Below, piece after piece: positions 1 to 64,000 of a stretch of 64,000 nucleotides of DNA; the stretch's first letter is position 1; each line of letters starts with the position of its first letter. Origin of the DNA: Sphingomonas sp. AP4-R1 (GTDB taxonomy: Bacteria; Pseudomonadota; Alphaproteobacteria; Sphingomonadales; Sphingomonadaceae). The stretch spans positions 4,230,001 through 4,294,000 of the forward strand of contig NZ_CP053346.1 in the NCBI RefSeq assembly GCF_013113735.1, given 5' to 3'. The notes under the pieces were generated by a model, which saw nothing but the letters and a program-made list of their open reading frames with translations, did no database searches and was not told the DNA's origin. Both the position numbers and the translations under genes were made by a program.

Positions 1-253
1 ATCCCGACGGATGCGAATGATAATGGCCGATCAGGCGCGGCCCGCCCGCGCGCTCCGCCCGATGCGCGGCGATCAGCGCGCGCGGATCGATCTCGAACTC
101 GTCCTCGATGCGTGCGGCAATATTGAGGGTGGCCAGAGCGGCCTCGATCCGGACGGGCGTTCCGAACAGCAGCCCGCAAATCTCGCGCTCGGGCGAGGCG
201 GCGGCCTCGGCCCGCAGGCGATCGAGGCAGATGCGGGCGATGCTCACGGTCAC
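1..253 (-). CDS. M67 (JAB/MPN) family metallopeptidase, 3' end cut by window edge
   Basis: The visible 84 codons run from a GTG at 253 off the left edge. They contain EICGLLFG near residue 24, which carries the conserved JAMM glutamate, and end in GHYHSHPSG, the start of the zinc-binding JAMM motif (H-x-H-P-x-G). The remainder of the motif (the downstream Ser and Asp) lies outside the window. Bacterial proteins of this family are zinc isopeptidase-like enzymes, some acting on ubiquitin-like sulfur carriers; the substrate here is unknown. The gene is divergent from the pseudouridine synthase, with about 90 bp between them. GTG at 247 is an alternative start. Confidence 0.8.
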   Translation of the reverse strand, partial: MTVSIARICLDRLRAEAAASPEREICGLLFGTPVRIEAALATLNIAARIEDEFEIDPRALIAAHRAERAGGPRLIGHYHSHPSG

Positions 254-342
254 GTCCGACCTGCTAACCACGCGGCAATGCCCTGTCGAGGCGACCCCGC
301 ATCCTTGAAAAACCCCGGCTCCCTCCCACATTGCGAAGTCCA

Positions 343-1293
343 ATGGACGCGGGGGTGTCAGTCAAGCATGCGATCGTGCCCGATGAGGCCGCCGGGTGGC
401 GCCTCGATCGGACGCTTGCGACGCTTGTGCCCACGCTCTCCCGCGAACGGCTGAAAGCGCTGATCTCCTCGGGCAGCGTCACGCGTGACGACACGGCGGT
501 GCGCGATCCCGCGATCAAGGTGAAACCGGGCGACGCCTACATCGTCTCGGTTCCGGATCCCAAGCCCGCGCACAACGAGGCGCAGGAAATCCCGCTCGTC
601 ATTGCCTTCGAGGACGAGCATCTGATCGTGGTCGACAAGCCCGCCGGTCTGGTCGTCCACCCCGCCTGCGGCAATCTGGACGGTACGCTCGTCAACGCCC
701 TTCTCCACCATTGCCGGGGTTCGCTCTCCGGGATCGGCGGGGTCGAGCGGCCGGGCATCGTCCACCGGATCGACAAGGATACGTCGGGCCTGATGGTGGC
801 GGCCAAGACGGACCGCGCGCATGCGGGGCTCGCCAAGCAATTCGCCGACCATTCGATCAACCGCCGCTATCGCGCGATCGTTACGGGCAGCCCCCGCCCC
901 ATCAAGGGCGTGGTGGATGCCCCGCTCGGCCGGAGCCACACGAACCGCAAGAAAATGGCGATCGTGCAGGGCGGCAAGCGCGCCGTGACGCACTATGATA
1001 CGATCGAGACGCTGAATGGCGCGAGCCTGATCGAATGCCGGCTGGAAACGGGCCGTACGCATCAGGTGCGCGTCCACATGGCCTCGATCGGGCATCCCTT
1101 GCTGGGCGATCCGGTCTATGGCCGGGCGAGCAAGGAACAGCGCAAGCTGCTCGATAGTTTGGGGTTCGAGAGGCAGGCGTTGCACGCCGCCCATCTCGGT
1201 TTCATCCATCCGGTGACAAGCGCAGCTTTGGCGTTCGAAAGCAGGATTCCGGCGGATATGCAGGAACTATTCAGCCGCCTTCTGCTAAGGTGA
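343..1293 (+). CDS. rluD: RluA/RluD-family 23S rRNA pseudouridine synthase
   Basis: The 316-residue protein has an N-terminal S4-like RNA-binding domain (about residues 15-75, beginning WRLDRTLATL) followed by the RluA catalytic domain. The signature HRIDKDTSGLMV sits near residue 140 and its Asp is the catalytic residue of the family. RluD makes pseudouridines in helix 69 of 23S rRNA; an S4 domain plus full length favours RluD over the shorter RluA, but I cannot separate it firmly from RluC. The ATG at 343 was chosen over an upstream TTG because the family begins just before the S4 domain. rpoH follows 61 bp later on the same strand. Confidence 0.88.
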   Translation: MDAGVSVKHAIVPDEAAGWRLDRTLATLVPTLSRERLKALISSGSVTRDDTAVRDPAIKVKPGDAYIVSVPDPKPAHNEAQEIPLVIAFEDEHLIVVDKPAGLVVHPACGNLDGTLVNALLHHCRGSLSGIGGVERPGIVHRIDKDTSGLMVAAKTDRAHAGLAKQFADHSINRRYRAIVTGSPRPIKGVVDAPLGRSHTNRKKMAIVQGGKRAVTHYDTIETLNGASLIECRLETGRTHQVRVHMASIGHPLLGDPVYGRASKEQRKLLDSLGFERQALHAAHLGFIHPVTSAALAFESRIPADMQELFSRLLLR

Positions 1294-1354
1294 CAATCGA
1301 CGGGGACGGACTGGCAGTCCGCCTCCAGGGCGAAGGCCCAGGGAGAAAGTAAAC

Positions 1355-2263
1355 ATGGCCACCAAGTCCTCCACCCCCGCGACCATCCCGGCGCTTGGCG
1401 GCGAGGCCGGTCTCAATCGGTATCTGTCTGAGATCCGGAAGTTTCCGCTCCTCCAGCCGGAGGAAGAATATATGCTCGCCAAGCGTTTTCAGGAGCATGG
1501 CGATACGGATGCGGCCGCGCGCCTCGTCACCAGCCATCTGCGCCTCGTTGCGAAGATCGCGATGGGCTATCGCGGCTATGGCCTGCCCACCGCCGAGCTG
1601 ATCTCGGAGGGCAATATCGGCCTGATGCAGGGCGTGAAGAAGTTCGAGCCGGATCGCGGCTTCCGCCTCGCCACCTATGCGATGTGGTGGATCCGCGCCT
1701 CGATCCAGGAATATATCCTGCGCTCGTGGAGCCTCGTGAAGATGGGCACCACTGCGGCCCAGAAGAAATTGTTCTTCAACCTGCGCCGCATGAAGAGCCA
1801 GATCGACGCGTTCGAGGAAGGCGATCTCAGCCCCGAGAATGTGGCCAAGATCGCCACCGACCTCGGCGTGAGCGAGGAAGAGGTTCACTCGATGAACCGC
1901 CGCATGTCGATGGGCGGCGATACGTCGCTGAACGTCTCCATGCGCGAGGATGGCGAGGGCCAGTGGCAGGATTGGCTGGTCGACACCGATCCGCTGCAGG
2001 ACGAGCGGCTGGCCGAGTCTCAGGAAAAGGATGTCCGCCACGACATGCTGACCGAGGCGATGGACAGCCTGAACGATCGCGAGAAGCATATCCTCGCCGA
2101 GCGTCGCCTGTCCGACGATCCGAAAACGCTGGAGGAACTGAGCCAGGTTTACGGCGTCAGCCGCGAACGCGTCCGCCAGATCGAGGTCCGCGCCTTCGAC
2201 AAATTGCAGAAGGCGATGATGCGCCTCGCCGGCGAGAAGCGCCTGCTGCCCGCGATGGCGTAA
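1355..2263 (+). CDS. rpoH: RNA polymerase sigma-32 (heat-shock) factor RpoH
   Basis: The 302-residue protein has sigma-70 region 2 (from about residue 50, with SEGNIGLMQGVKKFEP and the -10-reading TYAMWWIRASIQEYIL), then regions 3 and 4 with a C-terminal helix-turn-helix ending VSRERVRQIEVRAFDKLQKA. The stretch AAQKKLFFNLRR is the RpoH box that separates this family from RpoD. It directs RNA polymerase to heat-shock promoters; clpB, a usual member of that regulon, lies in this window. A good Shine-Dalgarno (GGGAGAAAG) precedes the ATG. Alphaproteobacteria often carry more than one RpoH, so this may be one of two. Confidence 0.95.
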   Translation: MATKSSTPATIPALGGEAGLNRYLSEIRKFPLLQPEEEYMLAKRFQEHGDTDAAARLVTSHLRLVAKIAMGYRGYGLPTAELISEGNIGLMQGVKKFEPDRGFRLATYAMWWIRASIQEYILRSWSLVKMGTTAAQKKLFFNLRRMKSQIDAFEEGDLSPENVAKIATDLGVSEEEVHSMNRRMSMGGDTSLNVSMREDGEGQWQDWLVDTDPLQDERLAESQEKDVRHDMLTEAMDSLNDREKHILAERRLSDDPKTLEELSQVYGVSRERVRQIEVRAFDKLQKAMMRLAGEKRLLPAMA

Positions 2264-2270
2264 AGCCCGA

Positions 2271-2354
2271 CGGTGCTCCTGCGAAGGCAGGAGCACCCGG
2301 GCCGCAAGCCCAACACCCGAAGCTCCGGGCTCCCGCGTTCGCAGGAGCACCGGA
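2271..2354. repeat. Dispersed inverted repeat, family A, copy 1
   Basis: Two hairpin arms built on CTCCTGCG(A/T)nnGCAGGAG face each other around a short centre. Related copies occur at 12577, 16552, 19760 and 62877. It lies between the converging ends of rpoH and merR and could also act as a terminator. Confidence 0.8.
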
Positions 2355-2356
2355 TG

Positions 2357-2741
2357 CTATTCCCCTTCGAACGCCTCGATGATCGGGCACGGCCCTCTGG
2401 CCGACGCACCGCATTCGTGCGCCAGCCGCGCCAGTGCCATACGCGCCTCCGTCAGCGCCGCGATCTTCGCATCCAGTTCCGCGATCCGCTCCAGCGTCAG
2501 CGCTCTCGCCCGCGCGATCCTGCCCCGCATCCAGCTCCAGCAGTTCGCCGATCGTCTCCAGCGTGAAGCCCGCGCCCTGGGCCTGCCGGATGAAGCGCAG
2601 CCGCCGCGCATCCTCGGCCGCATAGCGCCGTATGCCGCCCGCCTGATCCGGCACGCGCATCAGCCCGCGCCGCTGATAATAGCGGATCGTCTCCACCCCC
2701 ACGCCGCCATCCTTCGCCAGCGCGCCGATCGTCAGGCCCAC
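2357..2741 (-). pseudogene. merR: MerR-family (mercury-type) regulator, frameshifted
   Basis: From a GTG at 2741 the minus strand encodes a full MerR DNA-binding domain (GVETIRYYQRRGLM, RRYAAEDARRLRFIRQAQ, then ETIGELLELDAG). Near 2509-2526 the reading frame must shift by one base to continue into the dimerisation helix and metal-binding end (ALTLERIAELDAKIAALTEA to HECGASARGPCPIIEAFEGE). A single extra G in the G-runs at 2509-2511 or 2523-2526 would explain it. The rejoined product would be about 127 residues. Two cysteines match Cys117 and Cys126 of Tn501 MerR, but the position matching Cys82 reads Arg (GQDR against GTHC). It is divergent from the glutaredoxin-MauE gene. It may be a real pseudogene or a sequencing error. 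Confidence 0.72.
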
Positions 2742-2745
2742 ACTC

Positions 2746-2777
2746 TTGACTCCGTACTATGGTACGGACCCTATATG
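2746..2777 (+). promoter_or_regulatory. mer-type operator/promoter
   Basis: A -35 TTGACT (2746-2751) and a -10-like CTATAT (2771-2776) are 19 bp apart, the long spacing typical of MerR-controlled promoters. Between them lies the palindrome CCGTAC-TATG-GTACGG (2752-2767), which has the same arms as the operator of transposon mer operons. It should drive the glutaredoxin-MauE gene and is only a few bases from the merR start. Confidence 0.85.
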
Positions 2778-2810
2778 TGCGCCGAACGAACACCGACAAG
2801 GCAGGGCGAC

Positions 2811-3557
2811 ATGGCGACGGCAGCTTCCGGCAGGCAGGCGATCCTCTATCGGATGACGATCGGCAAATCGATGTGCCCGCACGGCCGCAAGGCGCTCCAC
2901 CTGCTGAAGAGCAGGGGCTTCCAGGTCGAGGATCATACGTTCAAGACGCGCGAGGAAACCGACGCGTTCAAGGCGGCGCAGGGCGTCACCTCCACGCCCC
3001 AGATCTTCATCGATGGCGAGCGGATCGGCGGCAACAGCGATCTGCGCCGTTATCTCGGCCTTTCGGTGCCCGATCCCAAGGCCGTCACCTATCGCCCCGT
3101 CATCGCCGTGTTCGCCGTCACCGCGCTGATGGCGCTCGCGGCGAGCTGGCAGGCCTATGGCGCGCTCGTGCCGATGACGGTGTTTCGCTGGTTCATCGCG
3201 TTCAGCATGTGCGTCCTCGCCATCCTGAAGCTGCGCGACATCGAGAGTTTCTCGGGCATGTTCCTAGGTTACGATCTGCTCGCGCGGCGCTGGGTGCCCT
3301 ATGCCTATCTCTATCCGTTTGCGGAGGCGGCCGCCGGCGTGCTGATGATCGCGGGCGTGCTGGAATGGCTGTCCATCTCGATCGCGCTCTTCATCGGCAC
3401 GGTCGGCGCGGTGTCGGTGATCAAGGCGGTCTATGTCGACAAGCGCGATCTGAAATGCGCCTGCGTCGGCGGCGACAGCAATGTGCCGCTGGGCTTCCTG
3501 TCGCTGACCGAGAATGTGATGATGGTGGTGATGGCGCTGGTGATGCTCGCCGTCTGA
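2811..3557 (+). CDS. Glutaredoxin-MauE/DoxX-like fusion membrane protein
   Basis: The 248-residue protein starts with a glutaredoxin domain (about residues 10-85) whose active site reads CPHG, so it is monothiol-like, followed by the glutathione-site motif TSTPQIFIDGERIGG. After residue 95 come four or more membrane helices of the MauE/DoxX type. The last part carries a Cys-x-Cys pair (near 216 and 218) in KCACVGGDSNVPLG, a probable redox or metal site. The gene lies directly behind a mer-type operator, so a role in mercury or thiol-metal stress is likely, but no merT, merP or merA is nearby. ATG 2811 starts just before the glutaredoxin fold. Confidence 0.82.
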   Translation: MATAASGRQAILYRMTIGKSMCPHGRKALHLLKSRGFQVEDHTFKTREETDAFKAAQGVTSTPQIFIDGERIGGNSDLRRYLGLSVPDPKAVTYRPVIAVFAVTALMALAASWQAYGALVPMTVFRWFIAFSMCVLAILKLRDIESFSGMFLGYDLLARRWVPYAYLYPFAEAAAGVLMIAGVLEWLSISIALFIGTVGAVSVIKAVYVDKRDLKCACVGGDSNVPLGFLSLTENVMMVVMALVMLAV

Positions 3558-3568
3558 CGGGCGCGGGA

Positions 3569-3889
3569 TCAGTCCGGAGGCGGGCCCGCATCCGCCTCCA
3601 TGTCCTTGCGGACGGCATAGCTCCACGCTCCGAAGAACAGATAGAGCGCCAGGAAGGTGACGACCGGGCTGATGAGGCAGAGCGGTATCTGCAGCCAGAG
3701 GCTGTCCGTCCCCACGAGCTGGCCGATCGTCAGGTGCGTCATGCGCCCTTCGAGGAACCATTCCAGCACATGGGCGGCCAGGATGAAGATCGTGCCCAGC
3801 GCGCAGACGATCGCCATCATCAGCGCCACGCTCGCCGCGTGACGGAGCTTCATGATTGTGGATCGCCGCCAGACCATGAGCGGCCTCAT
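3569..3889 (-). CDS. Small integral membrane protein, function unknown
   Basis: This 106-residue protein has two clear hydrophobic segments, AASVALMMAIVCALGTIFIL (about 18-37) and a second near 67-88 ending LALYLFFGAW, with a charged tail. I recognise no family. It is convergent with the glutaredoxin-MauE gene and separated from it by 11 bp. ATG codons at 3889, 3877 and 3853 are all possible starts; the second and third still leave both membrane segments intact. Confidence 0.6.
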   Translation of the reverse strand: MRPLMVWRRSTIMKLRHAASVALMMAIVCALGTIFILAAHVLEWFLEGRMTHLTIGQLVGTDSLWLQIPLCLISPVVTFLALYLFFGAWSYAVRKDMEADAGPPPD

Positions 3890-4012
3890 ACCGATCCGCT
3901 CTTAACATCGGCATAACATGCCGGCGGGCGCCTTGACCCACCCGTTCGTGCCTAGACTGCCCTCAGCACGAACGGAAAAAATGGCAGGCTCTGGGAGACT
4001 TCGGGTTCTGCT

Positions 4013-4816
4013 TCAGAAGCGGCGGACGATCCCGCAATAGGCTTCCACATCGGGGCTGGCGCGGTTGAGCCCGGCCACCCCGCCGAAATCCACCTCCCAA
4101 TTCTTGCCGATCTGATAGCCGAGCGCCGCACTCGCCAGCGCCATCGTCGCATGGCCCGAAGGATCGCGATCGCGGATCGCCTGCACCTCCAGTTCCAGAT
4201 CGATCTTCTTGTTCAGCGCGATGTCGATCCCGCCGGAGCTGCCATAGGAAAGATGGCGCCCTGCCCCGCTTTGATCGGCCGCGGCGTTCACCTCCGGCGT
4301 CAGCTGAAGATAGATATGGTGGCCGATCTCCCAGGATATGGGGATCAGCATGCTCGCGCTCCACGTGCCCGCGCCGATCGGACCGCGGCCGACGGGCAAC
4401 GTCACGGACGGCAGCACCGCGACCGAAAAGCCTTCGCCATCGGGCTGGGCGATATTCTGCTTGATGCCGAGCGTGATGTCGCCGGTTCGGTGGCTGGTCT
4501 GCACGTCGCCGCTCATCCGGTCGCGCTCCCGCTCGCGGCCATAGCTCGTCCAGCCGAAGCGCAATTCGGTCGATCGCCCCACGCCCGCGCGCACCAGCCA
4601 GTCGCCCGTCACCAGCGTATCGGTCACGCTCCCCGGGTGCTTCTCGCGTGTCCAGTCGGCGATGCCCGTCTCGATCTGGACGTGGCCCGGATCGATCGTG
4701 CAGGCGGGCGTATTCAGACCAGGCCGATCCGGGCAGAGAATGCGGAGATCGCCCGCTTCCGCTGTCGCAGGGGCCAGCATCGCGGCCGCGACCGCACAGG
4801 CGAATTTCATCGGCAT
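4013..4816 (-). CDS. Outer-membrane transporter-like protein (phenol MetA-pathway type)
   Basis: The 267-residue protein has a signal peptide (MKFACAVAAAMLAPATAEA) and a C-terminal region of alternating short amphipathic strands ending in an aromatic Phe, as in outer-membrane beta-barrels. The pattern (TELRFGWTSYG, GDITLGIKQNI, FSVAVLPSVTLPVG, NWEVDFGGVAGLN) fits the transporter family formerly called MetA-pathway of phenol degradation. Members are usually unassigned barrels. The neighbours give no substrate. The start could be ATG 4816 or ATG 4810, two codons apart. Confidence 0.72.
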   Translation of the reverse strand: MPMKFACAVAAAMLAPATAEAGDLRILCPDRPGLNTPACTIDPGHVQIETGIADWTREKHPGSVTDTLVTGDWLVRAGVGRSTELRFGWTSYGRERERDRMSGDVQTSHRTGDITLGIKQNIAQPDGEGFSVAVLPSVTLPVGRGPIGAGTWSASMLIPISWEIGHHIYLQLTPEVNAAADQSGAGRHLSYGSSGGIDIALNKKIDLELEVQAIRDRDPSGHATMALASAALGYQIGKNWEVDFGGVAGLNRASPDVEAYCGIVRRF

Positions 4817-4883
4817 CCCCTCATTCTCCCGGCGTAACGGAGAGGCGCGTTGACCTGTTCCGCGCGTCGACTAGACCGCACGC

Positions 4884-5603
4884 ATGGCCCGCACCGCATC
4901 GCGCTCCGGCAAGAAGACCGGCAGCCTCCCCCGACGCCTGTTCCGCTGGCTGTGGCGCGCCGTCCTGATCTTTTTCTTCGGATCGATCCTGTGGGTGGTC
5001 GTCTATCGCTTCGTGCCCCCGCCGATCACGATGACGATGATCGGCGACATCGTCGGCGGGCGTTCGATCTCCAAGGACTGGATGCCGCTCTCGCGCATGG
5101 ATCCGAATATGGCGCGCGCCGCCGTTTCGGCCGAGGATGGCAATTTCTGCCGCCATCACGGCTTCGATTTCACCGCGATCCAGAAAGCCTATTCGGGCAA
5201 TGAGGCGGGCAAGCGCTTTCGCGGAGGCTCCACGATCAGCCAGCAGACCGCGAAGAACGCCTTTCTGTGGCAGGGCCGTTCCTGGCTTCGCAAAGGGCTG
5301 GAAGCATGGTTTACCGGCCTGATCGAGCTGATCTGGGGCAAGAGGCGGATCATGGAGGTGTATCTTAACATCGCCGAAACCGGGATCGGCACATATGGCG
5401 CCAATGCCGGGGCGATGCGCTACTTCCACCATGATGCGAGCCATCTCACGCCCACGGAGGCCGCGCGCATCGCCGCCATCCTGCCTTTGCCCAAGAAGCG
5501 CGACGCGATCGATCCGCACGGCTTCGTCCGCCGCTATGGCGACCGCATCTCGCGCCGGCTGGGGCCGATGCGGCGCGGCGGCTATCTGGCCTGCCTGAGC
5601 TGA
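4884..5603 (+). CDS. mtgA: Monofunctional biosynthetic peptidoglycan transglycosylase
   Basis: The 239-residue protein has one N-terminal membrane helix (about residues 20-43) and a GT51 transglycosylase domain. The catalytic motif SAEDGNFCRHHGFD (near 77-90) and the second motif GGSTISQQTAKN are intact, and RRIMEVYLNIAE follows. No transpeptidase domain is present, so it is MtgA and not a class A PBP. It polymerises lipid II into glycan strands at the outer face of the inner membrane. A GT2 glycosyltransferase starts 5 bp after its stop, suggesting cotranscription. Confidence 0.94.
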   Translation: MARTASRSGKKTGSLPRRLFRWLWRAVLIFFFGSILWVVVYRFVPPPITMTMIGDIVGGRSISKDWMPLSRMDPNMARAAVSAEDGNFCRHHGFDFTAIQKAYSGNEAGKRFRGGSTISQQTAKNAFLWQGRSWLRKGLEAWFTGLIELIWGKRRIMEVYLNIAETGIGTYGANAGAMRYFHHDASHLTPTEAARIAAILPLPKKRDAIDPHGFVRRYGDRISRRLGPMRRGGYLACLS

Positions 5604-5607
5604 TCCG

Positions 5608-6624
5608 ATGGACGGGGGCGTCGGCATCATCGTGATCGGCCGCAACGAGGGCGAGCGGCTCAAGACCTGCCTGCGCTCGGTCGTCGGCGCGGGGCCGGTC
5701 GTCTATGTGGATTCCGGCTCGACCGATGGCAGCCAGGCCTTCGCGCGCGGCCTCGGCGTCGAGGTGGTCGAACTGGCCGTCCCGCCCAATTTCACCGCCG
5801 CCCGCGCGCGCAATGCCGGGGTGGAAGCCCTGTTCGCCCGCTTCCCGAACACCGCCTTGCTCCAGTTCGTGGACGGCGATTGCGAGGTCCAGCCCGGCTG
5901 GATCGCCACCGGCACCGCCGCGCTGGCGGCGGACGATGGCCTCGCGCTCGTTTTCGGCCGCCGCCGCGAGCGTCATCCCGAAGCCTCGATCTACAATGCC
6001 CTGTGCGATGACGAGTGGAATGTCCCCGTCGGCGAGGTCGGCGCCTGTGGCGGCGACATATTGATCCGCGCCGACGCCTTTCGCGAAGCGGGCGGCTATC
6101 CGGACGAGATGATCGCGGGCGAGGAACCCGACATGTCGATGCGGCTGCGCGCCAAAGGCTGGCGCCTCGCCCGGATCGCGGGCGAGATGACGCTGCACGA
6201 TGCCGCCATCACCCGCTTCGGCCAATGGTGGCGGCGCACGAAGCGCGCGGGCCATGCCTTCGCCGAACTCGCCTGGCGCCATCCCGACGTTCGCTCGCCC
6301 GACTGGCAGGCGATCGTGCGGCGGGACATCATCTGGGGCGGCGCCCTTCCCCTGTTCGCAGCCGTGGCGCTGGTCGGCAGCGTCGTGGAGCCGATCCTGC
6401 TGTTGCTGGCGGCCGCCTGCGTGGGGCTGTTCGTGCTGAACATCGCCCGCATCTTCGCGCGCCGCGCGAAGGAAGGCCTGCCGCCCGGCGTCGCCCGCGC
6501 CAGCGCAGTGCTGCTGATGGTCGGCAAGATCGCCGAATTTTCCGGCATCCTCTCCTTCCATCGCGAGCGCCTGTCCGGCCGCAAGGCCAAGCTGATCGAA
6601 TATAAGGGGAGCGGGACCGCATGA
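5608..6624 (+). CDS. Family 2 glycosyltransferase, membrane anchored
   Basis: A GT-A fold begins at once (VGIIVIGRNEGERLKTCLRS), with VDSGSTDGS and the nucleotide-sugar/metal site FVDGDCEVQPGW near residue 90, then AGEEPDMSMRLRAKGW. Two hydrophobic stretches near residues 245-285 should anchor the C-terminal half. The product transfers a sugar during surface polysaccharide synthesis; donor and acceptor are unknown. It overlaps the following acetyltransferase gene by four bases (ATGA), so the two are translationally coupled. Confidence 0.87.
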   Translation: MDGGVGIIVIGRNEGERLKTCLRSVVGAGPVVYVDSGSTDGSQAFARGLGVEVVELAVPPNFTAARARNAGVEALFARFPNTALLQFVDGDCEVQPGWIATGTAALAADDGLALVFGRRRERHPEASIYNALCDDEWNVPVGEVGACGGDILIRADAFREAGGYPDEMIAGEEPDMSMRLRAKGWRLARIAGEMTLHDAAITRFGQWWRRTKRAGHAFAELAWRHPDVRSPDWQAIVRRDIIWGGALPLFAAVALVGSVVEPILLLLAAACVGLFVLNIARIFARRAKEGLPPGVARASAVLLMVGKIAEFSGILSFHRERLSGRKAKLIEYKGSGTA

Positions 6625-7151
6625 GCATCGCGCCCGGGAAACGCCCCGGCCTGTTCGCGCTAATCGCGGAGGATTGGCGCGCCCATGGCCGCGACTGGAC
6701 CAAGCCCGGCTTCCGCACGCTCGCCGTCTATCGCTTCGGCGTGTGGCGGATGGGCGTGCGCCAGCCGCTGCGCGCGCCGCTCTCGATCCTCTATCGCTGG
6801 GCGTTCCGCCGTTGCCGCAACCGCTATGGCATCGAGCTGCCTTATTCGGCCAGCGTCGGCCGCCAAGTCGTGATCGAGCATCAGGGCGGCATCGTCGTCC
6901 ACGGCGCCACCGTGATCGGCGACCGTTGCATCATCCGCCAGAATTGCACGCTGGGCCTGCGCCGGCTGGACGCGCTGGCCGATGCACCGATCCTGGGCGA
7001 AGGCGTGGAGCTCGGCGCCGGATCGGTCGTCCTCGGCCGGATCCATCTCGGCGACGGCGCGCAGGTCGGCGCCAATGCGGTGGTGCTGAAGGATGTGCCC
7101 GCCGGCGCGCTCGCGCTCGGCGTCCCCGCCACGATCCGCCTGGGACGATGA
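6621..7151 (+). CDS. Left-handed beta-helix acetyltransferase (serine O-acetyltransferase-like)
   Basis: The 176-residue protein has an N-terminal helical part and a C-terminal hexapeptide-repeat fold (VVIEHQGGIVVHGATVIGDR, then LGEGVELGAGSVVLGRIHLGDGAQVGANAVVLKDVPAG). The HQGGIVVHG segment carries a His where CysE-like acyltransferases have their catalytic His. Its place between two glycosyltransferases suggests it acetylates a polysaccharide or its precursor and does not make O-acetylserine. It overlaps the upstream gene by four bases. Confidence 0.84.
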   Translation: MSIAPGKRPGLFALIAEDWRAHGRDWTKPGFRTLAVYRFGVWRMGVRQPLRAPLSILYRWAFRRCRNRYGIELPYSASVGRQVVIEHQGGIVVHGATVIGDRCIIRQNCTLGLRRLDALADAPILGEGVELGAGSVVLGRIHLGDGAQVGANAVVLKDVPAGALALGVPATIRLGR

Positions 7152-7155
7152 CGCC

Positions 7156-8187
7156 ATGACCCGTTCGATCGCCATCGTGATGGTCAATTACCGGACACCC
7201 GATCTGGCGATCGCGGCGCTCGAATCGGCCGCTGGCGAGCGCGCCGCCTTGCCGGGCCTGCGCGCGATCCTCGTCGATGGCGGATCGGGCGACGGATCGG
7301 CGGAGAAACTGGCAGAGGCGCTGGCGGCCTCCCCGCTCGCGGAGTGGGTGGAATTGCTCCCCCTCCCCATCAACGGCGGCTTCGGCTGGGCCAATAATCA
7401 GGCGATCCAGCGCCTGCTCCAGCGCGACGATCCGCCCGATTACATCCACCTGCTCAATCCGGACACGGTGGTGGAGCCCGGCGCGATCGCGCGTCTTGCG
7501 GACACGCTCGACGCCTATCCCCGCTGCGGCGCGGTCGGCAGCCTGCTGCTGGAGGCCGACGGCTCGGCCTCGGGCTCGGCCTTCGCCTTTCCCACGATCG
7601 GGGGCGAGATGGTGCGGGGTGGCCGCATGGCGATCCTCCAGCGCCTGTTCGCGCCGGGCAAGCTCGTCTCGTTCGGAGACGCCGCCGAGGAGGTGGAGTG
7701 GGCGACGGGCGCGAGCGTGATGTTCCGCTCAGCCGCCCTGCGCGACTCCGGCCTCTTCGACACCGGCTTCTTCCTTTATTTCGAGGAGGTGGAGCTGATG
7801 TGGCGGATGCGGAAGGCCGGCTGGTCGATCCGGCACGAGCCCGCCAGCCGCATCGGCCATGTCGGCGGCGCCGCCACCGGCGTCAACGGATCGCGCCCCA
7901 CCGATCGGCGCCCCAAGCTGCCGCCTTACTGGTATGGTTCGCGCCGCCGCTTCTGGGCGCTCACCGGATCGCGCGGTCGCGCGGTCGCGGCATCGTCGGC
8001 CTGGCTGGCGGGTCATGGTCTGTTGCTGGCGCGGCGCCTGCTCGGCAGCGCCAGGCAGCATGCGATCGTGGATCGGGACGCGCGCGCGATGCTGGCGCAC
8101 GGCCTCGTCCCCAACCGCCGCGATTGCACGCCCGCCGTCGCCCGCTGGGACGATCCGCCGGGCACGCCTCCCGCCTGGATGGCCTGA
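7156..8187 (+). CDS. Family 2 glycosyltransferase
   Basis: This 343-residue GT2 enzyme opens IAIVMVNYRTPDLAIAAL, has DGGSGDGSAEKL and NGGFGWANNQAIQ, and carries the donor-site motif LLNPDTVVEPGAI near residue 100. FLYFEEVELMWRMRKAGW matches the rhamnosyl/WbbL-like subgroup, and the C-terminal part (about 255-310) holds a basic and hydrophobic membrane-associated segment. ATG 7156 was chosen because it lies 5 bp after the acetyltransferase stop and starts the fold directly. It is the last gene of the mtgA-glycosyltransferase run and ends 3 bp from the convergent lptA. Confidence 0.87.
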   Translation: MTRSIAIVMVNYRTPDLAIAALESAAGERAALPGLRAILVDGGSGDGSAEKLAEALAASPLAEWVELLPLPINGGFGWANNQAIQRLLQRDDPPDYIHLLNPDTVVEPGAIARLADTLDAYPRCGAVGSLLLEADGSASGSAFAFPTIGGEMVRGGRMAILQRLFAPGKLVSFGDAAEEVEWATGASVMFRSAALRDSGLFDTGFFLYFEEVELMWRMRKAGWSIRHEPASRIGHVGGAATGVNGSRPTDRRPKLPPYWYGSRRRFWALTGSRGRAVAASSAWLAGHGLLLARRLLGSARQHAIVDRDARAMLAHGLVPNRRDCTPAVARWDDPPGTPPAWMA

Positions 8188-8190
8188 GGG

Positions 8191-8805
8191 TTACTTCGTC
8201 GGCGGCGTGGTGGCGGGCGGTGTCGTCGGCGTCGCGCCGTTCTGGGTCTTCTGCGGCACGGTGAAGCGGCCGGTCACGCGGCCGCCCTTCGCGGAGGAGG
8301 CCGCCCCGCCGACGGCGCTGCCGTCCACGGTCGACCGGCCCGTATTCAGATCGATCACCAGCCGCGCGCCGTTCACGGTATTGCCGCCGCGCAGCAGCGA
8401 GACGTTGCCGATCAGCGTGATGATGCGCCGGTTGAGATCGTAAATGCCGAACGATCCCTTGGCGCGCTCGCTGGGCGATACCACCGTCACGCCGCCCGAG
8501 GCATCGATGCGCTGGATCTGGGGATCGGCGTTCGGCCCGGCGCCGCGCGAGTAAGCGACGGTCATGCGCGCCGAATCCATCGTCATGTCACCCTGCACCG
8601 CATGGACATTGCCGACGAAGATCGCGCGATCGGCGCGATCCTGCACCTCGATCCGATCGGACGTGACGTCCACCGGCGCATTGCTGTCATGCCCGCGCAG
8701 CACGGACAGGCCACCATTGCCCTGCGCCTGCGCGGAGGAAGCGGATTGCGCGGCAGCGGCCGTCGCGAGCAGCGGCAACGCCGCGATGAGAAGCCCCCGG
8801 ATCAT
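8191..8805 (-). CDS. lptA: LPS export periplasmic protein LptA
   Basis: The 204-residue protein has a signal peptide (MIRGLLIAALPLLATAAAAQ) and an OstA/LptA domain (about 45-165) with VTSDRIEVQDRADRAIFVGN and GNVSLLRGGNTVNGARLVID. It forms the periplasmic bridge that carries lipopolysaccharide to LptD. The C-terminal Thr/Pro-rich tail is an extension. Its start overlaps the lptC stop by four bases. The usual partner lptB is not downstream; glycosyltransferase genes converge on it instead. Confidence 0.92.
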   Translation of the reverse strand: MIRGLLIAALPLLATAAAAQSASSAQAQGNGGLSVLRGHDSNAPVDVTSDRIEVQDRADRAIFVGNVHAVQGDMTMDSARMTVAYSRGAGPNADPQIQRIDASGGVTVVSPSERAKGSFGIYDLNRRIITLIGNVSLLRGGNTVNGARLVIDLNTGRSTVDGSAVGGAASSAKGGRVTGRFTVPQKTQNGATPTTPPATTPPTK

Positions 8806-9449
8806 CGCGCGGCTCTGGCCTGCCTCTGGACGATATGCAAGCGGGCGCGCCCGACAAGATCGATCACCTTGGTCTCCAGATTGGCGCGCATCTGATCCGC
8901 CGCGAACGTGCCGAGCGGCATCGTGCCGTCCACGGCGCCCCGGCTCTTCAGCATGCGCGTCCGAAGATCGATCAGCACGTCACGCGTATCGACGCGGTAG
9001 CCGCCCGAGCCGAGATAATGGACGGGGCCGTCCACGGCGATGCGATCGCTGTTCATGTCATAGCGGCCGCGCGGCGCGGTCACGTCTGCGGGGCCGTCGG
9101 TCAGCCCGATGCGCGCGTGCAGCGTCTGCAGCCGCAGGATCGGATCGCGCGAGGTCTGCTGCACGGCCGAAGCGGCCGTCAGGATGAACGGCTGATTCTT
9201 GCCGTCCCGCCCGCGATAGACGGCGTGGCTCACGCGCATCCGCTCCGGCGCCACGTCCACGCCCTTCTTCGAGAGGACGAAGCTGATGTCGGCACCCACC
9301 GTCAGCGGCGCCACCGCCAGGAACAAAGCGATGATGCCCACCAGCGCGGGCAGCAGCACGCGCAGGATCGCCATCTGTATGTCGTGGCGGCCGCCCGCCA
9401 TCGCCCAGTCGCGGCGGCGCTGGCGGCGTTCGCTGGCAAGAACGGACAT
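8802..9449 (-). CDS. lptC: LPS export membrane protein LptC
   Basis: The 215-residue protein has an N-terminal membrane helix (about 30-50) and a periplasmic OstA-like beta-jellyroll (VRVSHAVYRGRDG, LQTLHARIGLTDGPADVTAP, GGYRVDTRDVLIDLRT). LptC couples the LptBFG ABC transporter to LptA. ATG 9449 starts directly before the basic cytoplasmic segment. It lies 13 bp behind the RNase D gene and overlaps lptA by four bases, so the three form one operon in the order rnd-lptC-lptA. Confidence 0.9.
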   Translation of the reverse strand: MSVLASERRQRRRDWAMAGGRHDIQMAILRVLLPALVGIIALFLAVAPLTVGADISFVLSKKGVDVAPERMRVSHAVYRGRDGKNQPFILTAASAVQQTSRDPILRLQTLHARIGLTDGPADVTAPRGRYDMNSDRIAVDGPVHYLGSGGYRVDTRDVLIDLRTRMLKSRGAVDGTMPLGTFAADQMRANLETKVIDLVGRARLHIVQRQARAAR

Positions 9450-9462
9450 TAAGCGCCCGCGC

Positions 9463-10080
9463 TCACATATGCGCGAAGATATCGATCTCGGGCCAGCCGG
9501 CCAGATCGAGTTCGGCGCGCGACGGCAGGAAATCGAAGCATGCCTGGGCCAGGTGCATGCGGCCCTCGCGCACCAGCCGCTCGTCCAGCTTTTCGCGCAG
9601 CTGATGAAGGAAGCGCACGTCGGACGCGGCATAATCCTTCTGCGCGTCGCTCAGGTCCGGCGCGCCCCAGTCGGACGATTGCTGCTGCTTCGACAAGTCC
9701 TGCGCCAGAATCTCGCGCACCAATTCTTTCAGGCCGTGGCGATCCGTATAGGTGCGGATCAGGCGCGAGGCGATCTTGGTGCAGTAAACCGGCGCCGCGA
9801 CCACGCCCAGATAATGGCGAATCGCCGCGAGATCGAAGCGCGCGAAGTGATAGAGCTTCAGCCGGCCCGGATCGGCCAGCACGGCGCGCAGATTCGGCGC
9901 CGCATAGTCGCTCCCCGGCGCGAAGCGGACGAGATGCTCGTCGCCGCCGCCGTCCGAAATCTGGACCACGCAGAGCCGGTCGCGCGGCGTGAGCAGGCCC
10001 ATCGTCTCGGTATCGACGGCGACGGGGCCGGGCGCCAGTACGTCGGCGGGAAGATCTTCTTCATGGAAATATACGGTCAT
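9463..10080 (-). CDS. rnd: Ribonuclease D-like 3'-5' exonuclease (short form)
   Basis: The 205-residue protein contains the DEDDy exonuclease motifs: VAVDTETMGLL near residue 22, KLYHFARFDLAAI near 75, and YAASDVRFL (Y-x3-D) near 155. It lacks the HRDC domains of E. coli RNase D, as is usual for the short alphaproteobacterial form. It should trim structured RNA 3' ends. It is the first gene of the operon with lptC and lptA. Confidence 0.9.
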   Translation of the reverse strand: MTVYFHEEDLPADVLAPGPVAVDTETMGLLTPRDRLCVVQISDGGGDEHLVRFAPGSDYAAPNLRAVLADPGRLKLYHFARFDLAAIRHYLGVVAAPVYCTKIASRLIRTYTDRHGLKELVREILAQDLSKQQQSSDWGAPDLSDAQKDYAASDVRFLHQLREKLDERLVREGRMHLAQACFDFLPSRAELDLAGWPEIDIFAHM

Positions 10081-10301
10081 GCACAGCCCTTAGAACCTGA
10101 TCGCCTGCGGTGGAAGCGCTTTGCCCGACAGTCGAGGCAGGGAACACATCGCGCGTCCTTTCCGTTTCGGATGCGACCGGTTGAGCGTCTTCCCGTCTCG
10201 ATCTACCGTGCAGAAAAGGCACGCTTAAGGGTGAATGTGAAGGAGCGTTCACCATCATGGCGGGAAAAAGGCGGAATTCGCTCGCGACTGATCAGGATTT
10301 G

Positions 10302-10368
10302 TTGTAGGCTGACTATTGCTTAGGCATAGTATATGCTGACCAATCTGACGCGACTTCGCCCGTCGCGT
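10302..10368 (+). promoter_or_regulatory. Candidate promoter and leader hairpin of the cold-shock gene
   Basis: The 333-bp gap 10081-10413 has no gene. TTGTAG (10302-10307) and CATAGT (10325-10330) are 17 bp apart and make a plausible sigma-70 promoter. A perfect 7-bp hairpin, ACGCGAC/GTCGCGT, follows at 10348-10368 in the expected 5' leader. Long structured leaders are common for cold-shock mRNAs. Confidence 0.35.
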
Positions 10369-10413
10369 CCGGTTTGATGCTCGGGGCGACTGACTTGGAA
10401 AGATTCTTGCGGC

Positions 10414-11247
10414 ATGGGTTTTGATAGAGGGCGGCGCGGCCAGCGCGGTGGCAGGGACAAGCGCGACGGCTTTGGCGAGGACAGCTTCGGCGGTTCCGAT
10501 TTCGGCGGCGGCTATGGCGGCGGCGGCGGTGGTTACGGCGGCGGGGGTCGCGGTGGCTATGGTGGCGGCGGTGATCGCTTCGGCGGTGGTGGCGGCGGCT
10601 TCGGCGGCGGCGACCGTTTCGGTGGCGGCGGTGATCGCTTCGGCGGTGGCGGCGGCGGCGGCGGTTTCCGCAGCGGCGGCGGTGGCGGCTTCGGCGGCGG
10701 TCGTGGCGGCGGCGGCGGCGGCATGCCTGCCCAGATGATCGGCGAAGGCAAGGGCACCGTTAAGTTCTTCAACGGCCAGAAGGGTTTCGGCTTCATCGTT
10801 CGCGATGACGGCGGCGAGGACGTGTTCGTGCACATCTCGGCGGTCGAGCAGGCCGGTCTTTCCGGTCTGGGCGATGGCCAGACGCTGGAATTCACGCTCG
10901 TCGATCGCGGCGGCCGTGTCTCGGCGACCAACCTGAAGCTCACCGGCGATGTCGTTCCCGTGGGCGAAGGCCGTGCACCGGCTGCGGCCGGCCCCGGCGG
11001 CGCCGCGGGTGGTCCGCAGCGCCAGCTGACGGGCGAGAAGGCCAGCGGCACGGTGAAGTTCTTCAATGCGATGAAGGGCTTCGGCTTCATCCAGCGCGAT
11101 GATGGCCAGCCGGACGCGTTCGTCCACATCTCGGCCGTCGAGCGCGCCGGCATGACGACGCTGAACGAAGGTGATCGTCTCCAGTTCGAACTGGAAGTCG
11201 ATCGTCGCGGCAAATATGCGGCCGTGAATCTCGTCCCCGGCGAATAA
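10414..11247 (+). CDS. Double cold-shock-domain protein with Gly/Arg-rich N-terminal region
   Basis: The 277-residue protein has three parts: a Gly-rich N-terminal region (about 1-105) of RGG, GYGGGG and DRFGGGG units; a first cold-shock domain (about 112-175; GTVKFFNGQKGFGFIVRDDG with VFVHISAVE); and a second (about 208-275; GTVKFFNAMKGFGFIQRDDG with AFVHISAVE). Both have the RNP1 (KGFGF) and RNP2 (VFVHI/AFVHI) motifs. It should bind single-stranded RNA or DNA. The Gly-rich arm, which resembles RGG regions of eukaryotic RNA-binding proteins, is the odd part. A strong terminator follows. Confidence 0.9.
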   Translation: MGFDRGRRGQRGGRDKRDGFGEDSFGGSDFGGGYGGGGGGYGGGGRGGYGGGGDRFGGGGGGFGGGDRFGGGGDRFGGGGGGGGFRSGGGGGFGGGRGGGGGGMPAQMIGEGKGTVKFFNGQKGFGFIVRDDGGEDVFVHISAVEQAGLSGLGDGQTLEFTLVDRGGRVSATNLKLTGDVVPVGEGRAPAAAGPGGAAGGPQRQLTGEKASGTVKFFNAMKGFGFIQRDDGQPDAFVHISAVERAGMTTLNEGDRLQFELEVDRRGKYAAVNLVPGE

Positions 11248-11277
11248 TCGCCGGATCGAACCTACGCCGAAACGATC

Positions 11278-11318
11278 GGGCCCGGCCAGCGGATGCGCTG
11301 GCCGGGCCCTTTCTTTTT
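11278..11318 (+). terminator. Rho-independent terminator of the cold-shock gene
   Basis: A perfect 14-bp stem (GGGCCCGGCCAGCG with its complement) with loop GATG is followed by TTTCTTTTT, 30 bp after the stop codon. Confidence 0.92.
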
Positions 11319-11392
11319 GGTCGATGGGTGAATGTGGCGGCAAAAGGAAATCAGCGGCCGCTTTCGCCTCATAGCGCGCCGTCAAAGAACCG

Positions 11393-11492
11393 CGTCACCC
11401 CGGACTTGATCCGCGGGCCCGCTTCGATCGCCCCGCAGAAGAGAAGCGGGATCCCGGATCAAGCCTGTCCTGAGCCTGTCGAAGGGTCAGGG
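11393..11492. repeat. Dispersed inverted repeat, family D, copy 1 (with family B fragment)
   Basis: The arms read CACCCCGGACTTGATCCG and GGGATCCCGGATCAAG; the right side continues into a family B-like tail (CCTGAGCCTGTCGAAGG). Related copies are at 21159 and 43754. Confidence 0.7.
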
Positions 11493-11561
11493 ATGATGGG
11501 ATGATCAACGACGGCTTTCGCGCCTGTTGCGGACATCGCCGGTGATCGGCATCGTCGCGAT

Positions 11562-11915
11562 ATGAAGCGAATAACACTTGTGATGGCGTTCATGCTCGCC
11601 GCTTCACCTCAGGGCGGCGTCGCAAATCCCGTTCACGTCACAACGCAAAGCGCAGCCGACAAGTGTCGCGAAGATGTCGAGATATTCCAGCCCAAAGGTG
11701 GCATCGTCGACAATGAAAAAATCGCGATCGATATAGCTGATCGCTATCTGCGCCGGGCACTTCCTGGAATGTTCGTCAGACCGCTTTCTGCAAAGCTCCG
11801 GAATGGAATCTGGATCGTGCATGGCTTCCAGCCCGAACGGGGCGTGGGTGGAACAGCTTATATTGAGATGTGCCGATCAAACGGAAAAGTCCTGAAGATA
11901 TACGGGACACAGTGA
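11562..11915 (+). CDS. Secreted NTF2-fold immunity-protein-like (YbbC/YhhH type) protein
   Basis: The 117-residue protein has a short signal peptide (MKRITLVMAFMLAASPQGGVA). The mature part has the layout of the NTF2-fold immunity-like family: GGIVDNEKIAIDIADRYLRR, then LRNGIWIVHGFQPERGVGGT and YIEMCRSNGKVLKIYGTQ at the end. Those proteins often accompany polymorphic toxins, but no toxin gene is next to it. The gene is visibly richer in A and T than its neighbours, which suggests transfer. The family call rests on pattern memory only. Confidence 0.6.
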   Translation: MKRITLVMAFMLAASPQGGVANPVHVTTQSAADKCREDVEIFQPKGGIVDNEKIAIDIADRYLRRALPGMFVRPLSAKLRNGIWIVHGFQPERGVGGTAYIEMCRSNGKVLKIYGTQ

Positions 11916-12058
11916 AGCCCGCTTCCACCCGCAGCAGCCACTCGCTCCCCGCCCCAACTTTAGGCCGCCCAAGAAAGCCTCTCTTCGGCAAAAACGCCCC
12001 CGCACCTATTTCCCGGGCATGATCGTTGCACCGAGCAACGTACCGGAGACTGAAGACT

Positions 12059-12568
12059 ATGCGTGCCATCCTGTCCGCCTTCGTGGCCATCGCTCTGGCG
12101 GGCACCGCCGGCGCCGCCGTTCCCGCGCCGCGCGTGAAGGCGCAGAGCTTCGAGCAGCTCGCCAAGCCCCTGCCCCTGCCCTACAACCAGACCGCCCCCG
12201 CCATGGCCTCTGTCGACAAGGCGCGGGCGCGCGCCAAGGCGTCCGGCAAGCTGCTGCTGATCGATCTGGGCGGAAACTGGTGCCTCGATTGCCGGATCCT
12301 CGCGGGCACGATGGAACTGCCCGAAGTCGATGCGTGGATGAAGAAGCATTATGAGATCGTCTCGGTCGATGTCGGCCGGTTCGACAAGAATCTCGACGTG
12401 CCCGCGCGCTATGGCTTCAAGGATCGCCTGGCGGGCGTGCCCGCTTTGCTCGTGGTCGATCCGAAGAGCGATCGCCTGATCAACGCCGGCAAGACCACCG
12501 CCCTCTCCGACGCGCGCAGCATGAACCCGCAGGGCCTGGCCGACTATCTCGCGGAATTCGCGCGGTAA
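12059..12568 (+). CDS. Secreted thioredoxin-fold protein
   Basis: The 169-residue protein has a signal peptide (MRAILSAFVAIALAGTAGAA) and a thioredoxin fold of the DsbD-gamma/thioredoxin_7 kind. The active site is NWCLDCRIL near residue 81, preceded by KLLLIDLGG, and the cis-Pro loop is AGVPALLVVDP. It should act as a periplasmic thiol-disulfide enzyme. It stands alone between the NTF2-like gene and a repeat. ATG 12059 begins the signal peptide. Confidence 0.82.
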   Translation: MRAILSAFVAIALAGTAGAAVPAPRVKAQSFEQLAKPLPLPYNQTAPAMASVDKARARAKASGKLLLIDLGGNWCLDCRILAGTMELPEVDAWMKKHYEIVSVDVGRFDKNLDVPARYGFKDRLAGVPALLVVDPKSDRLINAGKTTALSDARSMNPQGLADYLAEFAR

Positions 12569-12576
12569 TTAGGCCA

Positions 12577-12658
12577 CGTGCTCCTGCGAAAGCAGGAGCC
12601 CAGGGCTGCAAAGCGACACGTGTGAAGCTCTGGACTCCTGCTTTCGCAGGAGTACGGC
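12577..12658. repeat. Dispersed inverted repeat, family A, copy 2
   Basis: Two arms, GTGCTCCTGCGAAAGCAGGA and ACTCCTGCTTTCGCAGGAGT, surround a centre with CAGGGCTGCA. It separates the converging thioredoxin-like and ligase genes. Confidence 0.85.
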
Positions 12659-12669
12659 TCCACGGCATT

Positions 12670-14274
12670 TCAAACGATCAGCCGCTTCAGCGCCTCGATC
12701 GTATCCGCCTCGGCCGCCGGCTTGTCCGTCCGTATCCGCGCGATCCGGGGGAAGCGCATCGCCACCCCGGATTTGTGCCGCTTCGATACGTGAATGGAAT
12801 CGAACGCGATTTCCAAGACGAGGCTCTTTTCCACCTCGCGCACCGGGCCGAAGCGCTGCACCGTGCTGGTCCGCACGAAGCGATCGAGCCACTTCATCTC
12901 CTCGTCGGTGATCCCCGAATAGGCCTTGCCGACGGGCAGTAATTCGCCCGCCTCGCTCCAGCATCCGAACGTATAGTCCGAATAATAGCTGGAGCGGCGC
13001 CCGTGCCCGCGCTGGGCATACATCACCACGCAATCGGCGGTCAGCGGATCGCGCTTCCATTTGTACCAGAGGCCCGTGCGCCGCCCCGCGACATAAAGCG
13101 AATCCCGCCGCTTGAGCATCACGCCCTCGATCGCGGCGTCGCGCGCGCCCGCCCGAATCTCCTCCAACGCCTCGAAATCGGCCGCCTCGATCACCGCCGA
13201 CAGATCGAACCGCGCGGGATCGAGGCTGCCGACGAACGCCTCCAGCCGGGCCCGGCGCGCGCTCCACGGCTGCTCGCGCAGATCCTTCCCGCCCTCGAAC
13301 AGGATATCGTAAAGCCTTACGAACGCGGGATAATCGGCCAGCGCCCCCGCCGACACCGTCTTGCGCCCGAGCCTCTGCTGGAGCGCGTTGAAGCTCGCCG
13401 CCCCCTCGCCTTCCGCCAGCGCCTCGCCGCCCTGATGCGCGCCCTTCACCAGCAATTCCCCGTCCAGCACGCCGGGCGTGCGAAACGCCGCCGCCACCTC
13501 CGGGAAGCTCGCGGTAATGTCGTCCCCCGCGCGGCTGTAGAGCCGCGTCTCCTCGCCCACGCGCACGATCTGGACGCGAATGCCGTCCCATTTCCACTCG
13601 GCCGCATAATCGGCGAGATCGACGCGCGTGTCCTCCAGCGGATGCGCGAGCATGAAGGGACGGAAAACCGGAACGTCGGCCGGCGTCGGTTGCGCGCCCG
13701 TCCCCTCGCCCCAGGCGAAGAGCGGTGCGAAGGGTGGCTTCAGCCCGTGCCACACCTCCTCAACCTGATCGACGTCGAGGCCGAACGCGCTGGCGAGCGC
13801 GGTCTTGGCGAGGCGCGACGAGACGCCGACGCGCAATGCCCCCGTCGCCAGCTTCAGCAACGCATAGCGGCCGGAGGCGTCCAGCTGATCGAGCATCTCC
13901 GCCAGCGCGCGCGGCGCCTCCGCCCGGCCGAGCGATTTCAGCCGCTCCACCACGGCGGAAATGCGGAGCGCGCCGCTGTCCACCTCCTCGACCATCCCCG
14001 GCGGCTTCGGCCAGAGCAAGGACACCGTCTCGGCCAGATCGCCCACGAAATCGCGGCTCATCGAAAACAGCACGGGGTCGATCCGCTCCTCCACGATCGC
14101 GCGGATCGCGGCGGGCTTCACATGCGGCAGGTCCAGCGTCCCCGTCAGCGCGGCCATCGCCCAGCCGCGATCGGGATCGGGCGTCGCGCGCAGATAATCG
14201 GCGATCAGCTTCAGCTTGCCGTTGCGCGAGCGCGTATAGACGAGGCCGTCGAGCAGGCGCGAAAAGTCACGCAT
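12670..14274 (-). CDS. ATP-dependent DNA ligase (cisplatin-damage-response type)
   Basis: The 534-residue protein has an N-terminal DNA-binding domain (about 1-200), an adenylation domain with the nucleophile Lys228 in EWKWDGIRVQ, RLYSRAGDDIT, VLDGELLV, EGVMLKRRDSLY and WYKWKRDP, and an OB-fold C-terminal domain. Length and N-terminal sequence fit the ligase that in many proteobacteria lies with an Lhr-like helicase and an exonuclease in a DNA-damage cluster. Those partners are not adjacent here: a thioredoxin-like gene and a DUF1328 gene flank it. Confidence 0.88.
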   Translation of the reverse strand: MRDFSRLLDGLVYTRSRNGKLKLIADYLRATPDPDRGWAMAALTGTLDLPHVKPAAIRAIVEERIDPVLFSMSRDFVGDLAETVSLLWPKPPGMVEEVDSGALRISAVVERLKSLGRAEAPRALAEMLDQLDASGRYALLKLATGALRVGVSSRLAKTALASAFGLDVDQVEEVWHGLKPPFAPLFAWGEGTGAQPTPADVPVFRPFMLAHPLEDTRVDLADYAAEWKWDGIRVQIVRVGEETRLYSRAGDDITASFPEVAAAFRTPGVLDGELLVKGAHQGGEALAEGEGAASFNALQQRLGRKTVSAGALADYPAFVRLYDILFEGGKDLREQPWSARRARLEAFVGSLDPARFDLSAVIEAADFEALEEIRAGARDAAIEGVMLKRRDSLYVAGRRTGLWYKWKRDPLTADCVVMYAQRGHGRRSSYYSDYTFGCWSEAGELLPVGKAYSGITDEEMKWLDRFVRTSTVQRFGPVREVEKSLVLEIAFDSIHVSKRHKSGVAMRFPRIARIRTDKPAAEADTIEALKRLIV

Positions 14275-14300
14275 CCCGTCCCTCTCTATTTCGCCCCCAT

Positions 14301-14410
14301 CCGTTCGCTTCGAGCAGCATCGAGCCTGTCGAGATGCGCTTGTCGAGAAGGCGGGCGTCGACTTCTCGACTGCGATCTCGACAAGCTCGATCTTCGCTCG
14401 AAGCGAACGG
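14301..14410. repeat. Dispersed inverted repeat, family C, copy 1
   Basis: The outer arms read CCGTTCGCTTCGAGC and GCTCGAAGCGAACGG; inside are CTTGTCGAGAA and TCTCGACAAGCTCGA. Related copies are at 59199 and 61083. Confidence 0.8.
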
Positions 14411-14487
14411 GAACGATGCGTGACCGGCGCAAAAAGAAAAGGCGACCCGCCGGGCCGCCCTCCCTCTCATCGTCATGGCAGCACCCG

Positions 14488-14661
14488 TCAGGTGATCGCC
14501 CTGCCGGCCAGCAGCGCCAGCACGAGGAAGATCACGAACAGCGCGATCACGATGAAGAACAGGATTTTGGCGATGCCGATGAAGGCGCCGCCGATCCCGC
14601 CAAATCCCAGCGCCCCGAGGATCAGGCCCAGGACGAGAAACATCAGCGCAAGCTTGAGCAT
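14488..14661 (-). CDS. DUF1328 (YtjA-like) small membrane protein
   Basis: The 57-residue protein is two hydrophobic helices separated by a Gly-rich turn ([20 protein letters not shown] then [20 protein letters not shown]), the DUF1328 pattern. These inner-membrane proteins are often stress induced; the function is unknown. ATG 14661 has GAAAGGAG just upstream and gives the usual family length. Confidence 0.85.
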
Positions 14662-14751
14662 GGAAACTCCTTTCGCTGATATAACGACCGGTAAAAGGCT
14701 GCGTTCCCGTTCGTCCCCGCCAACGCCGGCCGAAATCAACGTCCACCATTT

Positions 14752-14827
14752 GCACTGAGCCTGTCGAAGTGCCGTTCTTTTTACCGTTGGCGAGAAGAAC
14801 GGTGCTTCGACACGCTCAGCACGAACG
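14752..14827. repeat. Dispersed inverted repeat, family B, copy 1
   Basis: The arms GCACTGAGCCTGTCGAAGTG and CTTCGACACGCTCAGCACG face each other, with an inner inverted pair CCGTTCTTTT/AAGAACGG. Other copies are at 17552, 26011 and 38862. Confidence 0.8.
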
Positions 14828-14877
14828 CGGTGCGGGCGGCGCGGCAGGACCTCGATCCGTACCGGCCGCCTCGACCA

Positions 14878-15375
14878 TCACGCCTTGCGGCTGGCCTCGA
14901 ACAGGAACCAGGAGCGCTCCTCGGCCTGGTCGGTCCATTCGTCGACGATGCCGCTGGTGGCATTGTCCTTGGCCTCCTCGGCCTGTTCCTTCACGACGCG
15001 GAACGCCTCGACGAGCTTCAGATTGTCGTCGCGCAGCTCCGCCAGCATCGCATCGGCGCTGACGAAATCGGCATCATTGTCCTTGATCGTCTGGCGGCGG
15101 GCAATGTCGCCGATCGAGCGCAAGGTGGTGCCGCCGGTCTTGCGGACGCGCTCCGCAATGGCGTCGGTCACGCCCAGGATCTGCGTCGCCTGATCGTCGA
15201 GCATCAGGTGATAATCGCGGAAGTGCGGGCCGGAAATGTGCCAGTGGAAATTCTTGGTCTTCAGATACAGGGCATAGGCATCGGCCAGCGACGCGTTGAG
15301 CGCCTCGGCGACCCCGTGCAGCTTGTTGCTGGAAAGATCGGTGGGCGTGGCAAGTTTGGAAGGCGTATCCGCCAT
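14878..15375 (-). CDS. dps: Dps-family ferritin-like DNA-protection protein
   Basis: The 165-residue protein has the Dps four-helix fold and intersubunit ferroxidase residues: KTKNFHWHISGPHFRDYH near residues 45-62, then LMLDDQATQI. It should store iron with hydrogen peroxide and protect DNA. The C-terminus WFLFEASRKA is typical. ATG 15375 was chosen because GAGGAG lies seven bases upstream; an ATG at 15390 would place the start before that site. Confidence 0.92.
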   Translation of the reverse strand: MADTPSKLATPTDLSSNKLHGVAEALNASLADAYALYLKTKNFHWHISGPHFRDYHLMLDDQATQILGVTDAIAERVRKTGGTTLRSIGDIARRQTIKDNDADFVSADAMLAELRDDNLKLVEAFRVVKEQAEEAKDNATSGIVDEWTDQAEERSWFLFEASRKA

Positions 15376-15511
15376 CGGGAATCTCCTCATTCGCTGGTTC
15401 CGACCCTTCTAACGGAAAAGCGGCGGAACGGCTCCATTACGGGAGCCGAACAATATCGTTCAAGCTGATTGAGAAAATCGCAGACCTCGAAGCGGCGGAA
15501 TTTGATCGCGA

Positions 15512-15823
15512 TCAATGCGCGTAGCGCACGCCCACGGTCGCGAGGAGAAGCGGTGCCACGTCATGCGTCTCCGACGTGCAGGATGCCGCCTGGTCGATCG
15601 CGGCCAGCCAGGGGCCGAGCAGCGCGGATCCTTCCTCACGCGCGATCGCATCGGCCATCCCGCCGACCACCTCGGCCGCCGAATGCAGTTCGCTGGCCAG
15701 CGCCAGACGCCGCAGCTGATTGACGAGGAGCATCCGATCCGCCCCTTTCAGCCGGGGAAGCTCCGCGGCAAACTGGCCGAGCGCGGTCCGGAAACCCGAT
15801 TGCTGATCGATCATCATCGCCAT
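15512..15823 (-). CDS. Hypothetical small helical protein
   Basis: The 103-residue protein is mostly predicted helix ([60 protein letters not shown]). I recognise no domain. A GGGGGG-type ribosome-binding stretch precedes ATG 15823; ATGs at 15817 and 15814 are alternatives. It is divergent from rpmG. Confidence 0.55.
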
Positions 15824-15899
15824 GATAAGCCCCCCTACCGATACTTATGGAGAAAACAGGGTTACCGGAGGATTAAGACGGATCGATTTCACCGATCCC

Positions 15900-15928
15900 T
15901 TGACATTTGCCCTGCCCGGCGTCACAGG
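15900..15928 (+). promoter_or_regulatory. Candidate rpmG promoter
   Basis: A perfect TTGACA (15900-15905) has a weak -10 (CACAGG, 15923-15928) at 17 bp. It is the only strong -35 upstream of rpmG. Confidence 0.4.
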
Positions 15929-15940
15929 GCACCTCCAGCG

Positions 15941-15966
15941 AGCGGCTCCGGCCGCTTTTTGTTTTT
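15941..15966 (+). terminator. Terminator-like hairpin inside the rpmG leader
   Basis: AGCGGC-TCCG-GCCGCT is followed by TTTTGTTTTT, a full intrinsic-terminator shape, 44 bp before the rpmG ATG. No plus-strand gene ends upstream, so it would stop transcripts started at the TTGACA promoter. Confidence 0.75.
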
Positions 15967-16009
15967 CCGGCGTCGCAAGGCGCCCCAGCAGAAGATTCGG
16001 GATAGCCCC

Positions 16010-16177
16010 ATGGCCAAGCCGACTACGGTCAAGATCAAGCTCGTCAGCACCGCCGACACGGGCTTCTATTACGTGACCAAGAAGAATCCGCGCAACCAGA
16101 CCGAGAAGATGAACTTCCGGAAGTATGATCCCGTCGTGCGCAAGCATGTCGAGTTCAAGGAAGCCAAGATCAAGTAA
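16010..16177 (+). CDS. rpmG: 50S ribosomal protein L33
   Basis: The 55-residue protein is a complete L33 ([39 protein letters not shown]). It lacks the Cys pairs of the zinc-binding form, so it is the zinc-independent type usual in alphaproteobacteria. It is a component of the large ribosomal subunit near the E site. Confidence 0.97.
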
Positions 16178-16184
16178 GCGCCGC

Positions 16185-16204
16185 GGGAGGCCCCGTTGCC
16201 TCCC
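16185..16204. terminator. Hairpin after rpmG
   Basis: A perfect 7-bp stem GGGAGGC/GCCTCCC with a 6-nt loop lies 8 bp after the rpmG stop. It has no T-run, so termination is uncertain. Confidence 0.4.
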
Positions 16205-16298
16205 AGCGCCGCCTGCCCGCATCCGGCCGCGCGCGCCCACGCCTTTCCGCGAAGGGTGCGCTTGCGATGAACCGAATGCGATCGACTCGCAAAAACTG

Positions 16299-16318
16299 TT
16301 GCGAGTGGTTCTCACTAG
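16299..16318. promoter_or_regulatory. Fur-like iron box upstream of the ferredoxin gene
   Basis: TTGCGAGTGGTTCTCACTAG closely follows the TTGCGAnnnnTTCTCAnTAG form seen before many iron-regulated proteobacterial genes. It lies about 20 bp before the bfd start, where a bound repressor would block transcription. Confidence 0.65.
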
Positions 16319-16338
16319 CTTTAGATCAGGTGGCGACG

Positions 16339-16527
16339 ATGGAGTCGCCGATGGTCGTTTGCGTGTGCAATGCTCTGAAGGAACGTGATGTCCGCGAAGC
16401 GGCGCGTTCCGGCTGCCAGAATCCTTTGGCCGCCTATGCGGCGTTCGGCCGCCGGCCGCAGTGCGGCCAATGCATCCCCTTCGCCCGCGCCCTGATCGCC
16501 GAAGAGCGCGCCGCCAGCGCGGCCTGA
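16339..16527 (+). CDS. bfd: Bacterioferritin-associated (2Fe-2S) ferredoxin
   Basis: The 62-residue protein has the four cysteines of the BFD-like cluster fold: VVCVCNALKERDV near the start and RRPQCGQCIPFA near residue 45. Bfd reduces the ferric core of bacterioferritin to release iron. No bacterioferritin gene is adjacent. AGGTGG lies five bases before ATG 16339; ATG 16351 (MVVCVCNAL) is the family-typical alternative. The Fur-like box upstream fits induction by iron starvation. Confidence 0.88.
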   Translation: MESPMVVCVCNALKERDVREAARSGCQNPLAAYAAFGRRPQCGQCIPFARALIAEERAASAA

Positions 16528-16551
16528 TCTTTTCGGATATTTGAATGCATC

Positions 16552-16575
16552 GTGCTCCTGCGAACGCAGGAGCAC
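16552..16575. repeat. Dispersed inverted repeat, family A, single-arm copy 3
   Basis: A single perfect hairpin, GTGCTCCTGCG with its complement, lies between the converging bfd and pirin genes. Confidence 0.7.
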
Positions 16576-16600
16576 GGCAGCATTCTAACTCAGCAGTAGC

Positions 16601-17527
16601 TCAGGGATAGCGCACGGGCGCCGGCTTGATATCGGCCGGCAGCGGGATGAACTCGGTTTCGCCGGGCACCCTGGCGAAGCGGCCTTCGCGCCAATCCTCC
16701 TTGGCCTGCTCGATCCGGTCGGCCGAACTCGATACGAAATTCCAGAAGATCTGGCGCGGCTCCGCCAGCGGCTCTCCGCCGACCAGCATCAGCCGTGTCG
16801 GGCCGTCCGCCTTCAGCACCATCTCCGCACCCGGCTTGAACACGATCAGCTCATGTTCGGTGAAGCCGCCGGTCTGGCCCTCCACCGTCACCGCGCCGGA
16901 GACGACATAGATGGCGCGCTCCTCATGCTCGGCCGACAGGCGATAGCGGGCGCCGTCCACCAGCACGATATCGGCATAGACGATGTCGGAGAAGCTCGGC
17001 ACCGGCGAGCGCAGCCCGTCGCTCGTCCCCACGATCAGGGTCAGCGCGGTGCCGTCGCCATCCGTCTTGGGAATATCCTGCGCCTTGAAATGGGCGAAGC
17101 TCGGCGCGGTTTCCTCATGCGCCTTGGGCAGGGCCACCCAGGTCTGCAGCCCGTAGAGCGGGCCACCGGCGGCGCGCACCTCGGGTCCGCTCCGCTCGGA
17201 ATGGACGATGCCGGAGCCCGCCGTCATCCAGTTGACCTCGCCCGGCCGGATCGCCTGCACCGATCCCACGCTGTCGCGATGAAGGATCTCGCCCTCCAGC
17301 AGATAGGTGACGGTGGCGAGGCCGATATGGGGATGCGGCCGCACATCGAGCCCGTCGCCGCCGGCAAAAGCGGTCGGCCCCATCTGATCGAAGAAGATGA
17401 ACGGGCCTACCATCCGGCGATGCGCCGAGGGCAGAGCGCGCCGTACCTGAAAGCCATCGCCCAGATCGCGGACGGGCGGCAGGATGATCGAATCGACACC
17501 GGGCATGTCATGCGCGCGCAGGGTCAT
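16601..17527 (-). CDS. Pirin family protein (long form)
   Basis: The 308-residue protein is a bicupin pirin. The N-terminal metal site is seen in RPHPHIGLATVTYLLEGE (two His) and the later SGIVHSE; the C-terminal cupin is less conserved (FTEHELIVFKPGAEMVLKAD). Pirins are iron-binding proteins, some with quercetinase activity. It is followed upstream by a second pirin on the same strand across a repeat. Confidence 0.9.
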   Translation of the reverse strand: MTLRAHDMPGVDSIILPPVRDLGDGFQVRRALPSAHRRMVGPFIFFDQMGPTAFAGGDGLDVRPHPHIGLATVTYLLEGEILHRDSVGSVQAIRPGEVNWMTAGSGIVHSERSGPEVRAAGGPLYGLQTWVALPKAHEETAPSFAHFKAQDIPKTDGDGTALTLIVGTSDGLRSPVPSFSDIVYADIVLVDGARYRLSAEHEERAIYVVSGAVTVEGQTGGFTEHELIVFKPGAEMVLKADGPTRLMLVGGEPLAEPRQIFWNFVSSSADRIEQAKEDWREGRFARVPGETEFIPLPADIKPAPVRYP

Positions 17528-17551
17528 GGCGTCTTCTTTCCGTTTCCAATT

Positions 17552-17634
17552 CCGTTCGTCCTGAGCGAAGTCGAAGGACGTGCTCCAAGTGTTACCACCT
17601 GAAGCACGTACTTCGACAGGCTCAGTACGAACGG
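17552..17634. repeat. Dispersed inverted repeat, family B, copy 2
   Basis: The arms CCGTTCGTCCTGAGCGAAGT and CTTCGACAGGCTCAGTACGA lie between the two pirin genes. Confidence 0.85.
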
Positions 17635-17644
17635 TTCAAGTTGT

Positions 17645-18343
17645 TCAGGCCGCGTCGACGAGGACCAGTTCGGTATCCTCGATCGCCGTCACCTTCAGCG
17701 TCTCGACGCCCGTGATCGCGACGCCGTCACGCGCATTGGCGCGCTGGCCCTCGATCTCGACCGCACCCGTCGCCGGGACGAGATAGCCGCGCCGATCCGC
17801 ACCCAGCGGATATTCGGCGGTCTCGCCCGCCTTCAGCGTGGCCGCCACCACCCGCGCATCGGTGCGGATGTTGAGCGCGTCATTGTCGTTCGCGAAGCCG
17901 GAGGCCAGCACCACGAACTGGCCGGACCGATCGCCCTTCGGGAAGGGCTTGGCGCCCCAACTCGGCTTCTCGCCGGTGCGGGTCGGCTGGATCCAGATCT
18001 GGAAGATCCGGGTCGTCACGTCCTCCATATTATATTCGGCATGGGCGATGCCGGTGCCGGCGGACATCACCTGCACGTCGCCCGCCTCGGTGCGGCCCTT
18101 GTTGCCCAGATTGTCCTGGTGGGTGATCGCGCCTTCGCGGACATAGGTGATGATCTCCATGTCCCGGTGCGGATGCGGCGGAAAGCCGCTCTTGGGCGCG
18201 ATCGTATCGTCGTTCCAGACGCGCAGATTGCCCCAGTTGGTCCGCTTGGGATCATAATAATTGGCGAAGGAGAAATGGTGCTTGGCATCCAGCCAGCCAT
18301 GATTCTCGCCGCCGAGCGATGCGAAAGGCCGTACTTCAATCAT
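17645..18343 (-). CDS. Pirin family protein (YhaK-like short form)
   Basis: The 232-residue protein has the YhaK/pirin opening (KHHFSFANYYDPKRTNWGNL) and metal motif FPPHPHRDMEIITYV with the downstream SAGTGIAHAEYN. It is shorter than the neighbouring pirin and belongs to the YhaK-like subgroup. It is 33 bp downstream of a small gene, and a LysR regulator is divergent from that gene, so the three may be one regulated unit. Confidence 0.9.
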   Translation of the reverse strand: MIEVRPFASLGGENHGWLDAKHHFSFANYYDPKRTNWGNLRVWNDDTIAPKSGFPPHPHRDMEIITYVREGAITHQDNLGNKGRTEAGDVQVMSAGTGIAHAEYNMEDVTTRIFQIWIQPTRTGEKPSWGAKPFPKGDRSGQFVVLASGFANDNDALNIRTDARVVAATLKAGETAEYPLGADRRGYLVPATGAVEIEGQRANARDGVAITGVETLKVTAIEDTELVLVDAA

Positions 18344-18376
18344 GTCAGATCCTTTCCGGTATCCGGAATTGGGGGT

Positions 18377-18679
18377 TCAGAGCGAGAGGAGAGCGAGCGC
18401 GTCGACCTGCGCGGGGCTGAAGCCCTGATCGTGCAGCACCGGCACCAGCGCCTCGGCCGGCTTGCGGCTGCGGCGCGTGGAGCAGACGAAGCTGCGGATC
18501 GCCTCCAGCCGTTCGTTGGCCAGAGGGCGCGGGCCGTGATGGCCCGTCAGCCTGGCGTAGATCTTTCGCAGCGCGCCCGGTTCGCGGGTGGCGACGCAGC
18601 CGCATCGGGCCGCATCGTTGAACGCGATCGATACCGCCTGCCATTCGGAGCGGCTGAGGGTGGGCTGTGCTGCGATCAT
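18377..18679 (-). CDS. Hypothetical protein between pirin and LysR genes
   Basis: The 100-residue protein is helical (SEWQAVSIAFNDAARCGCVA, NERLEAIRSFVCSTRRSRKP, FSPAQVDALALLSL) and has three Cys. I recognise no family. GGAGG lies just before ATG 18679. It is divergent from the LysR gene and probably cotranscribed with the YhaK-like pirin. Confidence 0.72.
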   Translation of the reverse strand: MIAAQPTLSRSEWQAVSIAFNDAARCGCVATREPGALRKIYARLTGHHGPRPLANERLEAIRSFVCSTRRSRKPAEALVPVLHDQGFSPAQVDALALLSL

Positions 18680-18726
18680 CTCGACCTCCTTTTGCGTTGG
18701 GCCGGAGATAAGCGAGGTGGACTTGC

Positions 18727-18748
18727 CCGATAAGCCGCATAATATCGG
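18727..18748. promoter_or_regulatory. Candidate LysR operator
   Basis: CCGATA-N10-TATCGG is a perfect inverted repeat of LysR T-N11-A layout. It lies between the divergent lysR gene (starts 18772) and the small pirin-linked gene. Confidence 0.55.
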
Positions 18749-18771
18749 TGAGTTCATTCGAGAAAGTTGAA

Positions 18772-19692
18772 ATGGCAAATCCCGGCACGCCCACCTTCGA
18801 TCAGCTCCGCCTGTTCCTCGCCGTCGTCGAGACGGGCAGCTTCGCCGCCGCCGCGCGCCGCATGAACCGCGCCGTCTCGGTCGTGAGCTACGGGATCGGC
18901 AATCTGGAGGCGCAGCTGGGCCTGCCCCTGTTCGAGCGGGAGGGCACGCGCCGCCCGACGCTGACCGTGGCCGGCCGCGCCGTGCTGGCCGAGGCGCGCA
19001 ATGTCGCACAGGGCATCGATGGCCTGCGCGCCAAGGTGAAGGGTCTGCTCGAAGGGCTGGAGGCCGAGGTCAATCTGGCGGTGGACGTGATGCTGCCGTC
19101 CGATCGGCTCGGCCGCGTGCTGCGGGGGTTCAGCGCGCAATTCCCCACCGTGTCGCTGCGCCTGCATGTCGACGCGCTGGGCGCGATCACGTCGCACGTG
19201 GTGGATCGCCGCGCCGTGATCGGCATCAGCGGCCCGATCATATCCGGCACCGAGATCGAGCGCGTCGCGGCCGGATCCGTGCTGATGGTGCCGCTCGCCG
19301 CGCCCGATCATCCGCTCGCCCGGATGAACCCGATCCCGCCCGGCGCCACGCGCGATCATGTCCAGCTCGTCCTGTCCGATCGCTCGCCGCTTACCCAGGG
19401 GCGCGATTTCGCCGTCACCAGCACGCGCACCTGGCGCCTCGCCGATCTGGGCGCCAAGCATCAATTGCTGCGCGAGGGGATCGGCTGGGGCAACATGCCG
19501 CTGCCGATGGTGGAGGCCGATCTGTTCGCGGGCACGCTCGTCCGCCTCGCTCTGCCCGACGATACGGGCGGCACCTATCGCTTCTCGGGCATCTGGCGCC
19601 GCGACGAGCCCCCCGGCCCCGCCGCCTCCTGGCTGCTCCAGCAATTCCTCGACGAAGGCGCGAACGACGACGTCTCCGCCCCGGACGTGTGA
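18772..19692 (+). CDS. LysR-family transcriptional regulator
   Basis: The 306-residue protein has the LysR helix-turn-helix (about 8-65; FDQLRLFLAVVETGSFAAAA, then GNLEAQLGLPLFERE) and a periplasmic-binding-like effector domain (about 95-295). ATG 18772 gives the usual family start. It is divergent from the small gene and the YhaK-like pirin, the usual layout for a LysR regulator and its target, with a palindrome between them. Confidence 0.9.
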   Translation: MANPGTPTFDQLRLFLAVVETGSFAAAARRMNRAVSVVSYGIGNLEAQLGLPLFEREGTRRPTLTVAGRAVLAEARNVAQGIDGLRAKVKGLLEGLEAEVNLAVDVMLPSDRLGRVLRGFSAQFPTVSLRLHVDALGAITSHVVDRRAVIGISGPIISGTEIERVAAGSVLMVPLAAPDHPLARMNPIPPGATRDHVQLVLSDRSPLTQGRDFAVTSTRTWRLADLGAKHQLLREGIGWGNMPLPMVEADLFAGTLVRLALPDDTGGTYRFSGIWRRDEPPGPAASWLLQQFLDEGANDDVSAPDV

Positions 19693-19759
19693 GGCGCCTC
19701 GCCACCTGCCGTCATCCTGAGATAAGTGGGGGTCTATTCCGCTCGAACATGTATCGATC

Positions 19760-19842
19760 ATACTCCTGCGAAAGCAGGAACCCAGAGCTGCAAACACCAC
19801 CGCCCAGCGTCCCTGGATTCCGGCATTCGCCGGAATACGGTG
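19760..19842. repeat. Dispersed inverted repeat, family A, variant copy 4
   Basis: The left arm is ACTCCTGCGAAAGCAGGAAC; the right arm is a variant, ATTCCGGCATTCGCCGGAAT. It fills the gap before the ubiH-like gene. Confidence 0.75.
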
Positions 19843-19930
19843 AACGTCAGATCGGTGTCCACGGTCGAACCTGATCCACCTCAAGCAAGTTCAGGATGAC
19901 GGCACCCGCATGAGCGCCTAAACCGCCCCC

Positions 19931-21148
19931 ATGGAACGCGCAGACGTCATCATCCTCGGCGGCGGGCTTGTCGGCCTCACGCTGGCCCTCGCTCTCGATG
20001 CCCACGAAATCTCCGCGATCGTCGTCGATCCCGCCGATCCGGCCACCTTGCATGCCGCCGGCTTCGACGGCCGCTCGTCGGCCATCGCCAGCGCCTCGTA
20101 CAAGATGTTCGAGGCGATCGGGCTGGCCGATCGCCTTGCCGGCAAGGGCTGCCCGATCCGCACGATCCGCGCCGCCGACGGCCTCACGCCCCGCGCCCTC
20201 GTCTTCGACACGAGCGAGGAGGAAGGCCCGCTCGGCATGATGTTCGAAAATCGCGCGGTGCGCCTCGCGCTGCACGAACAGGCGAAGGAAGCGCGTCACC
20301 TCCGCCTGCTCGCCCCCGCCACCCCCGTCGCCACCGAGCGCACCGAGGCGGGCGTGACGGTCACGCTCGCCGACGGCACCACGCTCTCCGCTCCTTTGCT
20401 GATCGCCGCCGAGGGCCGCCAGTCGCCCACGCGCGAGGCCGCCGGGATCGAGGTGGCACGCTGGCACTATGATCATTCCGCGATCATCGCCACGCTCGGC
20501 CACGAACTGCCCCACGGCAACGTCGCGCACGAAATCTTCTATCCGGCCGGCCCGTTCGCACTGCTGCCGATGAACGACGATGCCGATGGCCACCGCTCCG
20601 CGATCGTCTGGACGGTGCCCCGGCGCGATGCCGCCGCCATGCTCGACCTGCCCGACCGCGCCTTCCTGGCCGAGGCCGAGAAGCGCATGGGCGGCATGCT
20701 CGGCGCGCTGCGCACCGCCAGCCGCCGCTCCAGCTATCCGCTTGGCTTCCATCATGCCGCGCGCATCACGGACACGCGCCTCGTCCTCGTTGGCGATGCG
20801 GCGCACGGCATCCATCCGATCGCTGGCCAGGGCCTCAATCTCGGCCTGCGCGACGTGGCCGCGCTCACCGAAGTGCTGGTGGAAGGCCTCCGCCTCGGGC
20901 TGGAGCCCGGCGACGCGCAATTGCTCGCCCGCTATCAGAACTGGCGCGCGCTCGACACGTTCACGGTCGCCGCGACCACCGATGCGCTGACCTGGATCTA
21001 CGGCGTCCCCGGCAAGACCGCGCGCGCCGTCCGCCGCTTCGGCATGGACGTGATCGAGCGCGTGCCGCCGATCAAGCAGATGTTCATGGCCGAGGCTCGT
21101 GGCGAAAGCGGCCAATTGCCCAAGCTGCTGCAGGGCATGGACGTCTGA
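19931..21148 (+). CDS. ubiH: UbiH/UbiF/VisC/COQ6-family FAD monooxygenase
   Basis: The 405-residue protein has the FAD-binding start VIILGGGLVGLTLALAL, the mid motif FDGRSSAIA, and the second FAD motif LVLVGDAAHGIHPIAGQGLN near residue 285. These are the marks of ubiquinone-biosynthesis hydroxylases. Which ring position it hydroxylates cannot be told from the sequence, so the symbol is a best guess. It is the only gene between a LysR regulator and the tol-pal operon. Confidence 0.85.
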   Translation: MERADVIILGGGLVGLTLALALDAHEISAIVVDPADPATLHAAGFDGRSSAIASASYKMFEAIGLADRLAGKGCPIRTIRAADGLTPRALVFDTSEEEGPLGMMFENRAVRLALHEQAKEARHLRLLAPATPVATERTEAGVTVTLADGTTLSAPLLIAAEGRQSPTREAAGIEVARWHYDHSAIIATLGHELPHGNVAHEIFYPAGPFALLPMNDDADGHRSAIVWTVPRRDAAAMLDLPDRAFLAEAEKRMGGMLGALRTASRRSSYPLGFHHAARITDTRLVLVGDAAHGIHPIAGQGLNLGLRDVAALTEVLVEGLRLGLEPGDAQLLARYQNWRALDTFTVAATTDALTWIYGVPGKTARAVRRFGMDVIERVPPIKQMFMAEARGESGQLPKLLQGMDV

Positions 21149-21158
21149 TCGACCATCA

Positions 21159-21250
21159 CGTCATCCCGGACTTGATCCGGGATCCCGCTTCTTTCCTTGC
21201 TCAGCCCTGCGAATAGGCAGCGGGACCCCGGATCAAGTCCGGGGTGACGG
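21159..21250. repeat. Dispersed inverted repeat, family D, copy 2
   Basis: The arms GTCATCCCGGACTTGATCCG and CCGGATCAAGTCCGGGGTGA enclose about 50 bp. It lies just after the ubiH-like stop. Confidence 0.85.
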
Positions 21251-21261
21251 ACTGGAGAAAC

Positions 21262-21297
21262 AAAAAGCGGAGACAGCCCATCGGCCGTCCCCGCTTT
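21262..21297 (-). terminator. Terminator of the tol-pal operon
   Basis: On the minus strand an imperfect 13-bp stem (AGCGGGGACGGCC against GGCTGTCTCCGCT, loop GATG) is followed by a T-run, about 60 bp after the pal stop. The plus strand also has a short T-run, so it may work both ways. Confidence 0.7.
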
Positions 21298-21355
21298 CTA
21301 GATCCGCCGAAGTCGCGGTCCCTCCCCACCTTCCGATGGGGAGGCACACCGGATC

Positions 21356-21880
21356 TTATTGCGGCACCACCGTCACGGCGCGGCGATTCTGCGCCCAGGC
21401 GGCTTCGTCCGAACCGGTGTCGACCGGGCGTTCCTTGCCGTAGCTGATCACGGTCAGGCGGCTCGCGTCGATGCCGGCATTGACCAGGAAGGTCTTGGCG
21501 GCATTGGCGCGCTTGTCGCCCAGGGCCAAGTTATACTCACGCGTGCCGCGCTCGTCGCAATGGCCCTCGATCGTGGCGGTCACGTTCGGGAACTTCTTGA
21601 GCCAAGCAATCTGCGCGGTCAGGATCGCCTGCGCTTCGCCGTCGACATCATAGCTGTCGGTGGCGAAGTGGACGGTGTCGCTGCCGGCCTGCGCGAGGAA
21701 ATCGGCGCGCGAGCCGGGAACGACGGTCGAGCCGACCGGCGCGGACGGCGGCGGTGCGGGCGGTGCGGTCTCGGCGGGCGGCGGCGGCGGAAGATCGGCC
21801 GGCTTCGGCGTCTTCGAGCAGGCGGCGAGCGCGAGCAGCGCGGCGGTGACCATCAGGCCCTTGGTCGTACTACGCATCAA
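21356..21880 (-). CDS. pal: Peptidoglycan-associated lipoprotein Pal
   Basis: The 174-residue protein has a lipoprotein signal ending LAAC (Cys near 21), a Pro-rich linker and an OmpA-like peptidoglycan-binding domain (about 65-174) with HFATDSYDVD, IEGHCDERGTREYNLALGDK RA and VISYGKERPV. It anchors the outer membrane to peptidoglycan and binds TolB. It is the last gene of the ybgC-tolQRAB-pal operon. ATGs at 21880 and 21877 are both possible starts. Confidence 0.95.
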   Translation of the reverse strand: MMRSTTKGLMVTAALLALAACSKTPKPADLPPPPPAETAPPAPPPSAPVGSTVVPGSRADFLAQAGSDTVHFATDSYDVDGEAQAILTAQIAWLKKFPNVTATIEGHCDERGTREYNLALGDKRANAAKTFLVNAGIDASRLTVISYGKERPVDTGSDEAAWAQNRRAVTVVPQ

Positions 21881-21949
21881 TTCGTCTCCTTATCATGGGC
21901 ATATCAGCCGGTATCGTTACGGGTACAAAACTTCTTTAACGCCGTCGTT

Positions 21950-23308
21950 TCACGGAAGTAACGGTCCCCAGGCCGGATCGGATCCATCCAGCGGCGTCGG
22001 AACCGGATGTTCGTTCACACCCGTGAGATCCACCGACCACAAATCTGCCTTGCCGGAGCCCTGCCCGGTGCGGAAAAACAGGATGACGCGGCCATTCGGT
22101 GCCCAGGTCGGGCCTTCATCCTGCCAGCCGTTGGACAGGATCTTTTCGCCCTGCCCCGACGGCGACATCGTGCCGATGTTGAACTTGCCGGCCACGTGCG
22201 TGAAGGCGATCAGGTCGCCGCGCGGGCTCCACACCGGCGTGGCGTAACGCCCGCCGCCGAAGCTGATGCGGTGCTGGTTCGATCCGTCCGCATTCATCAC
22301 GTAGATCTGCTGGCCGCCCGAGCGATCGCTCTCGAACACGATCTGCGATCCGTCGGGCGAGAAGCTGCCGCCCGTGTCGATCGCGGGCGAGGTCGTCAGG
22401 CGGATCGGCGTGCCGCCGCCGGCGGGCACCTTGTAGATATCACAATTGCCGTTGACGATCATCGACACCAGCACCCAGCGCCCGTCGGGCGAGAAGCGCG
22501 GCGCGAAGGTCGTCGCCCCGCCATCGACGACGAGCCGCTTGCGGCCCGAGCCCACGTCGTAGGAATAAACGCGCGGACGATCATTCTCGAACGACATGAA
22601 CACGATCGACTGGCGGTTCGGCGCGAAGCGCGGCGTCAGCACCAGCGACTGGCCGTTGGTGATGAAGCGGTGGTTGGCGCCATCCTGATCCATGATCGCC
22701 AGCCGCTTCACGCGCCGCACCTTGGGGCCCGTCTCGGAGACGTAGATCACCTGGCTGTCGAAATAGGGGCCCTCGCCGGTCAGGCGGGTATAGACCATGT
22801 CCGCGCACTTGTGCGCCGCGCGGCGCCATTCGCTGGGCTTCACGACGAAGCCCTGCCGCGTCAGTTCCTGCTTGGCGAACACGTCGTAGAGGTAGCAGCC
22901 CACGGTCAGCGTGCCGTCGCCATTGGCCTGCACGAAGCCCTGGATCAGCGCCTGCGCGCCCGTCGTCAGCCAGCCGCCATAATCGGGCGCCGTCACCTGC
23001 GGGAACACGACCGGACGGAGCTGGCCGGGCGCCAGCGGCGTGAACAGGCCGCTGCCCTTCAGATCGCCCGAAATCACCTGCGCCAGCTGCGCGCCGAGCG
23101 CGTCGGTCGATCCGGCGGGCGTGTTGGTGGAGGCCGGTGTCGGCATCACCGGAATGGCGATCGGCATGGGCTGCGAGATGCCGCCGGTAATGTCCACGCG
23201 GATCGGCGCGCCGCCCGCGGCCGGCGGGGCCGCATCGGGCGCGGGCGTCTGCGCGGTGGCGGGCAGCGCGATGGCGGCTGCCAGAAGGATATTGCGGAGG
23301 ATCATCAC
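21950..23308 (-). CDS. tolB: Tol-Pal system translocation protein TolB
   Basis: The 452-residue protein has a signal peptide (ILRNILLAAAIALPATAQ), the TolB N-terminal domain, and WD40-like beta-propeller repeats (DGANHRFITNGQSLVLTPRF, FSPDGRWVLVSM, FSPDGSQIVFESDRSGGQQI). It is the periplasmic partner of Pal and TolA in envelope constriction. The start overlaps the tolA stop by four bases. Confidence 0.96.
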   Translation of the reverse strand: MMILRNILLAAAIALPATAQTPAPDAAPPAAGGAPIRVDITGGISQPMPIAIPVMPTPASTNTPAGSTDALGAQLAQVISGDLKGSGLFTPLAPGQLRPVVFPQVTAPDYGGWLTTGAQALIQGFVQANGDGTLTVGCYLYDVFAKQELTRQGFVVKPSEWRRAAHKCADMVYTRLTGEGPYFDSQVIYVSETGPKVRRVKRLAIMDQDGANHRFITNGQSLVLTPRFAPNRQSIVFMSFENDRPRVYSYDVGSGRKRLVVDGGATTFAPRFSPDGRWVLVSMIVNGNCDIYKVPAGGGTPIRLTTSPAIDTGGSFSPDGSQIVFESDRSGGQQIYVMNADGSNQHRISFGGGRYATPVWSPRGDLIAFTHVAGKFNIGTMSPSGQGEKILSNGWQDEGPTWAPNGRVILFFRTGQGSGKADLWSVDLTGVNEHPVPTPLDGSDPAWGPLLP

Positions 23309-24183
23309 TGCATCTGCCTTGGAATGAAGCCCATTTCGATATTCTCCCAGCCGCCGGCATACAGCTCGGCGGGCAGGCGCAGCGGCGAACAGCGCAGCAC
23401 GGCCGCGCGGCTCACCTCCGCCATCTGCTGCTTATAGCGCGCATTTGATCCGTCCACGCCCGTCTGCTCCACCACCTGGGCGGATTGCACCGATCCGTCC
23501 TTGTTGAAGCGAAGCTGGAGCACGGTGACGATCTGCATGGCGGGCGTACCGCCCAGAGCGCCCAGCTCGTAGCAGGGCTGCACCTGCCGTTTTATGGCAG
23601 CGGCAAGCCCGTTCATCGCGGGGCCGGTGATGGCCGCGCGCGCGGTCGTGCCCTTGCCGGCCGAGGGCGAGGCGATGCCCTTCAGGAAATCGGGGCCGAG
23701 CTTGCTGCCGGTCGTACGACTGCCCTTGCCCGCCGTGGCGCCCTTGGCCTCGGTTTTCGCCGCCGTGGAGATGTCCTTGAGGAAATCGGAGCTGAGCCGC
23801 TGCGCCGGCTTGGGCGGCGGCTCGGCCTTCTTCGCGTCCTTCTTGGGTGCCGGTTCGGGCTTGGGCGCGGGCGGCGCCGGCACGGGCTCCTTCGCCGCTT
23901 TGGGCACCGGGGTCGGCTGCGGCGCGGGCTCGGGCGGCGGCGCTTCTTCGGGCGGCCCTGCCTCGGGCGCGGTCTGCTCCTGCGGCGCCTCGGTCGCGGG
24001 CGCGGGTGCGGCCGACTGGAGCCCGACCGCATCCACCAGTTGCACGTCCATCGTCTGCGGCACGGCATGGATCGGCGGCACGCGCCGCGAAATGCCGATC
24101 GTCAGCACCGCCAGCAAGACGAGATGGCCCGCGACGGCAAGGCCGATGCCCTTCTGGTCGGCCCTATCCAACGGACGCTCCAT
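23305..24183 (-). CDS. tolA: Cell-envelope protein TolA (short form)
   Basis: The 292-residue protein has one N-terminal membrane helix (about 14-32), a long Pro/Ala/Lys-rich middle (about 55-125) and a TonB/TolA-like C-terminal domain (from about 205; QVQPCYELGALGG, TVLQLRFNKDGSVQ). It links TolQR in the inner membrane to TolB-Pal. The middle lacks the long Ala/Lys helix of enterobacterial TolA and is Pro-rich like TonB. A 100-bp repeat separates it from tolR. Confidence 0.88.
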   Translation of the reverse strand: MERPLDRADQKGIGLAVAGHLVLLAVLTIGISRRVPPIHAVPQTMDVQLVDAVGLQSAAPAPATEAPQEQTAPEAGPPEEAPPPEPAPQPTPVPKAAKEPVPAPPAPKPEPAPKKDAKKAEPPPKPAQRLSSDFLKDISTAAKTEAKGATAGKGSRTTGSKLGPDFLKGIASPSAGKGTTARAAITGPAMNGLAAAIKRQVQPCYELGALGGTPAMQIVTVLQLRFNKDGSVQSAQVVEQTGVDGSNARYKQQMAEVSRAAVLRCSPLRLPAELYAGGWENIEMGFIPRQMQ

Positions 24184-24195
24184 GCGCCGTCCCGC

Positions 24196-24304
24196 CCCCC
24201 TCCCTGGAAGGGAGGGGCTGGGGGTGGGTCGCTATCGGGGAAGCGGGCGTTCCGCGCACACGCGGGCCAACCCACCCCCGGCCCCTCCCTTCCAGGGAGG
24301 GGAG
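24196..24304. repeat. Inverted repeat element, family F, copy 1, inside the tol operon
   Basis: The arms CCCTCCCTGGAAGGGAGGGG and CCCCTCCCTTCCAGGGAGGG continue inward as GGGGGTGGGT and ACCCACCCCC. It lies between tolR and tolA, which are otherwise tightly packed operon genes. Confidence 0.88.
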
Positions 24305-24321
24305 AAGGATGTCGGACGCCG

Positions 24322-24768
<447 letters not shown>

Positions 24769-24771
24769 CGC

Positions 24772-25467
24772 TCAGGCCTCCCGGTCCAGCTCGCGGCTGA
24801 GCGTCAGGTGGAAGCGATCGGCGAAGCGGTGCAGCCCGGCCTCGATCCGGTCCAGCCGGTGCGTCATGCGGTTATAGGCGATCACGGCGGGGATCGCCGC
24901 GAACAGGCCCAAGGCCGTCGCGAACAGCGCCTCCGCGATGCCCGGCGCAACCGCGCCGAAGCTGGTATTCTGGCTGGCGGCGATATCGCTGAACGATCGC
25001 ATGATGCCCCAGACCGTGCCGAACAGGCCCACGAACGGGCAGACGCTGCCGATCGTCGCCAGCACGTTCAGCCCGCTGGAAAGCTTGTCCACCTGCGTCG
25101 CCGCCTCGGTGCCCATCGCGCTGGCGAGGCGTGCGCGCGTCGCCTCGGTGTCCATCTTCTTGTTGGCGGTCGACAGGCGCCATTCCTCGATGCCCGCGCC
25201 GAACACCTTCGCGCTCGGCACGTCGACGCCGCCCTTTTCGCGCAGGAAGCGGTCCATATCGTCGGCCTTGTCGAAATCCGCGCCGAACTGGGCGTCGCGT
25301 TTGGCGATGCCGGCGAGGCCCAGGCCCCGCCCGAAGATGATCGTCCAGGTCCACAGGCTGGCCGCCAGCAGACCGATCATCACCATTTTCACGACGATGT
25401 CCGCATGGAGGAACAGAGCCAGCGGCGAGATGGACGCCTGGGTAACGGAAACGGTCAGTTCGTTCAT
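24772..25467 (-). CDS. tolQ: Tol-Pal proton-channel subunit TolQ
   Basis: The 231-residue protein has three membrane helices, with the MotA/TolQ/ExbB core near residues 130-205 (NVLATIGSVCPFVGLFGTVW, APGIAEALFATALGLFAAIP). It forms the stator with TolR. The start overlaps the ybgC stop by four bases. Confidence 0.96.
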   Translation of the reverse strand: MNELTVSVTQASISPLALFLHADIVVKMVMIGLLAASLWTWTIIFGRGLGLAGIAKRDAQFGADFDKADDMDRFLREKGGVDVPSAKVFGAGIEEWRLSTANKKMDTEATRARLASAMGTEAATQVDKLSSGLNVLATIGSVCPFVGLFGTVWGIMRSFSDIAASQNTSFGAVAPGIAEALFATALGLFAAIPAVIAYNRMTHRLDRIEAGLHRFADRFHLTLSRELDREA

Positions 25468-25940
25468 CGGCGCGCTTCCGCTCCTCCGCTTAGTGCCTTG
25501 AAGGCCGTGATCCATGCCTCGGGTTGGCGGCGCGGCCGCCCGTCGGGACCGACGAAAACGACCGTTACACGCCCTTCGACGACCACATCGTCATCACGCA
25601 TGACCCTTTGATGAACGACGACTCCCGCGCCCCGGATTCGTTCCACCGTGCTAACGACCAGCAGTGCCTCGCCCAGCCGCGCGGGCCTGCGATATTTCAG
25701 CTCGGCCTCGGACACGACATAGGCGCTGCCTTCCGTCGCCAGCGTCGCGATATGATCCGCGCCGACCAACGCCAGCATGTCCGAACGCGCGCGCTCGAAG
25801 AAAGCGAGGTAACGCGCATGATAGACGACGCCGCCCGCATCCGTATCCTCATAATAGACGCGCACCGCGAAGCGATGCTCGTTGTCCACGATGCGACCCG
25901 CATAGGGGCGATCGGGATCATTTGGGACTGGATCGGTCAT
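25464..25940 (-). CDS. ybgC: Tol-Pal-associated acyl-CoA thioesterase YbgC
   Basis: The 158-residue hot-dog-fold protein carries the 4-hydroxybenzoyl-CoA thioesterase signature VYYEDTDAGGVVYHARYLAF near residues 28-47, whose Asp is catalytic. YbgC hydrolyses acyl-CoA or acyl-ACP and is a standard first gene of tol-pal operons. ATG 25940 gives the family length; the open frame runs further upstream into a repeat. Confidence 0.93.
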   Translation of the reverse strand: MTDPVPNDPDRPYAGRIVDNEHRFAVRVYYEDTDAGGVVYHARYLAFFERARSDMLALVGADHIATLATEGSAYVVSEAELKYRRPARLGEALLVVSTVERIRGAGVVVHQRVMRDDDVVVEGRVTVVFVGPDGRPRRQPEAWITAFKALSGGAEARR

Positions 25941-26010
25941 ATCTTGCGGATAGGGAAGCGATCGCCGCCTGGGAACCGCCTGGGAGCGATTTTTGGGTTT
26001 CTGCGGTGTC

Positions 26011-26090
26011 GCTTGAGCGAAGTCGAAGGACAGGCTCCAAGCGATGCCCTTTGCGGCCCGTGCTTCGACTTCGCTCAGCACGAACGGAGG
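26011..26090. repeat. Dispersed inverted repeat, family B, copy 3
   Basis: The arms CTTGAGCGAAGTCGAAGGAC and GTGCTTCGACTTCGCTCAGC lie just upstream of ybgC. Confidence 0.8.
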
Positions 26091-26127
26091 GCTCTGGCCT
26101 ATTTCGCAACGATCCCTGGGAGAGAAG

Positions 26128-27105
26128 CTACGCCAACCGCGCCGCAATCTGTGGCGGCAAGGGTGGCGCGAAGCCCGGCCGGCGCCAGGGCGCATCGTCC
26201 GGTTCGTCCGCATCGGGGATCGCGAATTTCACATAGCCGAAGAAGGTCGCGATCAGGCGCTCGCCCGGATCGATGATCGCGTTCCGCCCGTGCATGAAGC
26301 GCGTATTGTCCAGCATCACCGCGTCGCCCGGCTCCCACCGGACCGGCACCTTCAGCCGATCGCCCGTCGCCTTGATCGCCTGCAGCCACGCCTCGGGCAC
26401 GGGATGGCCGTCGTCCAGCACCGGGAAATCCGGCACCCCGTTGTTGAAGCGCGCGAACAACAGGAAATTGCCGAAAGCGGGCGCATCCACGAACATCGGC
26501 CTATGCAGCGCCGGCCGCGAGAAGACGCGCACCACCTCGTCATGCACGCGGTGGAACGAATAAGGGCAGCCCTGCCCCACGCGCGACACCAGTTCCGCAT
26601 CGCTGGGATCGGGCGTGCCGAGCCAGTAATCCAGCAGCTCCGGCCAGGTCGGCTTGATGTAGAGCAGCCGCCGCCACGCCAGCCCCTCCCGCACCGTATC
26701 GGGCAGCGCCTGCACCAGTTCCACGCCGTCGCACAACGTCGTCTCCCCGCCCCGGCTGGGCGCGGAGAGGCAGCAGAAGAAGGCGATGTCCGGCTTCCAC
26801 GGTTCGCGCGACAGCTCCGGGTGGAGCGAGAATTCGCGCACGCCGCCATCCACCGTATAGATATTCTGGTCGGGCTCGATCGGCTGGCGGCCGGGGCTCT
26901 CGTTGAACACGGCGGTCGAGCAGAATTGCCACGCGAAGCGGCGGAAGGCGCCCGCATCCACGCCGAAACCGCGGAAGACGATCGCGCCGTGCGCCTTGTA
27001 AAGGCGTTCGATCGTCGCGGGATCGAGGCTCAATATATCCTCGCCCTGATCCGCATCGATCAGGACATTGGGCCGCCCCGGGCGGGGCAGAGAGATGGTG
27101 GGCAT
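26128..27105 (-). CDS. TauD/TfdA-family Fe(II)/2-oxoglutarate dioxygenase
   Basis: The 325-residue protein opens with a TauD-like scaffold (YKAHGAIVFRGFGVDAGAFR). The iron site appears as HPE near residue 98 (H-x-E in FSLHPELSREPW) with the distal His in FMHGRNAI near 290 and an Arg after it (GERLIATFFGY). It should hydroxylate or oxidise a small molecule or a protein side chain; the substrate is not evident. It is divergent from a sulfotransferase-like gene with 49 bp between them, at the edge of the modification locus. Confidence 0.82.
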   Translation of the reverse strand: MPTISLPRPGRPNVLIDADQGEDILSLDPATIERLYKAHGAIVFRGFGVDAGAFRRFAWQFCSTAVFNESPGRQPIEPDQNIYTVDGGVREFSLHPELSREPWKPDIAFFCCLSAPSRGGETTLCDGVELVQALPDTVREGLAWRRLLYIKPTWPELLDYWLGTPDPSDAELVSRVGQGCPYSFHRVHDEVVRVFSRPALHRPMFVDAPAFGNFLLFARFNNGVPDFPVLDDGHPVPEAWLQAIKATGDRLKVPVRWEPGDAVMLDNTRFMHGRNAIIDPGERLIATFFGYVKFAIPDADEPDDAPWRRPGFAPPLPPQIAARLA

Positions 27106-27154
27106 GGCGAAACGGGGATAGCGGCAGACGCGCCCGCTAGCTATAGCCTGCGGC

Positions 27155-28123
27155 ATGGCGCTGACGATCGACGACCTTTTCGCCTCGCCCGACCATTATC
27201 TCCACAGTTTCGATGGCGATGCGGCCATCTTCGTGCCGATGGACCGGGCGGCCTATCATCGCTCCATCTTCCTCGACGGGCGCATCGCCCCGGCCGGCGA
27301 AGGCGAGATGCGGCTGCCGATCGGCGCGCTGCCCGCCGCGCCGCCCGCGCCGAAGCGCACCGGCTGGATCTTCCACATCGCGCATTGCGGATCGACCCTG
27401 CTGGCGCGCGCGCTGGATCGGCCGGAGGCGAACCTCGTCCTGCGCGAGCCGCTGGCGCTGCGGCAGGCGGCCGTCTCGCGCCACGAGCGGCTGATCGCGC
27501 TCGCCACGTCGACCATTTCGAAGCGCTACGATCCGGCCCTGCCGACGATCGTGAAGGCGAATGTGCCCGTCAATTTCCTGCTGCCCGAACTGGCCGCGCA
27601 AGACCCGCAGGCGCCCGCGATCCTGCTCTATCTCGGCCTCGACGATTATCTGGCCGCGATCCTGCGCAGCGACAATCACCGCGCCTGGCTCCGCAACGTG
27701 ACCGGCCAGCTCGTAGCGCATCTGGGCGATACGTCGACGCTGTCCGATCCCGAACGCGCGGCCTTGCTGTGGCTCGCCCAGTTGCGCGCCTTCGCCAGCA
27801 CGCTGGATCTCATGCCGAATGCGCGGTCGCTGGATGCCGAACTGTTCTTCGCGGACCCCACCCCCCTGTTGGCGGCGGCCGCGACCTGCCTCGGCGTCCC
27901 GATGATGGCCGATGACGCGGCCGCGATCACGCGGGGACCGCTTTTCTCCACCTATTCGAAGAACCCCACCGTCGCGTTCGACAATGACGCGCGCCTCGCC
28001 CGCAAGGCTGAACTGGCGCGTTCGATCGGGACGGAGCTGATCGCCGCGCACGACTGGATCGCCCGCAATGGTGGAGACGCGGCCGATGTGATCGCGAAAC
28101 TGGAAGGTCGGGCACTCTTGTAA
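27155..28123 (+). CDS. Sulfotransferase-like protein (divergent P-loop)
   Basis: The 322-residue protein has a sulfotransferase-type phosphosulfate loop, GWIFHIAHCGSTLLARALDR (near residues 70-90), and a possible 3'-phosphate region around YLAAILRSDNHR. Compared with the canonical PRSGTT loop it reads AHCGST. The C-terminal part (ADPTPLLAAAATCLGVPMMA to GPLFSTYSKNP) matches the gene at 29575, so the two are paralogues. Either it is a sulfotransferase of an unusual group or the fold is reused for another reaction. Confidence 0.72.
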   Translation: MALTIDDLFASPDHYLHSFDGDAAIFVPMDRAAYHRSIFLDGRIAPAGEGEMRLPIGALPAAPPAPKRTGWIFHIAHCGSTLLARALDRPEANLVLREPLALRQAAVSRHERLIALATSTISKRYDPALPTIVKANVPVNFLLPELAAQDPQAPAILLYLGLDDYLAAILRSDNHRAWLRNVTGQLVAHLGDTSTLSDPERAALLWLAQLRAFASTLDLMPNARSLDAELFFADPTPLLAAAATCLGVPMMADDAAAITRGPLFSTYSKNPTVAFDNDARLARKAELARSIGTELIAAHDWIARNGGDAADVIAKLEGRALL

Positions 28124-28226
28124 CCGTCGGCGCCTCGACGGATCGGCCCGCCCGCGCGGCGCTATCAGCTTTTCCGAATCGTCATTGCGAGCGCTCAGCG
28201 CCCGCCCACCGGCAAAAATCAGCCCT

Positions 28227-29519
28227 TCACTCCGAAAGGTCGAGGGCCTTGTTCCCGCTTTGCCCCGCCGCGAGCGCGACATCGTAGAAGCGTCGCAGCA
28301 GCGCGCGCTCGGTTTCGCGGATATACGGGTTCCACACGTCGAAGATCAGGATCGCGCGCAGCCGGTCCGATCGGTTCCACGCCTCATGCTCGATCGTGTC
28401 GTCGAAGGCCCAGGCCTCGCCCTCCACCCATTCGCGCGTTTCCCCGCCGACGCGGAAGCCGCAATCCGGCGGCACGATCAGCGGCAGATGGATAATCGTC
28501 CGCACGTTGCTCACGCCGGTATGCGCGGGCAGATGCGCGCCGGGCTTCAGCAGCGAGAAGAAGACGGTCGGCGTCCGCCCCGGCAGATCGGAGAGCGGCA
28601 GCGCCTCCACGGCGGCGGCGGTCTTCGGCGCCCGCGCGCAGGCGGCGTCGTTGCGCTTGCCGTCCTTCCACAGATGCAGCGCCCCCCAATCCATCTTGTG
28701 GTCGAGGGGAGTCCATTTGTTGGCCGGCGTGCCCGGCTCCATCGCGATATAGGGCGCGAAGCCAGCGCCGTCGTCCGCCAGCAGCATGTCCAGTTCGGCC
28801 CGGATCTCGTCCGTCTTCGCCTCGATCTGCTCCATCCACGGGAAATGCGCGCGATCGAAAAACTCGTCTGCGGGCAGGAACGGAAAATGCAGCCCCGCAC
28901 ATTCGTTCGCGAAGATCGGCCGGCGCCCCAGCGCATGATCGACCGCGGCCTTGAAACGCCGCGTTTCGCTGGATCCCAGCGGCTCCAGCAGGCCCGCCAG
29001 CCCACCGTCGATCGCCGCCGCGAAATCGTCATGATGGCGCGCCACGGCGGCGCTCGCATGATCCAGCATCGCCTCCAGCGCGGGCGTCCGCTCCTCGATC
29101 TCGTCCGCCATCGCCAGCACGCCCGACCAGTGCGTCACCGCGCCAGCCTCGTCGCCGATCCGCTCCAGCAGTTCGGCCATGCGCACGCGAGCCATGAAAT
29201 GGCGCTGGTCGATCTCCAGCGCCGCCGCCAGCGCCTTGCGTTCCCGGTCGTTCAGCCCCTGGGCACGTGCCGCCCGCGCGAGATTCAGCCACAGGTCCGG
29301 CGCGCGCGGATCGAGCACCACCGCACGCGAAAACAGCCCGGCCGCATCGCCATGCCGTCCTTCGGAGAGCGCATGGACGCCCAGCGCATTGAGCGCGACC
29401 GGATGATCCCCGCCCCGGGAAATCACTTCGCGAAACAGACGCACGGCCTCACCGCGCTGGCCATCCCGCTGCGCCTGCCTCGCTAGAGCGAGCAACTGTT
29501 GAACACCCCCTGCGTCCAT
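28227..29519 (-). CDS. TPR-containing aspartyl/asparaginyl beta-hydroxylase
   Basis: The 430-residue protein has TPR-like helices (about 1-190; AVRLFREVISRGGDHPVALN, AAGLFSRAVVLDPRAPDLWL) and a C-terminal Asp/Asn beta-hydroxylase domain (about 235-420). The 2-oxoglutarate/iron core is HTGVSNVRTIIHLPLIVPPD with later FDDTIEHEAWNRSDRLRAIL and IFDVWNPYI, closely matching human AspH. It should hydroxylate Asp or Asn in a peptide or protein. ATG 29519 is preferred because TTGTCT/TAACAT (29550-29555 and 29528-29533) could be its promoter; ATG 29549 is an alternative. Cytoplasmic: no signal peptide. Confidence 0.84.
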   Translation of the reverse strand: MDAGGVQQLLALARQAQRDGQRGEAVRLFREVISRGGDHPVALNALGVHALSEGRHGDAAGLFSRAVVLDPRAPDLWLNLARAARAQGLNDRERKALAAALEIDQRHFMARVRMAELLERIGDEAGAVTHWSGVLAMADEIEERTPALEAMLDHASAAVARHHDDFAAAIDGGLAGLLEPLGSSETRRFKAAVDHALGRRPIFANECAGLHFPFLPADEFFDRAHFPWMEQIEAKTDEIRAELDMLLADDGAGFAPYIAMEPGTPANKWTPLDHKMDWGALHLWKDGKRNDAACARAPKTAAAVEALPLSDLPGRTPTVFFSLLKPGAHLPAHTGVSNVRTIIHLPLIVPPDCGFRVGGETREWVEGEAWAFDDTIEHEAWNRSDRLRAILIFDVWNPYIRETERALLRRFYDVALAAGQSGNKALDLSE

Positions 29520-29574
29520 TGACAGTGATGTTACAGAAAGCCGGCCCATAGACAAATGCTCATCGCGCGGCGAC

Positions 29575-30630
29575 ATGAGGGCCATGTCGCAGGCAGGATC
29601 GTCGGCCCCCATCCCATCCATCGAAGTGGCCGCGCGCGATCCGGAATGGATCGCGCATCGCTATGATCCGGGCCACGATGCGGTTCACCTGCTGCCGGTG
29701 CCGCGCGCCCAGCAGCGCAAGGCGACCTTTCTGACGGACGAATATCTGCCGGCGGGCCTGCAGCCGTTGATCGTGCGCCGCCGGGATGCGGCGGGCGCGC
29801 TGCCCGCCCCCGCACCGATCCACTTCGTGTTCCACTCCGCCTTCTGCTGCTCGACGGTCGTCGCCAACGCCTTCGATCTGCGCGGCCGCTCGATGGGGCT
29901 GAAGGAGCCGGTCATCCTCAACGATCTGATCGGCTGGCGTCGGCGCGGCGGCGAAGGGCCGGACATGGCCGAGGTGCTGGATGACGCGCTGCGCCTGCTC
30001 GCCCGCCCCTTCGCGCAGGGCGAGAGCATCGTCGTGAAGCCCTCCAACGCGATCAACGCGCTGATCGCGCCCATCCTCACGCTCCGTCCCCAGGCGCAGG
30101 CGCTGCTGCTCCACGCGCCGCTGCGCACCTATCTCGGTTCGATCGCGCGCAAGGGGCTGGACGGGCGCCTGTGGGTGCGGACCCTCCTGCTCGGGCTGCT
30201 GGACGACAGGCTGGTCGATCTTGGCTTCTCGCCGCGCGATCATCTCGGCCAGACGGACCTGCAGGTCGCGGCGATCGGCTGGCTCGCGCAGCACGCCTTG
30301 TTCGCGCGCACCGTGCAGGCCTTCGGCCCCGGCCGCGTCCGCACGCTCGACAGCGCGACGTTGATGGCCGATCCGGCGCGCGCCATGGCCGCGCTGGCCA
30401 CGCATTTCGGCATCCCCTTTTCCGATTCGGAGCTGGCGGCCATCGTCTCCGGCCCCGCTTTCACCAGCCATTCCAAGTTCGGCACCACCTTCGGCGCGAT
30501 CGAGCGCGCGAACGAGGAAGAAACCGGCGTCGCGCTTCATGCCGACGAAATCGACAAGGTGATCGCCTGGACACAGGCCGTCGCCGATGCCGCGGGCATT
30601 TCCATGGTCGCGCCCGCCCCCCTCTTCTAG
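29575..30630 (+). CDS. Sulfotransferase-like protein (divergent P-loop), paralogue
   Basis: The 351-residue protein has IHFVFHSAFCCSTVVANAFD near residues 82-101 in place of the canonical sulfotransferase loop, and a C-terminal part (ADPARAMAALATHFGIPFSD, SGPAFTSHSKFGTTF) that parallels the gene at 27155. The core resembles Stf0-type folds, but the loop has lost the usual Arg-Ser-Gly. It is divergent from one beta-hydroxylase gene and ends 11 bp before the next. ATG 29575 or 29584 could be the start. Confidence 0.7.
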   Translation: MRAMSQAGSSAPIPSIEVAARDPEWIAHRYDPGHDAVHLLPVPRAQQRKATFLTDEYLPAGLQPLIVRRRDAAGALPAPAPIHFVFHSAFCCSTVVANAFDLRGRSMGLKEPVILNDLIGWRRRGGEGPDMAEVLDDALRLLARPFAQGESIVVKPSNAINALIAPILTLRPQAQALLLHAPLRTYLGSIARKGLDGRLWVRTLLLGLLDDRLVDLGFSPRDHLGQTDLQVAAIGWLAQHALFARTVQAFGPGRVRTLDSATLMADPARAMAALATHFGIPFSDSELAAIVSGPAFTSHSKFGTTFGAIERANEEETGVALHADEIDKVIAWTQAVADAAGISMVAPAPLF

Positions 30631-30641
30631 GATCACGGAAT

Positions 30642-31802
30642 ATGAAGGAAGATCTTCAGCGCATGGGCGAAATGGGGCTCGCCGCCCTTTCGGCGGGCGA
30701 TGCCGTGCAGGCCCGGCGCATCTTCGAGCGGATCGAGTCCGAGGGGCGCGGCACGCACCAGCTCCGCCTGCTGCTCGCGCAGGCCTGCACGATGCTGGGC
30801 GACGCGCCCGCCGCGCACCGTGTGCTGGATCGCGTGCTGCAGGACGAGCCCGCCAATCTCTACGCCAATCTGATGCGCGGCGATCTGCTGCACACGGCGG
30901 GCGATCCGCGCGCGGCCGTTTCCTGGTATCAGGCCGCCTTGATGCAGGCGCCGCGCGCGGGCGCGCTGCCGCAGGATCTGATCGATGCCCTCCACGAAGC
31001 CGAGCGCAAGGTGGAGGCGGTCGGCCGGACCTTCGCGGATCACATGACCGCGCAGCTCGCGGCGGCGGGTGTATCGGGGGCGGTTCATCCGCGCTTCGCC
31101 GAGGCGCTCGATCTGCTCACCGGCAGGGCCGAGGTGCAGCTCCAGCAGCCGACCAACTTCTATTATCCCGGGCTTCCCCAGCGCGCCTTCTTCGATCGCG
31201 AGGAATTCGATTGGGTCGCCGCCCTGGAGGCGAAGACGCCGGAGATCGTCGCGGAGCTGGAGGCGCTCGTCGCCAGCGATCCGTTACGCGAGCCCTATGT
31301 CGTGCCCGAGCCCGGCCGCCCCGCCAAGGCGCACCCCCTGCTCGGCGACACGCGCTGGAGCGCGTTCCACCTGTTCCGCGAAGGCGCGCCGATCGAGGAG
31401 AATGTCGCGCGCTGCCCGAAGACGTTCGCCGCGCTGGCCGATCTGCCGATGCCGCGCATCACGGGACGCTCGCCCATGGCGATGTTCTCGGTGCTGCGCC
31501 CGCACACGCACATCCCGCCGCACAACGGCATGATCAACACGCGGCTCATCTGCCATCTGCCGCTGATCGTGCCCGAGGGCTGCCGCCTGCGCGTGGGCAA
31601 TCACACCCGCGCCGTCGAGGCCGGGAAGATGATGATCTTCGACGATTCGGTCCGGCACGAGGCCTGGAACGACAGCGACGAGACGCGCATCGTGCTGATC
31701 TTCGAGATCTGGCGCCCCGAACTCACCGAGGCCGAGCGCACCGCGCTGACGACGCTGTTCGGCACGATCGGCGTCTATTCGGGAGCGGGCAACGGCGCCT
31801 GA
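30642..31802 (+). CDS. TPR-containing aspartyl/asparaginyl beta-hydroxylase, second copy
   Basis: The 386-residue protein repeats the layout of the gene at 28227: TPR-like helices (about 1-130; AVQARRIFERIESEGRGTHQ, AAVSWYQAALMQAPRAGALP), a linker with RAFFDREEFDWVAALEAKTP, and a beta-hydroxylase core (HNGMINTRLICHLPLIVPEG, FDDSVRHEAWNDSDETRIVL, IFEIWRPEL). The two copies are clearly homologous but well diverged, so they may act on different sites. It is cotranscribed with the sulfotransferase-like gene 11 bp upstream. Confidence 0.84.
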   Translation: MKEDLQRMGEMGLAALSAGDAVQARRIFERIESEGRGTHQLRLLLAQACTMLGDAPAAHRVLDRVLQDEPANLYANLMRGDLLHTAGDPRAAVSWYQAALMQAPRAGALPQDLIDALHEAERKVEAVGRTFADHMTAQLAAAGVSGAVHPRFAEALDLLTGRAEVQLQQPTNFYYPGLPQRAFFDREEFDWVAALEAKTPEIVAELEALVASDPLREPYVVPEPGRPAKAHPLLGDTRWSAFHLFREGAPIEENVARCPKTFAALADLPMPRITGRSPMAMFSVLRPHTHIPPHNGMINTRLICHLPLIVPEGCRLRVGNHTRAVEAGKMMIFDDSVRHEAWNDSDETRIVLIFEIWRPELTEAERTALTTLFGTIGVYSGAGNGA

Positions 31803-31846
31803 GGCGCGGCGGAATATCGGCTTGTCCGGAGTTCAGCCCGCCTGAC

Positions 31847-31878
31847 GGGATGCGCGCCGCGTGATCGGCGCGCATCCC
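31847..31878. terminator. Terminator-like hairpin between converging genes
   Basis: A perfect 13-bp stem (GGGATGCGCGCCG and complement, loop CGTGAT) lies between the beta-hydroxylase stop and the small-protein gene that converges on it. A second nested pair, CTGACGGG/CCCGTCAG, can form. The T-run is weak. Confidence 0.65.
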
Positions 31879-31884
31879 TTCCCG

Positions 31885-32145
31885 TCAGAATCCGCAGCTT
31901 CCGCCCTCGGCGACCTGGCAGGCCGCCGCCGTGTTATAGCCGGCGCGCATATTGTCGCGCTCGTGATCCCATTCCGCCTTCGTCTTGCAGACGCGCTTGC
32001 CCTTCACGAGCGAGCCCGTCTCCAGGAATTTCTTGCAGATCATCGTGTCGCGCGCATCGGCGGACTTTTCCGATTTGTCGCCGCCCGGCGCGGCCGACAT
32101 GTCACCCGCGGCAAGAGCCAGAGCCAACAGAAGTGAAACGACCAT
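31885..32145 (-). CDS. Small secreted cysteine protein, tandem paralogue 1
   Basis: The 86-residue protein has a short signal peptide (VVSLLLALALAAGDMSAAP) and the core MICKKFLETGSLVKGKRVCK followed by TKAEWDHERDNMRAGYN, with four cysteines in all. The core is shared with the two next genes. I know no function for this family, which seems restricted to alphaproteobacteria such as sphingomonads. GGGAGG precedes the ATG. It sits in the gap of the hydroxylase/sulfotransferase locus. Confidence 0.78.
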   Translation of the reverse strand: MVVSLLLALALAAGDMSAAPGGDKSEKSADARDTMICKKFLETGSLVKGKRVCKTKAEWDHERDNMRAGYNTAAACQVAEGGSCGF

Positions 32146-32253
32146 CGTGACCTCCCGCTCGTCTTGAGCGGGGCCATTCTATCATCTTCCCGTCTTCCGG
32201 AAAGCCGGCTTTTCACAGGGGACGACTTTCCGCCGCACCCCCTGCGCGAGTAA

Positions 32254-32281
32254 AGCGCGCCTTATCGAGGCAAGGCGCGCT
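32254..32281 (-). terminator. Terminator of the second small-protein gene
   Basis: A perfect 10-bp stem (AGCGCGCCTT and complement) with an 8-nt loop lies 11 bp after the stop of the gene at 32292. Confidence 0.7.
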
Positions 32282-32291
32282 CCCTGTCCGT

Positions 32292-32543
32292 TCAGAAGCA
32301 GCTCGACGTGGCCTGGCAAGATGCCGCATTGTTATAACCGGCGCGCATATTGTCGCGGTCATGATCCCATTCCGCCTTCGTCTTGCAGACGCGCTTGCCC
32401 TTCACGAGCGAACCCGTCTCCAGGAACTTCTTGCAGATCATCGTGTCCCGCGTGTCGGCGGACTTTTCCATCTTGTCACGGGCCGGCGCGGTTTGCGGTT
32501 CGCCGGCAGCAAGAGCCAGAACCAGCAGAAGTGAAGCGATCAT
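32292..32543 (-). CDS. Small secreted cysteine protein, tandem paralogue 2
   Basis: The 83-residue protein has a signal peptide (IASLLLVLALAAGEPQTAPA) and the same core as paralogue 1, differing in few residues (RDTMICKKFLETGSLVKGKR, then TKAEWDHDRDNMRAGYNNAA). Four cysteines are conserved. The upstream DNA (GTCACGATG and the first codons) also matches paralogue 1, showing a recent tandem duplication. Confidence 0.78.
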   Translation of the reverse strand: MIASLLLVLALAAGEPQTAPARDKMEKSADTRDTMICKKFLETGSLVKGKRVCKTKAEWDHDRDNMRAGYNNAASCQATSSCF

Positions 32544-32687
32544 CGTGACTTTCCCATCGTCTTGAATGGCCGCACTATATCAGCTGGAAACCTTCCAGAA
32601 ACCCGGCTTCTCAGTGGATGACACCGTTCGTCGCAAGATCGGCGGCGCGGGCGCCACCTTCTTGTCGCCCATATCCGGCGGCGAGGA

Positions 32688-32960
32688 TCAGTTGCAGGTG
32701 ATCCCGGACGCCATGCTGGCGCAGGCGACGGACTGGCCCAGGCCACGCGCCACATTCCCCTGAACGGTCAGCCGCTGGCGCTCCCATCCCGCCTTGGTCA
32801 TGCACACGCGCTTGCCCTTCACGAGCGAGCCCGTCTCGATGAACTTCTTGCAGATCATCCGGTCGCCGGCATCCCCCGCCTTTTCCGGCTTGTCGGTGGC
32901 CGGCAGGCCTTGCAGATCACCCGCGGCAAGCGCCAAAAGCAGAAGGAAGGAAGCGTTCAT
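32688..32960 (-). CDS. Small secreted cysteine protein, tandem paralogue 3
   Basis: The 90-residue protein keeps the signal peptide (NASFLLLLALAAGDLQGLPA) and core RMICKKFIETGSLVKGKRVC but has diverged after it (TKAGWERQRLTVQGNVARGL) and has a different C-terminal end. It is the most distant of the three copies and thus probably the oldest duplicate. Confidence 0.76.
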   Translation of the reverse strand: MNASFLLLLALAAGDLQGLPATDKPEKAGDAGDRMICKKFIETGSLVKGKRVCMTKAGWERQRLTVQGNVARGLGQSVACASMASGITCN

Positions 32961-33034
32961 CGTCTTTGTCCCCAACAGTCGCCGCTCACCTAGCTCAAGC
33001 GAATTTGCCGCAGAAGAGGCCCGCTTTTTAAATC

Positions 33035-34690
33035 ATGTCGAATCGGATCAATAAATCGTCCCGCGCCGCCAAGGCGAAGCAGAGCGCCGTTTCGCGCGGG
33101 CGGGTCGAGCAGGCGCTAGCCGCCGGCGATATTGCGGGCGCGGCCTCCCTGGCCGAAGCCGCGCTGGCGGCGGGACAGATGGATCCGATGTTCCTGAACC
33201 TCGCCGCGTGGCGGAACGAGGAGATCGGCAACTTCCCCGAAGCCTATCGGCTGTTGCAGCGCGCACTCGTCATCTCGCCCGGCGACATCACGATCCTGGG
33301 TGGCATCGCGGCGGTCCTCCGCAAGGATGACCGGCCGAACGAGGCGATCGAGGTGATCGATGACGTGGTGGCCAAAGCCCCCGGCTATGCCGCCGCCTGG
33401 CTGGAGCGCGGCTACATCCTCGATGCGCTGCGCGACGAGGAGGCCGCCGCCGAAAGCTATGGCCGTGCCGCCGCGCTCGATCCCGGCATGGCCCCCGCGC
33501 TCGGCAAGCTCGCCGATCGCGCCGCCAAGCGCGGCGAGACGGATGCGGCACAGGCTTATGCCCGCCGCGCCTTCGCCACCCATCCGCTCGAGCCCGCCGC
33601 CACCTTCGCGATCGCGACGATGGCGATCGAGGCCCGCGACGGCGCGGCCGCCGAACGGCGCCTGCGCGCGCTGCTCGATCATCCGCTCGACGGCGACGAT
33701 CGCACGCGCGCGCTCACCCTGCTGGGCGACGCGCTCGACAAGCAGGATCGCACCGCCGAGGCCTTCGCCGCGTGGGAAGCGGCGCAGCGCAACTTCGCCG
33801 ATCGTTATCGCGCCCGGCTCGGCCCCGTCGACGGCCGCCCCTCGCACCGCGCCTTCATCGATCGCATCGCAGCCCAGGTCGCCGCGACCACCGCGCCGCC
33901 GCGCCGTTATCCGGACACGGATCTGCCGCAGGCGGCCGCCGCGCATGTGTTCCTGCTCGGCTATCCCCGCTCGGGCACGACCCTGGTGGAAAATGTCCTC
34001 GCCAGCGCGCCCGGCGTGGCGGCGCTCGAGGAACGGCCGACGCTGGTCGATACGGATGAGATCGTCCTCGCCAATGACGGATCTATGCCCGATCTCGACA
34101 CGCTCGGTCCCGCCTTCGTCGATCGGCTGCGCGCGGGCTATTGGCGGCGCGTCACGGACATGGCCGGCGACGTCACCGGCAAGACCTTCGTCGACATGAA
34201 TCCGTTCAACGGCTTCAAGCTGCCGATGATCGCGCGCCTGTTTCCGGACGCCCGCATCGTCGTGATGCGCCGCGATCCGCGCGACATCGCGCTGAGTTGC
34301 TTCCGCATCAATTTCACGCCCAGCACCGCCACCTATTCGTTCAGCGATCTGGCCGAGACGGCCCGCCATTATGATGCGCTGACCGGGCTGGTGGAATTGT
34401 GCCGGGAGCGTTTCCCCCTCGCCTTCCACGATCTGCGTTATGACCGGCTGGTGTCCGATTTCGAGCCGACGGTGCGCGCGCTGGCGGCCTTCGTCGGCAT
34501 AAAGTGGACCGACGATTTCATGACCTTCGATCGCACCGCGCAATCGCGCGGCGTGCGCACCGCGAGCGCCACGCAGGTCCGTCGCGGCCTGTTCGACGGT
34601 CGCGGCCAGTGGCGCCGCTACGAGGCGCAGCTCGCCCCCGCTCTGCCGATCCTGGAGCCATGGGTGAAGCGCTTCGGCTTCGAGGGCTGA
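33035..34690 (+). CDS. TPR-containing sulfotransferase
   Basis: The 551-residue protein has an N-terminal half of TPR helices (about 25-260; AYRLLQRALVISPGDITILG, EAAAESYGRAAALDPGMAPA) and a C-terminal sulfotransferase domain (about 300-540). The phosphosulfate loop FLLGYPRSGTTLVENVLASA and the 3'-phosphate motif IVVMRRDPRDIALSCFRINF are canonical, unlike in the two divergent relatives upstream. TPR-sulfotransferases of this kind are thought to act on protein tyrosines or similar acceptors. No signal peptide is visible. It lies between the small-protein genes and the TonB receptor. Confidence 0.88.
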   Translation: MSNRINKSSRAAKAKQSAVSRGRVEQALAAGDIAGAASLAEAALAAGQMDPMFLNLAAWRNEEIGNFPEAYRLLQRALVISPGDITILGGIAAVLRKDDRPNEAIEVIDDVVAKAPGYAAAWLERGYILDALRDEEAAAESYGRAAALDPGMAPALGKLADRAAKRGETDAAQAYARRAFATHPLEPAATFAIATMAIEARDGAAAERRLRALLDHPLDGDDRTRALTLLGDALDKQDRTAEAFAAWEAAQRNFADRYRARLGPVDGRPSHRAFIDRIAAQVAATTAPPRRYPDTDLPQAAAAHVFLLGYPRSGTTLVENVLASAPGVAALEERPTLVDTDEIVLANDGSMPDLDTLGPAFVDRLRAGYWRRVTDMAGDVTGKTFVDMNPFNGFKLPMIARLFPDARIVVMRRDPRDIALSCFRINFTPSTATYSFSDLAETARHYDALTGLVELCRERFPLAFHDLRYDRLVSDFEPTVRALAAFVGIKWTDDFMTFDRTAQSRGVRTASATQVRRGLFDGRGQWRRYEAQLAPALPILEPWVKRFGFEG

Positions 34691-34743
34691 GCGCGGCTCC
34701 GAGAGCTCGCTGACCGTCTACGTCGCGGACGCCACCGGATAGC

Positions 34744-34873
34744 CCTCTCCCGTTTTCACGGGAGAGGGTTGGGTGAGGGTCTTCTTCTCGGCCGGGCATC
34801 GTCGATCCAGAAGACCTTCACCTCCCATCGCCTGCGGCGACGGCGCCCTCCTCTCCCGCGAAAGCGGGAGAGG
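34744..34873. repeat. Dispersed inverted repeat, family G
   Basis: The left arm CCTCTCCCGTTTTCACGGGA and right arm CTCTCCCGCGAAAGCGGGAG are each hairpins and also face each other. It separates the TPR-sulfotransferase and the TonB receptor. Confidence 0.8.
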
Positions 34874-34946
34874 ATCTGAGAGGCTGCACCCGATCGACAG
34901 GCGCTTCACCCGGATATCCCGGACTTTCCCGCCATCTCGTTCGCCC

Positions 34947-34979
34947 AAAACAAAAGGGGGCGGGCCGAAGCCCACCCCC
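34947..34979 (-). terminator. Terminator of the TonB-receptor gene
   Basis: On the minus strand a 10-bp stem (GGGGGTGGGC/GCCCGCCCCC, one G-T pair) with a TTCG tetraloop is followed by TTTTGTTTT, 27 bp after the receptor stop. Confidence 0.93.
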
Positions 34980-35005
34980 TCGATAGTTTCCCGAAGGAAC
35001 CCGGC

Positions 35006-38000
35006 TCAGAACTTGAGCTTGGCGCCCATCAGGAAGCGACGGCCCAGCGCGTCGTAGGTCGACGGATAGGTGTTGCCGCTGTTGAACGAGGTCGAACCGA
35101 TCGTGTTGCCGACGATCGGCGGAGCCTTGTCGAGCAGGTTGGTCACGGTCAGCGTCACGTCCAGATTGTCCGTGACACCGACGCGGAACGCCAGGTCGAA
35201 ATAGTCGTACGCCTTGATGTGACCGAAATTGTAGGTCCGGCCGGCCAGTGCGCCGTTCGAAGCCGCATTGCCCGCGATCGTGCCGTTGAAGGTGGTGGTG
35301 CCATCCTCGGCATTCATCGGGCTGATGTGGCGCCACAGGAGCGACACGTCGAGCGCGCCGCGGCTGAGGGTCGTGCGCTGCTGGAAGGTGAACTTCGGCT
35401 GCAGCGAACCGGCCGACGAGCTCGGACCGGCCGACGCGGGCGAACCGCAGCTCGTGCTGTAGACGCCGACGCAGTCGCGAACGATCGAAACCGGCGTCGC
35501 CTGGAACTCCGCCCGACGGGTGTAGTTGCCCTGCATGCCGAGATCGAGCTTCGCGAAGCCGAGATCACGACGATAGTTGAAGCCGAAGTCGATACCGTCG
35601 GTCAGAACCTGGCCCGCGTTGGACGCGACGAAGTTCAGGCCGCCCGTGGTCGCCGGATCGCCATCGAGACCGCCGGTGACCGGGTTGCGCCGGATCGCGG
35701 TGCAGAGCGGGTTCGAAGCCGCGGCTGCCGAGATGCCCGCACCGGTACGGTTACCGAAGCACAGGTTGATCGCGTCATCCGGGGTCGGCTGCGAAATCGC
35801 GTCCTTGATCTTGATGTGGTAGTAATCGACCGTGATCGACAGGCCGGGGATCAGACCCTTCGGCTGCAGCACGATACCCAGCGTGTAGGAGTCCGACTTC
35901 TCGGGACGGAGACCCAGGTTGCCGGAGGTCGTCGCGGCCGCCTGAGCGCCGGTCGGGACCAGGATGCGGCCGATCGAATTGGCAGGAGCACCCTGCGCGA
36001 GACAGACCGCCCGCAGGTTCGCATTCGTGGTCGGCGCGGCGCCGGCGCACGGATCGTAGCTGAGGTTGGTCAGGCCGACGACCGACGGCGCGAACAGCTC
36101 GGTGATGTTCGGCGCACGAACCGCGCGCTGATATTCACCACGGAACTTGATGCCGCTGATCGGTTCCCAGGTCAGACCGCCCTTGTAGGTGGTCGTCTTG
36201 AAGCTCGGCTTGCCCGGAGCGTCGACGCTGTACTTGGAGTAACGCAGGCCGCCTTCGACGGTCAGGCTCTCGAAGCCCGGCTTGTCGGAGACGAGCGGAG
36301 CGATGACTTCGCTATACCCTTCGACGACGTCATATCCGCCGTTGAAGTTGGTGATCGCGCCGCCGGCGCCGCCCAGTTCGCCCGCCGTCTGCGACAGCGA
36401 GTCCGCCGACTGCGAAGCGGTGTACTTGCGATACTCGGTGCCCGCCGCGAAGCTGATCGGGTCCGAAGCCCATGGGCTGGTGACGCCGAAGTCGCCGGTC
36501 AGAAGCGCGCGGGCCTGGGCCAGCGAAGCCTTCTGCTGCGAGAACGAGTTGCCGGTCAGATACGGGATCTGGTTGGCGGCGATCGAACCCGTCGGGCCGA
36601 ACAGGTTGAGCGGAACGCAGCCCGTGCCCGCCGTCAGAGGGGCGCCGTTCGGGGCGTTGCCAAGGCAGCTCGTGGTGTTGGTGGCGTACACGGCCGAGCG
36701 GACGCGCGACAGCAGCACATAGCCCGACTGGGTCTGGCGGTTCTCGGACTCGCCGTACGAACCGTTGATGTCGAGGTTGATGCTGTTGGTGATGTCGAAC
36801 TTCGCACCGGCGCGATAGTCGAACATCGTCGTCACATATTCGGAGACGCGCGGGCCGACTTCCGTCGTACGACGGCCGACAGTCGTGTTGAAGGTGCGGA
36901 AGTTCGGATCCGTCGGGCTCGTCGCCAGAGACGCCGCGTTGCACTGCGCGGTGGTGAGGCCGTTGCCGGCGCACATCGCGGCGCGGAGGGCCGGCGTCAG
37001 ATACGGGTTGCTGTAGGGGATCGTCAACTGCGAACCGAAGACGCCCGACGGCGCGATGATCGTGTTGACGGTGTTCTTCGAGAACGTGCCGCGCGTGTAG
37101 ACCTGGATGCCGTCCGCCACGTCATAGTGGCCGGCACCGTAGATGTTGAAGCGCTTAAACGGCGTCTGGAAGATGTTGTAGGGCGCGAAGTTGAACGCGT
37201 CGGACGGCGCCGCGGCCGTGCCGCGCGAACGATAGGCGCGAACCGCACCGGTGTTCTGGTCGATCACCGAATAAGCGGAGCCGCCCGTGGTGAAGCGCGA
37301 CGGGGTCGTCGTGCCCGAACCGCCGGCGAAGCCCGAGGTCGAGGTGTACTGGTTCTGCGAGAAGGTGCGCGCGCCCTGATAGACCGGCTTCGCCTTCTGG
37401 TAGCCGATCGAGAGGACCGCATTGCCCTTGCCGTCGTCGAAGTTCGCGCCGACCGTCAGATCGCCGCGGAAGACGTTGCCGTCGCCGCGCTGCGTGATCT
37501 GGTTGGAGACGTTCGCCTCGAAGCCCGAGAAATCCTGGCGGGTGATGAAGTTCAGCACGCCCGACACGGCGTCCGCGCCGTAGGTCGTGGCGGCGCCGCC
37601 GGTCAGCACGTCCGCGCGCTCGATCAGCGCGAGCGGGATGTTGTTGAGATCGGTACGGCCGGTCGCGCTCGACGGAACGATGCGGTTGCCGTCGATCAGG
37701 ACGACGTTGCGGAAGTTGCCCAGGCCGCGAAGGTCGGCATAGGCCGCGCCGCCATTGCCGTTGTTCACGGCGGAGCCGATCGACGGCGTCACGCCCGGCA
37801 GATCGCGGACCAGTTCTTCAGCGGTGTTGCGCTGGCGGAGCGCGATTTCCTCGGAGCCGATCACTGTGACCGGAACGGACGACACCAGGTTCGGGTTACG
37901 AACGAGGGTGCCGGTGACGACGATGTCGCTCGACGAGGTTTCGGCCGACGTGTCGGTCGAGGCCGTCTGCGCGAACGCCGGATTGGCGATAGCGGCTGCG

Positions 38001-38050
38001 CCGACCAACAGGGTCGATGCCAGCAGGTTGTTACGGTAGCGAATGGTCAT
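35006..38050 (-). CDS. TonB-dependent outer-membrane receptor
   Basis: The 1014-residue protein has a signal peptide (to about residue 27, ending NPAFAQ), a TonB-box-like stretch (DIVVTGTLVRNPN), a plug domain (about 45-165; VRDLPGVTPSIG, LRGLGNFRNVVLIDGNRIVP, LIERADVLTGGAATTYGADA) and a large 22-strand barrel ending in Phe. It imports an unknown ligand. The size and the long loops with scattered Cys pairs suit a bulky ligand such as a glycan or peptide. Its neighbours are a TPR-sulfotransferase and modification enzymes, not sugar-catabolic genes. ATG 38050 has GGGGACC upstream. Confidence 0.93.
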   Translation of the reverse strand: MTIRYRNNLLASTLLVGAAAIANPAFAQTASTDTSAETSSSDIVVTGTLVRNPNLVSSVPVTVIGSEEIALRQRNTAEELVRDLPGVTPSIGSAVNNGNGGAAYADLRGLGNFRNVVLIDGNRIVPSSATGRTDLNNIPLALIERADVLTGGAATTYGADAVSGVLNFITRQDFSGFEANVSNQITQRGDGNVFRGDLTVGANFDDGKGNAVLSIGYQKAKPVYQGARTFSQNQYTSTSGFAGGSGTTTPSRFTTGGSAYSVIDQNTGAVRAYRSRGTAAAPSDAFNFAPYNIFQTPFKRFNIYGAGHYDVADGIQVYTRGTFSKNTVNTIIAPSGVFGSQLTIPYSNPYLTPALRAAMCAGNGLTTAQCNAASLATSPTDPNFRTFNTTVGRRTTEVGPRVSEYVTTMFDYRAGAKFDITNSINLDINGSYGESENRQTQSGYVLLSRVRSAVYATNTTSCLGNAPNGAPLTAGTGCVPLNLFGPTGSIAANQIPYLTGNSFSQQKASLAQARALLTGDFGVTSPWASDPISFAAGTEYRKYTASQSADSLSQTAGELGGAGGAITNFNGGYDVVEGYSEVIAPLVSDKPGFESLTVEGGLRYSKYSVDAPGKPSFKTTTYKGGLTWEPISGIKFRGEYQRAVRAPNITELFAPSVVGLTNLSYDPCAGAAPTTNANLRAVCLAQGAPANSIGRILVPTGAQAAATTSGNLGLRPEKSDSYTLGIVLQPKGLIPGLSITVDYYHIKIKDAISQPTPDDAINLCFGNRTGAGISAAAASNPLCTAIRRNPVTGGLDGDPATTGGLNFVASNAGQVLTDGIDFGFNYRRDLGFAKLDLGMQGNYTRRAEFQATPVSIVRDCVGVYSTSCGSPASAGPSSSAGSLQPKFTFQQRTTLSRGALDVSLLWRHISPMNAEDGTTTFNGTIAGNAASNGALAGRTYNFGHIKAYDYFDLAFRVGVTDNLDVTLTVTNLLDKAPPIVGNTIGSTSFNSGNTYPSTYDALGRRFLMGAKLKF

Positions 38051-38172
38051 ATTGGTCCCCTTTAGCAGCCACCGGTTCGGCTTTGGCCGCTCCAATTCGA
38101 CATGGCAGTGCACGACCTCAAAGGCCGTCACATGGGACAATGGCTAATATGAAAACTTTGCGACGGCCATGA

Positions 38173-38209
38173 CCACATGTTCGCGACCGCAATATTACTG
38201 CCACATGTT
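38173..38209. promoter_or_regulatory. Direct repeat CCACATGTT upstream of the TonB receptor
   Basis: CCACATGTT occurs at 38173-38181 and 38201-38209, 28 bp apart (start to start), in the gap between the divergent receptor and the secreted protein gene. A related CACATGG is at 38129. It could be a regulator site; no known motif is recognised. Confidence 0.3.
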
Positions 38210-38291
38210 ACATGGCTGCCACACTCGGCGATCTTGCAGACATGCGCGCGGCGGCCTAGCCCTGCGGCACCTGCTGCGAGAGAGGCATCTG

Positions 38292-38822
38292 ATGAGGACG
38301 GGGTTCACGATCGCGCTCGGCGCGGCGCTGTTTTGCGCGGTTTCCGCTTCGGCGGCGGAGCCGAAGTCGGCGGATCGGGTGTTGCGCGATTTCGGCACGT
38401 GCCGTTCGACGCCCGATGCCGCCGCCCGCCTCGCCTGTTTCGAAAAGACGTTCGATTCCTTCGAACAGGCGGTGAAGTCCAAGGAAGTCACGATCGTCGA
38501 CAAGGCCGACATGCGGCAGGCCAAGCGCTCGCTGTTCGGCTTCACCTTGCCGAAGCTCGATCTGTTCAACGGCGACGGCGCGAAAGCCGACAAGGCCGAC
38601 GAGTTCAGCGAGATCAACACCACCGTCGCCTCGGCGCGCGCCGTCGACAATGGCCGGGCCGAAATCACGCTGGCGGACGAATCCGGTGCCGTCTGGCGCA
38701 CCACCGATCCGATGAAGTGGCCGCCCAGGCCCGGCGACAAGATCCGCATCCGCGAAGCCTCGCTCGGCAGCTACTTCCTGTCGATGGGCGGCCGCTCCTA
38801 TCGCGGCCTGCGCGTGCGCTGA
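38292..38822 (+). CDS. Secreted protein of unknown function
   Basis: The 176-residue protein has a signal peptide (MRTGFTIALGAALFCAVSAS) and a CRSTPDAAARLACFEKTFDS stretch like the ARLACYD motif of several secreted alphaproteobacterial proteins, including VasI-like ones. The C-terminal half (EITLADESGAVWRTTDPMKW, KIRIREASLGSYFLSMGG) looks like a small beta-barrel. It is divergent from the TonB receptor. ATG 38292 begins the signal peptide. Confidence 0.72.
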   Translation: MRTGFTIALGAALFCAVSASAAEPKSADRVLRDFGTCRSTPDAAARLACFEKTFDSFEQAVKSKEVTIVDKADMRQAKRSLFGFTLPKLDLFNGDGAKADKADEFSEINTTVASARAVDNGRAEITLADESGAVWRTTDPMKWPPRPGDKIRIREASLGSYFLSMGGRSYRGLRVR

Positions 38823-38861
38823 GGCTTGAATATGCGCTGAGGCTGATGCCGCCCCATCCCT

Positions 38862-38943
38862 CCGTTCGTGCTGAGCGAAGTCGAAGCACGGGCTACAGGC
38901 ACACCGCCTGCAACACGTCCTTCGACAGGCTCAGGACGAACGG
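38862..38943. repeat. Dispersed inverted repeat, family B, copy 4
   Basis: The arms CCGTTCGTGCTGAGCGAAGT and CTTCGACAGGCTCAGGACGA fill the gap between the secreted-protein gene and clpB, which converge. Confidence 0.87.
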
Positions 38944-39005
38944 CGCCAGAAAAAACTGACGGCCATCAGCGGCAGCAATCGCGCCGATGATGGCCGCCGT
39001 CCGCT

Positions 39006-41585
<2,580 letters not shown>

Positions 41586-41599
41586 GGAAACTCCTTGAT

Positions 41600-41640
41600 C
41601 CCCCGCCAGATAGTGTTGCCTTTATGCAACACAAGGTCTC
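41600..41640 (-). promoter_or_regulatory. clpB promoter with embedded perfect palindrome
   Basis: On the minus strand CTTG is followed at about 17 bp by CTATCT, which fits alphaproteobacterial sigma-32 promoters (CTTG with a C-rich/AT -10). Inside it lies a perfect 7-bp inverted repeat, GTGTTGC-N6-GCAACAC (41613-41632). This is not the CIRCE element of HrcA. It may be a repressor site or leader structure. Confidence 0.6.
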
Positions 41641-41751
41641 GACAGAGATTATTGGCGCCCGCCGCATCGTCCCGGAAAGAGCCGTGCAGCGCGGGATGAA
41701 GGATGGTCACGCAAGCCCGCCTCGACAAGGCCATCGGCAAGCGGCTTCCAG

Positions 41752-41853
41752 CTCCCCTCCCTGAAAGGGAGGGGTCGGGGGTGGGTCGCTATCGGTGGGC
41801 TACATGGCCGCAAGCGGATCCCCCCCCCCTCAATCCCCTCCCTTCCGGAGGGA
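41752..41853. repeat. Inverted repeat element, family F, copy 2
   Basis: The left arm CTCCCCTCCCTGAAAGGGAG and right arm CCCCTCCCTTCCGGAGGGAG, with GGGGGTGGGTCGCTATCGG inside as in copy 1 (24196). A run of ten C (41820-41829) lies near the right arm. Confidence 0.85.
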
Positions 41854-41881
41854 GGCTGCGCTGCGGCGCCCGCCCCCAACG

Positions 41882-41913
41882 AAAAACCCCGCCGGCCTTT
41901 TCGGCCAACGGGG
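41882..41913 (-). terminator. Terminator of the PEP-CTERM gene
   Basis: On the minus strand an 11-bp stem (CCCCGTTGGCC against GGCCGGCGGGG, loop of 5) is followed by TTTTT, 27 bp after the stop. Confidence 0.88.
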
Positions 41914-41939
41914 TCCCGATCCTCGCGTCTGTTCAACGA

Positions 41940-43409
41940 TCAGACGAAGCGCACATTCGTCCGCGTGCGGCGGCGCATCGCGCCACCCACCGCGCCGAAG
42001 CCGACGATGAACAAAGCCCACGAAGCGGGCTCCGGCACGTCGGAGGCGGTCGGCGCGAAGGAGATCCCGCGGAACACCGAGTTGATCGGCGAGGTCGCCA
42101 GCGTCGTGAAGCTCTGGCCCGCCGCCTTGGTCGTCGCGGTCAGCGTATCGCTGATGCCGTAGAGATAGGTCGTCTCGACGCCGGTCACGGTGTTGCTGGT
42201 CGCATAGAGCTCCACCGTATCGCCCACGACCACGCCCGTCAGGCCGAACAGGCCCGTCACGCCCGAAGCCGAGCCGTTGCCGACCAGATTGAGACCGGCC
42301 GCGATCGTGTAGGCCAGGCTCCAGCTGCCGTTCGAAAAGACCCACTTTTGCAGGCCACCATTGCCGAGCGACGAACCGTTGCTGTCGTTGGTGACCGAGT
42401 CATTCTTCGGCATGCCGCTGTCCGCCACATAGAGCGTGGTGGGATTGGCGAAGAAGAAGGCCTCCGGGCTCAGATTGACGGTCGTGCCGATCGTGTTGAG
42501 GCCGTTGCTATTCGCCGCCGTGACCGTCAGCTTGCCCGTGCCGCCATTGTTGCCGAAGCCCGGCAGCATCGTGGGGCCGTCGCCATTGTTGGCGAGGGAG
42601 GTCGGCAGCGAGCCGATCTGCCCCAGCGTGCCGATGAAGTCGCGGTTCGACTTCGAACCCTGCTTGCTGTCGACGGAGGTGAGGAGCTGGCCGTTATAGA
42701 CCTGCACGTCGCGCGTATCCTGCGCGGCGGTCTTGCCGCTCGTGTCGAGACCCGTCACCGCCGTGGCCGTACCGCCCGAAACGTAGAAGACGCCGCCCGT
42801 CTTGTCGCCGGACTGGCCCTGCCCGGAGATGTAATAGCTGCTGCCGTCCACCGTATAGGCGGCGCGGGGGTTCTGGCCGTTGTAGACGTTATAGAGCGCG
42901 GTCGAGCTGTTGACCGAGCCCATCGCATCGATCGACACCACCACGCGCGGCACCGCCGTATAGGCCTGTCCCGTGAGGCTGCCCGACTGGGCCAGCGCGG
43001 TCGACTTGGTCGGGTCGGTGGTCAGCGTGCCGTACGCGGTCGGGTTCGCGTTGAAGGCGGCGGCGTTGACGCCATAGCCCATCAGGGTCAGCGACTTGCC
43101 GTCGCCGGACAGGTGCAGAAAGCCCTCGGACGACGAGCCATATTCGCCCGACACGCCCAGATTGGCGCCGGACGTGGTCTGCGGCAGCACCAGCGAATTG
43201 ACGTAGGAGGCGCTCGACGTGCCCGTCTGCGCGAACTGCATCAGCGTGATCGGCGCGGCCTGGTTGGTCGTATAGCTGCCGGAGGTGGCGCCATAGACCC
43301 CATTGCCTTCCACCAGCACGACGAGATTGCCGGTGTCGAAGGTCGCCGCGAAGGCCGGCACGGAAGCAAAGAGCAGCGACGCGAACGCCGCCTTCGTCAT
43401 CAAACGCAT
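41940..43409 (-). CDS. Secreted PEPxxWA-CTERM surface protein
   Basis: The 489-residue protein has a signal peptide (to about residue 20, TKAAFASLLFASVPAFA), a Gly/Ser/Thr-rich body that looks beta-propeller-like (repeated GSxT and NGD turns), and the C-terminal sorting tail PEPASWALFIVGFGAVGGAM RRR. Such tails are recognised and cleaved by exosortase, usually in strains making extracellular polysaccharide. No exosortase gene is in the window. ATG 43409 starts the signal peptide; the 526 bp upstream hold only repeats. Confidence 0.85.
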   Translation of the reverse strand: MRLMTKAAFASLLFASVPAFAATFDTGNLVVLVEGNGVYGATSGSYTTNQAAPITLMQFAQTGTSSASYVNSLVLPQTTSGANLGVSGEYGSSSEGFLHLSGDGKSLTLMGYGVNAAAFNANPTAYGTLTTDPTKSTALAQSGSLTGQAYTAVPRVVVSIDAMGSVNSSTALYNVYNGQNPRAAYTVDGSSYYISGQGQSGDKTGGVFYVSGGTATAVTGLDTSGKTAAQDTRDVQVYNGQLLTSVDSKQGSKSNRDFIGTLGQIGSLPTSLANNGDGPTMLPGFGNNGGTGKLTVTAANSNGLNTIGTTVNLSPEAFFFANPTTLYVADSGMPKNDSVTNDSNGSSLGNGGLQKWVFSNGSWSLAYTIAAGLNLVGNGSASGVTGLFGLTGVVVGDTVELYATSNTVTGVETTYLYGISDTLTATTKAAGQSFTTLATSPINSVFRGISFAPTASDVPEPASWALFIVGFGAVGGAMRRRTRTNVRFV

Positions 43410-43571
43410 ATCATTCCCCAAGGAGATGGCCGCGTCGAACGACGCCCCCACGCTTAGGGTTAACAATTGGTTATGACGATCCAGTGACATATTTCGTCAC
43501 ATGACCGCAGCATGACATCGGCTCGGCCGGGTCAGTATCAGCGATTGGAAACGGCAGCTTCCCGAGACATC

Positions 43572-43662
43572 GTCACCCTGAACTCGTTTCAGGGCCCATG
43601 ACCCGACCGTCGAGCCAGGCCGATCCGTCAGGTCATGGAGGCTGAAACGAGTTCAGCATGAC
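43572..43662. repeat. Dispersed inverted repeat, family E, copy 1
   Basis: The arms CCTGAACTCGTTTCAGG and GGCTGAAACGAGTTCAGC lie in the 526-bp gap 43410-43935, which has no gene. A half copy is at 51101. Confidence 0.8.
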
Positions 43663-43753
43663 AGTCTGGAATATAGCCGGCACATTCTTTCAGGCTGCCA
43701 AATGTCGATCCCTCCTGGCGCGGAGCGACATTCACCGCTTTCCGCACTCCTCA

Positions 43754-43846
43754 CCGTCACCCCGGCCTTGAGCCGGGGTCCCGCTGCCCTCTGCGCCCGG
43801 TCCGGCGAGCGAAGAAGCGGGATCCCGGCTCAAAGCCGGGATGACG
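43754..43846. repeat. Dispersed inverted repeat, family D, copy 3
   Basis: The arms CACCCCGGCCTTGAGCCGGG and CCCGGCTCAAAGCCGGGATG lie in the same gene-free gap, upstream of nothing identifiable on either strand. Confidence 0.82.
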
Positions 43847-43935
43847 ATATGAAGCGACGTCACGCTCGTTCTTTCGAACGTCCTGACGTCCATCCACCGT
43901 GGGTCACGTCCGGACACGAACGCGCATCATGTTTG

Positions 43936-45609
43936 TTACTTGGCGGCAGGCGCCTTCGCCGCCTTCGGCGCATAGAGATCGCCGAAGAAGTCGCCCTTGT
44001 ACCACAAGGGCGCCAGATCGCCGTCCGCCATCGCCTCGGTGATGCGATAATTGGCCTCGGCGAAGCGCGCACCCGAAGCCCAGTCGATCGGCTGGTTCAT
44101 GTCGTCGCCCGGATGGTGATAGGCGCCACCGAGGAACTTGCCCCACTGCGCCTCGCCGCCATTGGCGAAGCCGGTCGCCAGGAACACCGCCGGCACGCCC
44201 TGCTGCACGAACCGATAATGATCGGAGCGGACGAAGATCGTCTCCTCCGGCATCGGATCGGGCGAGAGCTTGAGCCCCATCGGCGCCACCGCTTTCGCGG
44301 TAATCGGGCCGAGCGTGGAGTGATCCGATCCGAACGCGATCACGTCGGTAAACTTGTACAGCAGCAGCGGCATGTCGATGTCGACATTGCCCACGATATG
44401 CGCGGGCGGCACGGTCGGGTTGCGCGCATAATATTCGGCGCCCAGCAGCCCCTTCTCCTCGCCGGTCGAGGCGAGGAAGATCACCGAACGGCGCGGCTTT
44501 TCGGGTGCTTCCACCATCGCGCGCGCCACCTCCAGCATCGTCGCGATGCCGGCGGCATTGTCGAGCGCGCCATTGTTGATCCGGTCCGTGGCGGGCGTGT
44601 CGCCCGGTTTCTCCGGCGCGATGCCGATATGGTCGAGATGCGCCGAGAGGACGACATAATCCTCCTTCAGCTTCGGATCGGTGCCCGGCAGCATCGCCAC
44701 CACATTGGGGCTGCTGATCTTCGTGACGACCGCGTCCTGCGTCAGCTTCGCGCTGGTCTTGAGCGCGAAGCCCTTGGGCCGCGCCCCATCGACCGACGCT
44801 TCCTGCAGCACCGTCGCCAGCGGCTTCGCGCCGCCCGCGAACAGCGCCTCGGCCGCCGCCCCGTTGGCGAAGGCCGAAAGCTTGATCCCCGGCGCCTCGC
44901 GATAGGGCACGCCGTCCTTGCCGATCCACGTCACGGTCACGCCGTCCGCGAAATGCAGGCGCTGGCTGAACGGGCGCCGCTTGGCCGAGGCGAGCGTGTC
45001 GATCGCGATGATGCCGACCGCGCCATGCTTCTCGGCCGCCGATCCCTTTTCGTCGGAGGCATAGGCCGCGATCTCGCTCGGCATGCCCTTGGGGAAGCCC
45101 GTCAGCATCACCACGATCTTTCCGCGCACGTCGAGCCCGCGATAATCGTCGATGCCGAGCTTCGGCACGTCGAGCCCATAGCCCACGAACACCAGCCCGC
45201 CCGAAACCTCGCCCTTCGGCATCGCCGGATTGAGGTTGACGATCACGTCGTCCAGATGCTCCCACGTCCGTGCACCTTTCGCGCCGGTCACGGTCAGCGT
45301 GCCCTTGGTCGTCCCGTGCGCGGCCTGCGCGAAACCGATCCGCTGATACCAGCCGCCCGCATCGCCCGCCGGCTTCAGACCCAGCGCCTCGAAGCGGCTG
45401 GCGACATAGCGCGCGGCGATCTCATGACCGCGGCTGCCGATGTCGCGCCCTTCCAGCAGATCGTCGGCGAGGAACGCCACGTGCGCGCGGAACGCCTCGG
45501 GCGTGAAGGTCGGCTCCGCCGCGCCTGCCGCAGCCACCGCCGTCGCGCATGCCATCCCCATCAGCGCGGCGACGCCCGCACCCCATTTCAAACCCTTGCG
45601 CTGCATCAT
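43936..45609 (-). CDS. Secreted M28-family zinc metallopeptidase
   Basis: The 557-residue protein has a signal peptide (to about residue 30), a PA-like insert domain and the M28 catalytic domain: VVLSAHLDHIG (His-x-Asp) near 300, NNGALDNAAGIATMLEVARA, FLASTGEEKGLLGAEYYARN (catalytic and metal Glu), and VDIDMPLLL. It is an aminopeptidase-like exported enzyme. ATG 45609 has AAAGGATC upstream. It is divergent from the M16 protease gene. Confidence 0.9.
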   Translation of the reverse strand: MMQRKGLKWGAGVAALMGMACATAVAAAGAAEPTFTPEAFRAHVAFLADDLLEGRDIGSRGHEIAARYVASRFEALGLKPAGDAGGWYQRIGFAQAAHGTTKGTLTVTGAKGARTWEHLDDVIVNLNPAMPKGEVSGGLVFVGYGLDVPKLGIDDYRGLDVRGKIVVMLTGFPKGMPSEIAAYASDEKGSAAEKHGAVGIIAIDTLASAKRRPFSQRLHFADGVTVTWIGKDGVPYREAPGIKLSAFANGAAAEALFAGGAKPLATVLQEASVDGARPKGFALKTSAKLTQDAVVTKISSPNVVAMLPGTDPKLKEDYVVLSAHLDHIGIAPEKPGDTPATDRINNGALDNAAGIATMLEVARAMVEAPEKPRRSVIFLASTGEEKGLLGAEYYARNPTVPPAHIVGNVDIDMPLLLYKFTDVIAFGSDHSTLGPITAKAVAPMGLKLSPDPMPEETIFVRSDHYRFVQQGVPAVFLATGFANGGEAQWGKFLGGAYHHPGDDMNQPIDWASGARFAEANYRITEAMADGDLAPLWYKGDFFGDLYAPKAAKAPAAK

Positions 45610-45722
45610 GATCCTTTCGTTTGCGCGCAGATTGGAGCGGGGTGCGCCGATGGGCAAGCGCTTGCGGCCCCTGTCCGCACCGCTTACGACCGGACCTTTC
45701 CCGCCCGGCAGAAGGCCTTCTG

Positions 45723-48623
45723 ATGAAATCCGTTCTCGCTCTCGCGCTTTCCGCCACGATGCTGGCCCCTCTCGCCGCAGCCACTGCCGCAGCTCCCGCC
45801 GCTCCCGTTTCGGATCTCGTCGCGCAGGTGAAGATTCCCTATGAGGAATTCACGCTCAAGAATGGCTTGCGGGTGATCGTTCACACGGATCGCAAGGTTC
45901 CGTTGGTGGCGGTGAGCGTCTGGTATCACATCGGATCGCGGGACGAGCCGAAGGGCAAGACGGGCTTCGCGCATCTCTACGAACATCTGATGTTCTACGG
46001 ATCGGAGAATGCATCGGGCTCCACGCTGGAGCGGCTGGAATCCCTCGGCGCCACCGACTGGAACGGCACCACCTGGTTCGATCGCACCAATTATTTCGAG
46101 ACTGTTCCGAAGGGCGCGCTCGATCGTACCCTGTTCCTGGAATCCGATCGCATGGGCCATCTGCTCGGCGTCGTGAATCAGGAGCGGCTGGATGCCCAGC
46201 GCGGCGTGGTCCAGAACGAGAAGCGCATGGGTGAGAATGAGCCCGGCGGCCTCGTCCAATATGCCGAGCTGGACGCGCTCTTTCCCGAGGGGCACCCCTA
46301 TCGCCACTCGACGATCGGCTCGATGGCCGATCTGAACGGCGCCAGCCTCAATGACGTGAAGGGCTGGTTCCGCGACAATTACGGCCCGAACAATGCCGTG
46401 CTGGTGCTGGCGGGCGACATCGATCTGGCCGAAGCGAAGGCCAAGGTCGAGAAATGGTTCGGCGCCATTCCGCGCGGCCCCGAGGTCAGGCATCCCGCCG
46501 TGTCCGTGCCCACCCTGCCCGCGCCGGTCGACAAGGTGATGTACGATCATGTCGCCACCGCCTCCGTCTCGCGCGAGTGGGTGACGCCCGGCATCGACGA
46601 TCCCGAAAGCACGCAGATCCAGCTCGCGTCGTACATTCTCGGCGGCCTCGGCAGCTCGCGCCTGCAGAACATCCTCGTCCGGCAGGAAAAGCTCGCCGTC
46701 AGCGTCTCGGCCGGCGTCCAGCAGTTCGAGAAGGTCGGCATGCTGGAGGTGAACGCGAAGGTCCGCCCCGGCGTCGATCCGGCGCTGGTCGCCAGGCGCA
46801 TGGACGAGATCCTCGCCGATTATCTGAAGACCGGCCCCAGCGCCGACGAAGTCCAGCGCGCCGCCACCAGCATCGTGGCGGGGCAGGTGCGCGGGCTGGA
46901 GCAGGTCGGCGGCTTCGGCGGCAAGGCCGTCACGCTGGCCGAGGGCGCGGTCTATTCGAACGATCCCGCCCATTATCAGAAGGAGTTGCGCGAGATTGCC
47001 GAGGCCACGCCTCAGGGTCTCACCGCCGTCGCGCGCAAGTGGATGGGTCGCCCGGCGCTGCGTCTGATGGTCCTGCCCGGCGAGCGCAGCGCCGCCGATC
47101 AGGCGCTGGCCGGCAATGCCCGCCACCCGGCCTATTTCCGCGCTCCGGAGCAAGGCGGCGCGCCCGCTCCGGCCACCCCGTCACCCAAGTCGTCACCCGC
47201 TCCGGTGACGGCGCCACCCGCCGCGCCGAAGATCGCCGAACCCCCGCTCGCCCCGATCGGCGCGCTGGCCTTCCCGAAGATCGAGCGCGCCACGCTCTCG
47301 AACGGCATCCCCGTCACCTTCGCCCGCCGCGCCGGCCTCCCCCTCGTCCAGCTCGCGCTCCAGTTCGACGCGGGCAATGCGGCGGACGACAAGGCCAAGC
47401 TCGGGACGCAGGCCCTGCTCCGCTCGCTCCTGAAGGAGGGTACGAAGGCACGCGATTCCAATGCGATAGCGGAGGAGCAGGAGCGTCTCGGCGCCGCGAT
47501 CGGCGTCAGCAGCGTGATGGATGCCACGCGCATCTCGCTCTCCGCGCTCAAGCCCAATCTCGGCGCCTCGCTCGACCTGTTCGCCGATATCGTGCTGAAC
47601 CCGGCGCTCGCCCCGGCCGAGATCGAGCGCCAGCGCGCCCGCCTGCTCGCCGCGATCGCAACCGAGAAGACCCAGCCGCAGGGCATCGCGATGCGCACTC
47701 TCCCGCCCATCCTGTTCGGCAAGGATCATCCCTACGGCGTGCCGTTCAGCGGATCGGGGGACGAGTCCGGCGTCACCTCCGCCACCCGCGCCGATCTCGT
47801 TGCCTTCCGCGACACGTGGCTCCGCCCCGACAATGCGAAGATCTTCGCGGTCGGCGACACCACTTTGGCCGAGCTGATGCCGCAGTTGGAGGCCCGCTTC
47901 GGCGGCTGGAAGGCACCCGCCACGCCGAAGGGCGTCAAGGATTTCGCCGCCCCCGTCCCCGCCGCCCGCCCGCGCATCGTGCTGGTCGACAAGCCGCAGA
48001 GCCCGCAGTCGATGATCATGGCCGGGCTCGTCACGCCGCTGAAGGGCACGGATGATATCGACACGATCGACGTCGCCAATGACGTGCTGGGCGGCAGCAC
48101 CGCCTCGCGCCTCACCAACGATCTGCGCGAAACCAGGCACTGGGCTTATTATGCCGGCTCGCAGCTGTCCGCGCTGAAGCAGGCGATGCCGCTGCTGCTG
48201 ATCGCGCCCGTGCAGGCGGACAAGACCGGCGAGGCGATCGCCGCCGCGCGTGGGGACGTTACGGCCTATCTCGGCGCGCAGGGCACCACGCCCGCCGAAC
48301 TCGCCCGCTCGATCAGCAGCTTCACCCTGTCGCTGCCCGGCCAGTTCGAGACGAGCGGGGCCCTGCTCGGCGCGCTGATGCGGATGGACATGCTCAAGCG
48401 CCCCGATGATTATTATGTCGGCCTGCCCGCCAAATATCGCGCGATGACGACCGCCTCGGTCGACAAGAGCGCGCGCGATGCGATCGATCCCGCGAAGCTC
48501 GTCTGGGTCATCGTCGGCGACGCCAAGGTCGTCCGCCCGCAATTGCAGGGACTGGGCCTTCCCATCGAGGACGCCCCGGCCGATCCTGCCTCCACCTCCA
48601 AGACTATGGGAGCCGCAAAGTGA
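45723..48623 (+). CDS. Secreted M16-family zinc metalloprotease (two-domain)
   Basis: The 966-residue protein has a signal peptide (KSVLALALSATMLAPLAAAT) and two M16 halves. The first holds the inverted zinc motif HLYEHLMF near residues 90-97 with the downstream Glu in RGVVQNEKRMGENEPG. The second half (from about 515; TLSNGIPVTFARRAGLPLVQ) lacks HxxEH, as usual for the inactive partner half. A Pro-rich linker (about 480-515) joins them. It degrades peptides in the envelope or outside. The next gene starts with a one-base overlap. Confidence 0.9.
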   Translation: MKSVLALALSATMLAPLAAATAAAPAAPVSDLVAQVKIPYEEFTLKNGLRVIVHTDRKVPLVAVSVWYHIGSRDEPKGKTGFAHLYEHLMFYGSENASGSTLERLESLGATDWNGTTWFDRTNYFETVPKGALDRTLFLESDRMGHLLGVVNQERLDAQRGVVQNEKRMGENEPGGLVQYAELDALFPEGHPYRHSTIGSMADLNGASLNDVKGWFRDNYGPNNAVLVLAGDIDLAEAKAKVEKWFGAIPRGPEVRHPAVSVPTLPAPVDKVMYDHVATASVSREWVTPGIDDPESTQIQLASYILGGLGSSRLQNILVRQEKLAVSVSAGVQQFEKVGMLEVNAKVRPGVDPALVARRMDEILADYLKTGPSADEVQRAATSIVAGQVRGLEQVGGFGGKAVTLAEGAVYSNDPAHYQKELREIAEATPQGLTAVARKWMGRPALRLMVLPGERSAADQALAGNARHPAYFRAPEQGGAPAPATPSPKSSPAPVTAPPAAPKIAEPPLAPIGALAFPKIERATLSNGIPVTFARRAGLPLVQLALQFDAGNAADDKAKLGTQALLRSLLKEGTKARDSNAIAEEQERLGAAIGVSSVMDATRISLSALKPNLGASLDLFADIVLNPALAPAEIERQRARLLAAIATEKTQPQGIAMRTLPPILFGKDHPYGVPFSGSGDESGVTSATRADLVAFRDTWLRPDNAKIFAVGDTTLAELMPQLEARFGGWKAPATPKGVKDFAAPVPAARPRIVLVDKPQSPQSMIMAGLVTPLKGTDDIDTIDVANDVLGGSTASRLTNDLRETRHWAYYAGSQLSALKQAMPLLLIAPVQADKTGEAIAAARGDVTAYLGAQGTTPAELARSISSFTLSLPGQFETSGALLGALMRMDMLKRPDDYYVGLPAKYRAMTTASVDKSARDAIDPAKLVWVIVGDAKVVRPQLQGLGLPIEDAPADPASTSKTMGAAK

Positions 48624-48919
48624 GTGACGTCGATGGCCGCTGGGAATGCACCGTCGCAGCCCCGATGGGCGAGCAGACCTTCATCCTGACCGTCGAGTCC
48701 TCGGGCGGCTCGTTCACCGGCCGCGCCGAGGGCAGCATCGGCGGCATGGATGTGGAAGGCGACGTCACCGGCAACGTGATCGCCTGGCCGATGCGCGTGC
48801 CCAAGCCGATGCCGATCACGCTCAACTGCGAAGCCACGATCACGGGCGACAGCCTGGAGGGCAAGGTCAGCGCCGGCTTCTTCGGCAGCTTCCCGATCAC
48901 CGGCACGCGGGTCGGCTGA
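48620..48919 (+). CDS. Small conserved beta-rich protein, function unknown
   Basis: The 99-residue protein begins with GTG 48620, which overlaps the M16 stop (GTGA), so the two are translationally coupled. It is a compact beta-rich sequence (WECTVAAPMGEQTFILTVES, FTGRAEGSIGGMDVEGDVTG) with no signal peptide. I know no function for it. Gene order suggests a link with the M16 protease. Confidence 0.75.
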   Translation: MSDVDGRWECTVAAPMGEQTFILTVESSGGSFTGRAEGSIGGMDVEGDVTGNVIAWPMRVPKPMPITLNCEATITGDSLEGKVSAGFFGSFPITGTRVG

Positions 48920-48938
48920 GGACGCCGCGCCGGGAGAA

Positions 48939-48969
48939 GGCTCGGCCGGCTAAGGCAGCCGGCCGGGCC
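48939..48969. terminator. Hairpin between converging genes
   Basis: A 13-bp stem (GGCTCGGCCGGCT against AGCCGGCCGGGCC, one G-T pair) with a 5-nt loop lies between the small beta-rich gene and the mannose-1-phosphate guanylyltransferase gene. No long T-run. Confidence 0.6.
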
Positions 48970-48978
48970 CTTCCTGGA

Positions 48979-50070
48979 TCAGCTCCCCAGGATCGCCTTC
49001 GCGGCGGTGAAGCGGTCGAGCGTGATATGGCCGTCGCGCTTCAGGGCCTCGACGGCGCGCTTCACGTCCTGGCTCGATCCGCGCGGAAGGATCAACACCG
49101 CATCGCCGGTCGCGATCACGATCAGATCCTTGATGCCGACCGCCGCCACCAGCGGGCCGTCCGTCCGCAGCAGACACCCCGTCGTGTCGATCGCGATCAC
49201 CTCGCCCTGCTGGGCGTTGTTCTTGGTGTCGCGCGGGGCGATGGCGTGGAGCGCATCCCAGCTGCCGAGATCGGACCAGCCCATGTCGACCGGCACGACC
49301 GCGACGCGGTCGACCTTTTCCATCACGGCATAATCGACCGATTCGCTGGGTGAAGTGCCGAAGGCCTTGGCATCCGGATAGATGCGTCCGCCCTCGCGGC
49401 GCGCCTTTTCCATGCCTTCGGTCGCGGCCGCGAGCATGGCCGGCTCCAGGTGCCCGAGCGCGTCCAGATAGGCGCCCGCGGTGAACAGGAAGATGCCGCC
49501 ATTCCAGCTATAGTCGCCGGACGCGACGTAGGATCGTGCCGTTTCGATGTCCGGTTTCTCGACGAAGCGCTCGACCTTGTTGACGCCGGGCGCGAGTTCC
49601 TCGCCGCGACGGATATAGCCATAGCCCGTCTCGGGCGCGTCCGGCGAAATGCCGAACGTGGCGAACCAGCCCTGCGCGCAGAGCGGCGCGGCCGAAGCGA
49701 TCGCAGCCATGAACGAATCGACCTTGTCGATCACATGATCGCTCGGCATCACGAGCAACTGCGCATCGCGATCCGCAGCCAGCGCCGCCAGCGCTATGGC
49801 CGGCGCGGTGTTGCGCGCCGCAGGTTCCAGCACGATCGTCGCGTCGTCAATCCCTATATCGCCAAGCTGGCGGGCGATCTCATCGGCATGGGCCGTGTTG
49901 GCGACGATGATCGGGCTCGCGAAGCCGGGGCGGTTCATGGTCCGCCGCGCGGTGAGCTGCAGCATGGTTTCGGCGCCCGTCAACGACAGCAATTGCTTGG
50001 GGCGCTCGGCGCGCGACATGGGCCACAGCCGCGTCCCCGACCCGCCCGAGAGGATGACGGGTATGATCAT
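48979..50070 (-). CDS. manC: Mannose-1-phosphate guanylyltransferase
   Basis: The 363-residue protein has the nucleotidyltransferase loop VILSGGSGTRLWPMSR at its start, then LVMPSDHVI near 120, RFVEKP near 180 and DMGWSDLGSWDAL near 265. It makes GDP-mannose for surface polysaccharides. It lacks the C-terminal phosphomannose isomerase domain of longer ManC proteins and is the single-domain form. ATG 50070 has AGGAG upstream. It is divergent from a PEP-CTERM gene. Confidence 0.92.
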   Translation of the reverse strand: MIIPVILSGGSGTRLWPMSRAERPKQLLSLTGAETMLQLTARRTMNRPGFASPIIVANTAHADEIARQLGDIGIDDATIVLEPAARNTAPAIALAALAADRDAQLLVMPSDHVIDKVDSFMAAIASAAPLCAQGWFATFGISPDAPETGYGYIRRGEELAPGVNKVERFVEKPDIETARSYVASGDYSWNGGIFLFTAGAYLDALGHLEPAMLAAATEGMEKARREGGRIYPDAKAFGTSPSESVDYAVMEKVDRVAVVPVDMGWSDLGSWDALHAIAPRDTKNNAQQGEVIAIDTTGCLLRTDGPLVAAVGIKDLIVIATGDAVLILPRGSSQDVKRAVEALKRDGHITLDRFTAAKAILGS

Positions 50071-50269
50071 GTGGAGATTCTCCTGGAAAATGACGCGAAC
50101 CGCGCAAACTGGATGTGTTCGTAACAACGTTAATGCCGTCACCTCGTTGCACAAGGGCCGGTGACGATCGCGCGACAAACGACGGACTTTCCGTGTTTAC
50201 AAATTTTGAGTATGGAGGTGCTAGTCTTCTCCTATAGTTGGTGATGGCTGCGTACAGAGGGGCTTGGTA

Positions 50270-50947
50270 ATGGCTGACACGATTCCGATGGTGCGACGCG
50301 AGCAGCGCCGCCATCTTCTGATGAACGGCTGGCTGATCGCCGGCTTCATCGTCGTCGGCACGGCCGTGACCAACGAACGCGGCATCTTCCGCCCGGTCGG
50401 CATGGATGGCCTGTCGGCCACCGCGCGCGCCTTCATCGCCGTCGCCTCGCCTGCGGGTCTGCCGGGCCTGGCACCGCGCCTGCGCGACGTGCGCTCCGTC
50501 TCCTCGCTCGATCCGTTCGAAGTCACCGCGCCGTCGCGCGACGTCCGCCGCCGCCTGATCGACGCGATCGACTGGGTGCCCGGCGAGGGCGATCAGCCGG
50601 CGCAGGAGCCGCTGAGCTTCGGCCCCGGCGCACCGATCACCGTCGCCGATGCGTCGGACAGCGGCAACCCGTCATCGCCCGGCCAGCAGGCCGCGTTCGC
50701 GACGCCGCCCGAGTCGCTGGGCGTCACCACGCCGACCGTTCCGGCACAGGTGACTCCGGCCGATCCCGTCACGCCGAATGATCCGATCACGGGTGCCGTG
50801 CCGGAGCCCGCGACCTGGGCGATGCTGATCCTGGGCTTCGGAGTCGTGGGCAGCATCCTGCGCGCGGTGGAGCGCCGTCGCCGCCAGAACCTGACGCCGG
50901 TGATGCGCCGCCGTCGTGGCCAGCGCCCCGGCGGCCTCGCCGCCTGA
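50270..50947 (+). CDS. PEPxxWA-CTERM membrane protein with long basic tail
   Basis: The 225-residue protein has a hydrophobic N-terminal segment (about 18-35; LLMNGWLIAGFIVVGTAV) that may be an uncleaved anchor, a Pro-rich body and the sorting motif VPEPATWAMLILGFGVVG near residue 180. The tail after it is unusually long and basic (ERRRRQNLTPVMRRRRGQRP to the end, over 30 residues). It is divergent from manC, which fits a polysaccharide-linked exosortase substrate. Confidence 0.8.
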   Translation: MADTIPMVRREQRRHLLMNGWLIAGFIVVGTAVTNERGIFRPVGMDGLSATARAFIAVASPAGLPGLAPRLRDVRSVSSLDPFEVTAPSRDVRRRLIDAIDWVPGEGDQPAQEPLSFGPGAPITVADASDSGNPSSPGQQAAFATPPESLGVTTPTVPAQVTPADPVTPNDPITGAVPEPATWAMLILGFGVVGSILRAVERRRRQNLTPVMRRRRGQRPGGLAA

Positions 50948-51100
50948 TACGCGCCCGCCGCGTCTCGCGGCGGTGCTTTCCATGAGTCGTGAAAGCCGTG
51001 CGCGGCGATTATTGCTGCGCGCGCCTTCATCGTCAGGCCTGCCGTCTCGCCCGAAGGCATCGGCATTTGGTCATGTCGAACGAGGTCGGCCCCATCCCAT

Positions 51101-51126
51101 CCGTCATGCTGAACTCGTTTCAGCAT
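51101..51126. repeat. Dispersed repeat, family E, half copy
   Basis: GCTGAACTCGTTTCAGC, a single hairpin arm, lies in the 417-bp gene-free stretch 50948-51364. A degenerate family A arm follows at 51284-51298. I see nothing else there. Confidence 0.6.
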
Positions 51127-51364
51127 CCATCGCCAGTCCGATCCGGGGCGACGATCGTGATGGTGTCGCAGAGCCTGCCGACATCACGGGCGGAGGAGTG
51201 AGAACGGCCGGTCATCCGCGCGTGCACTCACGCATCTAAGCGCCTCGAAAGAGGATCAGAAGGGGCGATCCTTATCCCCTGTCCCTGCTTTCGCAGGACC
51301 GCCCCAGTCACGAGCGGAAACAGGCCGGCGCGACTGAACCGCCATGCCCCGGATCGGATGCCGC

Positions 51365-51964
51365 TCAGTCGAGCGAGGCGGTGTGATCGAATTCGAGGCG
51401 GTCGCCGTCGATATGGATGCCGCCCAGCTTCGACAGCAAATTCTGGCCCAGCAGGGAAACACCGGGGCCGCCGCGCACGACGGCAGCGGTCACGCCGCGC
51501 ACGTCATGTCCCGCCAGCTGGATGTGGCCGATCTTGGTCCACGCCATCGGGCGATTGCCGCCCGCGGTCGCCATCCTGGCGTTGAAGCCGCCCGTGGCGG
51601 GCATGGCGCCCACCGCGCGGGCATCCGCGTCGCTCAGCACCACCACGGTGGCGCCGGTATCGACGAGGAAGCGCACCGGTTGCCCGTTCACCTTCGCATG
51701 GACGTAGAAGAGGCCGTCGCTGGCGCGGGCAATATGATGGCTGCCCGCTGCCTCGGGCTCGATGACCAGCGCCTCATTCGCGTCATTCGTCGCGGTGGCC
51801 TGAACGGCCACGGCGGAATGGGTGCGCGCCTGCGCGCGCTCCGCCAGATCCGGCGTATGCGGGAAGACCGACGGCGGCTCGCTGGCATAGTAACCAGTCG
51901 CGAAAGCCACCGCGACCAGCGGCAGGGTAAGCACTTGGTACATCATGCGATGCTTATGCTGCAC
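51365..51964 (-). CDS. Retropepsin-like clan AA aspartic protease (TIGR02281 type)
   Basis: The protein of about 199 residues has a hydrophobic N-terminal segment (about 8-25) and a single retropepsin fold from about residue 85: FYVHAKVNGQPVRFLVDTGA with the catalytic DTGA, then RMATAGGNRPMAWTKIGHIQ and SLLGQNLLSKL. One DTGA motif means it works as a dimer. The substrate is unknown. ATG 51964 or ATG 51946 (MYQVLTLPL) may be the start. The membrane-protein gene upstream ends 31 bp before it. Confidence 0.85.
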   Translation of the reverse strand: MQHKHRMMYQVLTLPLVAVAFATGYYASEPPSVFPHTPDLAERAQARTHSAVAVQATATNDANEALVIEPEAAGSHHIARASDGLFYVHAKVNGQPVRFLVDTGATVVVLSDADARAVGAMPATGGFNARMATAGGNRPMAWTKIGHIQLAGHDVRGVTAAVVRGGPGVSLLGQNLLSKLGGIHIDGDRLEFDHTASLD

Positions 51965-51994
51965 CGCACTCCAATATTCCGTTTCCCGATAAGG

Positions 51995-53005
51995 TTAACG
52001 CGAAAGAGAGGAGTTTTCCGCCGATTCTTCCCACTCGGACGAATGGTAATAATCGAGGTCGTCGCGCAGCTTGCGCACATGGCGCCACTGGCCGAGCCCC
52101 GTCGCGGCAAACAGCAGTCCACCGAGCAGAAACTGGGCGGCGATGATGTAATAGGGCCAGCGGATCGTCGCCGCCGAGGCATAGAGCACATAATAATGCT
52201 CGGCCGGGTGATAGCCGAGATAGCGGTAAAGCCGCACCAGCGCGCCCGGCAGATCGGCGTGAACGAGGATGCCGGTGCGGTGGCTGATCGTGTCGCCGGC
52301 CGCGATATCCGGCCGCTCGACCGGTAGGAACTCGACGAAATACTGAACGCGGCCGTCGCTGCCCTTGGGCGGAATGATCGGCGCGAACAGGGCCGTGCGG
52401 TTGAAGAACAGTATGCCGCGATTGAACGAGGCGATGCGCCCGTAGCGAACCGAGCCCTCCATCCGCGCCGTTCCTTCCTGCGGCACCGGACCGCCGACGA
52501 CCGACGGCGTGAACGTCTTCGGTTGCTCGCGGCCGGTGGGCAGCGTGAAGGTCCACAGCAGGGCGACGAGCGCGGCCACGCCCAGCGCGGCGCCGAAGCC
52601 GAGCAGGAAGTGCATGTAATCCTGCGCCGAGAACAGAGCGAGCTGCGCCTCGCGCTCCCACGCATCGTCATCCAGCTCGTCATCGGGGACGGCGTGATCC
52701 CGCGCATATTCGGCGGCTTCCTCGTCGGTGACGCGGCGGCGGCGCAGGATCAGCAGCGCGGGCCACGCCAACGCCATCGTGAGCAGGCAGAAATTGAAGG
52801 TCGGCAGATCCTGGCCGAGGCGATCGAACTGCCATTCGGCGAGGATCGCGAACAGGCCACGATAGGTGGCGGCTTCCCAGGCGAAATACAGGACGACGAC
52901 GAGCACCCACAGCCACAGCACCGTGAGCCGCGGCGACACCCGGCGGCGCCTTGCGGGAACGGGCGCGCGCGTGGAGGCGGCCGGGAAGTTGGCGATCGAA
53001 GTCAC
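51995..53005 (-). CDS. Integral membrane protein, function unknown
   Basis: The 336-residue protein has about five hydrophobic segments (around 28-46, 68-85, 132-152 and 292-312) and an extended periplasmic-like domain between them (GSVRYGRIASFNRGILFFNR, LVRLYRYLGYHPAEHYYVLY), somewhat like DUF3592 proteins. I do not recognise the family firmly. The start is GTG 53005. It lies upstream of the aspartic-protease gene on the same strand. Confidence 0.7.
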   Translation of the reverse strand: MTSIANFPAASTRAPVPARRRRVSPRLTVLWLWVLVVVLYFAWEAATYRGLFAILAEWQFDRLGQDLPTFNFCLLTMALAWPALLILRRRRVTDEEAAEYARDHAVPDDELDDDAWEREAQLALFSAQDYMHFLLGFGAALGVAALVALLWTFTLPTGREQPKTFTPSVVGGPVPQEGTARMEGSVRYGRIASFNRGILFFNRTALFAPIIPPKGSDGRVQYFVEFLPVERPDIAAGDTISHRTGILVHADLPGALVRLYRYLGYHPAEHYYVLYASAATIRWPYYIIAAQFLLGGLLFAATGLGQWRHVRKLRDDLDYYHSSEWEESAENSSLSR

Positions 53006-53216
53006 TCGGCGGGCTCGTTACGGAGGCGAATCGGGATCGGGCGCCGGGCAGCGTCTACGCGGGTCTTAACCATGATCGTCTCCCCCCGCGCAATATATTC
53101 GACAGTCCGCATGCCTGCCTCTGAAGGGCCTCGTCACCACGCGCCGAGGTCTTCTAGGTCATCCTTTCCCTACTTGTTGTAAGAAATGGTTACCCTGCCG
53201 ACTACCTGAACGCACC

Positions 53217-53253
53217 CAAAATCGCTGCACCGGAACGAACCGATGCAGCGATT
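53217..53253 (-). terminator. Terminator of leuA
   Basis: On the minus strand a perfect 10-bp stem (AATCGCTGCA and complement) is followed by TTTTGGG, about 42 bp after the leuA stop. The 289-bp gap 53006-53294 holds nothing else I can see. Confidence 0.75.
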
Positions 53254-53294
53254 GTTGCGTTATTCAGACCTATTTTCGCGGCAATGCGCAGTTC

Positions 53295-54965
53295 TCAGGC
53301 GCGCGCCGACGCCGCCGCACCCAGCAAAGCCCGCACCGACGCCGTCGCGACGTCCGCATCGATTCCCACGCCGAAGATCGTTTTTCCATCCGGCGTCCGC
53401 ACCTCGACATAGGCGGCCGCCTGCACATGGCCGCCGACTCCGATCGCATGCTCCGAATAATCGACGATATCGAGATCGAGGGCGAAGCCGTCCTTCAGCG
53501 CCGCCAGCACGCTCGAAAGAAGCCCGTTGCCGCGCCCGCTGATCGATTTCTCCTCGTCGCCATGCCGCACGCGGCCGACGAAGATGCGATCCTTGCCCGC
53601 ATGCTGCTCCTCATAGGAAACCAGCTCATAGGGCTGAGGCCCGACCAGACGATAATGCGACTCGAACGCGCCCCAGATGTCGGCGGCATTCAGCTCGCGG
53701 CTCGTCTCGTCGGCCAGTGCCTGTGCCACGCGGCTGAAATCGGCCTGCAGGCGCTTGGGCAGTTTCAGCCCCTTGTCCTGCTCGATCACCCAGGCGATGC
53801 CGCCCTTGCCGGACTGAGAGTTGACGCGGATCACCGCCTCGTAGCTGCGGCCCAGATCCGCCGGGTCGATCGGCAGATAGGGGACATTCCACAAGCCGTC
53901 ATTGCGCTTCTCCTGCGCGGCGAAGCCCTTCTTGATCGCGTCCTGATGGCTGCCGGAAAAGGCCGTGAACACCAGATCGCCCGCATAGGGCGTGCGCGGA
54001 TGCACCGGGATATTCGTGCAATAGTTCACGGTGTTCACGATCTCGTCGATGTCCGACAGATCGAGGCCGGGGTTCACCCCTTGCGTGTACATGTTGAGCG
54101 CGACCGTCACGAGATCGCAATTCCCGGTGCGCTCGCCATTGCCCAGCAGGCAGCCTTCGACACGGTCCGCGCCCGCCATCAGGCCCAGCTCCGCCGCCGC
54201 GACGCCCGTGCCGCGATCATTGTGCGTGTGGAGCGAGATCACCACGCTGTCGCGGTTCGGCACGTTGCGGCAGAACCATTCGATCTGGTCGGCGTAGATG
54301 TTGGGCGTCGCCGCCTCAACCGTCGCCGGCAGATTGAGGATTAGCGGACGCTCGGGCGTCGGGCGCAGCACGTCCATCACGGCCGCGCACACCTCCACGC
54401 TGAAATCCAGCTCGGCGGTGGAGAAGGTCTCCGGGCTATATTCGAAATGCCAGTCGGTGTTCGGCTGCTTGGCCGCCTCGTCGCGCAGGATCTTCGCGCC
54501 CTCGATCGCGATGTCGCGGATCTGGTCGCGCGACATGTCGAACACGATCTGCCGCCATGCGGGCGATACGGCATTGTAGAGATGCACGATCGCGGTGCGC
54601 GCGCCCTGCAGACTCTCGAAGCTGCGCTCGATCAGATCGCGGCGCGACTGGGTGAGCACCTGGATCGTCACGTCGTCCGGAATCGCGTCCTTGCGGATCA
54701 GGCCGGAGATGAAATCGAATTCGGTGGCGCCGGCGGCGGGAAAGCCGACCTCGATCTCCTTCAGGCCGACCTTGCAGAGCAGTTCGAAGAAGCGGGTCTT
54801 CTTCTCCTCGTTCATCGGATCGATCAGCGCCTGATTGCCGTCGCGCATGTCGGTGGAAAGCCAGCGCGGGGCCTGCGTGATCGTGCGCGACGGCCACTGG
54901 CGGTTCGGCAGGTCGATCTGCGGAAAGGGGCGGTATTTGGTCGAAGGGTCGCTCAGGAAAGGCAT
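53295..54965 (-). CDS. leuA: 2-isopropylmalate synthase
   Basis: The 556-residue protein has the TIM-barrel catalytic core ([27 protein letters not shown], the metal site [11 protein letters not shown] and [11 protein letters not shown]) and the C-terminal LeuA allosteric domain (from about 430). It condenses 2-oxoisovalerate with acetyl-CoA, the first committed leucine step, and is inhibited by leucine. Length and N-terminus fit the longer type 2 enzyme. A leucine-rich leader peptide and attenuator pairing lie upstream. Confidence 0.96.
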
Positions 54966-54998
54966 ATCGGTCTCGACGTCACAAAGGTCATGATGGCG

Positions 54999-55088
54999 CG
55001 GACGATGTCGTCCGGCCTGGCGATGATCCCCTTAGGCGGTCGAGGCAGCCGGCATGGCCGCGAACGATCGACGCGCCTAAGGGCGCGT
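54999..55088 (-). promoter_or_regulatory. leuA leader attenuator structures
   Basis: Three structures lie between the leader peptide and leuA. The stop-codon hairpin ACGCGCC-TTAG-GGCGCGT spans 55071-55088. A 10-bp segment (55074-55083) is perfectly complementary to 55029-55038, so the two can pair only if the first hairpin is open. A third hairpin, CGGACGA-CA-TCGTCCG, lies at 54999-55014. The mutually exclusive pairing is the logic of ribosome-mediated attenuation. No clear T-run follows the third hairpin. Confidence 0.65.
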
Positions 55089-55124
55089 AAGTCGAAGCGA
55101 AAGAAGGGCGCGGGCAGCCATCAT
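55077..55124 (-). CDS. Leucine-rich leader peptide of leuA
   Basis: The 15-residue reading frame from ATG 55124 (or 55121) reads MMAARALLSLRLTRP. Its four leucines are all encoded by CTT, a codon that is rare in these GC-rich genes, where CTG and CTC dominate. Stalling at these codons when leucine is short would change the downstream pairing and allow leuA to be read. A Shine-Dalgarno is weak (CAGG next to the ATG). Confidence 0.7.
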   Translation of the reverse strand: MMAARALLSLRLTRP

Positions 55125-55203
55125 CCTGAGGCGGGCGCATAAAGCGCCGCGCGGCGTGCGTCCAGCCATTTGATCGGACGCGCTTCAGAGCCGCCCCGGG
55201 GAT

Positions 55204-55237
55204 TTTGGACCGACTTTGGCCACTTTTGGCTGATTGG
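55204..55237. promoter_or_regulatory. TTTGG iterations upstream of the leu leader
   Basis: TTTGG occurs at 55204, 55215 and 55225, with ATTGG at 55233, about one helical turn apart. It lies in the region that should hold the leuA promoter, divergent from the cNMP-domain gene. It may be a regulator site. Confidence 0.3.
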
Positions 55238-55358
55238 TCGCCCGGCGGGCTGTGTTCGTCGCGCGCGTGCTGCGCGAACGCGCCGTAATCCCGAAGCTTC
55301 GACTCGCTAGAAAGCGCAGGTCGCGCTATTGTGCGGTGCAAGGCGAAGGGTGGCGTGC

Positions 55359-56057
55359 ATGACGTTCACGATGGCAAATCTTCTGGCCGGATCCGCGCTG
55401 CTGCTGGCGCTCGCGTCGATCCCCCGCAACACGCTCTGGCTGCGGGTCGCGCTCGCCGCCTGTGCCGCCGCCGGGTTGGTCTACGTGATCCTGCACGGGC
55501 GCGGTTTCCTGCCGGCTTTGGTCTGCGGCGCGCTGATGACGATCAGCCTGATCCAGACCCTGTTCTCGATCAGTTGGGCCAGCAAGATCCGCCTGTCCGC
55601 CGAGGAAGTGGCGATGGCGGAGCATTGCTTCCCCTCCATCCCCCGCCCCACCATCCGCCACCTGCTGGATCAGGGGCTGTGGGTGTCCGGCAAGGCGGGC
55701 GAATTCCTGCTGCACGAAGGCGCGCCCGCCACGCACCTGTTCTACCTCAGCGAGGGAGAGGTTGCGGTGTCGTCGGCGGGCCGCGAACTGGCGACCAGCG
55801 GACCGGGTCATTTCTTCGGCGAAATCACCGTGCTGAGCGGCGGCCCCGCGACGGCGAGCGTGACGCTCAAGAAGCCGTCGCGCTTCTGGTGCGCGACGGC
55901 GGACTCGCTCCATTCCTTCCTGTCGCTCTACCCCGATTACCGCGCGATCCTCGAAGCCTCCTTCGCGGGAGACCTGCGCGACAAGCTGCGTCTCGCCAAC
56001 CAGCGGATGGTGAAGATGGAAGCCGCCGCCCACGCGGCGACCCAGACGGCGGCGTGA
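55359..56057 (+). CDS. Three-helix membrane protein with cyclic-nucleotide-binding-like domain
   Basis: The 232-residue protein has three membrane helices in the first 75 residues (MANLLAGSALLLALASI, LWLRVALAACAAAGLVYVIL, ALVCGALMTISLIQTLFSI) followed by one cNMP-binding-fold domain (about 95-215; GEFLLHEGAPATHLFYLSEG, GHFFGEITVLSGGPATASVT). This three-helix layout is that of Popeye-domain proteins. The phosphate-binding cassette has FGE but the usual Arg is missing, so cAMP binding is doubtful. There is no helix-turn-helix. ATG 55371 is an alternative start. Confidence 0.78.
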   Translation: MTFTMANLLAGSALLLALASIPRNTLWLRVALAACAAAGLVYVILHGRGFLPALVCGALMTISLIQTLFSISWASKIRLSAEEVAMAEHCFPSIPRPTIRHLLDQGLWVSGKAGEFLLHEGAPATHLFYLSEGEVAVSSAGRELATSGPGHFFGEITVLSGGPATASVTLKKPSRFWCATADSLHSFLSLYPDYRAILEASFAGDLRDKLRLANQRMVKMEAAAHAATQTAA

Positions 56058-56067
56058 GATAAGTGGC

Positions 56068-56448
56068 TCAACTCCCCTCCCTGGAAGGGAGGGGTTGGGG
56101 GTGGGTGGAAGCTCGCGAGACGGCCAGAAGGATCGCATCGACCACGCCCTCCAGATGGTTTCGTACATCGTTGTTCCAGAAGCGCAAAACCGTCCATCCG
56201 TGACGTTGCAAGTGAGCTGTGCGGGCAGCATCCTCTTCAACACGGTCGGCGTGCTGCCCGCCATCCAGTTCGATCACGATTCTTGCGGTTCGACAGGCAA
56301 AATCGACGATGTATCGATCGATCGCCAATTGGCGGGTGAAGCGGGGTCTGTTCTCTCGCAGGACCGACCATAACAGCCGCTCCTCGAACGTCCCCTCGCG
56401 CCGCAAGCGTCGCGCGCGATCTTTCGTTTCGGGCGGTATGCGCTGCAC
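56068..56448 (-). CDS. DUF559 (Vsr-like) endonuclease-domain protein within an inverted-repeat element
   Basis: The 126-residue protein has the DUF559 fold: FEERLLWSVLRENRP, FTRQLAIDRYIVDFACRTAR, VIELDGGQHADRVEEDAART, and GWTVLRFWNNDVRNHLEGV, with the Glu, Asp and Gln/His of a PD-(D/E)xK-like site. The last residues (STHPQPLPSREGS) are encoded by the terminal inverted repeat itself. The gene fills an element of 445 bp bounded by 46-bp inverted repeats, so it may be a mobile cassette. Function of the family is not established. Confidence 0.85.
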   Translation of the reverse strand: MQRIPPETKDRARRLRREGTFEERLLWSVLRENRPRFTRQLAIDRYIVDFACRTARIVIELDGGQHADRVEEDAARTAHLQRHGWTVLRFWNNDVRNHLEGVVDAILLAVSRASTHPQPLPSREGS

Positions 56449-56516
56449 CGGCTCATTCTATCAGCGTCATCGCGAGCTTCCACCCACCCCCAGCCCCTCC
56501 CTTCCAGGGAGGGGAG
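56072..56516. mobile_element. DUF559 cassette with 46-bp terminal inverted repeats (family F, copy 3)
   Basis: Left end 56072-56117 and right end 56471-56516 are inverted copies differing at one base out of 46. The outer part (CTCCCCTCCCTGGAAGGGAG then GGGGGTGGGT) is shared with the gene-free copies at 24196 and 41752. I found no obvious target duplication. The layout is like that of a small gene-bearing element and its MITE-like derivatives. Confidence 0.7.
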
Positions 56517-56569
56517 ACGGGCGTCCGCAACTGGGGCGAAAGCCGCCGCCGAAGCGCGGACGCTACCGC

Positions 56570-57217
56570 CTACATCCCGCCCGCAGGCGGCATCACGCTC
56601 CCACCCGCCTTGGGCACAAGTTCGACGATGTCCGCCTGCGATTCCCAGCGGGGCTGCGGCAGGATCAGGCGCCATTTCTGGGGGCCGATCCGCTCGATCA
56701 GGCCGACCATGTTGCGATCGGCGTCGCGGCCATAATCCAGCGCACGGGGCTCGTCGGCCAGCGCCATCGATCCGAGGAAGACCATCCGGGTCGCATCGAA
56801 GGGCCAGAAATGGCCGTCGGGTCGCTGCGGTCCGTCCAGCTTGCGCAGCCGGTCTGCCGCGATCCGGCAAGTGCCGGCGGGATAGGCCATATAGGCTTGG
56901 CCGGTCGCGCCCTTCCGCCCCAGCTTGATCATGCGGCATGCATAATCGCCATCGGGAATGGCCGCGTTCTCCAGCCCCGCATCGGGATCGAGCAGCGAAC
57001 CTTCCCGCGCGACCTCCGCCGCATCGCCTTCGGCCCGCGCCTGGTCCAGCCCCAATATCCAAGCATCCCGCCAGTTGCGGAGACGGCTGCGATCCGGAAG
57101 CGTGATGATCGTGCGCCACGCATCCGGGGCCGGCGCGCGCTTGGCAGCAGCGGCACCGCCCGACATCGCCACCAACGGGACCGATGCAACAATCGAGAGA
57201 ACAAGTCCGGCCCGCAC
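56570..57217 (-). CDS. DUF4893-type secreted protein
   Basis: The protein (about 215 residues from GTG 57217) has a signal-like start (AGLVLSIVASVPLVAMSGGAAA) and a body with WRTIITLPDRSRLRNWRDAW, IPDGDYACRMIKLGRKGATG and a late GLIERIGPQKWRLILPQPRW, the pattern I associate with DUF4893. Function is unknown. The start is uncertain: the frame is open to 57331, and the GTG was chosen because it opens a signal peptide. Confidence 0.7.
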   Translation of the reverse strand: MRAGLVLSIVASVPLVAMSGGAAAAKRAPAPDAWRTIITLPDRSRLRNWRDAWILGLDQARAEGDAAEVAREGSLLDPDAGLENAAIPDGDYACRMIKLGRKGATGQAYMAYPAGTCRIAADRLRKLDGPQRPDGHFWPFDATRMVFLGSMALADEPRALDYGRDADRNMVGLIERIGPQKWRLILPQPRWESQADIVELVPKAGGSVMPPAGGM

Positions 57218-57337
57218 AACCAGCAGCCTAGACGCTCCATGCGTCTTTACAATGGCTTTGCGCTGAGAAGGTGCTCGACGATGCGCCGATCGGCGCATGG
57301 CGGCACCGGCCCGCTCCCCCGCATTTCGCAAAAACGC

Positions 57338-57940
57338 TCAGTTTCTTGCGGGCGGGGCGAAGGGCACGATCATCGGCACGCGGCGGCGATAGGCGGCATA
57401 GGCGCCCTGCCCCAGCTCCTCGGCGAGGAAACGCTCCTCCAGCCGCGCCTTGAGCGTATAGCCCAGGATCATCAGCGCGAAGCCCGCCAGCGCGATCGGC
57501 GTACCCTTGGCGATCGCGATCGCCGCAGACCCCATCAGCAGGGCCGTGTAGATGGGATGGCGCACCAGCGCATAGGGCCCGCTGTCGATGATGCGATGCC
57601 CCTCCTTGCGCGTGACGGCCGCCGACCACAGCCGCCCGAGCGTGATCCGTGCCGAGACGGCGAGAGCGAGTCCCCCCAGCGCCAGCACCGCCAGCAGCCA
57701 GCCCAGCGACGGCGGCACCTGCCAGAGCGGCGGCAGGAACGGAGTCCAGCGCATCCCATGCGGCGTGGGCCGATAGACGCCGTCCACGAACATGCAGGCG
57801 AAGGCGACGATGTTGATCAGCCGATAGGGTGCCTGCCGTCCTGCTGGCGCCGCCACTTTCGTCCGGTTCGCCCACAGGCCGAGCGCGACCCAGATCACGC
57901 CCCATGCCGCCCAGACCCCAAGGATCGCAAACACCCACAT
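57338..57940 (-). CDS. Isoprenylcysteine carboxyl-methyltransferase-like membrane protein
   Basis: The 200-residue protein has four to five membrane helices and the ICMT/PEMT motif SAAVTRKEGHRIIDSGPYAL followed by VRHPIYTALLMGSAAIA and EERFLAEELGQGAYAAYRRR, the S-adenosylmethionine-binding end of the family. Bacterial members methylate lipids or isoprenoid-linked substrates; the substrate is unknown. ATG 57940 has GGAGGCGGAT upstream. An AT-rich palindrome lies in its promoter region. Confidence 0.84.
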   Translation of the reverse strand: MWVFAILGVWAAWGVIWVALGLWANRTKVAAPAGRQAPYRLINIVAFACMFVDGVYRPTPHGMRWTPFLPPLWQVPPSLGWLLAVLALGGLALAVSARITLGRLWSAAVTRKEGHRIIDSGPYALVRHPIYTALLMGSAAIAIAKGTPIALAGFALMILGYTLKARLEERFLAEELGQGAYAAYRRRVPMIVPFAPPARN

Positions 57941-57963
57941 ATCCGCCTCCGCAGCGCCTGCGT

Positions 57964-57981
57964 GTATTATAAACATAATAC
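57964..57981. promoter_or_regulatory. AT-rich palindrome upstream of the ICMT-like gene
   Basis: GTATTAT-AAAC-ATAATAC is a perfect 7-bp inverted repeat with a 4-bp spacer, 24 bp before the ICMT-like ATG. It overlaps a good -10 (TATAAT on the minus strand), so a bound protein would block that promoter. Confidence 0.55.
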
Positions 57982-58075
57982 GCACTGCAAGCGAGAGCGC
58001 GATCCGGTTGCGCTCCCCCGCCCCCACCGGCTAGGAGCGCCGCCTCTCTTATCCTCTCAGACGAAGGCTTTCCCG

Positions 58076-59173
58076 ATGGGATTCCGCTGCGGCATCGTCG
58101 GCCTGCCCAATGTCGGCAAGTCGACGCTCTTCAATGCCCTGACCGAGACGGCCGCCGCGCAGGCCGCCAATTATCCGTTCTGCACGATCGAGCCCAATGT
58201 GGGCCAGGTCGCCGTGCCCGATCCGCGCCTCGACGAGATCGCGAAGATCGCGGGCTCCGCCAAGATCATCGAGACGCAGCTGGGCTTCGTCGACATTGCC
58301 GGCCTCGTCCGCGGCGCCAGCAAGGGCGAGGGCCTGGGCAACCAGTTCCTCGGCAACATCCGCGAATGCGATGCGATCATCCATGTGCTGCGCTGCTTCG
58401 AGGGTGAGGTCACGCACGTCGAAGGCAAGGTCGATCCGATCGCGGACGCCGAGACGGTCGAGACCGAGCTGATGCTCTCCGATCTGGAAAGCCTCGAGAA
58501 GCGCGTGCCCGCCGCCCAGAAGAAGGCCGCGCAGGGCGACAAGGAATCGAAGGTCGCGGCCTCCGTGCTCGGCCAGGCGCTGGATCTGCTGCGCGAGGGC
58601 AAGCCCGCCCGCCTCACCCAGCCCAAGGACGAGGACGAGAAGCGCGTCTTCGCCCAGGCGCAGCTGCTGACCGGCAAGCCCGTCCTCTACGTGTGCAACG
58701 TGGACGAGGGCTCGGCCGTCGACGGCAACGATCTGTCCGCCAAGGTCTTCGCCAAGGCGGCGGCCGAGGGCGCCGGTGCCGTGATCGTCTCCGCCGCGAT
58801 CGAGGCCGAGATCGTCACGCTCGACCCCGCCGACCGCGCTGAATTCCTGTCCGATCTCGGCCTGAAGGAAACCGGCCTCGCCCGCGTGATCCGCGCCGGC
58901 TATGATCTGCTCCACCTGCAGACCTTCTTCACGGCAGGCCCCAAGGAAGCGCGCGCCTGGACGATCCCGATGGGCGCCAAGGCCCCGCAGGCGGCGGGCG
59001 CGATCCACTCCGATTTCGAGCGCGGCTTCATCCGCGCCGAGACGATCGCCTTCGCCGATTTCGTCGCCTTCAAGGGCGAGACCGGCGCGCGCGAGGCGGG
59101 CAAGCTGCGCTCGGAAGGCAAGGACTATGTCGTCCACGACGGCGACGTGCTGCTGTTCCGCTTCAACGTGTAA
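58076..59173 (+). CDS. ychF: Redox-regulated ATPase YchF
   Basis: The 365-residue protein has the Obg/YchF G-domain (GIVGLPNVGKSTLFNALTET; FVDIAGLV; NVDEG in place of the usual NKxD, which fits ATP preference) and the C-terminal TGS-like domain (from about 280; LLHLQTFFTAGPKEARAWTI). It binds the ribosome and is linked to oxidative-stress response. ATG 58076 gives the family length. Confidence 0.96.
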   Translation: MGFRCGIVGLPNVGKSTLFNALTETAAAQAANYPFCTIEPNVGQVAVPDPRLDEIAKIAGSAKIIETQLGFVDIAGLVRGASKGEGLGNQFLGNIRECDAIIHVLRCFEGEVTHVEGKVDPIADAETVETELMLSDLESLEKRVPAAQKKAAQGDKESKVAASVLGQALDLLREGKPARLTQPKDEDEKRVFAQAQLLTGKPVLYVCNVDEGSAVDGNDLSAKVFAKAAAEGAGAVIVSAAIEAEIVTLDPADRAEFLSDLGLKETGLARVIRAGYDLLHLQTFFTAGPKEARAWTIPMGAKAPQAAGAIHSDFERGFIRAETIAFADFVAFKGETGAREAGKLRSEGKDYVVHDGDVLLFRFNV

Positions 59174-59198
59174 AGCCCTTACACCGCCCATACCCCAC

Positions 59199-59280
59199 CC
59201 CGTTTGCTTCGAGCGGAGATCGAGCCTGTCGAGATCGCAGTCGAGAAGGTAGAGTTCTCGACAAGCTCGAACCAAACGGA
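59199..59280. repeat. Dispersed inverted repeat, family C, copy 2
   Basis: The arms CCGTTTGCTTCGAGC and GCTCGAACCAAACGG with inner GTTCTCGACAAGC lie between ychF and the MaoC gene. Confidence 0.85.
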
Positions 59281-59305
59281 CGTGGGCAGGAGAGGATTAA
59301 AGGCC

Positions 59306-59752
59306 ATGTGGTTCGAGGATATCGCGGCAGGCCAGATCGATCGCTTCGGCGACTATCCCGTCACGCGCGAGGAGGTGCTGGATTTCGCCACGCGCTTCGA
59401 TCCCCAGCCCTTCCATATCGATGACGAGGCCGCTGCCAAAAGCCCGCTGTTCGGGCGGCTGGCGGCGAGCGGCTGGCACACCGCCTCGATCGGGATGCGG
59501 ATGACGGTCGATCATATGGAATCGGTGGGCCTCAGGACGCTGGGCGCGGCGGGCGTGGAGGATCTGCGCTTCCTCGCCCCCGTCTATCCCGGCGATACGC
59601 TCCACGCAGAGGCCGAGGTGCTGGAGACGCGCACGTCCGCTTCGCGCCCCGGCGTCGGCATCGTGCGATCGCGCACCACGATCTTCAATCAGGACGACAA
59701 GCCCGTGCTGAGCCACGTCGCCACCATCTTCATCCCCCGCCGTCCAGCTTGA
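59306..59752 (+). CDS. MaoC-family dehydratase (R-specific enoyl-CoA hydratase-like)
   Basis: The 148-residue hot-dog-fold protein has the MaoC catalytic motif FDPQPFHIDDEAAAKSPLFG near residues 30-50 (Asp and His) and GRLAASGWHTASIGMRMTV. It should hydrate enoyl-CoA or enoyl-type thioesters. It has no adjacent fatty-acid genes. ATG 59306 follows GGAGAGGATTAAAGG. Confidence 0.88.
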   Translation: MWFEDIAAGQIDRFGDYPVTREEVLDFATRFDPQPFHIDDEAAAKSPLFGRLAASGWHTASIGMRMTVDHMESVGLRTLGAAGVEDLRFLAPVYPGDTLHAEAEVLETRTSASRPGVGIVRSRTTIFNQDDKPVLSHVATIFIPRRPA

Positions 59753-59798
59753 GAAGCTGCAACTAGCAAGCGTCATGAAAGCCGGGCATCGCGCATCT

Positions 59799-61064
59799 AT
59801 GCCCTATTTTTCGCGATTCGCCGCCCTCGCCCTGCTGGGTAGCCTCACCGCCTGCGCCACCACCCCGACCCCGCCCGTTGCCGTCGCCAGCGCGACCCCG
59901 GTCGAGCAGCGCGCGCCAGTGACGATCCTGATCTCGATCGACGGCTTCCGGGCGGATTATCTGGATCGCGGCGTCACCCCCGCTTTGTCCGCGCTGGCGG
60001 CGGGCGGGCTCCATGCGGCGATGCGTCCCTCTTATCCCTCCAAGACCTTCCCCAATCACTGGACGCTCGTAACCGGCCTCGTCCCCGATCATCACGGCAT
60101 CGTCTCCAACAGCATGGAGGATGCCGCGCGGCCGGGCGAGAAGTTCACGATGGCGACCGACGATCCCTTCTGGTGGAACGGCGCCGCGCCGATCTGGGTG
60201 GAGGCCGAAAAAGCGGGCGTCCGCAGTGCGACGATGTTCTGGCCCGGCAGCAATGTCGCGAATGGCGGCGTGAAGAAGAAGGACGTGTTCGACTATATCG
60301 ACGGCGGCACTCGCCCCGACGACTGGCAGCAATTCAACATCGCCATCCCTTCGCACCAGCGCGTCGAAACCCTGCTGGACTGGATGCGCCGCCCTGCGGA
60401 CGTGCGGCCCACATTCGTGACCGCCTATTTCGATACGATCGACACTGCCGGCCACAAATATGGCCCGGACTCGGCCGAGGTGAACACGGCGCTGGGCGAG
60501 CTGGATGCCGAGATCGGTCGCCTCGTCGCGGGGCTGAAGGCGATCGGCCAGCCGGTGAATTTCGTGATCGTCGCCGATCACGGCATGGCCGGGATCGACA
60601 ATGCGCGCACCGTACCGCTGGCGAGCCTCGCCACCCCGGCCGACGCGCGCAAATTCGAGGATGGCCCCTTCGCCAGCTTCTATCCGATCGCCGGCCACGA
60701 GAAGAAGCTGGAGGCCATGCTGCTCAAGCCGCACGATCATGTGCAATGCTGGCGGAAGGGCGAAATCCCCGCGCGCCTGCGCTACGGCACGAACCCGCGC
60801 ATTCCGCCCTATTTCTGCATGACCGAACTGGGCTGGATGGTCGCGGACAAGCCCTTCGAGGAGAAGGGCACGCACGGCTACGACAATCAGGCGCCCGAAA
60901 TGGCGGCTTTGTTCATCGCCAACGGCCCCGCCTTCCCCAAGGCGGAGACGCTGGCTCCGTTCGACAATGTGGATGTGGCGCCGCTGCTGCGCGACCTGCT
61001 GGGCCTGCCGGCGAAGGCCGGCGATGGCGACGATGCGCCGTTCAAGGGGCTGGTGAAGCCCTGA
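59799..61064 (+). CDS. Ectonucleotide pyrophosphatase/phosphodiesterase-like lipoprotein
   Basis: The 421-residue protein has a lipoprotein signal (LALLGSLTAC, Cys near 19) and an alkaline-phosphatase-superfamily fold. Metal and nucleophile motifs are TILISIDGFRADYLDRGVTP, SYPSKTFPNHWTLVTGLVPD (nucleophile Thr), YFDTIDTAGHKYGPDS, VIVADHGM and HGYDN. This set matches the Xanthomonas-type NPP enzymes, which cleave phosphodiesters of nucleotides in the periplasm. ATG 59799 begins the lipoprotein signal; ATG 59775 is upstream. Confidence 0.86.
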   Translation: MPYFSRFAALALLGSLTACATTPTPPVAVASATPVEQRAPVTILISIDGFRADYLDRGVTPALSALAAGGLHAAMRPSYPSKTFPNHWTLVTGLVPDHHGIVSNSMEDAARPGEKFTMATDDPFWWNGAAPIWVEAEKAGVRSATMFWPGSNVANGGVKKKDVFDYIDGGTRPDDWQQFNIAIPSHQRVETLLDWMRRPADVRPTFVTAYFDTIDTAGHKYGPDSAEVNTALGELDAEIGRLVAGLKAIGQPVNFVIVADHGMAGIDNARTVPLASLATPADARKFEDGPFASFYPIAGHEKKLEAMLLKPHDHVQCWRKGEIPARLRYGTNPRIPPYFCMTELGWMVADKPFEEKGTHGYDNQAPEMAALFIANGPAFPKAETLAPFDNVDVAPLLRDLLGLPAKAGDGDDAPFKGLVKP

Positions 61065-61082
61065 TCGGGCGGCCCACTTCTT

Positions 61083-61209
61083 CCGTTTGGTTCGAGCTTG
61101 TCGAGAACCCGGCTAGGCTTCGAGCGAAGTCGAGAAGCCGGGATGCGGAGTACGGGCTCTCGGCTTCGCTCGGTCCTCGGGAGTTCTCGACAAGCTCGAA
61201 CCAAACGGA
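61083..61209. repeat. Dispersed inverted repeat, family C, copy 3
   Basis: The arms CCGTTTGGTTCGAGCTTGTC and GACAAGCTCGAACCAAACGG are perfect inverted copies; an inner pair with CTTCGAGCGAAGTCGAGAAG is family-B-like. It separates converging genes. Confidence 0.9.
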
Positions 61210-61230
61210 AGGGTTGAGTCCCCTTCCCGC

Positions 61231-62811
61231 TTACCGCCGGTCCTTCGTCGCGGCGAAGCGGATGTCGGGATTGCGCTGCTGGACGTAGCTCAATTCCCAC
61301 GAATCCTTCGCCATGAACACCGGCGCGCCATCGCGATCCTCGGCCATGGCGGAGCGGTGATCGCCGATGAAGGCGTCGATCAGCTTTTGGTCGCCCGTCA
61401 CCCAGCGCGCCGTATCCCAGGGCGAGGGCTCGAAGCCCGCATCCACCTTATATTCGGCCTGCAGACGCGAGATCAGCACCTCCAGCTGGAGCTGCCCCAC
61501 CACGCCCACGATCCACTGCGACCCGATCGAGGGGTGGAAGACCTGCATGATCCCCTCCTCCGCCATGTCGTTCAGCGCGTTGCGGAGTTGCTTGGTCTTG
61601 GTGGGATCGGCCAGACGCACGCGGCGCAGGATTTCCGGCGCGAAGTTCGGCAGGCCAGTGAAGCGCAGCTCCTCGCCCTCGGTCAGCGTATCGCCCACGC
61701 GCAGCGTGCCGTGGTTCGGGATGCCGATGATGTCGCCGGGGAAGGCCTCGTCCGCCAGTTCGCGGTCGCGCGCCATGAACAGCAGAGGCGAATGGACCGC
61801 GATCGTCTTGCCCGTGCCGATCTGGGCGAGCTTCATGCCGCGCCGGAAACGCCCCGCGCACAGCCGCATGAAGGCGATGCGGTCGCGGTGCTGCGGGTTC
61901 ATGTTCGCCTGCACCTTGAAGATGAAGCCGGACACGGCCGTTTCCTCGGGCTTCACTTCGCGCGGCTCGGCCGGCTGCGCGCGCGGCGGCGGGGCATGCT
62001 CGGCCAGCGCGTCGATCAGCTGCTCGACCCCGAAATCCTTGAGCGCCGATCCGAAATAGACGGGCGTCAGGTCGCCCGCGCGATAGGCGGTCTGGTCGAA
62101 CGCCGCATAGCCACCTCTGGCCAGCTCCGCCTCGTCGCGCAGCCGCGTCAGCGCCTGCTCCGACAGCACATTTTCCAGCTTGGCATCGTCCAGCCCGGAA
62201 AGCTGCTCCTGCCGCCCCTCATAAGCGCCCGTCGCATCCTCGGCGGGCAGATAGATCTTGTCGCGGGCGAGATCGTAAATGCCCTCGAATTCGCCGCCCA
62301 TGCCGGCCGGCCACATCATCGGGCACACGTCCAGCGCCAGCGCGTCGGCGATCTCGTCGAGCAGGGCGAAGCCGTCGCGGCCCTCGCGATCCACCTTGTT
62401 GACGAAGGTGATGATCGGCACGTTCCGGAGGCGGCACACCTCGAACAATTTGCGCGTCTGCGCCTCGATGCCGCGCGCCGCGTCGATCACCATCACGGCG
62501 GAATCCACCGCCGTCAGCGTGCGATACGTATCCTCCGAGAAATCCTCGTGGCCCGGCGTATCGAGCAGGTTGAAGGTGATGCCGTCACGTTCGAACGTCA
62601 TCACGCTGGAGGTGACCGAGATGCCGCGCTGCTGCTCGATCTTCATCCAGTCCGAGCGGGCACGCCGCGCCTGACCGCGCGCGCGCACTTCGCCCGCCGC
62701 GTGGATCGCGCCGCCGAACAGCAGCAGCTTTTCGGTCAGCGTGGTCTTGCCCGCGTCCGGGTGGGAGATGATCGCGAACGTGCGCCGAGGGGGAATGTTC
62801 TGGGAAGCCAT
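61231..62811 (-). CDS. prfC: Peptide chain release factor 3
   Basis: The 526-residue protein has a translational GTPase domain (AIISHPDAGKTTLTEKLLLF, IEQQRGISVTSSVMTF, LDTPGHEDFSEDTYR, VNKVDREGRD), domain 2 (about 315-400) and the C-terminal RF3 domain (QLQLEVLISRLQAEYKVDAG). It releases RF1 or RF2 from the ribosome after termination. ATG 62811 gives the family length; the frame runs upstream into a repeat. Confidence 0.96.
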   Translation of the reverse strand: MASQNIPPRRTFAIISHPDAGKTTLTEKLLLFGGAIHAAGEVRARGQARRARSDWMKIEQQRGISVTSSVMTFERDGITFNLLDTPGHEDFSEDTYRTLTAVDSAVMVIDAARGIEAQTRKLFEVCRLRNVPIITFVNKVDREGRDGFALLDEIADALALDVCPMMWPAGMGGEFEGIYDLARDKIYLPAEDATGAYEGRQEQLSGLDDAKLENVLSEQALTRLRDEAELARGGYAAFDQTAYRAGDLTPVYFGSALKDFGVEQLIDALAEHAPPPRAQPAEPREVKPEETAVSGFIFKVQANMNPQHRDRIAFMRLCAGRFRRGMKLAQIGTGKTIAVHSPLLFMARDRELADEAFPGDIIGIPNHGTLRVGDTLTEGEELRFTGLPNFAPEILRRVRLADPTKTKQLRNALNDMAEEGIMQVFHPSIGSQWIVGVVGQLQLEVLISRLQAEYKVDAGFEPSPWDTARWVTGDQKLIDAFIGDHRSAMAEDRDGAPVFMAKDSWELSYVQQRNPDIRFAATKDRR

Positions 62812-62876
62812 GATCGGGCCGCCGCTTAAAGCGTCCACGAGAGAAGGGGAAGCGTCGTGCGCGGGTAGAGACGCGC

Positions 62877-62956
62877 CGTACTCCTGCGAACGCGGGATCC
62901 CAGGGTTGCAGGCGCCGCGCTTGAAGCTCTGGGCTCCTGCGTTGGCAGGAGCACGG
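62877..62956. repeat. Dispersed inverted repeat, family A, copy 6
   Basis: The arms ACTCCTGCGAACGCGGGATC and GGGCTCCTGCGTTGGCAGGA lie between prfC and the Ala-rich protein gene, which is transcribed toward it. Confidence 0.8.
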
Positions 62957-63044
62957 ATCGCTGCCGATGCGAAGCGGGGCGCCACCCGTTGCCGGATGAC
63001 GCCCCGCCTGCGGACGAACTGGGATCAGTTCGTATCGCGGTGAT

Positions 63045-63695
63045 TTAGTTCTGGGTCGTGACCTTGGTGGTCGTCGTCTCGGCCACGCGCGTCGCCGGAC
63101 GCGCGGTGGTCTTGTGGACCACGACGCGCTTGGCCGTGCGGGTCGACGAGGGGACCGCCTTGCTGGTGGTCGTGGTCACCTCGGTCGTCGTGGGCTGCGG
63201 GGCCTGCGCGACGATCACCGGCGGAGCCGCGCGCGCGGCCGCGGCATCGGCGGAGGCGGCGGCCGCCGCCTGCTGGGCCGCATCGGCGCGGGCATTGGCG
63301 TCGGCCGCGCTGGCCTGCGCGGTGGCGACATCCGCGTTCGCGTTCATCGCCATCGCGTGCTGCGCCTGCTGGGCGTGGGCGACGGCGCGATCGGAAAGCT
63401 CCGAGGCGCGGATCGCGAGGCTGATCGCCTCCTCCTTGTGTCCGGCCGAACGCGCCTCGCGCGCCTGCGCCAGCGTCGCCGTGGCGGTCGCCTGCGCGTC
63501 GCCGGCCTGCGCGGCGGGCAGCTTGGCGGCGATGTCCAGCTTGCCCTGCGCGGCTGCGATCGCCTGATCGGCACGATCGCCCTTGCCTTCCGCATGCGCG
63601 GCGGTGGCGAGCACGATGAACGCGCCAGGTGCCGCCGCCAGCGCAACCAGGCCGGCGACCGTCCCGTCACGCAGGATACGGTTGATGCGGTTCAT
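63045..63695 (-). CDS. Secreted Ala-rich coiled-coil protein, function unknown
   Basis: The 216-residue protein has a signal peptide (LVALAAAPGAFIVLATAAHA) and a long Ala-rich helical body (about 40-160; AKLPAAQAGDAQATATATLA, ASELSDRAVAHAQQAQHAMA), which resembles DUF4398-type periplasmic proteins. A Thr/Val-rich C-terminal tail of near repeats (TTTEVTTTTS, VAETTTTKVTTQ) follows. I know no function. Confidence 0.72.
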   Translation of the reverse strand: MNRINRILRDGTVAGLVALAAAPGAFIVLATAAHAEGKGDRADQAIAAAQGKLDIAAKLPAAQAGDAQATATATLAQAREARSAGHKEEAISLAIRASELSDRAVAHAQQAQHAMAMNANADVATAQASAADANARADAAQQAAAAASADAAAARAAPPVIVAQAPQPTTTEVTTTTSKAVPSSTRTAKRVVVHKTTARPATRVAETTTTKVTTQN

Positions 63696-63863
63696 GACTT
63701 GTACTCCATACTACTCAACAAACTGGACGGCAGAACGGCGAGCAGCGAGCGAAGGTTCCCCGCAACGGGGGAACAACAGGCCAAGACGACCGCATCATAT
63801 AGATCCATCATTTTGTAATATTGTCTTATTCTCCTCACTTCACCTCTGCTCGGCGGCCGGAAA

Positions 63864-64000
63864 TCATTTCGGCGGTGACTCCGGTGCGGCGGAGGTCGGA
63901 GCCGTCGGCACGGTTTTGCCGGGCACTGGCCCCGGAAAGCTGAACTCGCCGAACTTTTCGGTCTGGGGCGCCACCAACGAGGCTTTCTCGCCGCCCGTGA
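63864..64000 (-). CDS. C-terminal end of a gene cut by the window edge
   Basis: The last 45 codons of a minus-strand gene read GEKASLVAPQTEKFGEFSFP and then a Pro/Thr/Ala-rich tail ending APTSAAPESPPK. The rest lies outside the window and I cannot name it. The 168 bp between it and the Ala-rich gene contain no other gene. Confidence 0.5.
   Translation of the reverse strand, partial: TGGEKASLVAPQTEKFGEFSFPGPVPGKTVPTAPTSAAPESPPK

Follow-up and report, generated by a model that had tools for sequence, protein, structure and literature searches.

The CciT-CciO pair of Caulobacter (with Fiu-YbiX and PiuA-PiuC) is co-conserved, and the function of its outer-membrane receptor strictly requires a cytoplasmic Fe(II)/2-oxoglutarate (2OG) dioxygenase, according to the available part of PMC12004947. 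The same part raises the question of why an outer-membrane receptor needs a cytoplasmic dioxygenase, and in it one oxygenase is described and a sulfotransferase is not mentioned (PMC12004947). The locus described here lies in a window of 64,000 nucleotides from Sphingomonas sp. AP4-R1 (GCF_013113735.1, contig NZ_CP053346.1, positions 4,230,001 to 4,294,000, forward strand). Its gene arrangement also showed a TonB-dependent receptor adjoining a Fe(II)/2OG dioxygenase, and by analogy CciT-CciO appears to be the nearest precedent. However, its oxygenases, as many as three, are of other families, and it additionally holds up to three sulfotransferase-like proteins and small secreted Cys proteins (S1 to S3, hereafter S). 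A literature search produced no paper joining TonB-dependent receptor, sulfotransferase, beta-hydroxylase and Sphingomonas, no paper joining TonB-dependent, tryptophan halogenase and SapC, and, by titles and abstract openings, none describing such receptor-enzyme loci. The available part of PMC12914433, on copper TonB transporters, mentions neither sulfotransferase nor hydroxylase.

Every gene of the inventory that a sequence-only reading had listed for positions 26128-38050 was confirmed by domain searches, the ST1 model and ORF inspection. These genes, and the one that follows them, are:

26128..27156, minus strand: TauD, a TauD/TfdA-type Fe(II)/2OG oxygenase (PF02668, E 4.9e-31; likely start Met18, 27105)
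27155..28123, plus strand: ST2, divergent and sulfotransferase-like, placed head to head with TauD; a paralogue of ST1
28227..29621, minus strand: AspH1, TPR with an Asp/Asn beta-hydroxylase domain (PF05118, 8.6e-42; likely start Met35, 29519)
29575..30630, plus strand: ST1, a divergent protein with a predicted sulfotransferase fold
30642..31802, plus strand: AspH2, a second TPR Asp/Asn beta-hydroxylase (PF05118, whole-genome search)
31885..32145, minus strand: S1, small secreted Cys protein (family alignment)
32292..32543, minus strand: S2, small secreted Cys protein (predicted structure)
32688..32960, minus strand: S3, small secreted Cys protein (family alignment)
33035..34690, plus strand: TPR-sulfotransferase with an intact PRSGTT loop (PF13469, 5.1e-31)
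35006..38050, minus strand: TonB-dependent receptor of 1014 residues (PF00593 and Plug, PF07715; ATG at 38050)
38169..38822, plus strand: g38, divergent from the receptor gene and coding for a small secreted protein (likely start 38292)

The best explanation, to which we give a probability of roughly 0.45, is that the cluster works as a modification unit coupled to the receptor. In it, cytoplasmic Fe(II)/2OG oxygenases would hydroxylate a partner of the neighbouring receptor and a paired sulfotransferase would then sulfate the same partner, TauD working with ST2 and AspH with ST1, in addition to the TPR-sulfotransferase. The likeliest target would be a polypeptide that belongs to the receptor system and is modified ahead of its export, either the receptor itself or the S proteins; we infer the order of action from oxygenase to sulfotransferase, the polypeptide nature of the target and the choice among targets. 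This reading is suggested by the conservation of the set as a unit, by the pairing of oxygenases with sulfotransferases and the swapping of oxygenases around the receptor, by the kinship of AspH1 and AspH2 to Asp/Asn beta-hydroxylases and of the TPR-sulfotransferase and the ST1 model to protein-tyrosine sulfotransferases (TPST), and by the precedent that CciT function needs CciO (PMC12004947, available part).

The strands of neighbouring genes alternated, so the cluster is not a single operon, and this alternation was counted against the preferred reading. A search of the whole 5.27-Mb genome placed both PF05118 matches, the sole Sulfotransfer_3 match, both ST1/ST2-type matches and three of the four S matches within the cluster, and the same genome had 102 TonB-barrel matches. 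The cluster is more than a chance gathering and its gene set was also found in other genera. Sphingomonas echinoides (L071) and Sphingobium boeckii (L080) are examples of cultured environmental sphingomonads that carry it. Among 60 uncut loci that hold a relative of ST1, AspH was present in 53, the receptor in 54 and S in 52. The set is thereby conserved as a unit, which supports the earlier proposal in so far as it saw modification-type enzymes grouped with a TonB receptor; that proposal had named loss of gene order in relatives as the result that would speak against it, and the order was conserved. In the six ST1 loci lacking a receptor, the receptor was found elsewhere in the same genomes. 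TauD and ST2 were head to head in 16/16 loci with either gene, among 80 loci, and AspH and ST1 in 51/63 loci. Two distant ST2-like proteins (L045, L047) had no recognised TauD nearby, which was also counted against the preferred reading.

The gene clpA was near 34/60 of the ST1 loci and the content of clpA flanks varied widely. Both observations are consistent with a hot spot beside clpA that collects unrelated envelope and modification genes with no functional link, but this explanation is very improbable, as the set stayed largely together at clpA-less loci, was retained when split over two loci and its enzymes tracked receptors across clpA flanks. Specifically, the 26 clpA-less loci carried AspH in 23, the receptor in 20 and S in 23, and the gene set is thus a conserved unit that is largely intact away from clpA. 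Across 81 clpA flanks, an oxygenase was found in 34 of the 56 with a receptor compared to 1 of the 25 without, while AspH and ST1 occurred together in 10, AspH alone in 3, ST1 alone in 8 and neither in 60. The oxygenase families interchanged around the receptor (AspH, TPR-2OG-FeII_Oxy_5, 2OG-FeII_Oxy_4, 2OG-FeII_Oxy_3 and TauD). Oxy4 and Oxy5 taken alone showed no association with sulfotransferases in the clpA sample, another point counted against the preferred reading. Tree-controlled independent-pair tests, one of them on a tree built from about 100 residues of ClpA, gave 1-4 supported pairs among those listed, too few to reach 0.05.

For the oxygenases, the PF05118 score was 143.1 bits for AspH1 and, in the genome search, 152.0 bits for AspH2, against a curated cut-off of 22.6. 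Both matched solved Asp/Asn beta-hydroxylase structures, which we take to be human AspH, AspH1 with 5apa (4.4e-29) and 5jqy (2.7e-28) and AspH2 with 5apa (E 7.9e-29). Known AspH targets are EGF domains. AspH1 and AspH2 share with known AspH a TPR region and the same catalytic domain with the active-site motif kept, but differ in that neither a signal nor a membrane anchor is seen by eye. In AspH2, residues H294, H305, F333-D335, H339 and R349 were retained in at least 97% of 75 sequences, and the iron binders are presumably among these. M18, H112, E114, H289 and R300 of TauD were invariant in 10 sequences, the window's TauD among them. The catalytic motifs of AspH, TauD and the TPR-sulfotransferase appear intact, and the enzymes are probably cytoplasmic, with no signal sequence seen by eye. 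The top NCBIfam name for AspH1 was the lipid hydroxylase OlsC, far under its cut-off, and the named solved relatives of TauD were small-molecule or uncharacterised oxygenases; these two observations were counted against the preferred reading.

The TPR-sulfotransferase matched Sulfotransfer_3 with 109.1 bits (cut-off 27), and its P311-T316 (PRSGTT), R412, R413, D414, R416 and S421, which we take to bind PAPS, were invariant in 23 sequences. It resembled TPST by sequence, with TPST among its relatives, whereas ST1 did so by predicted fold: the model of ST1 has a sulfotransferase fold, closest to TPST. ST1 had a sub-threshold Sulfotransfer_3 match of 14.8 bits and ST2 had no Pfam match. ST1 and ST2 differed from TPST in having HSAFCCST and HIAHCGST in place of the canonical PRSGTT loop, so that the use of a sulfate donor by ST1 is putative; the missing loop of ST1 was counted against the preferred reading. 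E111 and K155 of ST1, presumably the counterparts of the TPST catalytic residues, were invariant. ST2 can be taken as sulfotransferase-like since it is a paralogue of ST1, whose model has that fold. The ST1 profile had no significant match to solved structures and no convincing match to the TPR-sulfotransferase with hhalign (probability 1.1), and no PHROGs match was found for ST1, ST2, S2 or the g38 ORF. It is possible, as a tentative alternative, that these enzymes make or degrade the small-molecule ligand of the receptor, such as a metallophore or nutrient bearing hydroxyl and sulfate groups, in line with the CciO/PiuC proposal. However, the TPR domains and the kinship to AspH and TPST point toward protein substrates, and Pfam gave no NRPS, PKS or siderophore-synthetase domain for the cluster genes or the scanned neighbours.

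Methanobactin clusters contain a small Cys peptide, an oxygenase, a sulfotransferase and a TonB receptor, all four of which are also present here. By comparison, S could be RiPP-like precursors that are modified by AspH, TauD and the sulfotransferases, exported and re-imported by the receptor, perhaps with metal. S was within 5 kb of 18/35 strong ST1 hits (>250 bits) in 119 genomes, a C-terminal Cys pair in S was found in 19/25 uncut loci with the TPR-sulfotransferase compared to 2/35 without, and Sphingomonas jatrophae, which lacks S in its cluster, retained a four-Cys S on another contig, all of which favour such precursors. In the available part of PMC10040529 (Table 2), an aspartyl beta-hydroxylase and two sulfotransferases are numbered near lasso B2, PqqD and asparagine synthase genes, and the near-consecutive cluster numbers hint that such enzymes may also join peptide clusters. 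The precursor explanation is nevertheless improbable. S was missing locally in 18/34 clpA flanks with receptor and oxygenase, and no S match was found in Pseudokordiimonas L096, Kordiimonas L128, Kordiimonadaceae MAG L134 and alphaproteobacterial MAG L102, four genomes that each carry ST1 plus the receptor. Conversely, S lay beside receptors at L053 and L160, where no enzyme was recognised, and 14 of the 26 S hits examined away from ST1 had no recognised receptor nearby. In the S family alignment, none of the positions between the two invariant Cys was a conserved Asp, Asn or Tyr, S3 had no Tyr at all, and the Cys-pair trait changed just twice on the tree. In contrast to methanobactin, S1-S3 have a signal-like N-terminus (judged by eye) and an MbnB/MbnC-type domain was absent from the Pfam matches of the cluster other than AspH2; no known RiPP maturase was found in the Pfam or NCBIfam matches of the same proteins. 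The S2 model showed a beta-hairpin with Cys37 and Cys53 followed by a helix (mean pLDDT 71.8), and a protein search gave 30 relatives, the named ones being hypothetical or uncharacterised. Overall, the sequence-only interpretation, whose activities are predictions, held for a conserved modification-enzyme set with the receptor, while its suggestion that S might be the substrate was, as a general rule, weakened by the many enzyme loci lacking S.

The most constant partner of the enzymes is the receptor, ahead of S. The g38 gene was present in 47/60 uncut ST1 loci and adjoined the receptor in 6/6 genomes where the receptor was away from the enzymes. A scan for receptor columns with Asp/Asn, Tyr or Ser/Thr common in the presence of the enzymes and rare in their absence showed nine differing columns against 12 controls, which came from other clades and of which three flanks (L226, L235 and L274) carry other oxygenases.

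Should the receptor-coupled unit be real, it might extend to sphingomonad-type bacteria as receptor-specific hydroxylation followed by sulfation, in which swappable oxygenase/sulfotransferase pairs would modify the TonB receptor (or S) while it is still cytoplasmic, ahead of export, and thereby tune ligand or phage recognition at the cell surface; this broader proposal is speculative and rather unlikely. To our knowledge there is no earlier case of such modification of an outer-membrane receptor, and it would be the first if true. The cluster is a new and testable extension of the recently described partnership of receptor and oxygenase. As a richer natural version of CciT-CciO, in which one receptor is surrounded by several oxygenases and the sulfotransferases that match them, the locus would be suited to separating receptor modification from ligand chemistry.

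All genes named in the sequence-only reading were found, each where that reading had placed it, in the 5.27 Mb genome (window at 4230001-4294000). Their order was as follows:

TauD, minus strand, Fe(II)/2OG oxygenase, first in order
ST2, plus strand, divergent sulfotransferase-like protein
AspH1, minus strand, TPR-Asp/Asn beta-hydroxylase
ST1, plus strand, paralogue of ST2
AspH2, plus strand, second beta-hydroxylase
S1-S3, minus strand, small secreted Cys proteins (S)
TPR-sulfotransferase, plus strand
TonB receptor, minus strand
g38, 38169-38822, plus strand, small secreted protein

The gene set was bordered by tol genes at one end and clpA at the other, and adjacent genes alternate in strand, so that the set is not one operon. 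A tRNA-Gly (ccc) called by ARAGORN at 33731-33813 (minus strand), antisense within the TPR-sulfotransferase gene, is probably a false call. A protein with a PEP-CTERM sorting motif was encoded at 41940-43490 (minus strand) and M28 and M16 peptidases at 43936-48623; in several genomes, relatives of these peptidases recurrently lay next to the clpA locus.

A profile search across named genomes produced 324 ST1 relatives, of which the best 80 were analysed. These included Sphingomonas natans, the nearest named relative of the locus, and the genera Sphingomonas, Sphingobium, Novosphingobium, Polymorphobacter, Sphingorhabdus and Kordiimonas. Counts were made on the 60 loci with at least 9 kb on each side, 20 being excluded at contig ends. 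The receptor was present in 54/60, AspH in 53, g38 in 47, clpA in 34, TPR-sulfotransferase in 25, and TauD and ST2 in 14 each, while S was present in 48 by motif filter and in 52 when four loci with a variant motif overlooked by the filter (L122, L125, L129 and L130) were added. Adjacency to clpA changed eight times on the ST1 tree (61 rows). The 26 loci without clpA retained AspH (23/26), S (23/26) and receptor (20/26), and all six genomes of the receptor-less ones carried a receptor orthologue elsewhere (66-70% identity) with g38 adjoining. In many relatives g38 tracked the receptor even where the latter had relocated.

Sixteen of the 80 loci held TauD or ST2; each of them had both, invariably head to head, the two matches being separated by -1 to 101 bases. 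AspH lay within 600 bases of ST1 in 57/63 loci, head to head in 51. Exceptions outside the 80 were L045 and L047, with distant ST2-like proteins and TauD not recognised; in L208, also outside, the sequence ended just past TauD.

Up to 13 kb 3' of clpA (at least 1472 bits) was examined in 81 genomes, the window not being counted among them. Contig-end G066, G085, G121 and G150 and a second clpA gene in G086 were left out; some flanks were shorter than 13 kb, which lowers the counts. The 56 flanks with a receptor held an oxygenase in 34, a sulfotransferase in 28 and S in 20, compared to 1, 3 and 0 of the 25 without. Oxygenase and sulfotransferase occurred together in 24 flanks, oxygenase only in 11, sulfotransferase only in 7 and neither in 39. 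Fisher tests, which ignore relatedness, produced p = 6e-7, 1e-3 and 2e-4 for oxygenase, sulfotransferase and S by receptor and 2e-6 for oxygenase by sulfotransferase; tree-controlled tests produced 1-4 supported independent pairs among the results listed, too few to reach 0.05. Pairing in this sample was carried by AspH/ST1 (both 10, AspH only 3, ST1 only 8) and TauD/ST2, while the oxygenase families Oxy4 or Oxy5 alone were unlinked to sulfotransferases (6/12 and 9/19).

Four enzyme-bearing flanks had no counted receptor; L217, L238 and L265 held an Oar-type receptor-like protein and L221 a receptor farther along. No enzyme or S was counted in 16/56 receptor flanks, two of which (L250, L260) carried a 2OG-FeII_Oxy_3 gene. 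Oxygenases swapped in were TPR-2OG-FeII_Oxy_5, 2OG-FeII_Oxy_4 and 2OG-FeII_Oxy_3 proteins. The clpA 3' flank (L216-L275 and others) is a hot spot of TonB/Oar-type receptors, around which the oxygenases and sulfotransferases vary; two loci (L173 and L163) also held M19 and S9 peptidases. In L217, L238, L240, L265 and L275, TPR-sulfotransferase-like genes adjoined Oar-type (CarboxypepD_reg) proteins, with an OMP barrel match in 4/5, a possible second receptor-sulfotransferase pairing.

S was found in 79 of 119 family genomes with a completeness of at least 90%, and an ST1 profile match in 45; 18 of 35 ST1 matches above 250 bits had S within 5 kb. Of the 20 best-scoring further S matches away from ST1 (G060 excluded, contig end), 10 adjoined a receptor and 10 did not. 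Six other such loci (L048-L053) had a receptor nearby in two (L051, L053) and not in four. A search of 12 genomes with a locus seemingly lacking S found a local copy in L122, S elsewhere in six (L077, L112, L119, L135, L136, L142) and none in the genomes of L096, L102, L128, L134 and L144. The C-terminal Cys pair of S was present in 19/25 loci with TPR-sulfotransferase and 2/35 without, a difference resting on few evolutionary events.

Overall, the enzymes are accompanied most constantly by the receptor and next by S. The oxygenase/sulfotransferase pairs without visible signal sequence, the TPR domains and the kinship to AspH and tyrosylprotein sulfotransferases suggest hydroxylation and sulfation, ahead of export, of a polypeptide belonging to the receptor system. 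Enzymes acting on the receptor's ligand are a serious rival, since the authors of the nearest precedent, the Caulobacter receptor and dioxygenase CciT-CciO, discuss that system via the ligand in the available text (PMC12004947, PMC12004943). There, CciT function is strictly dependent on CciO and membranes without CciO still contain CciT; that text mentions no sulfotransferase, whereas the locus here has several. A literature search found no description of such a variant. The locus is a real, conserved variant of the receptor-oxygenase partnership, and its new element is the pairing of oxygenase with sulfotransferase.
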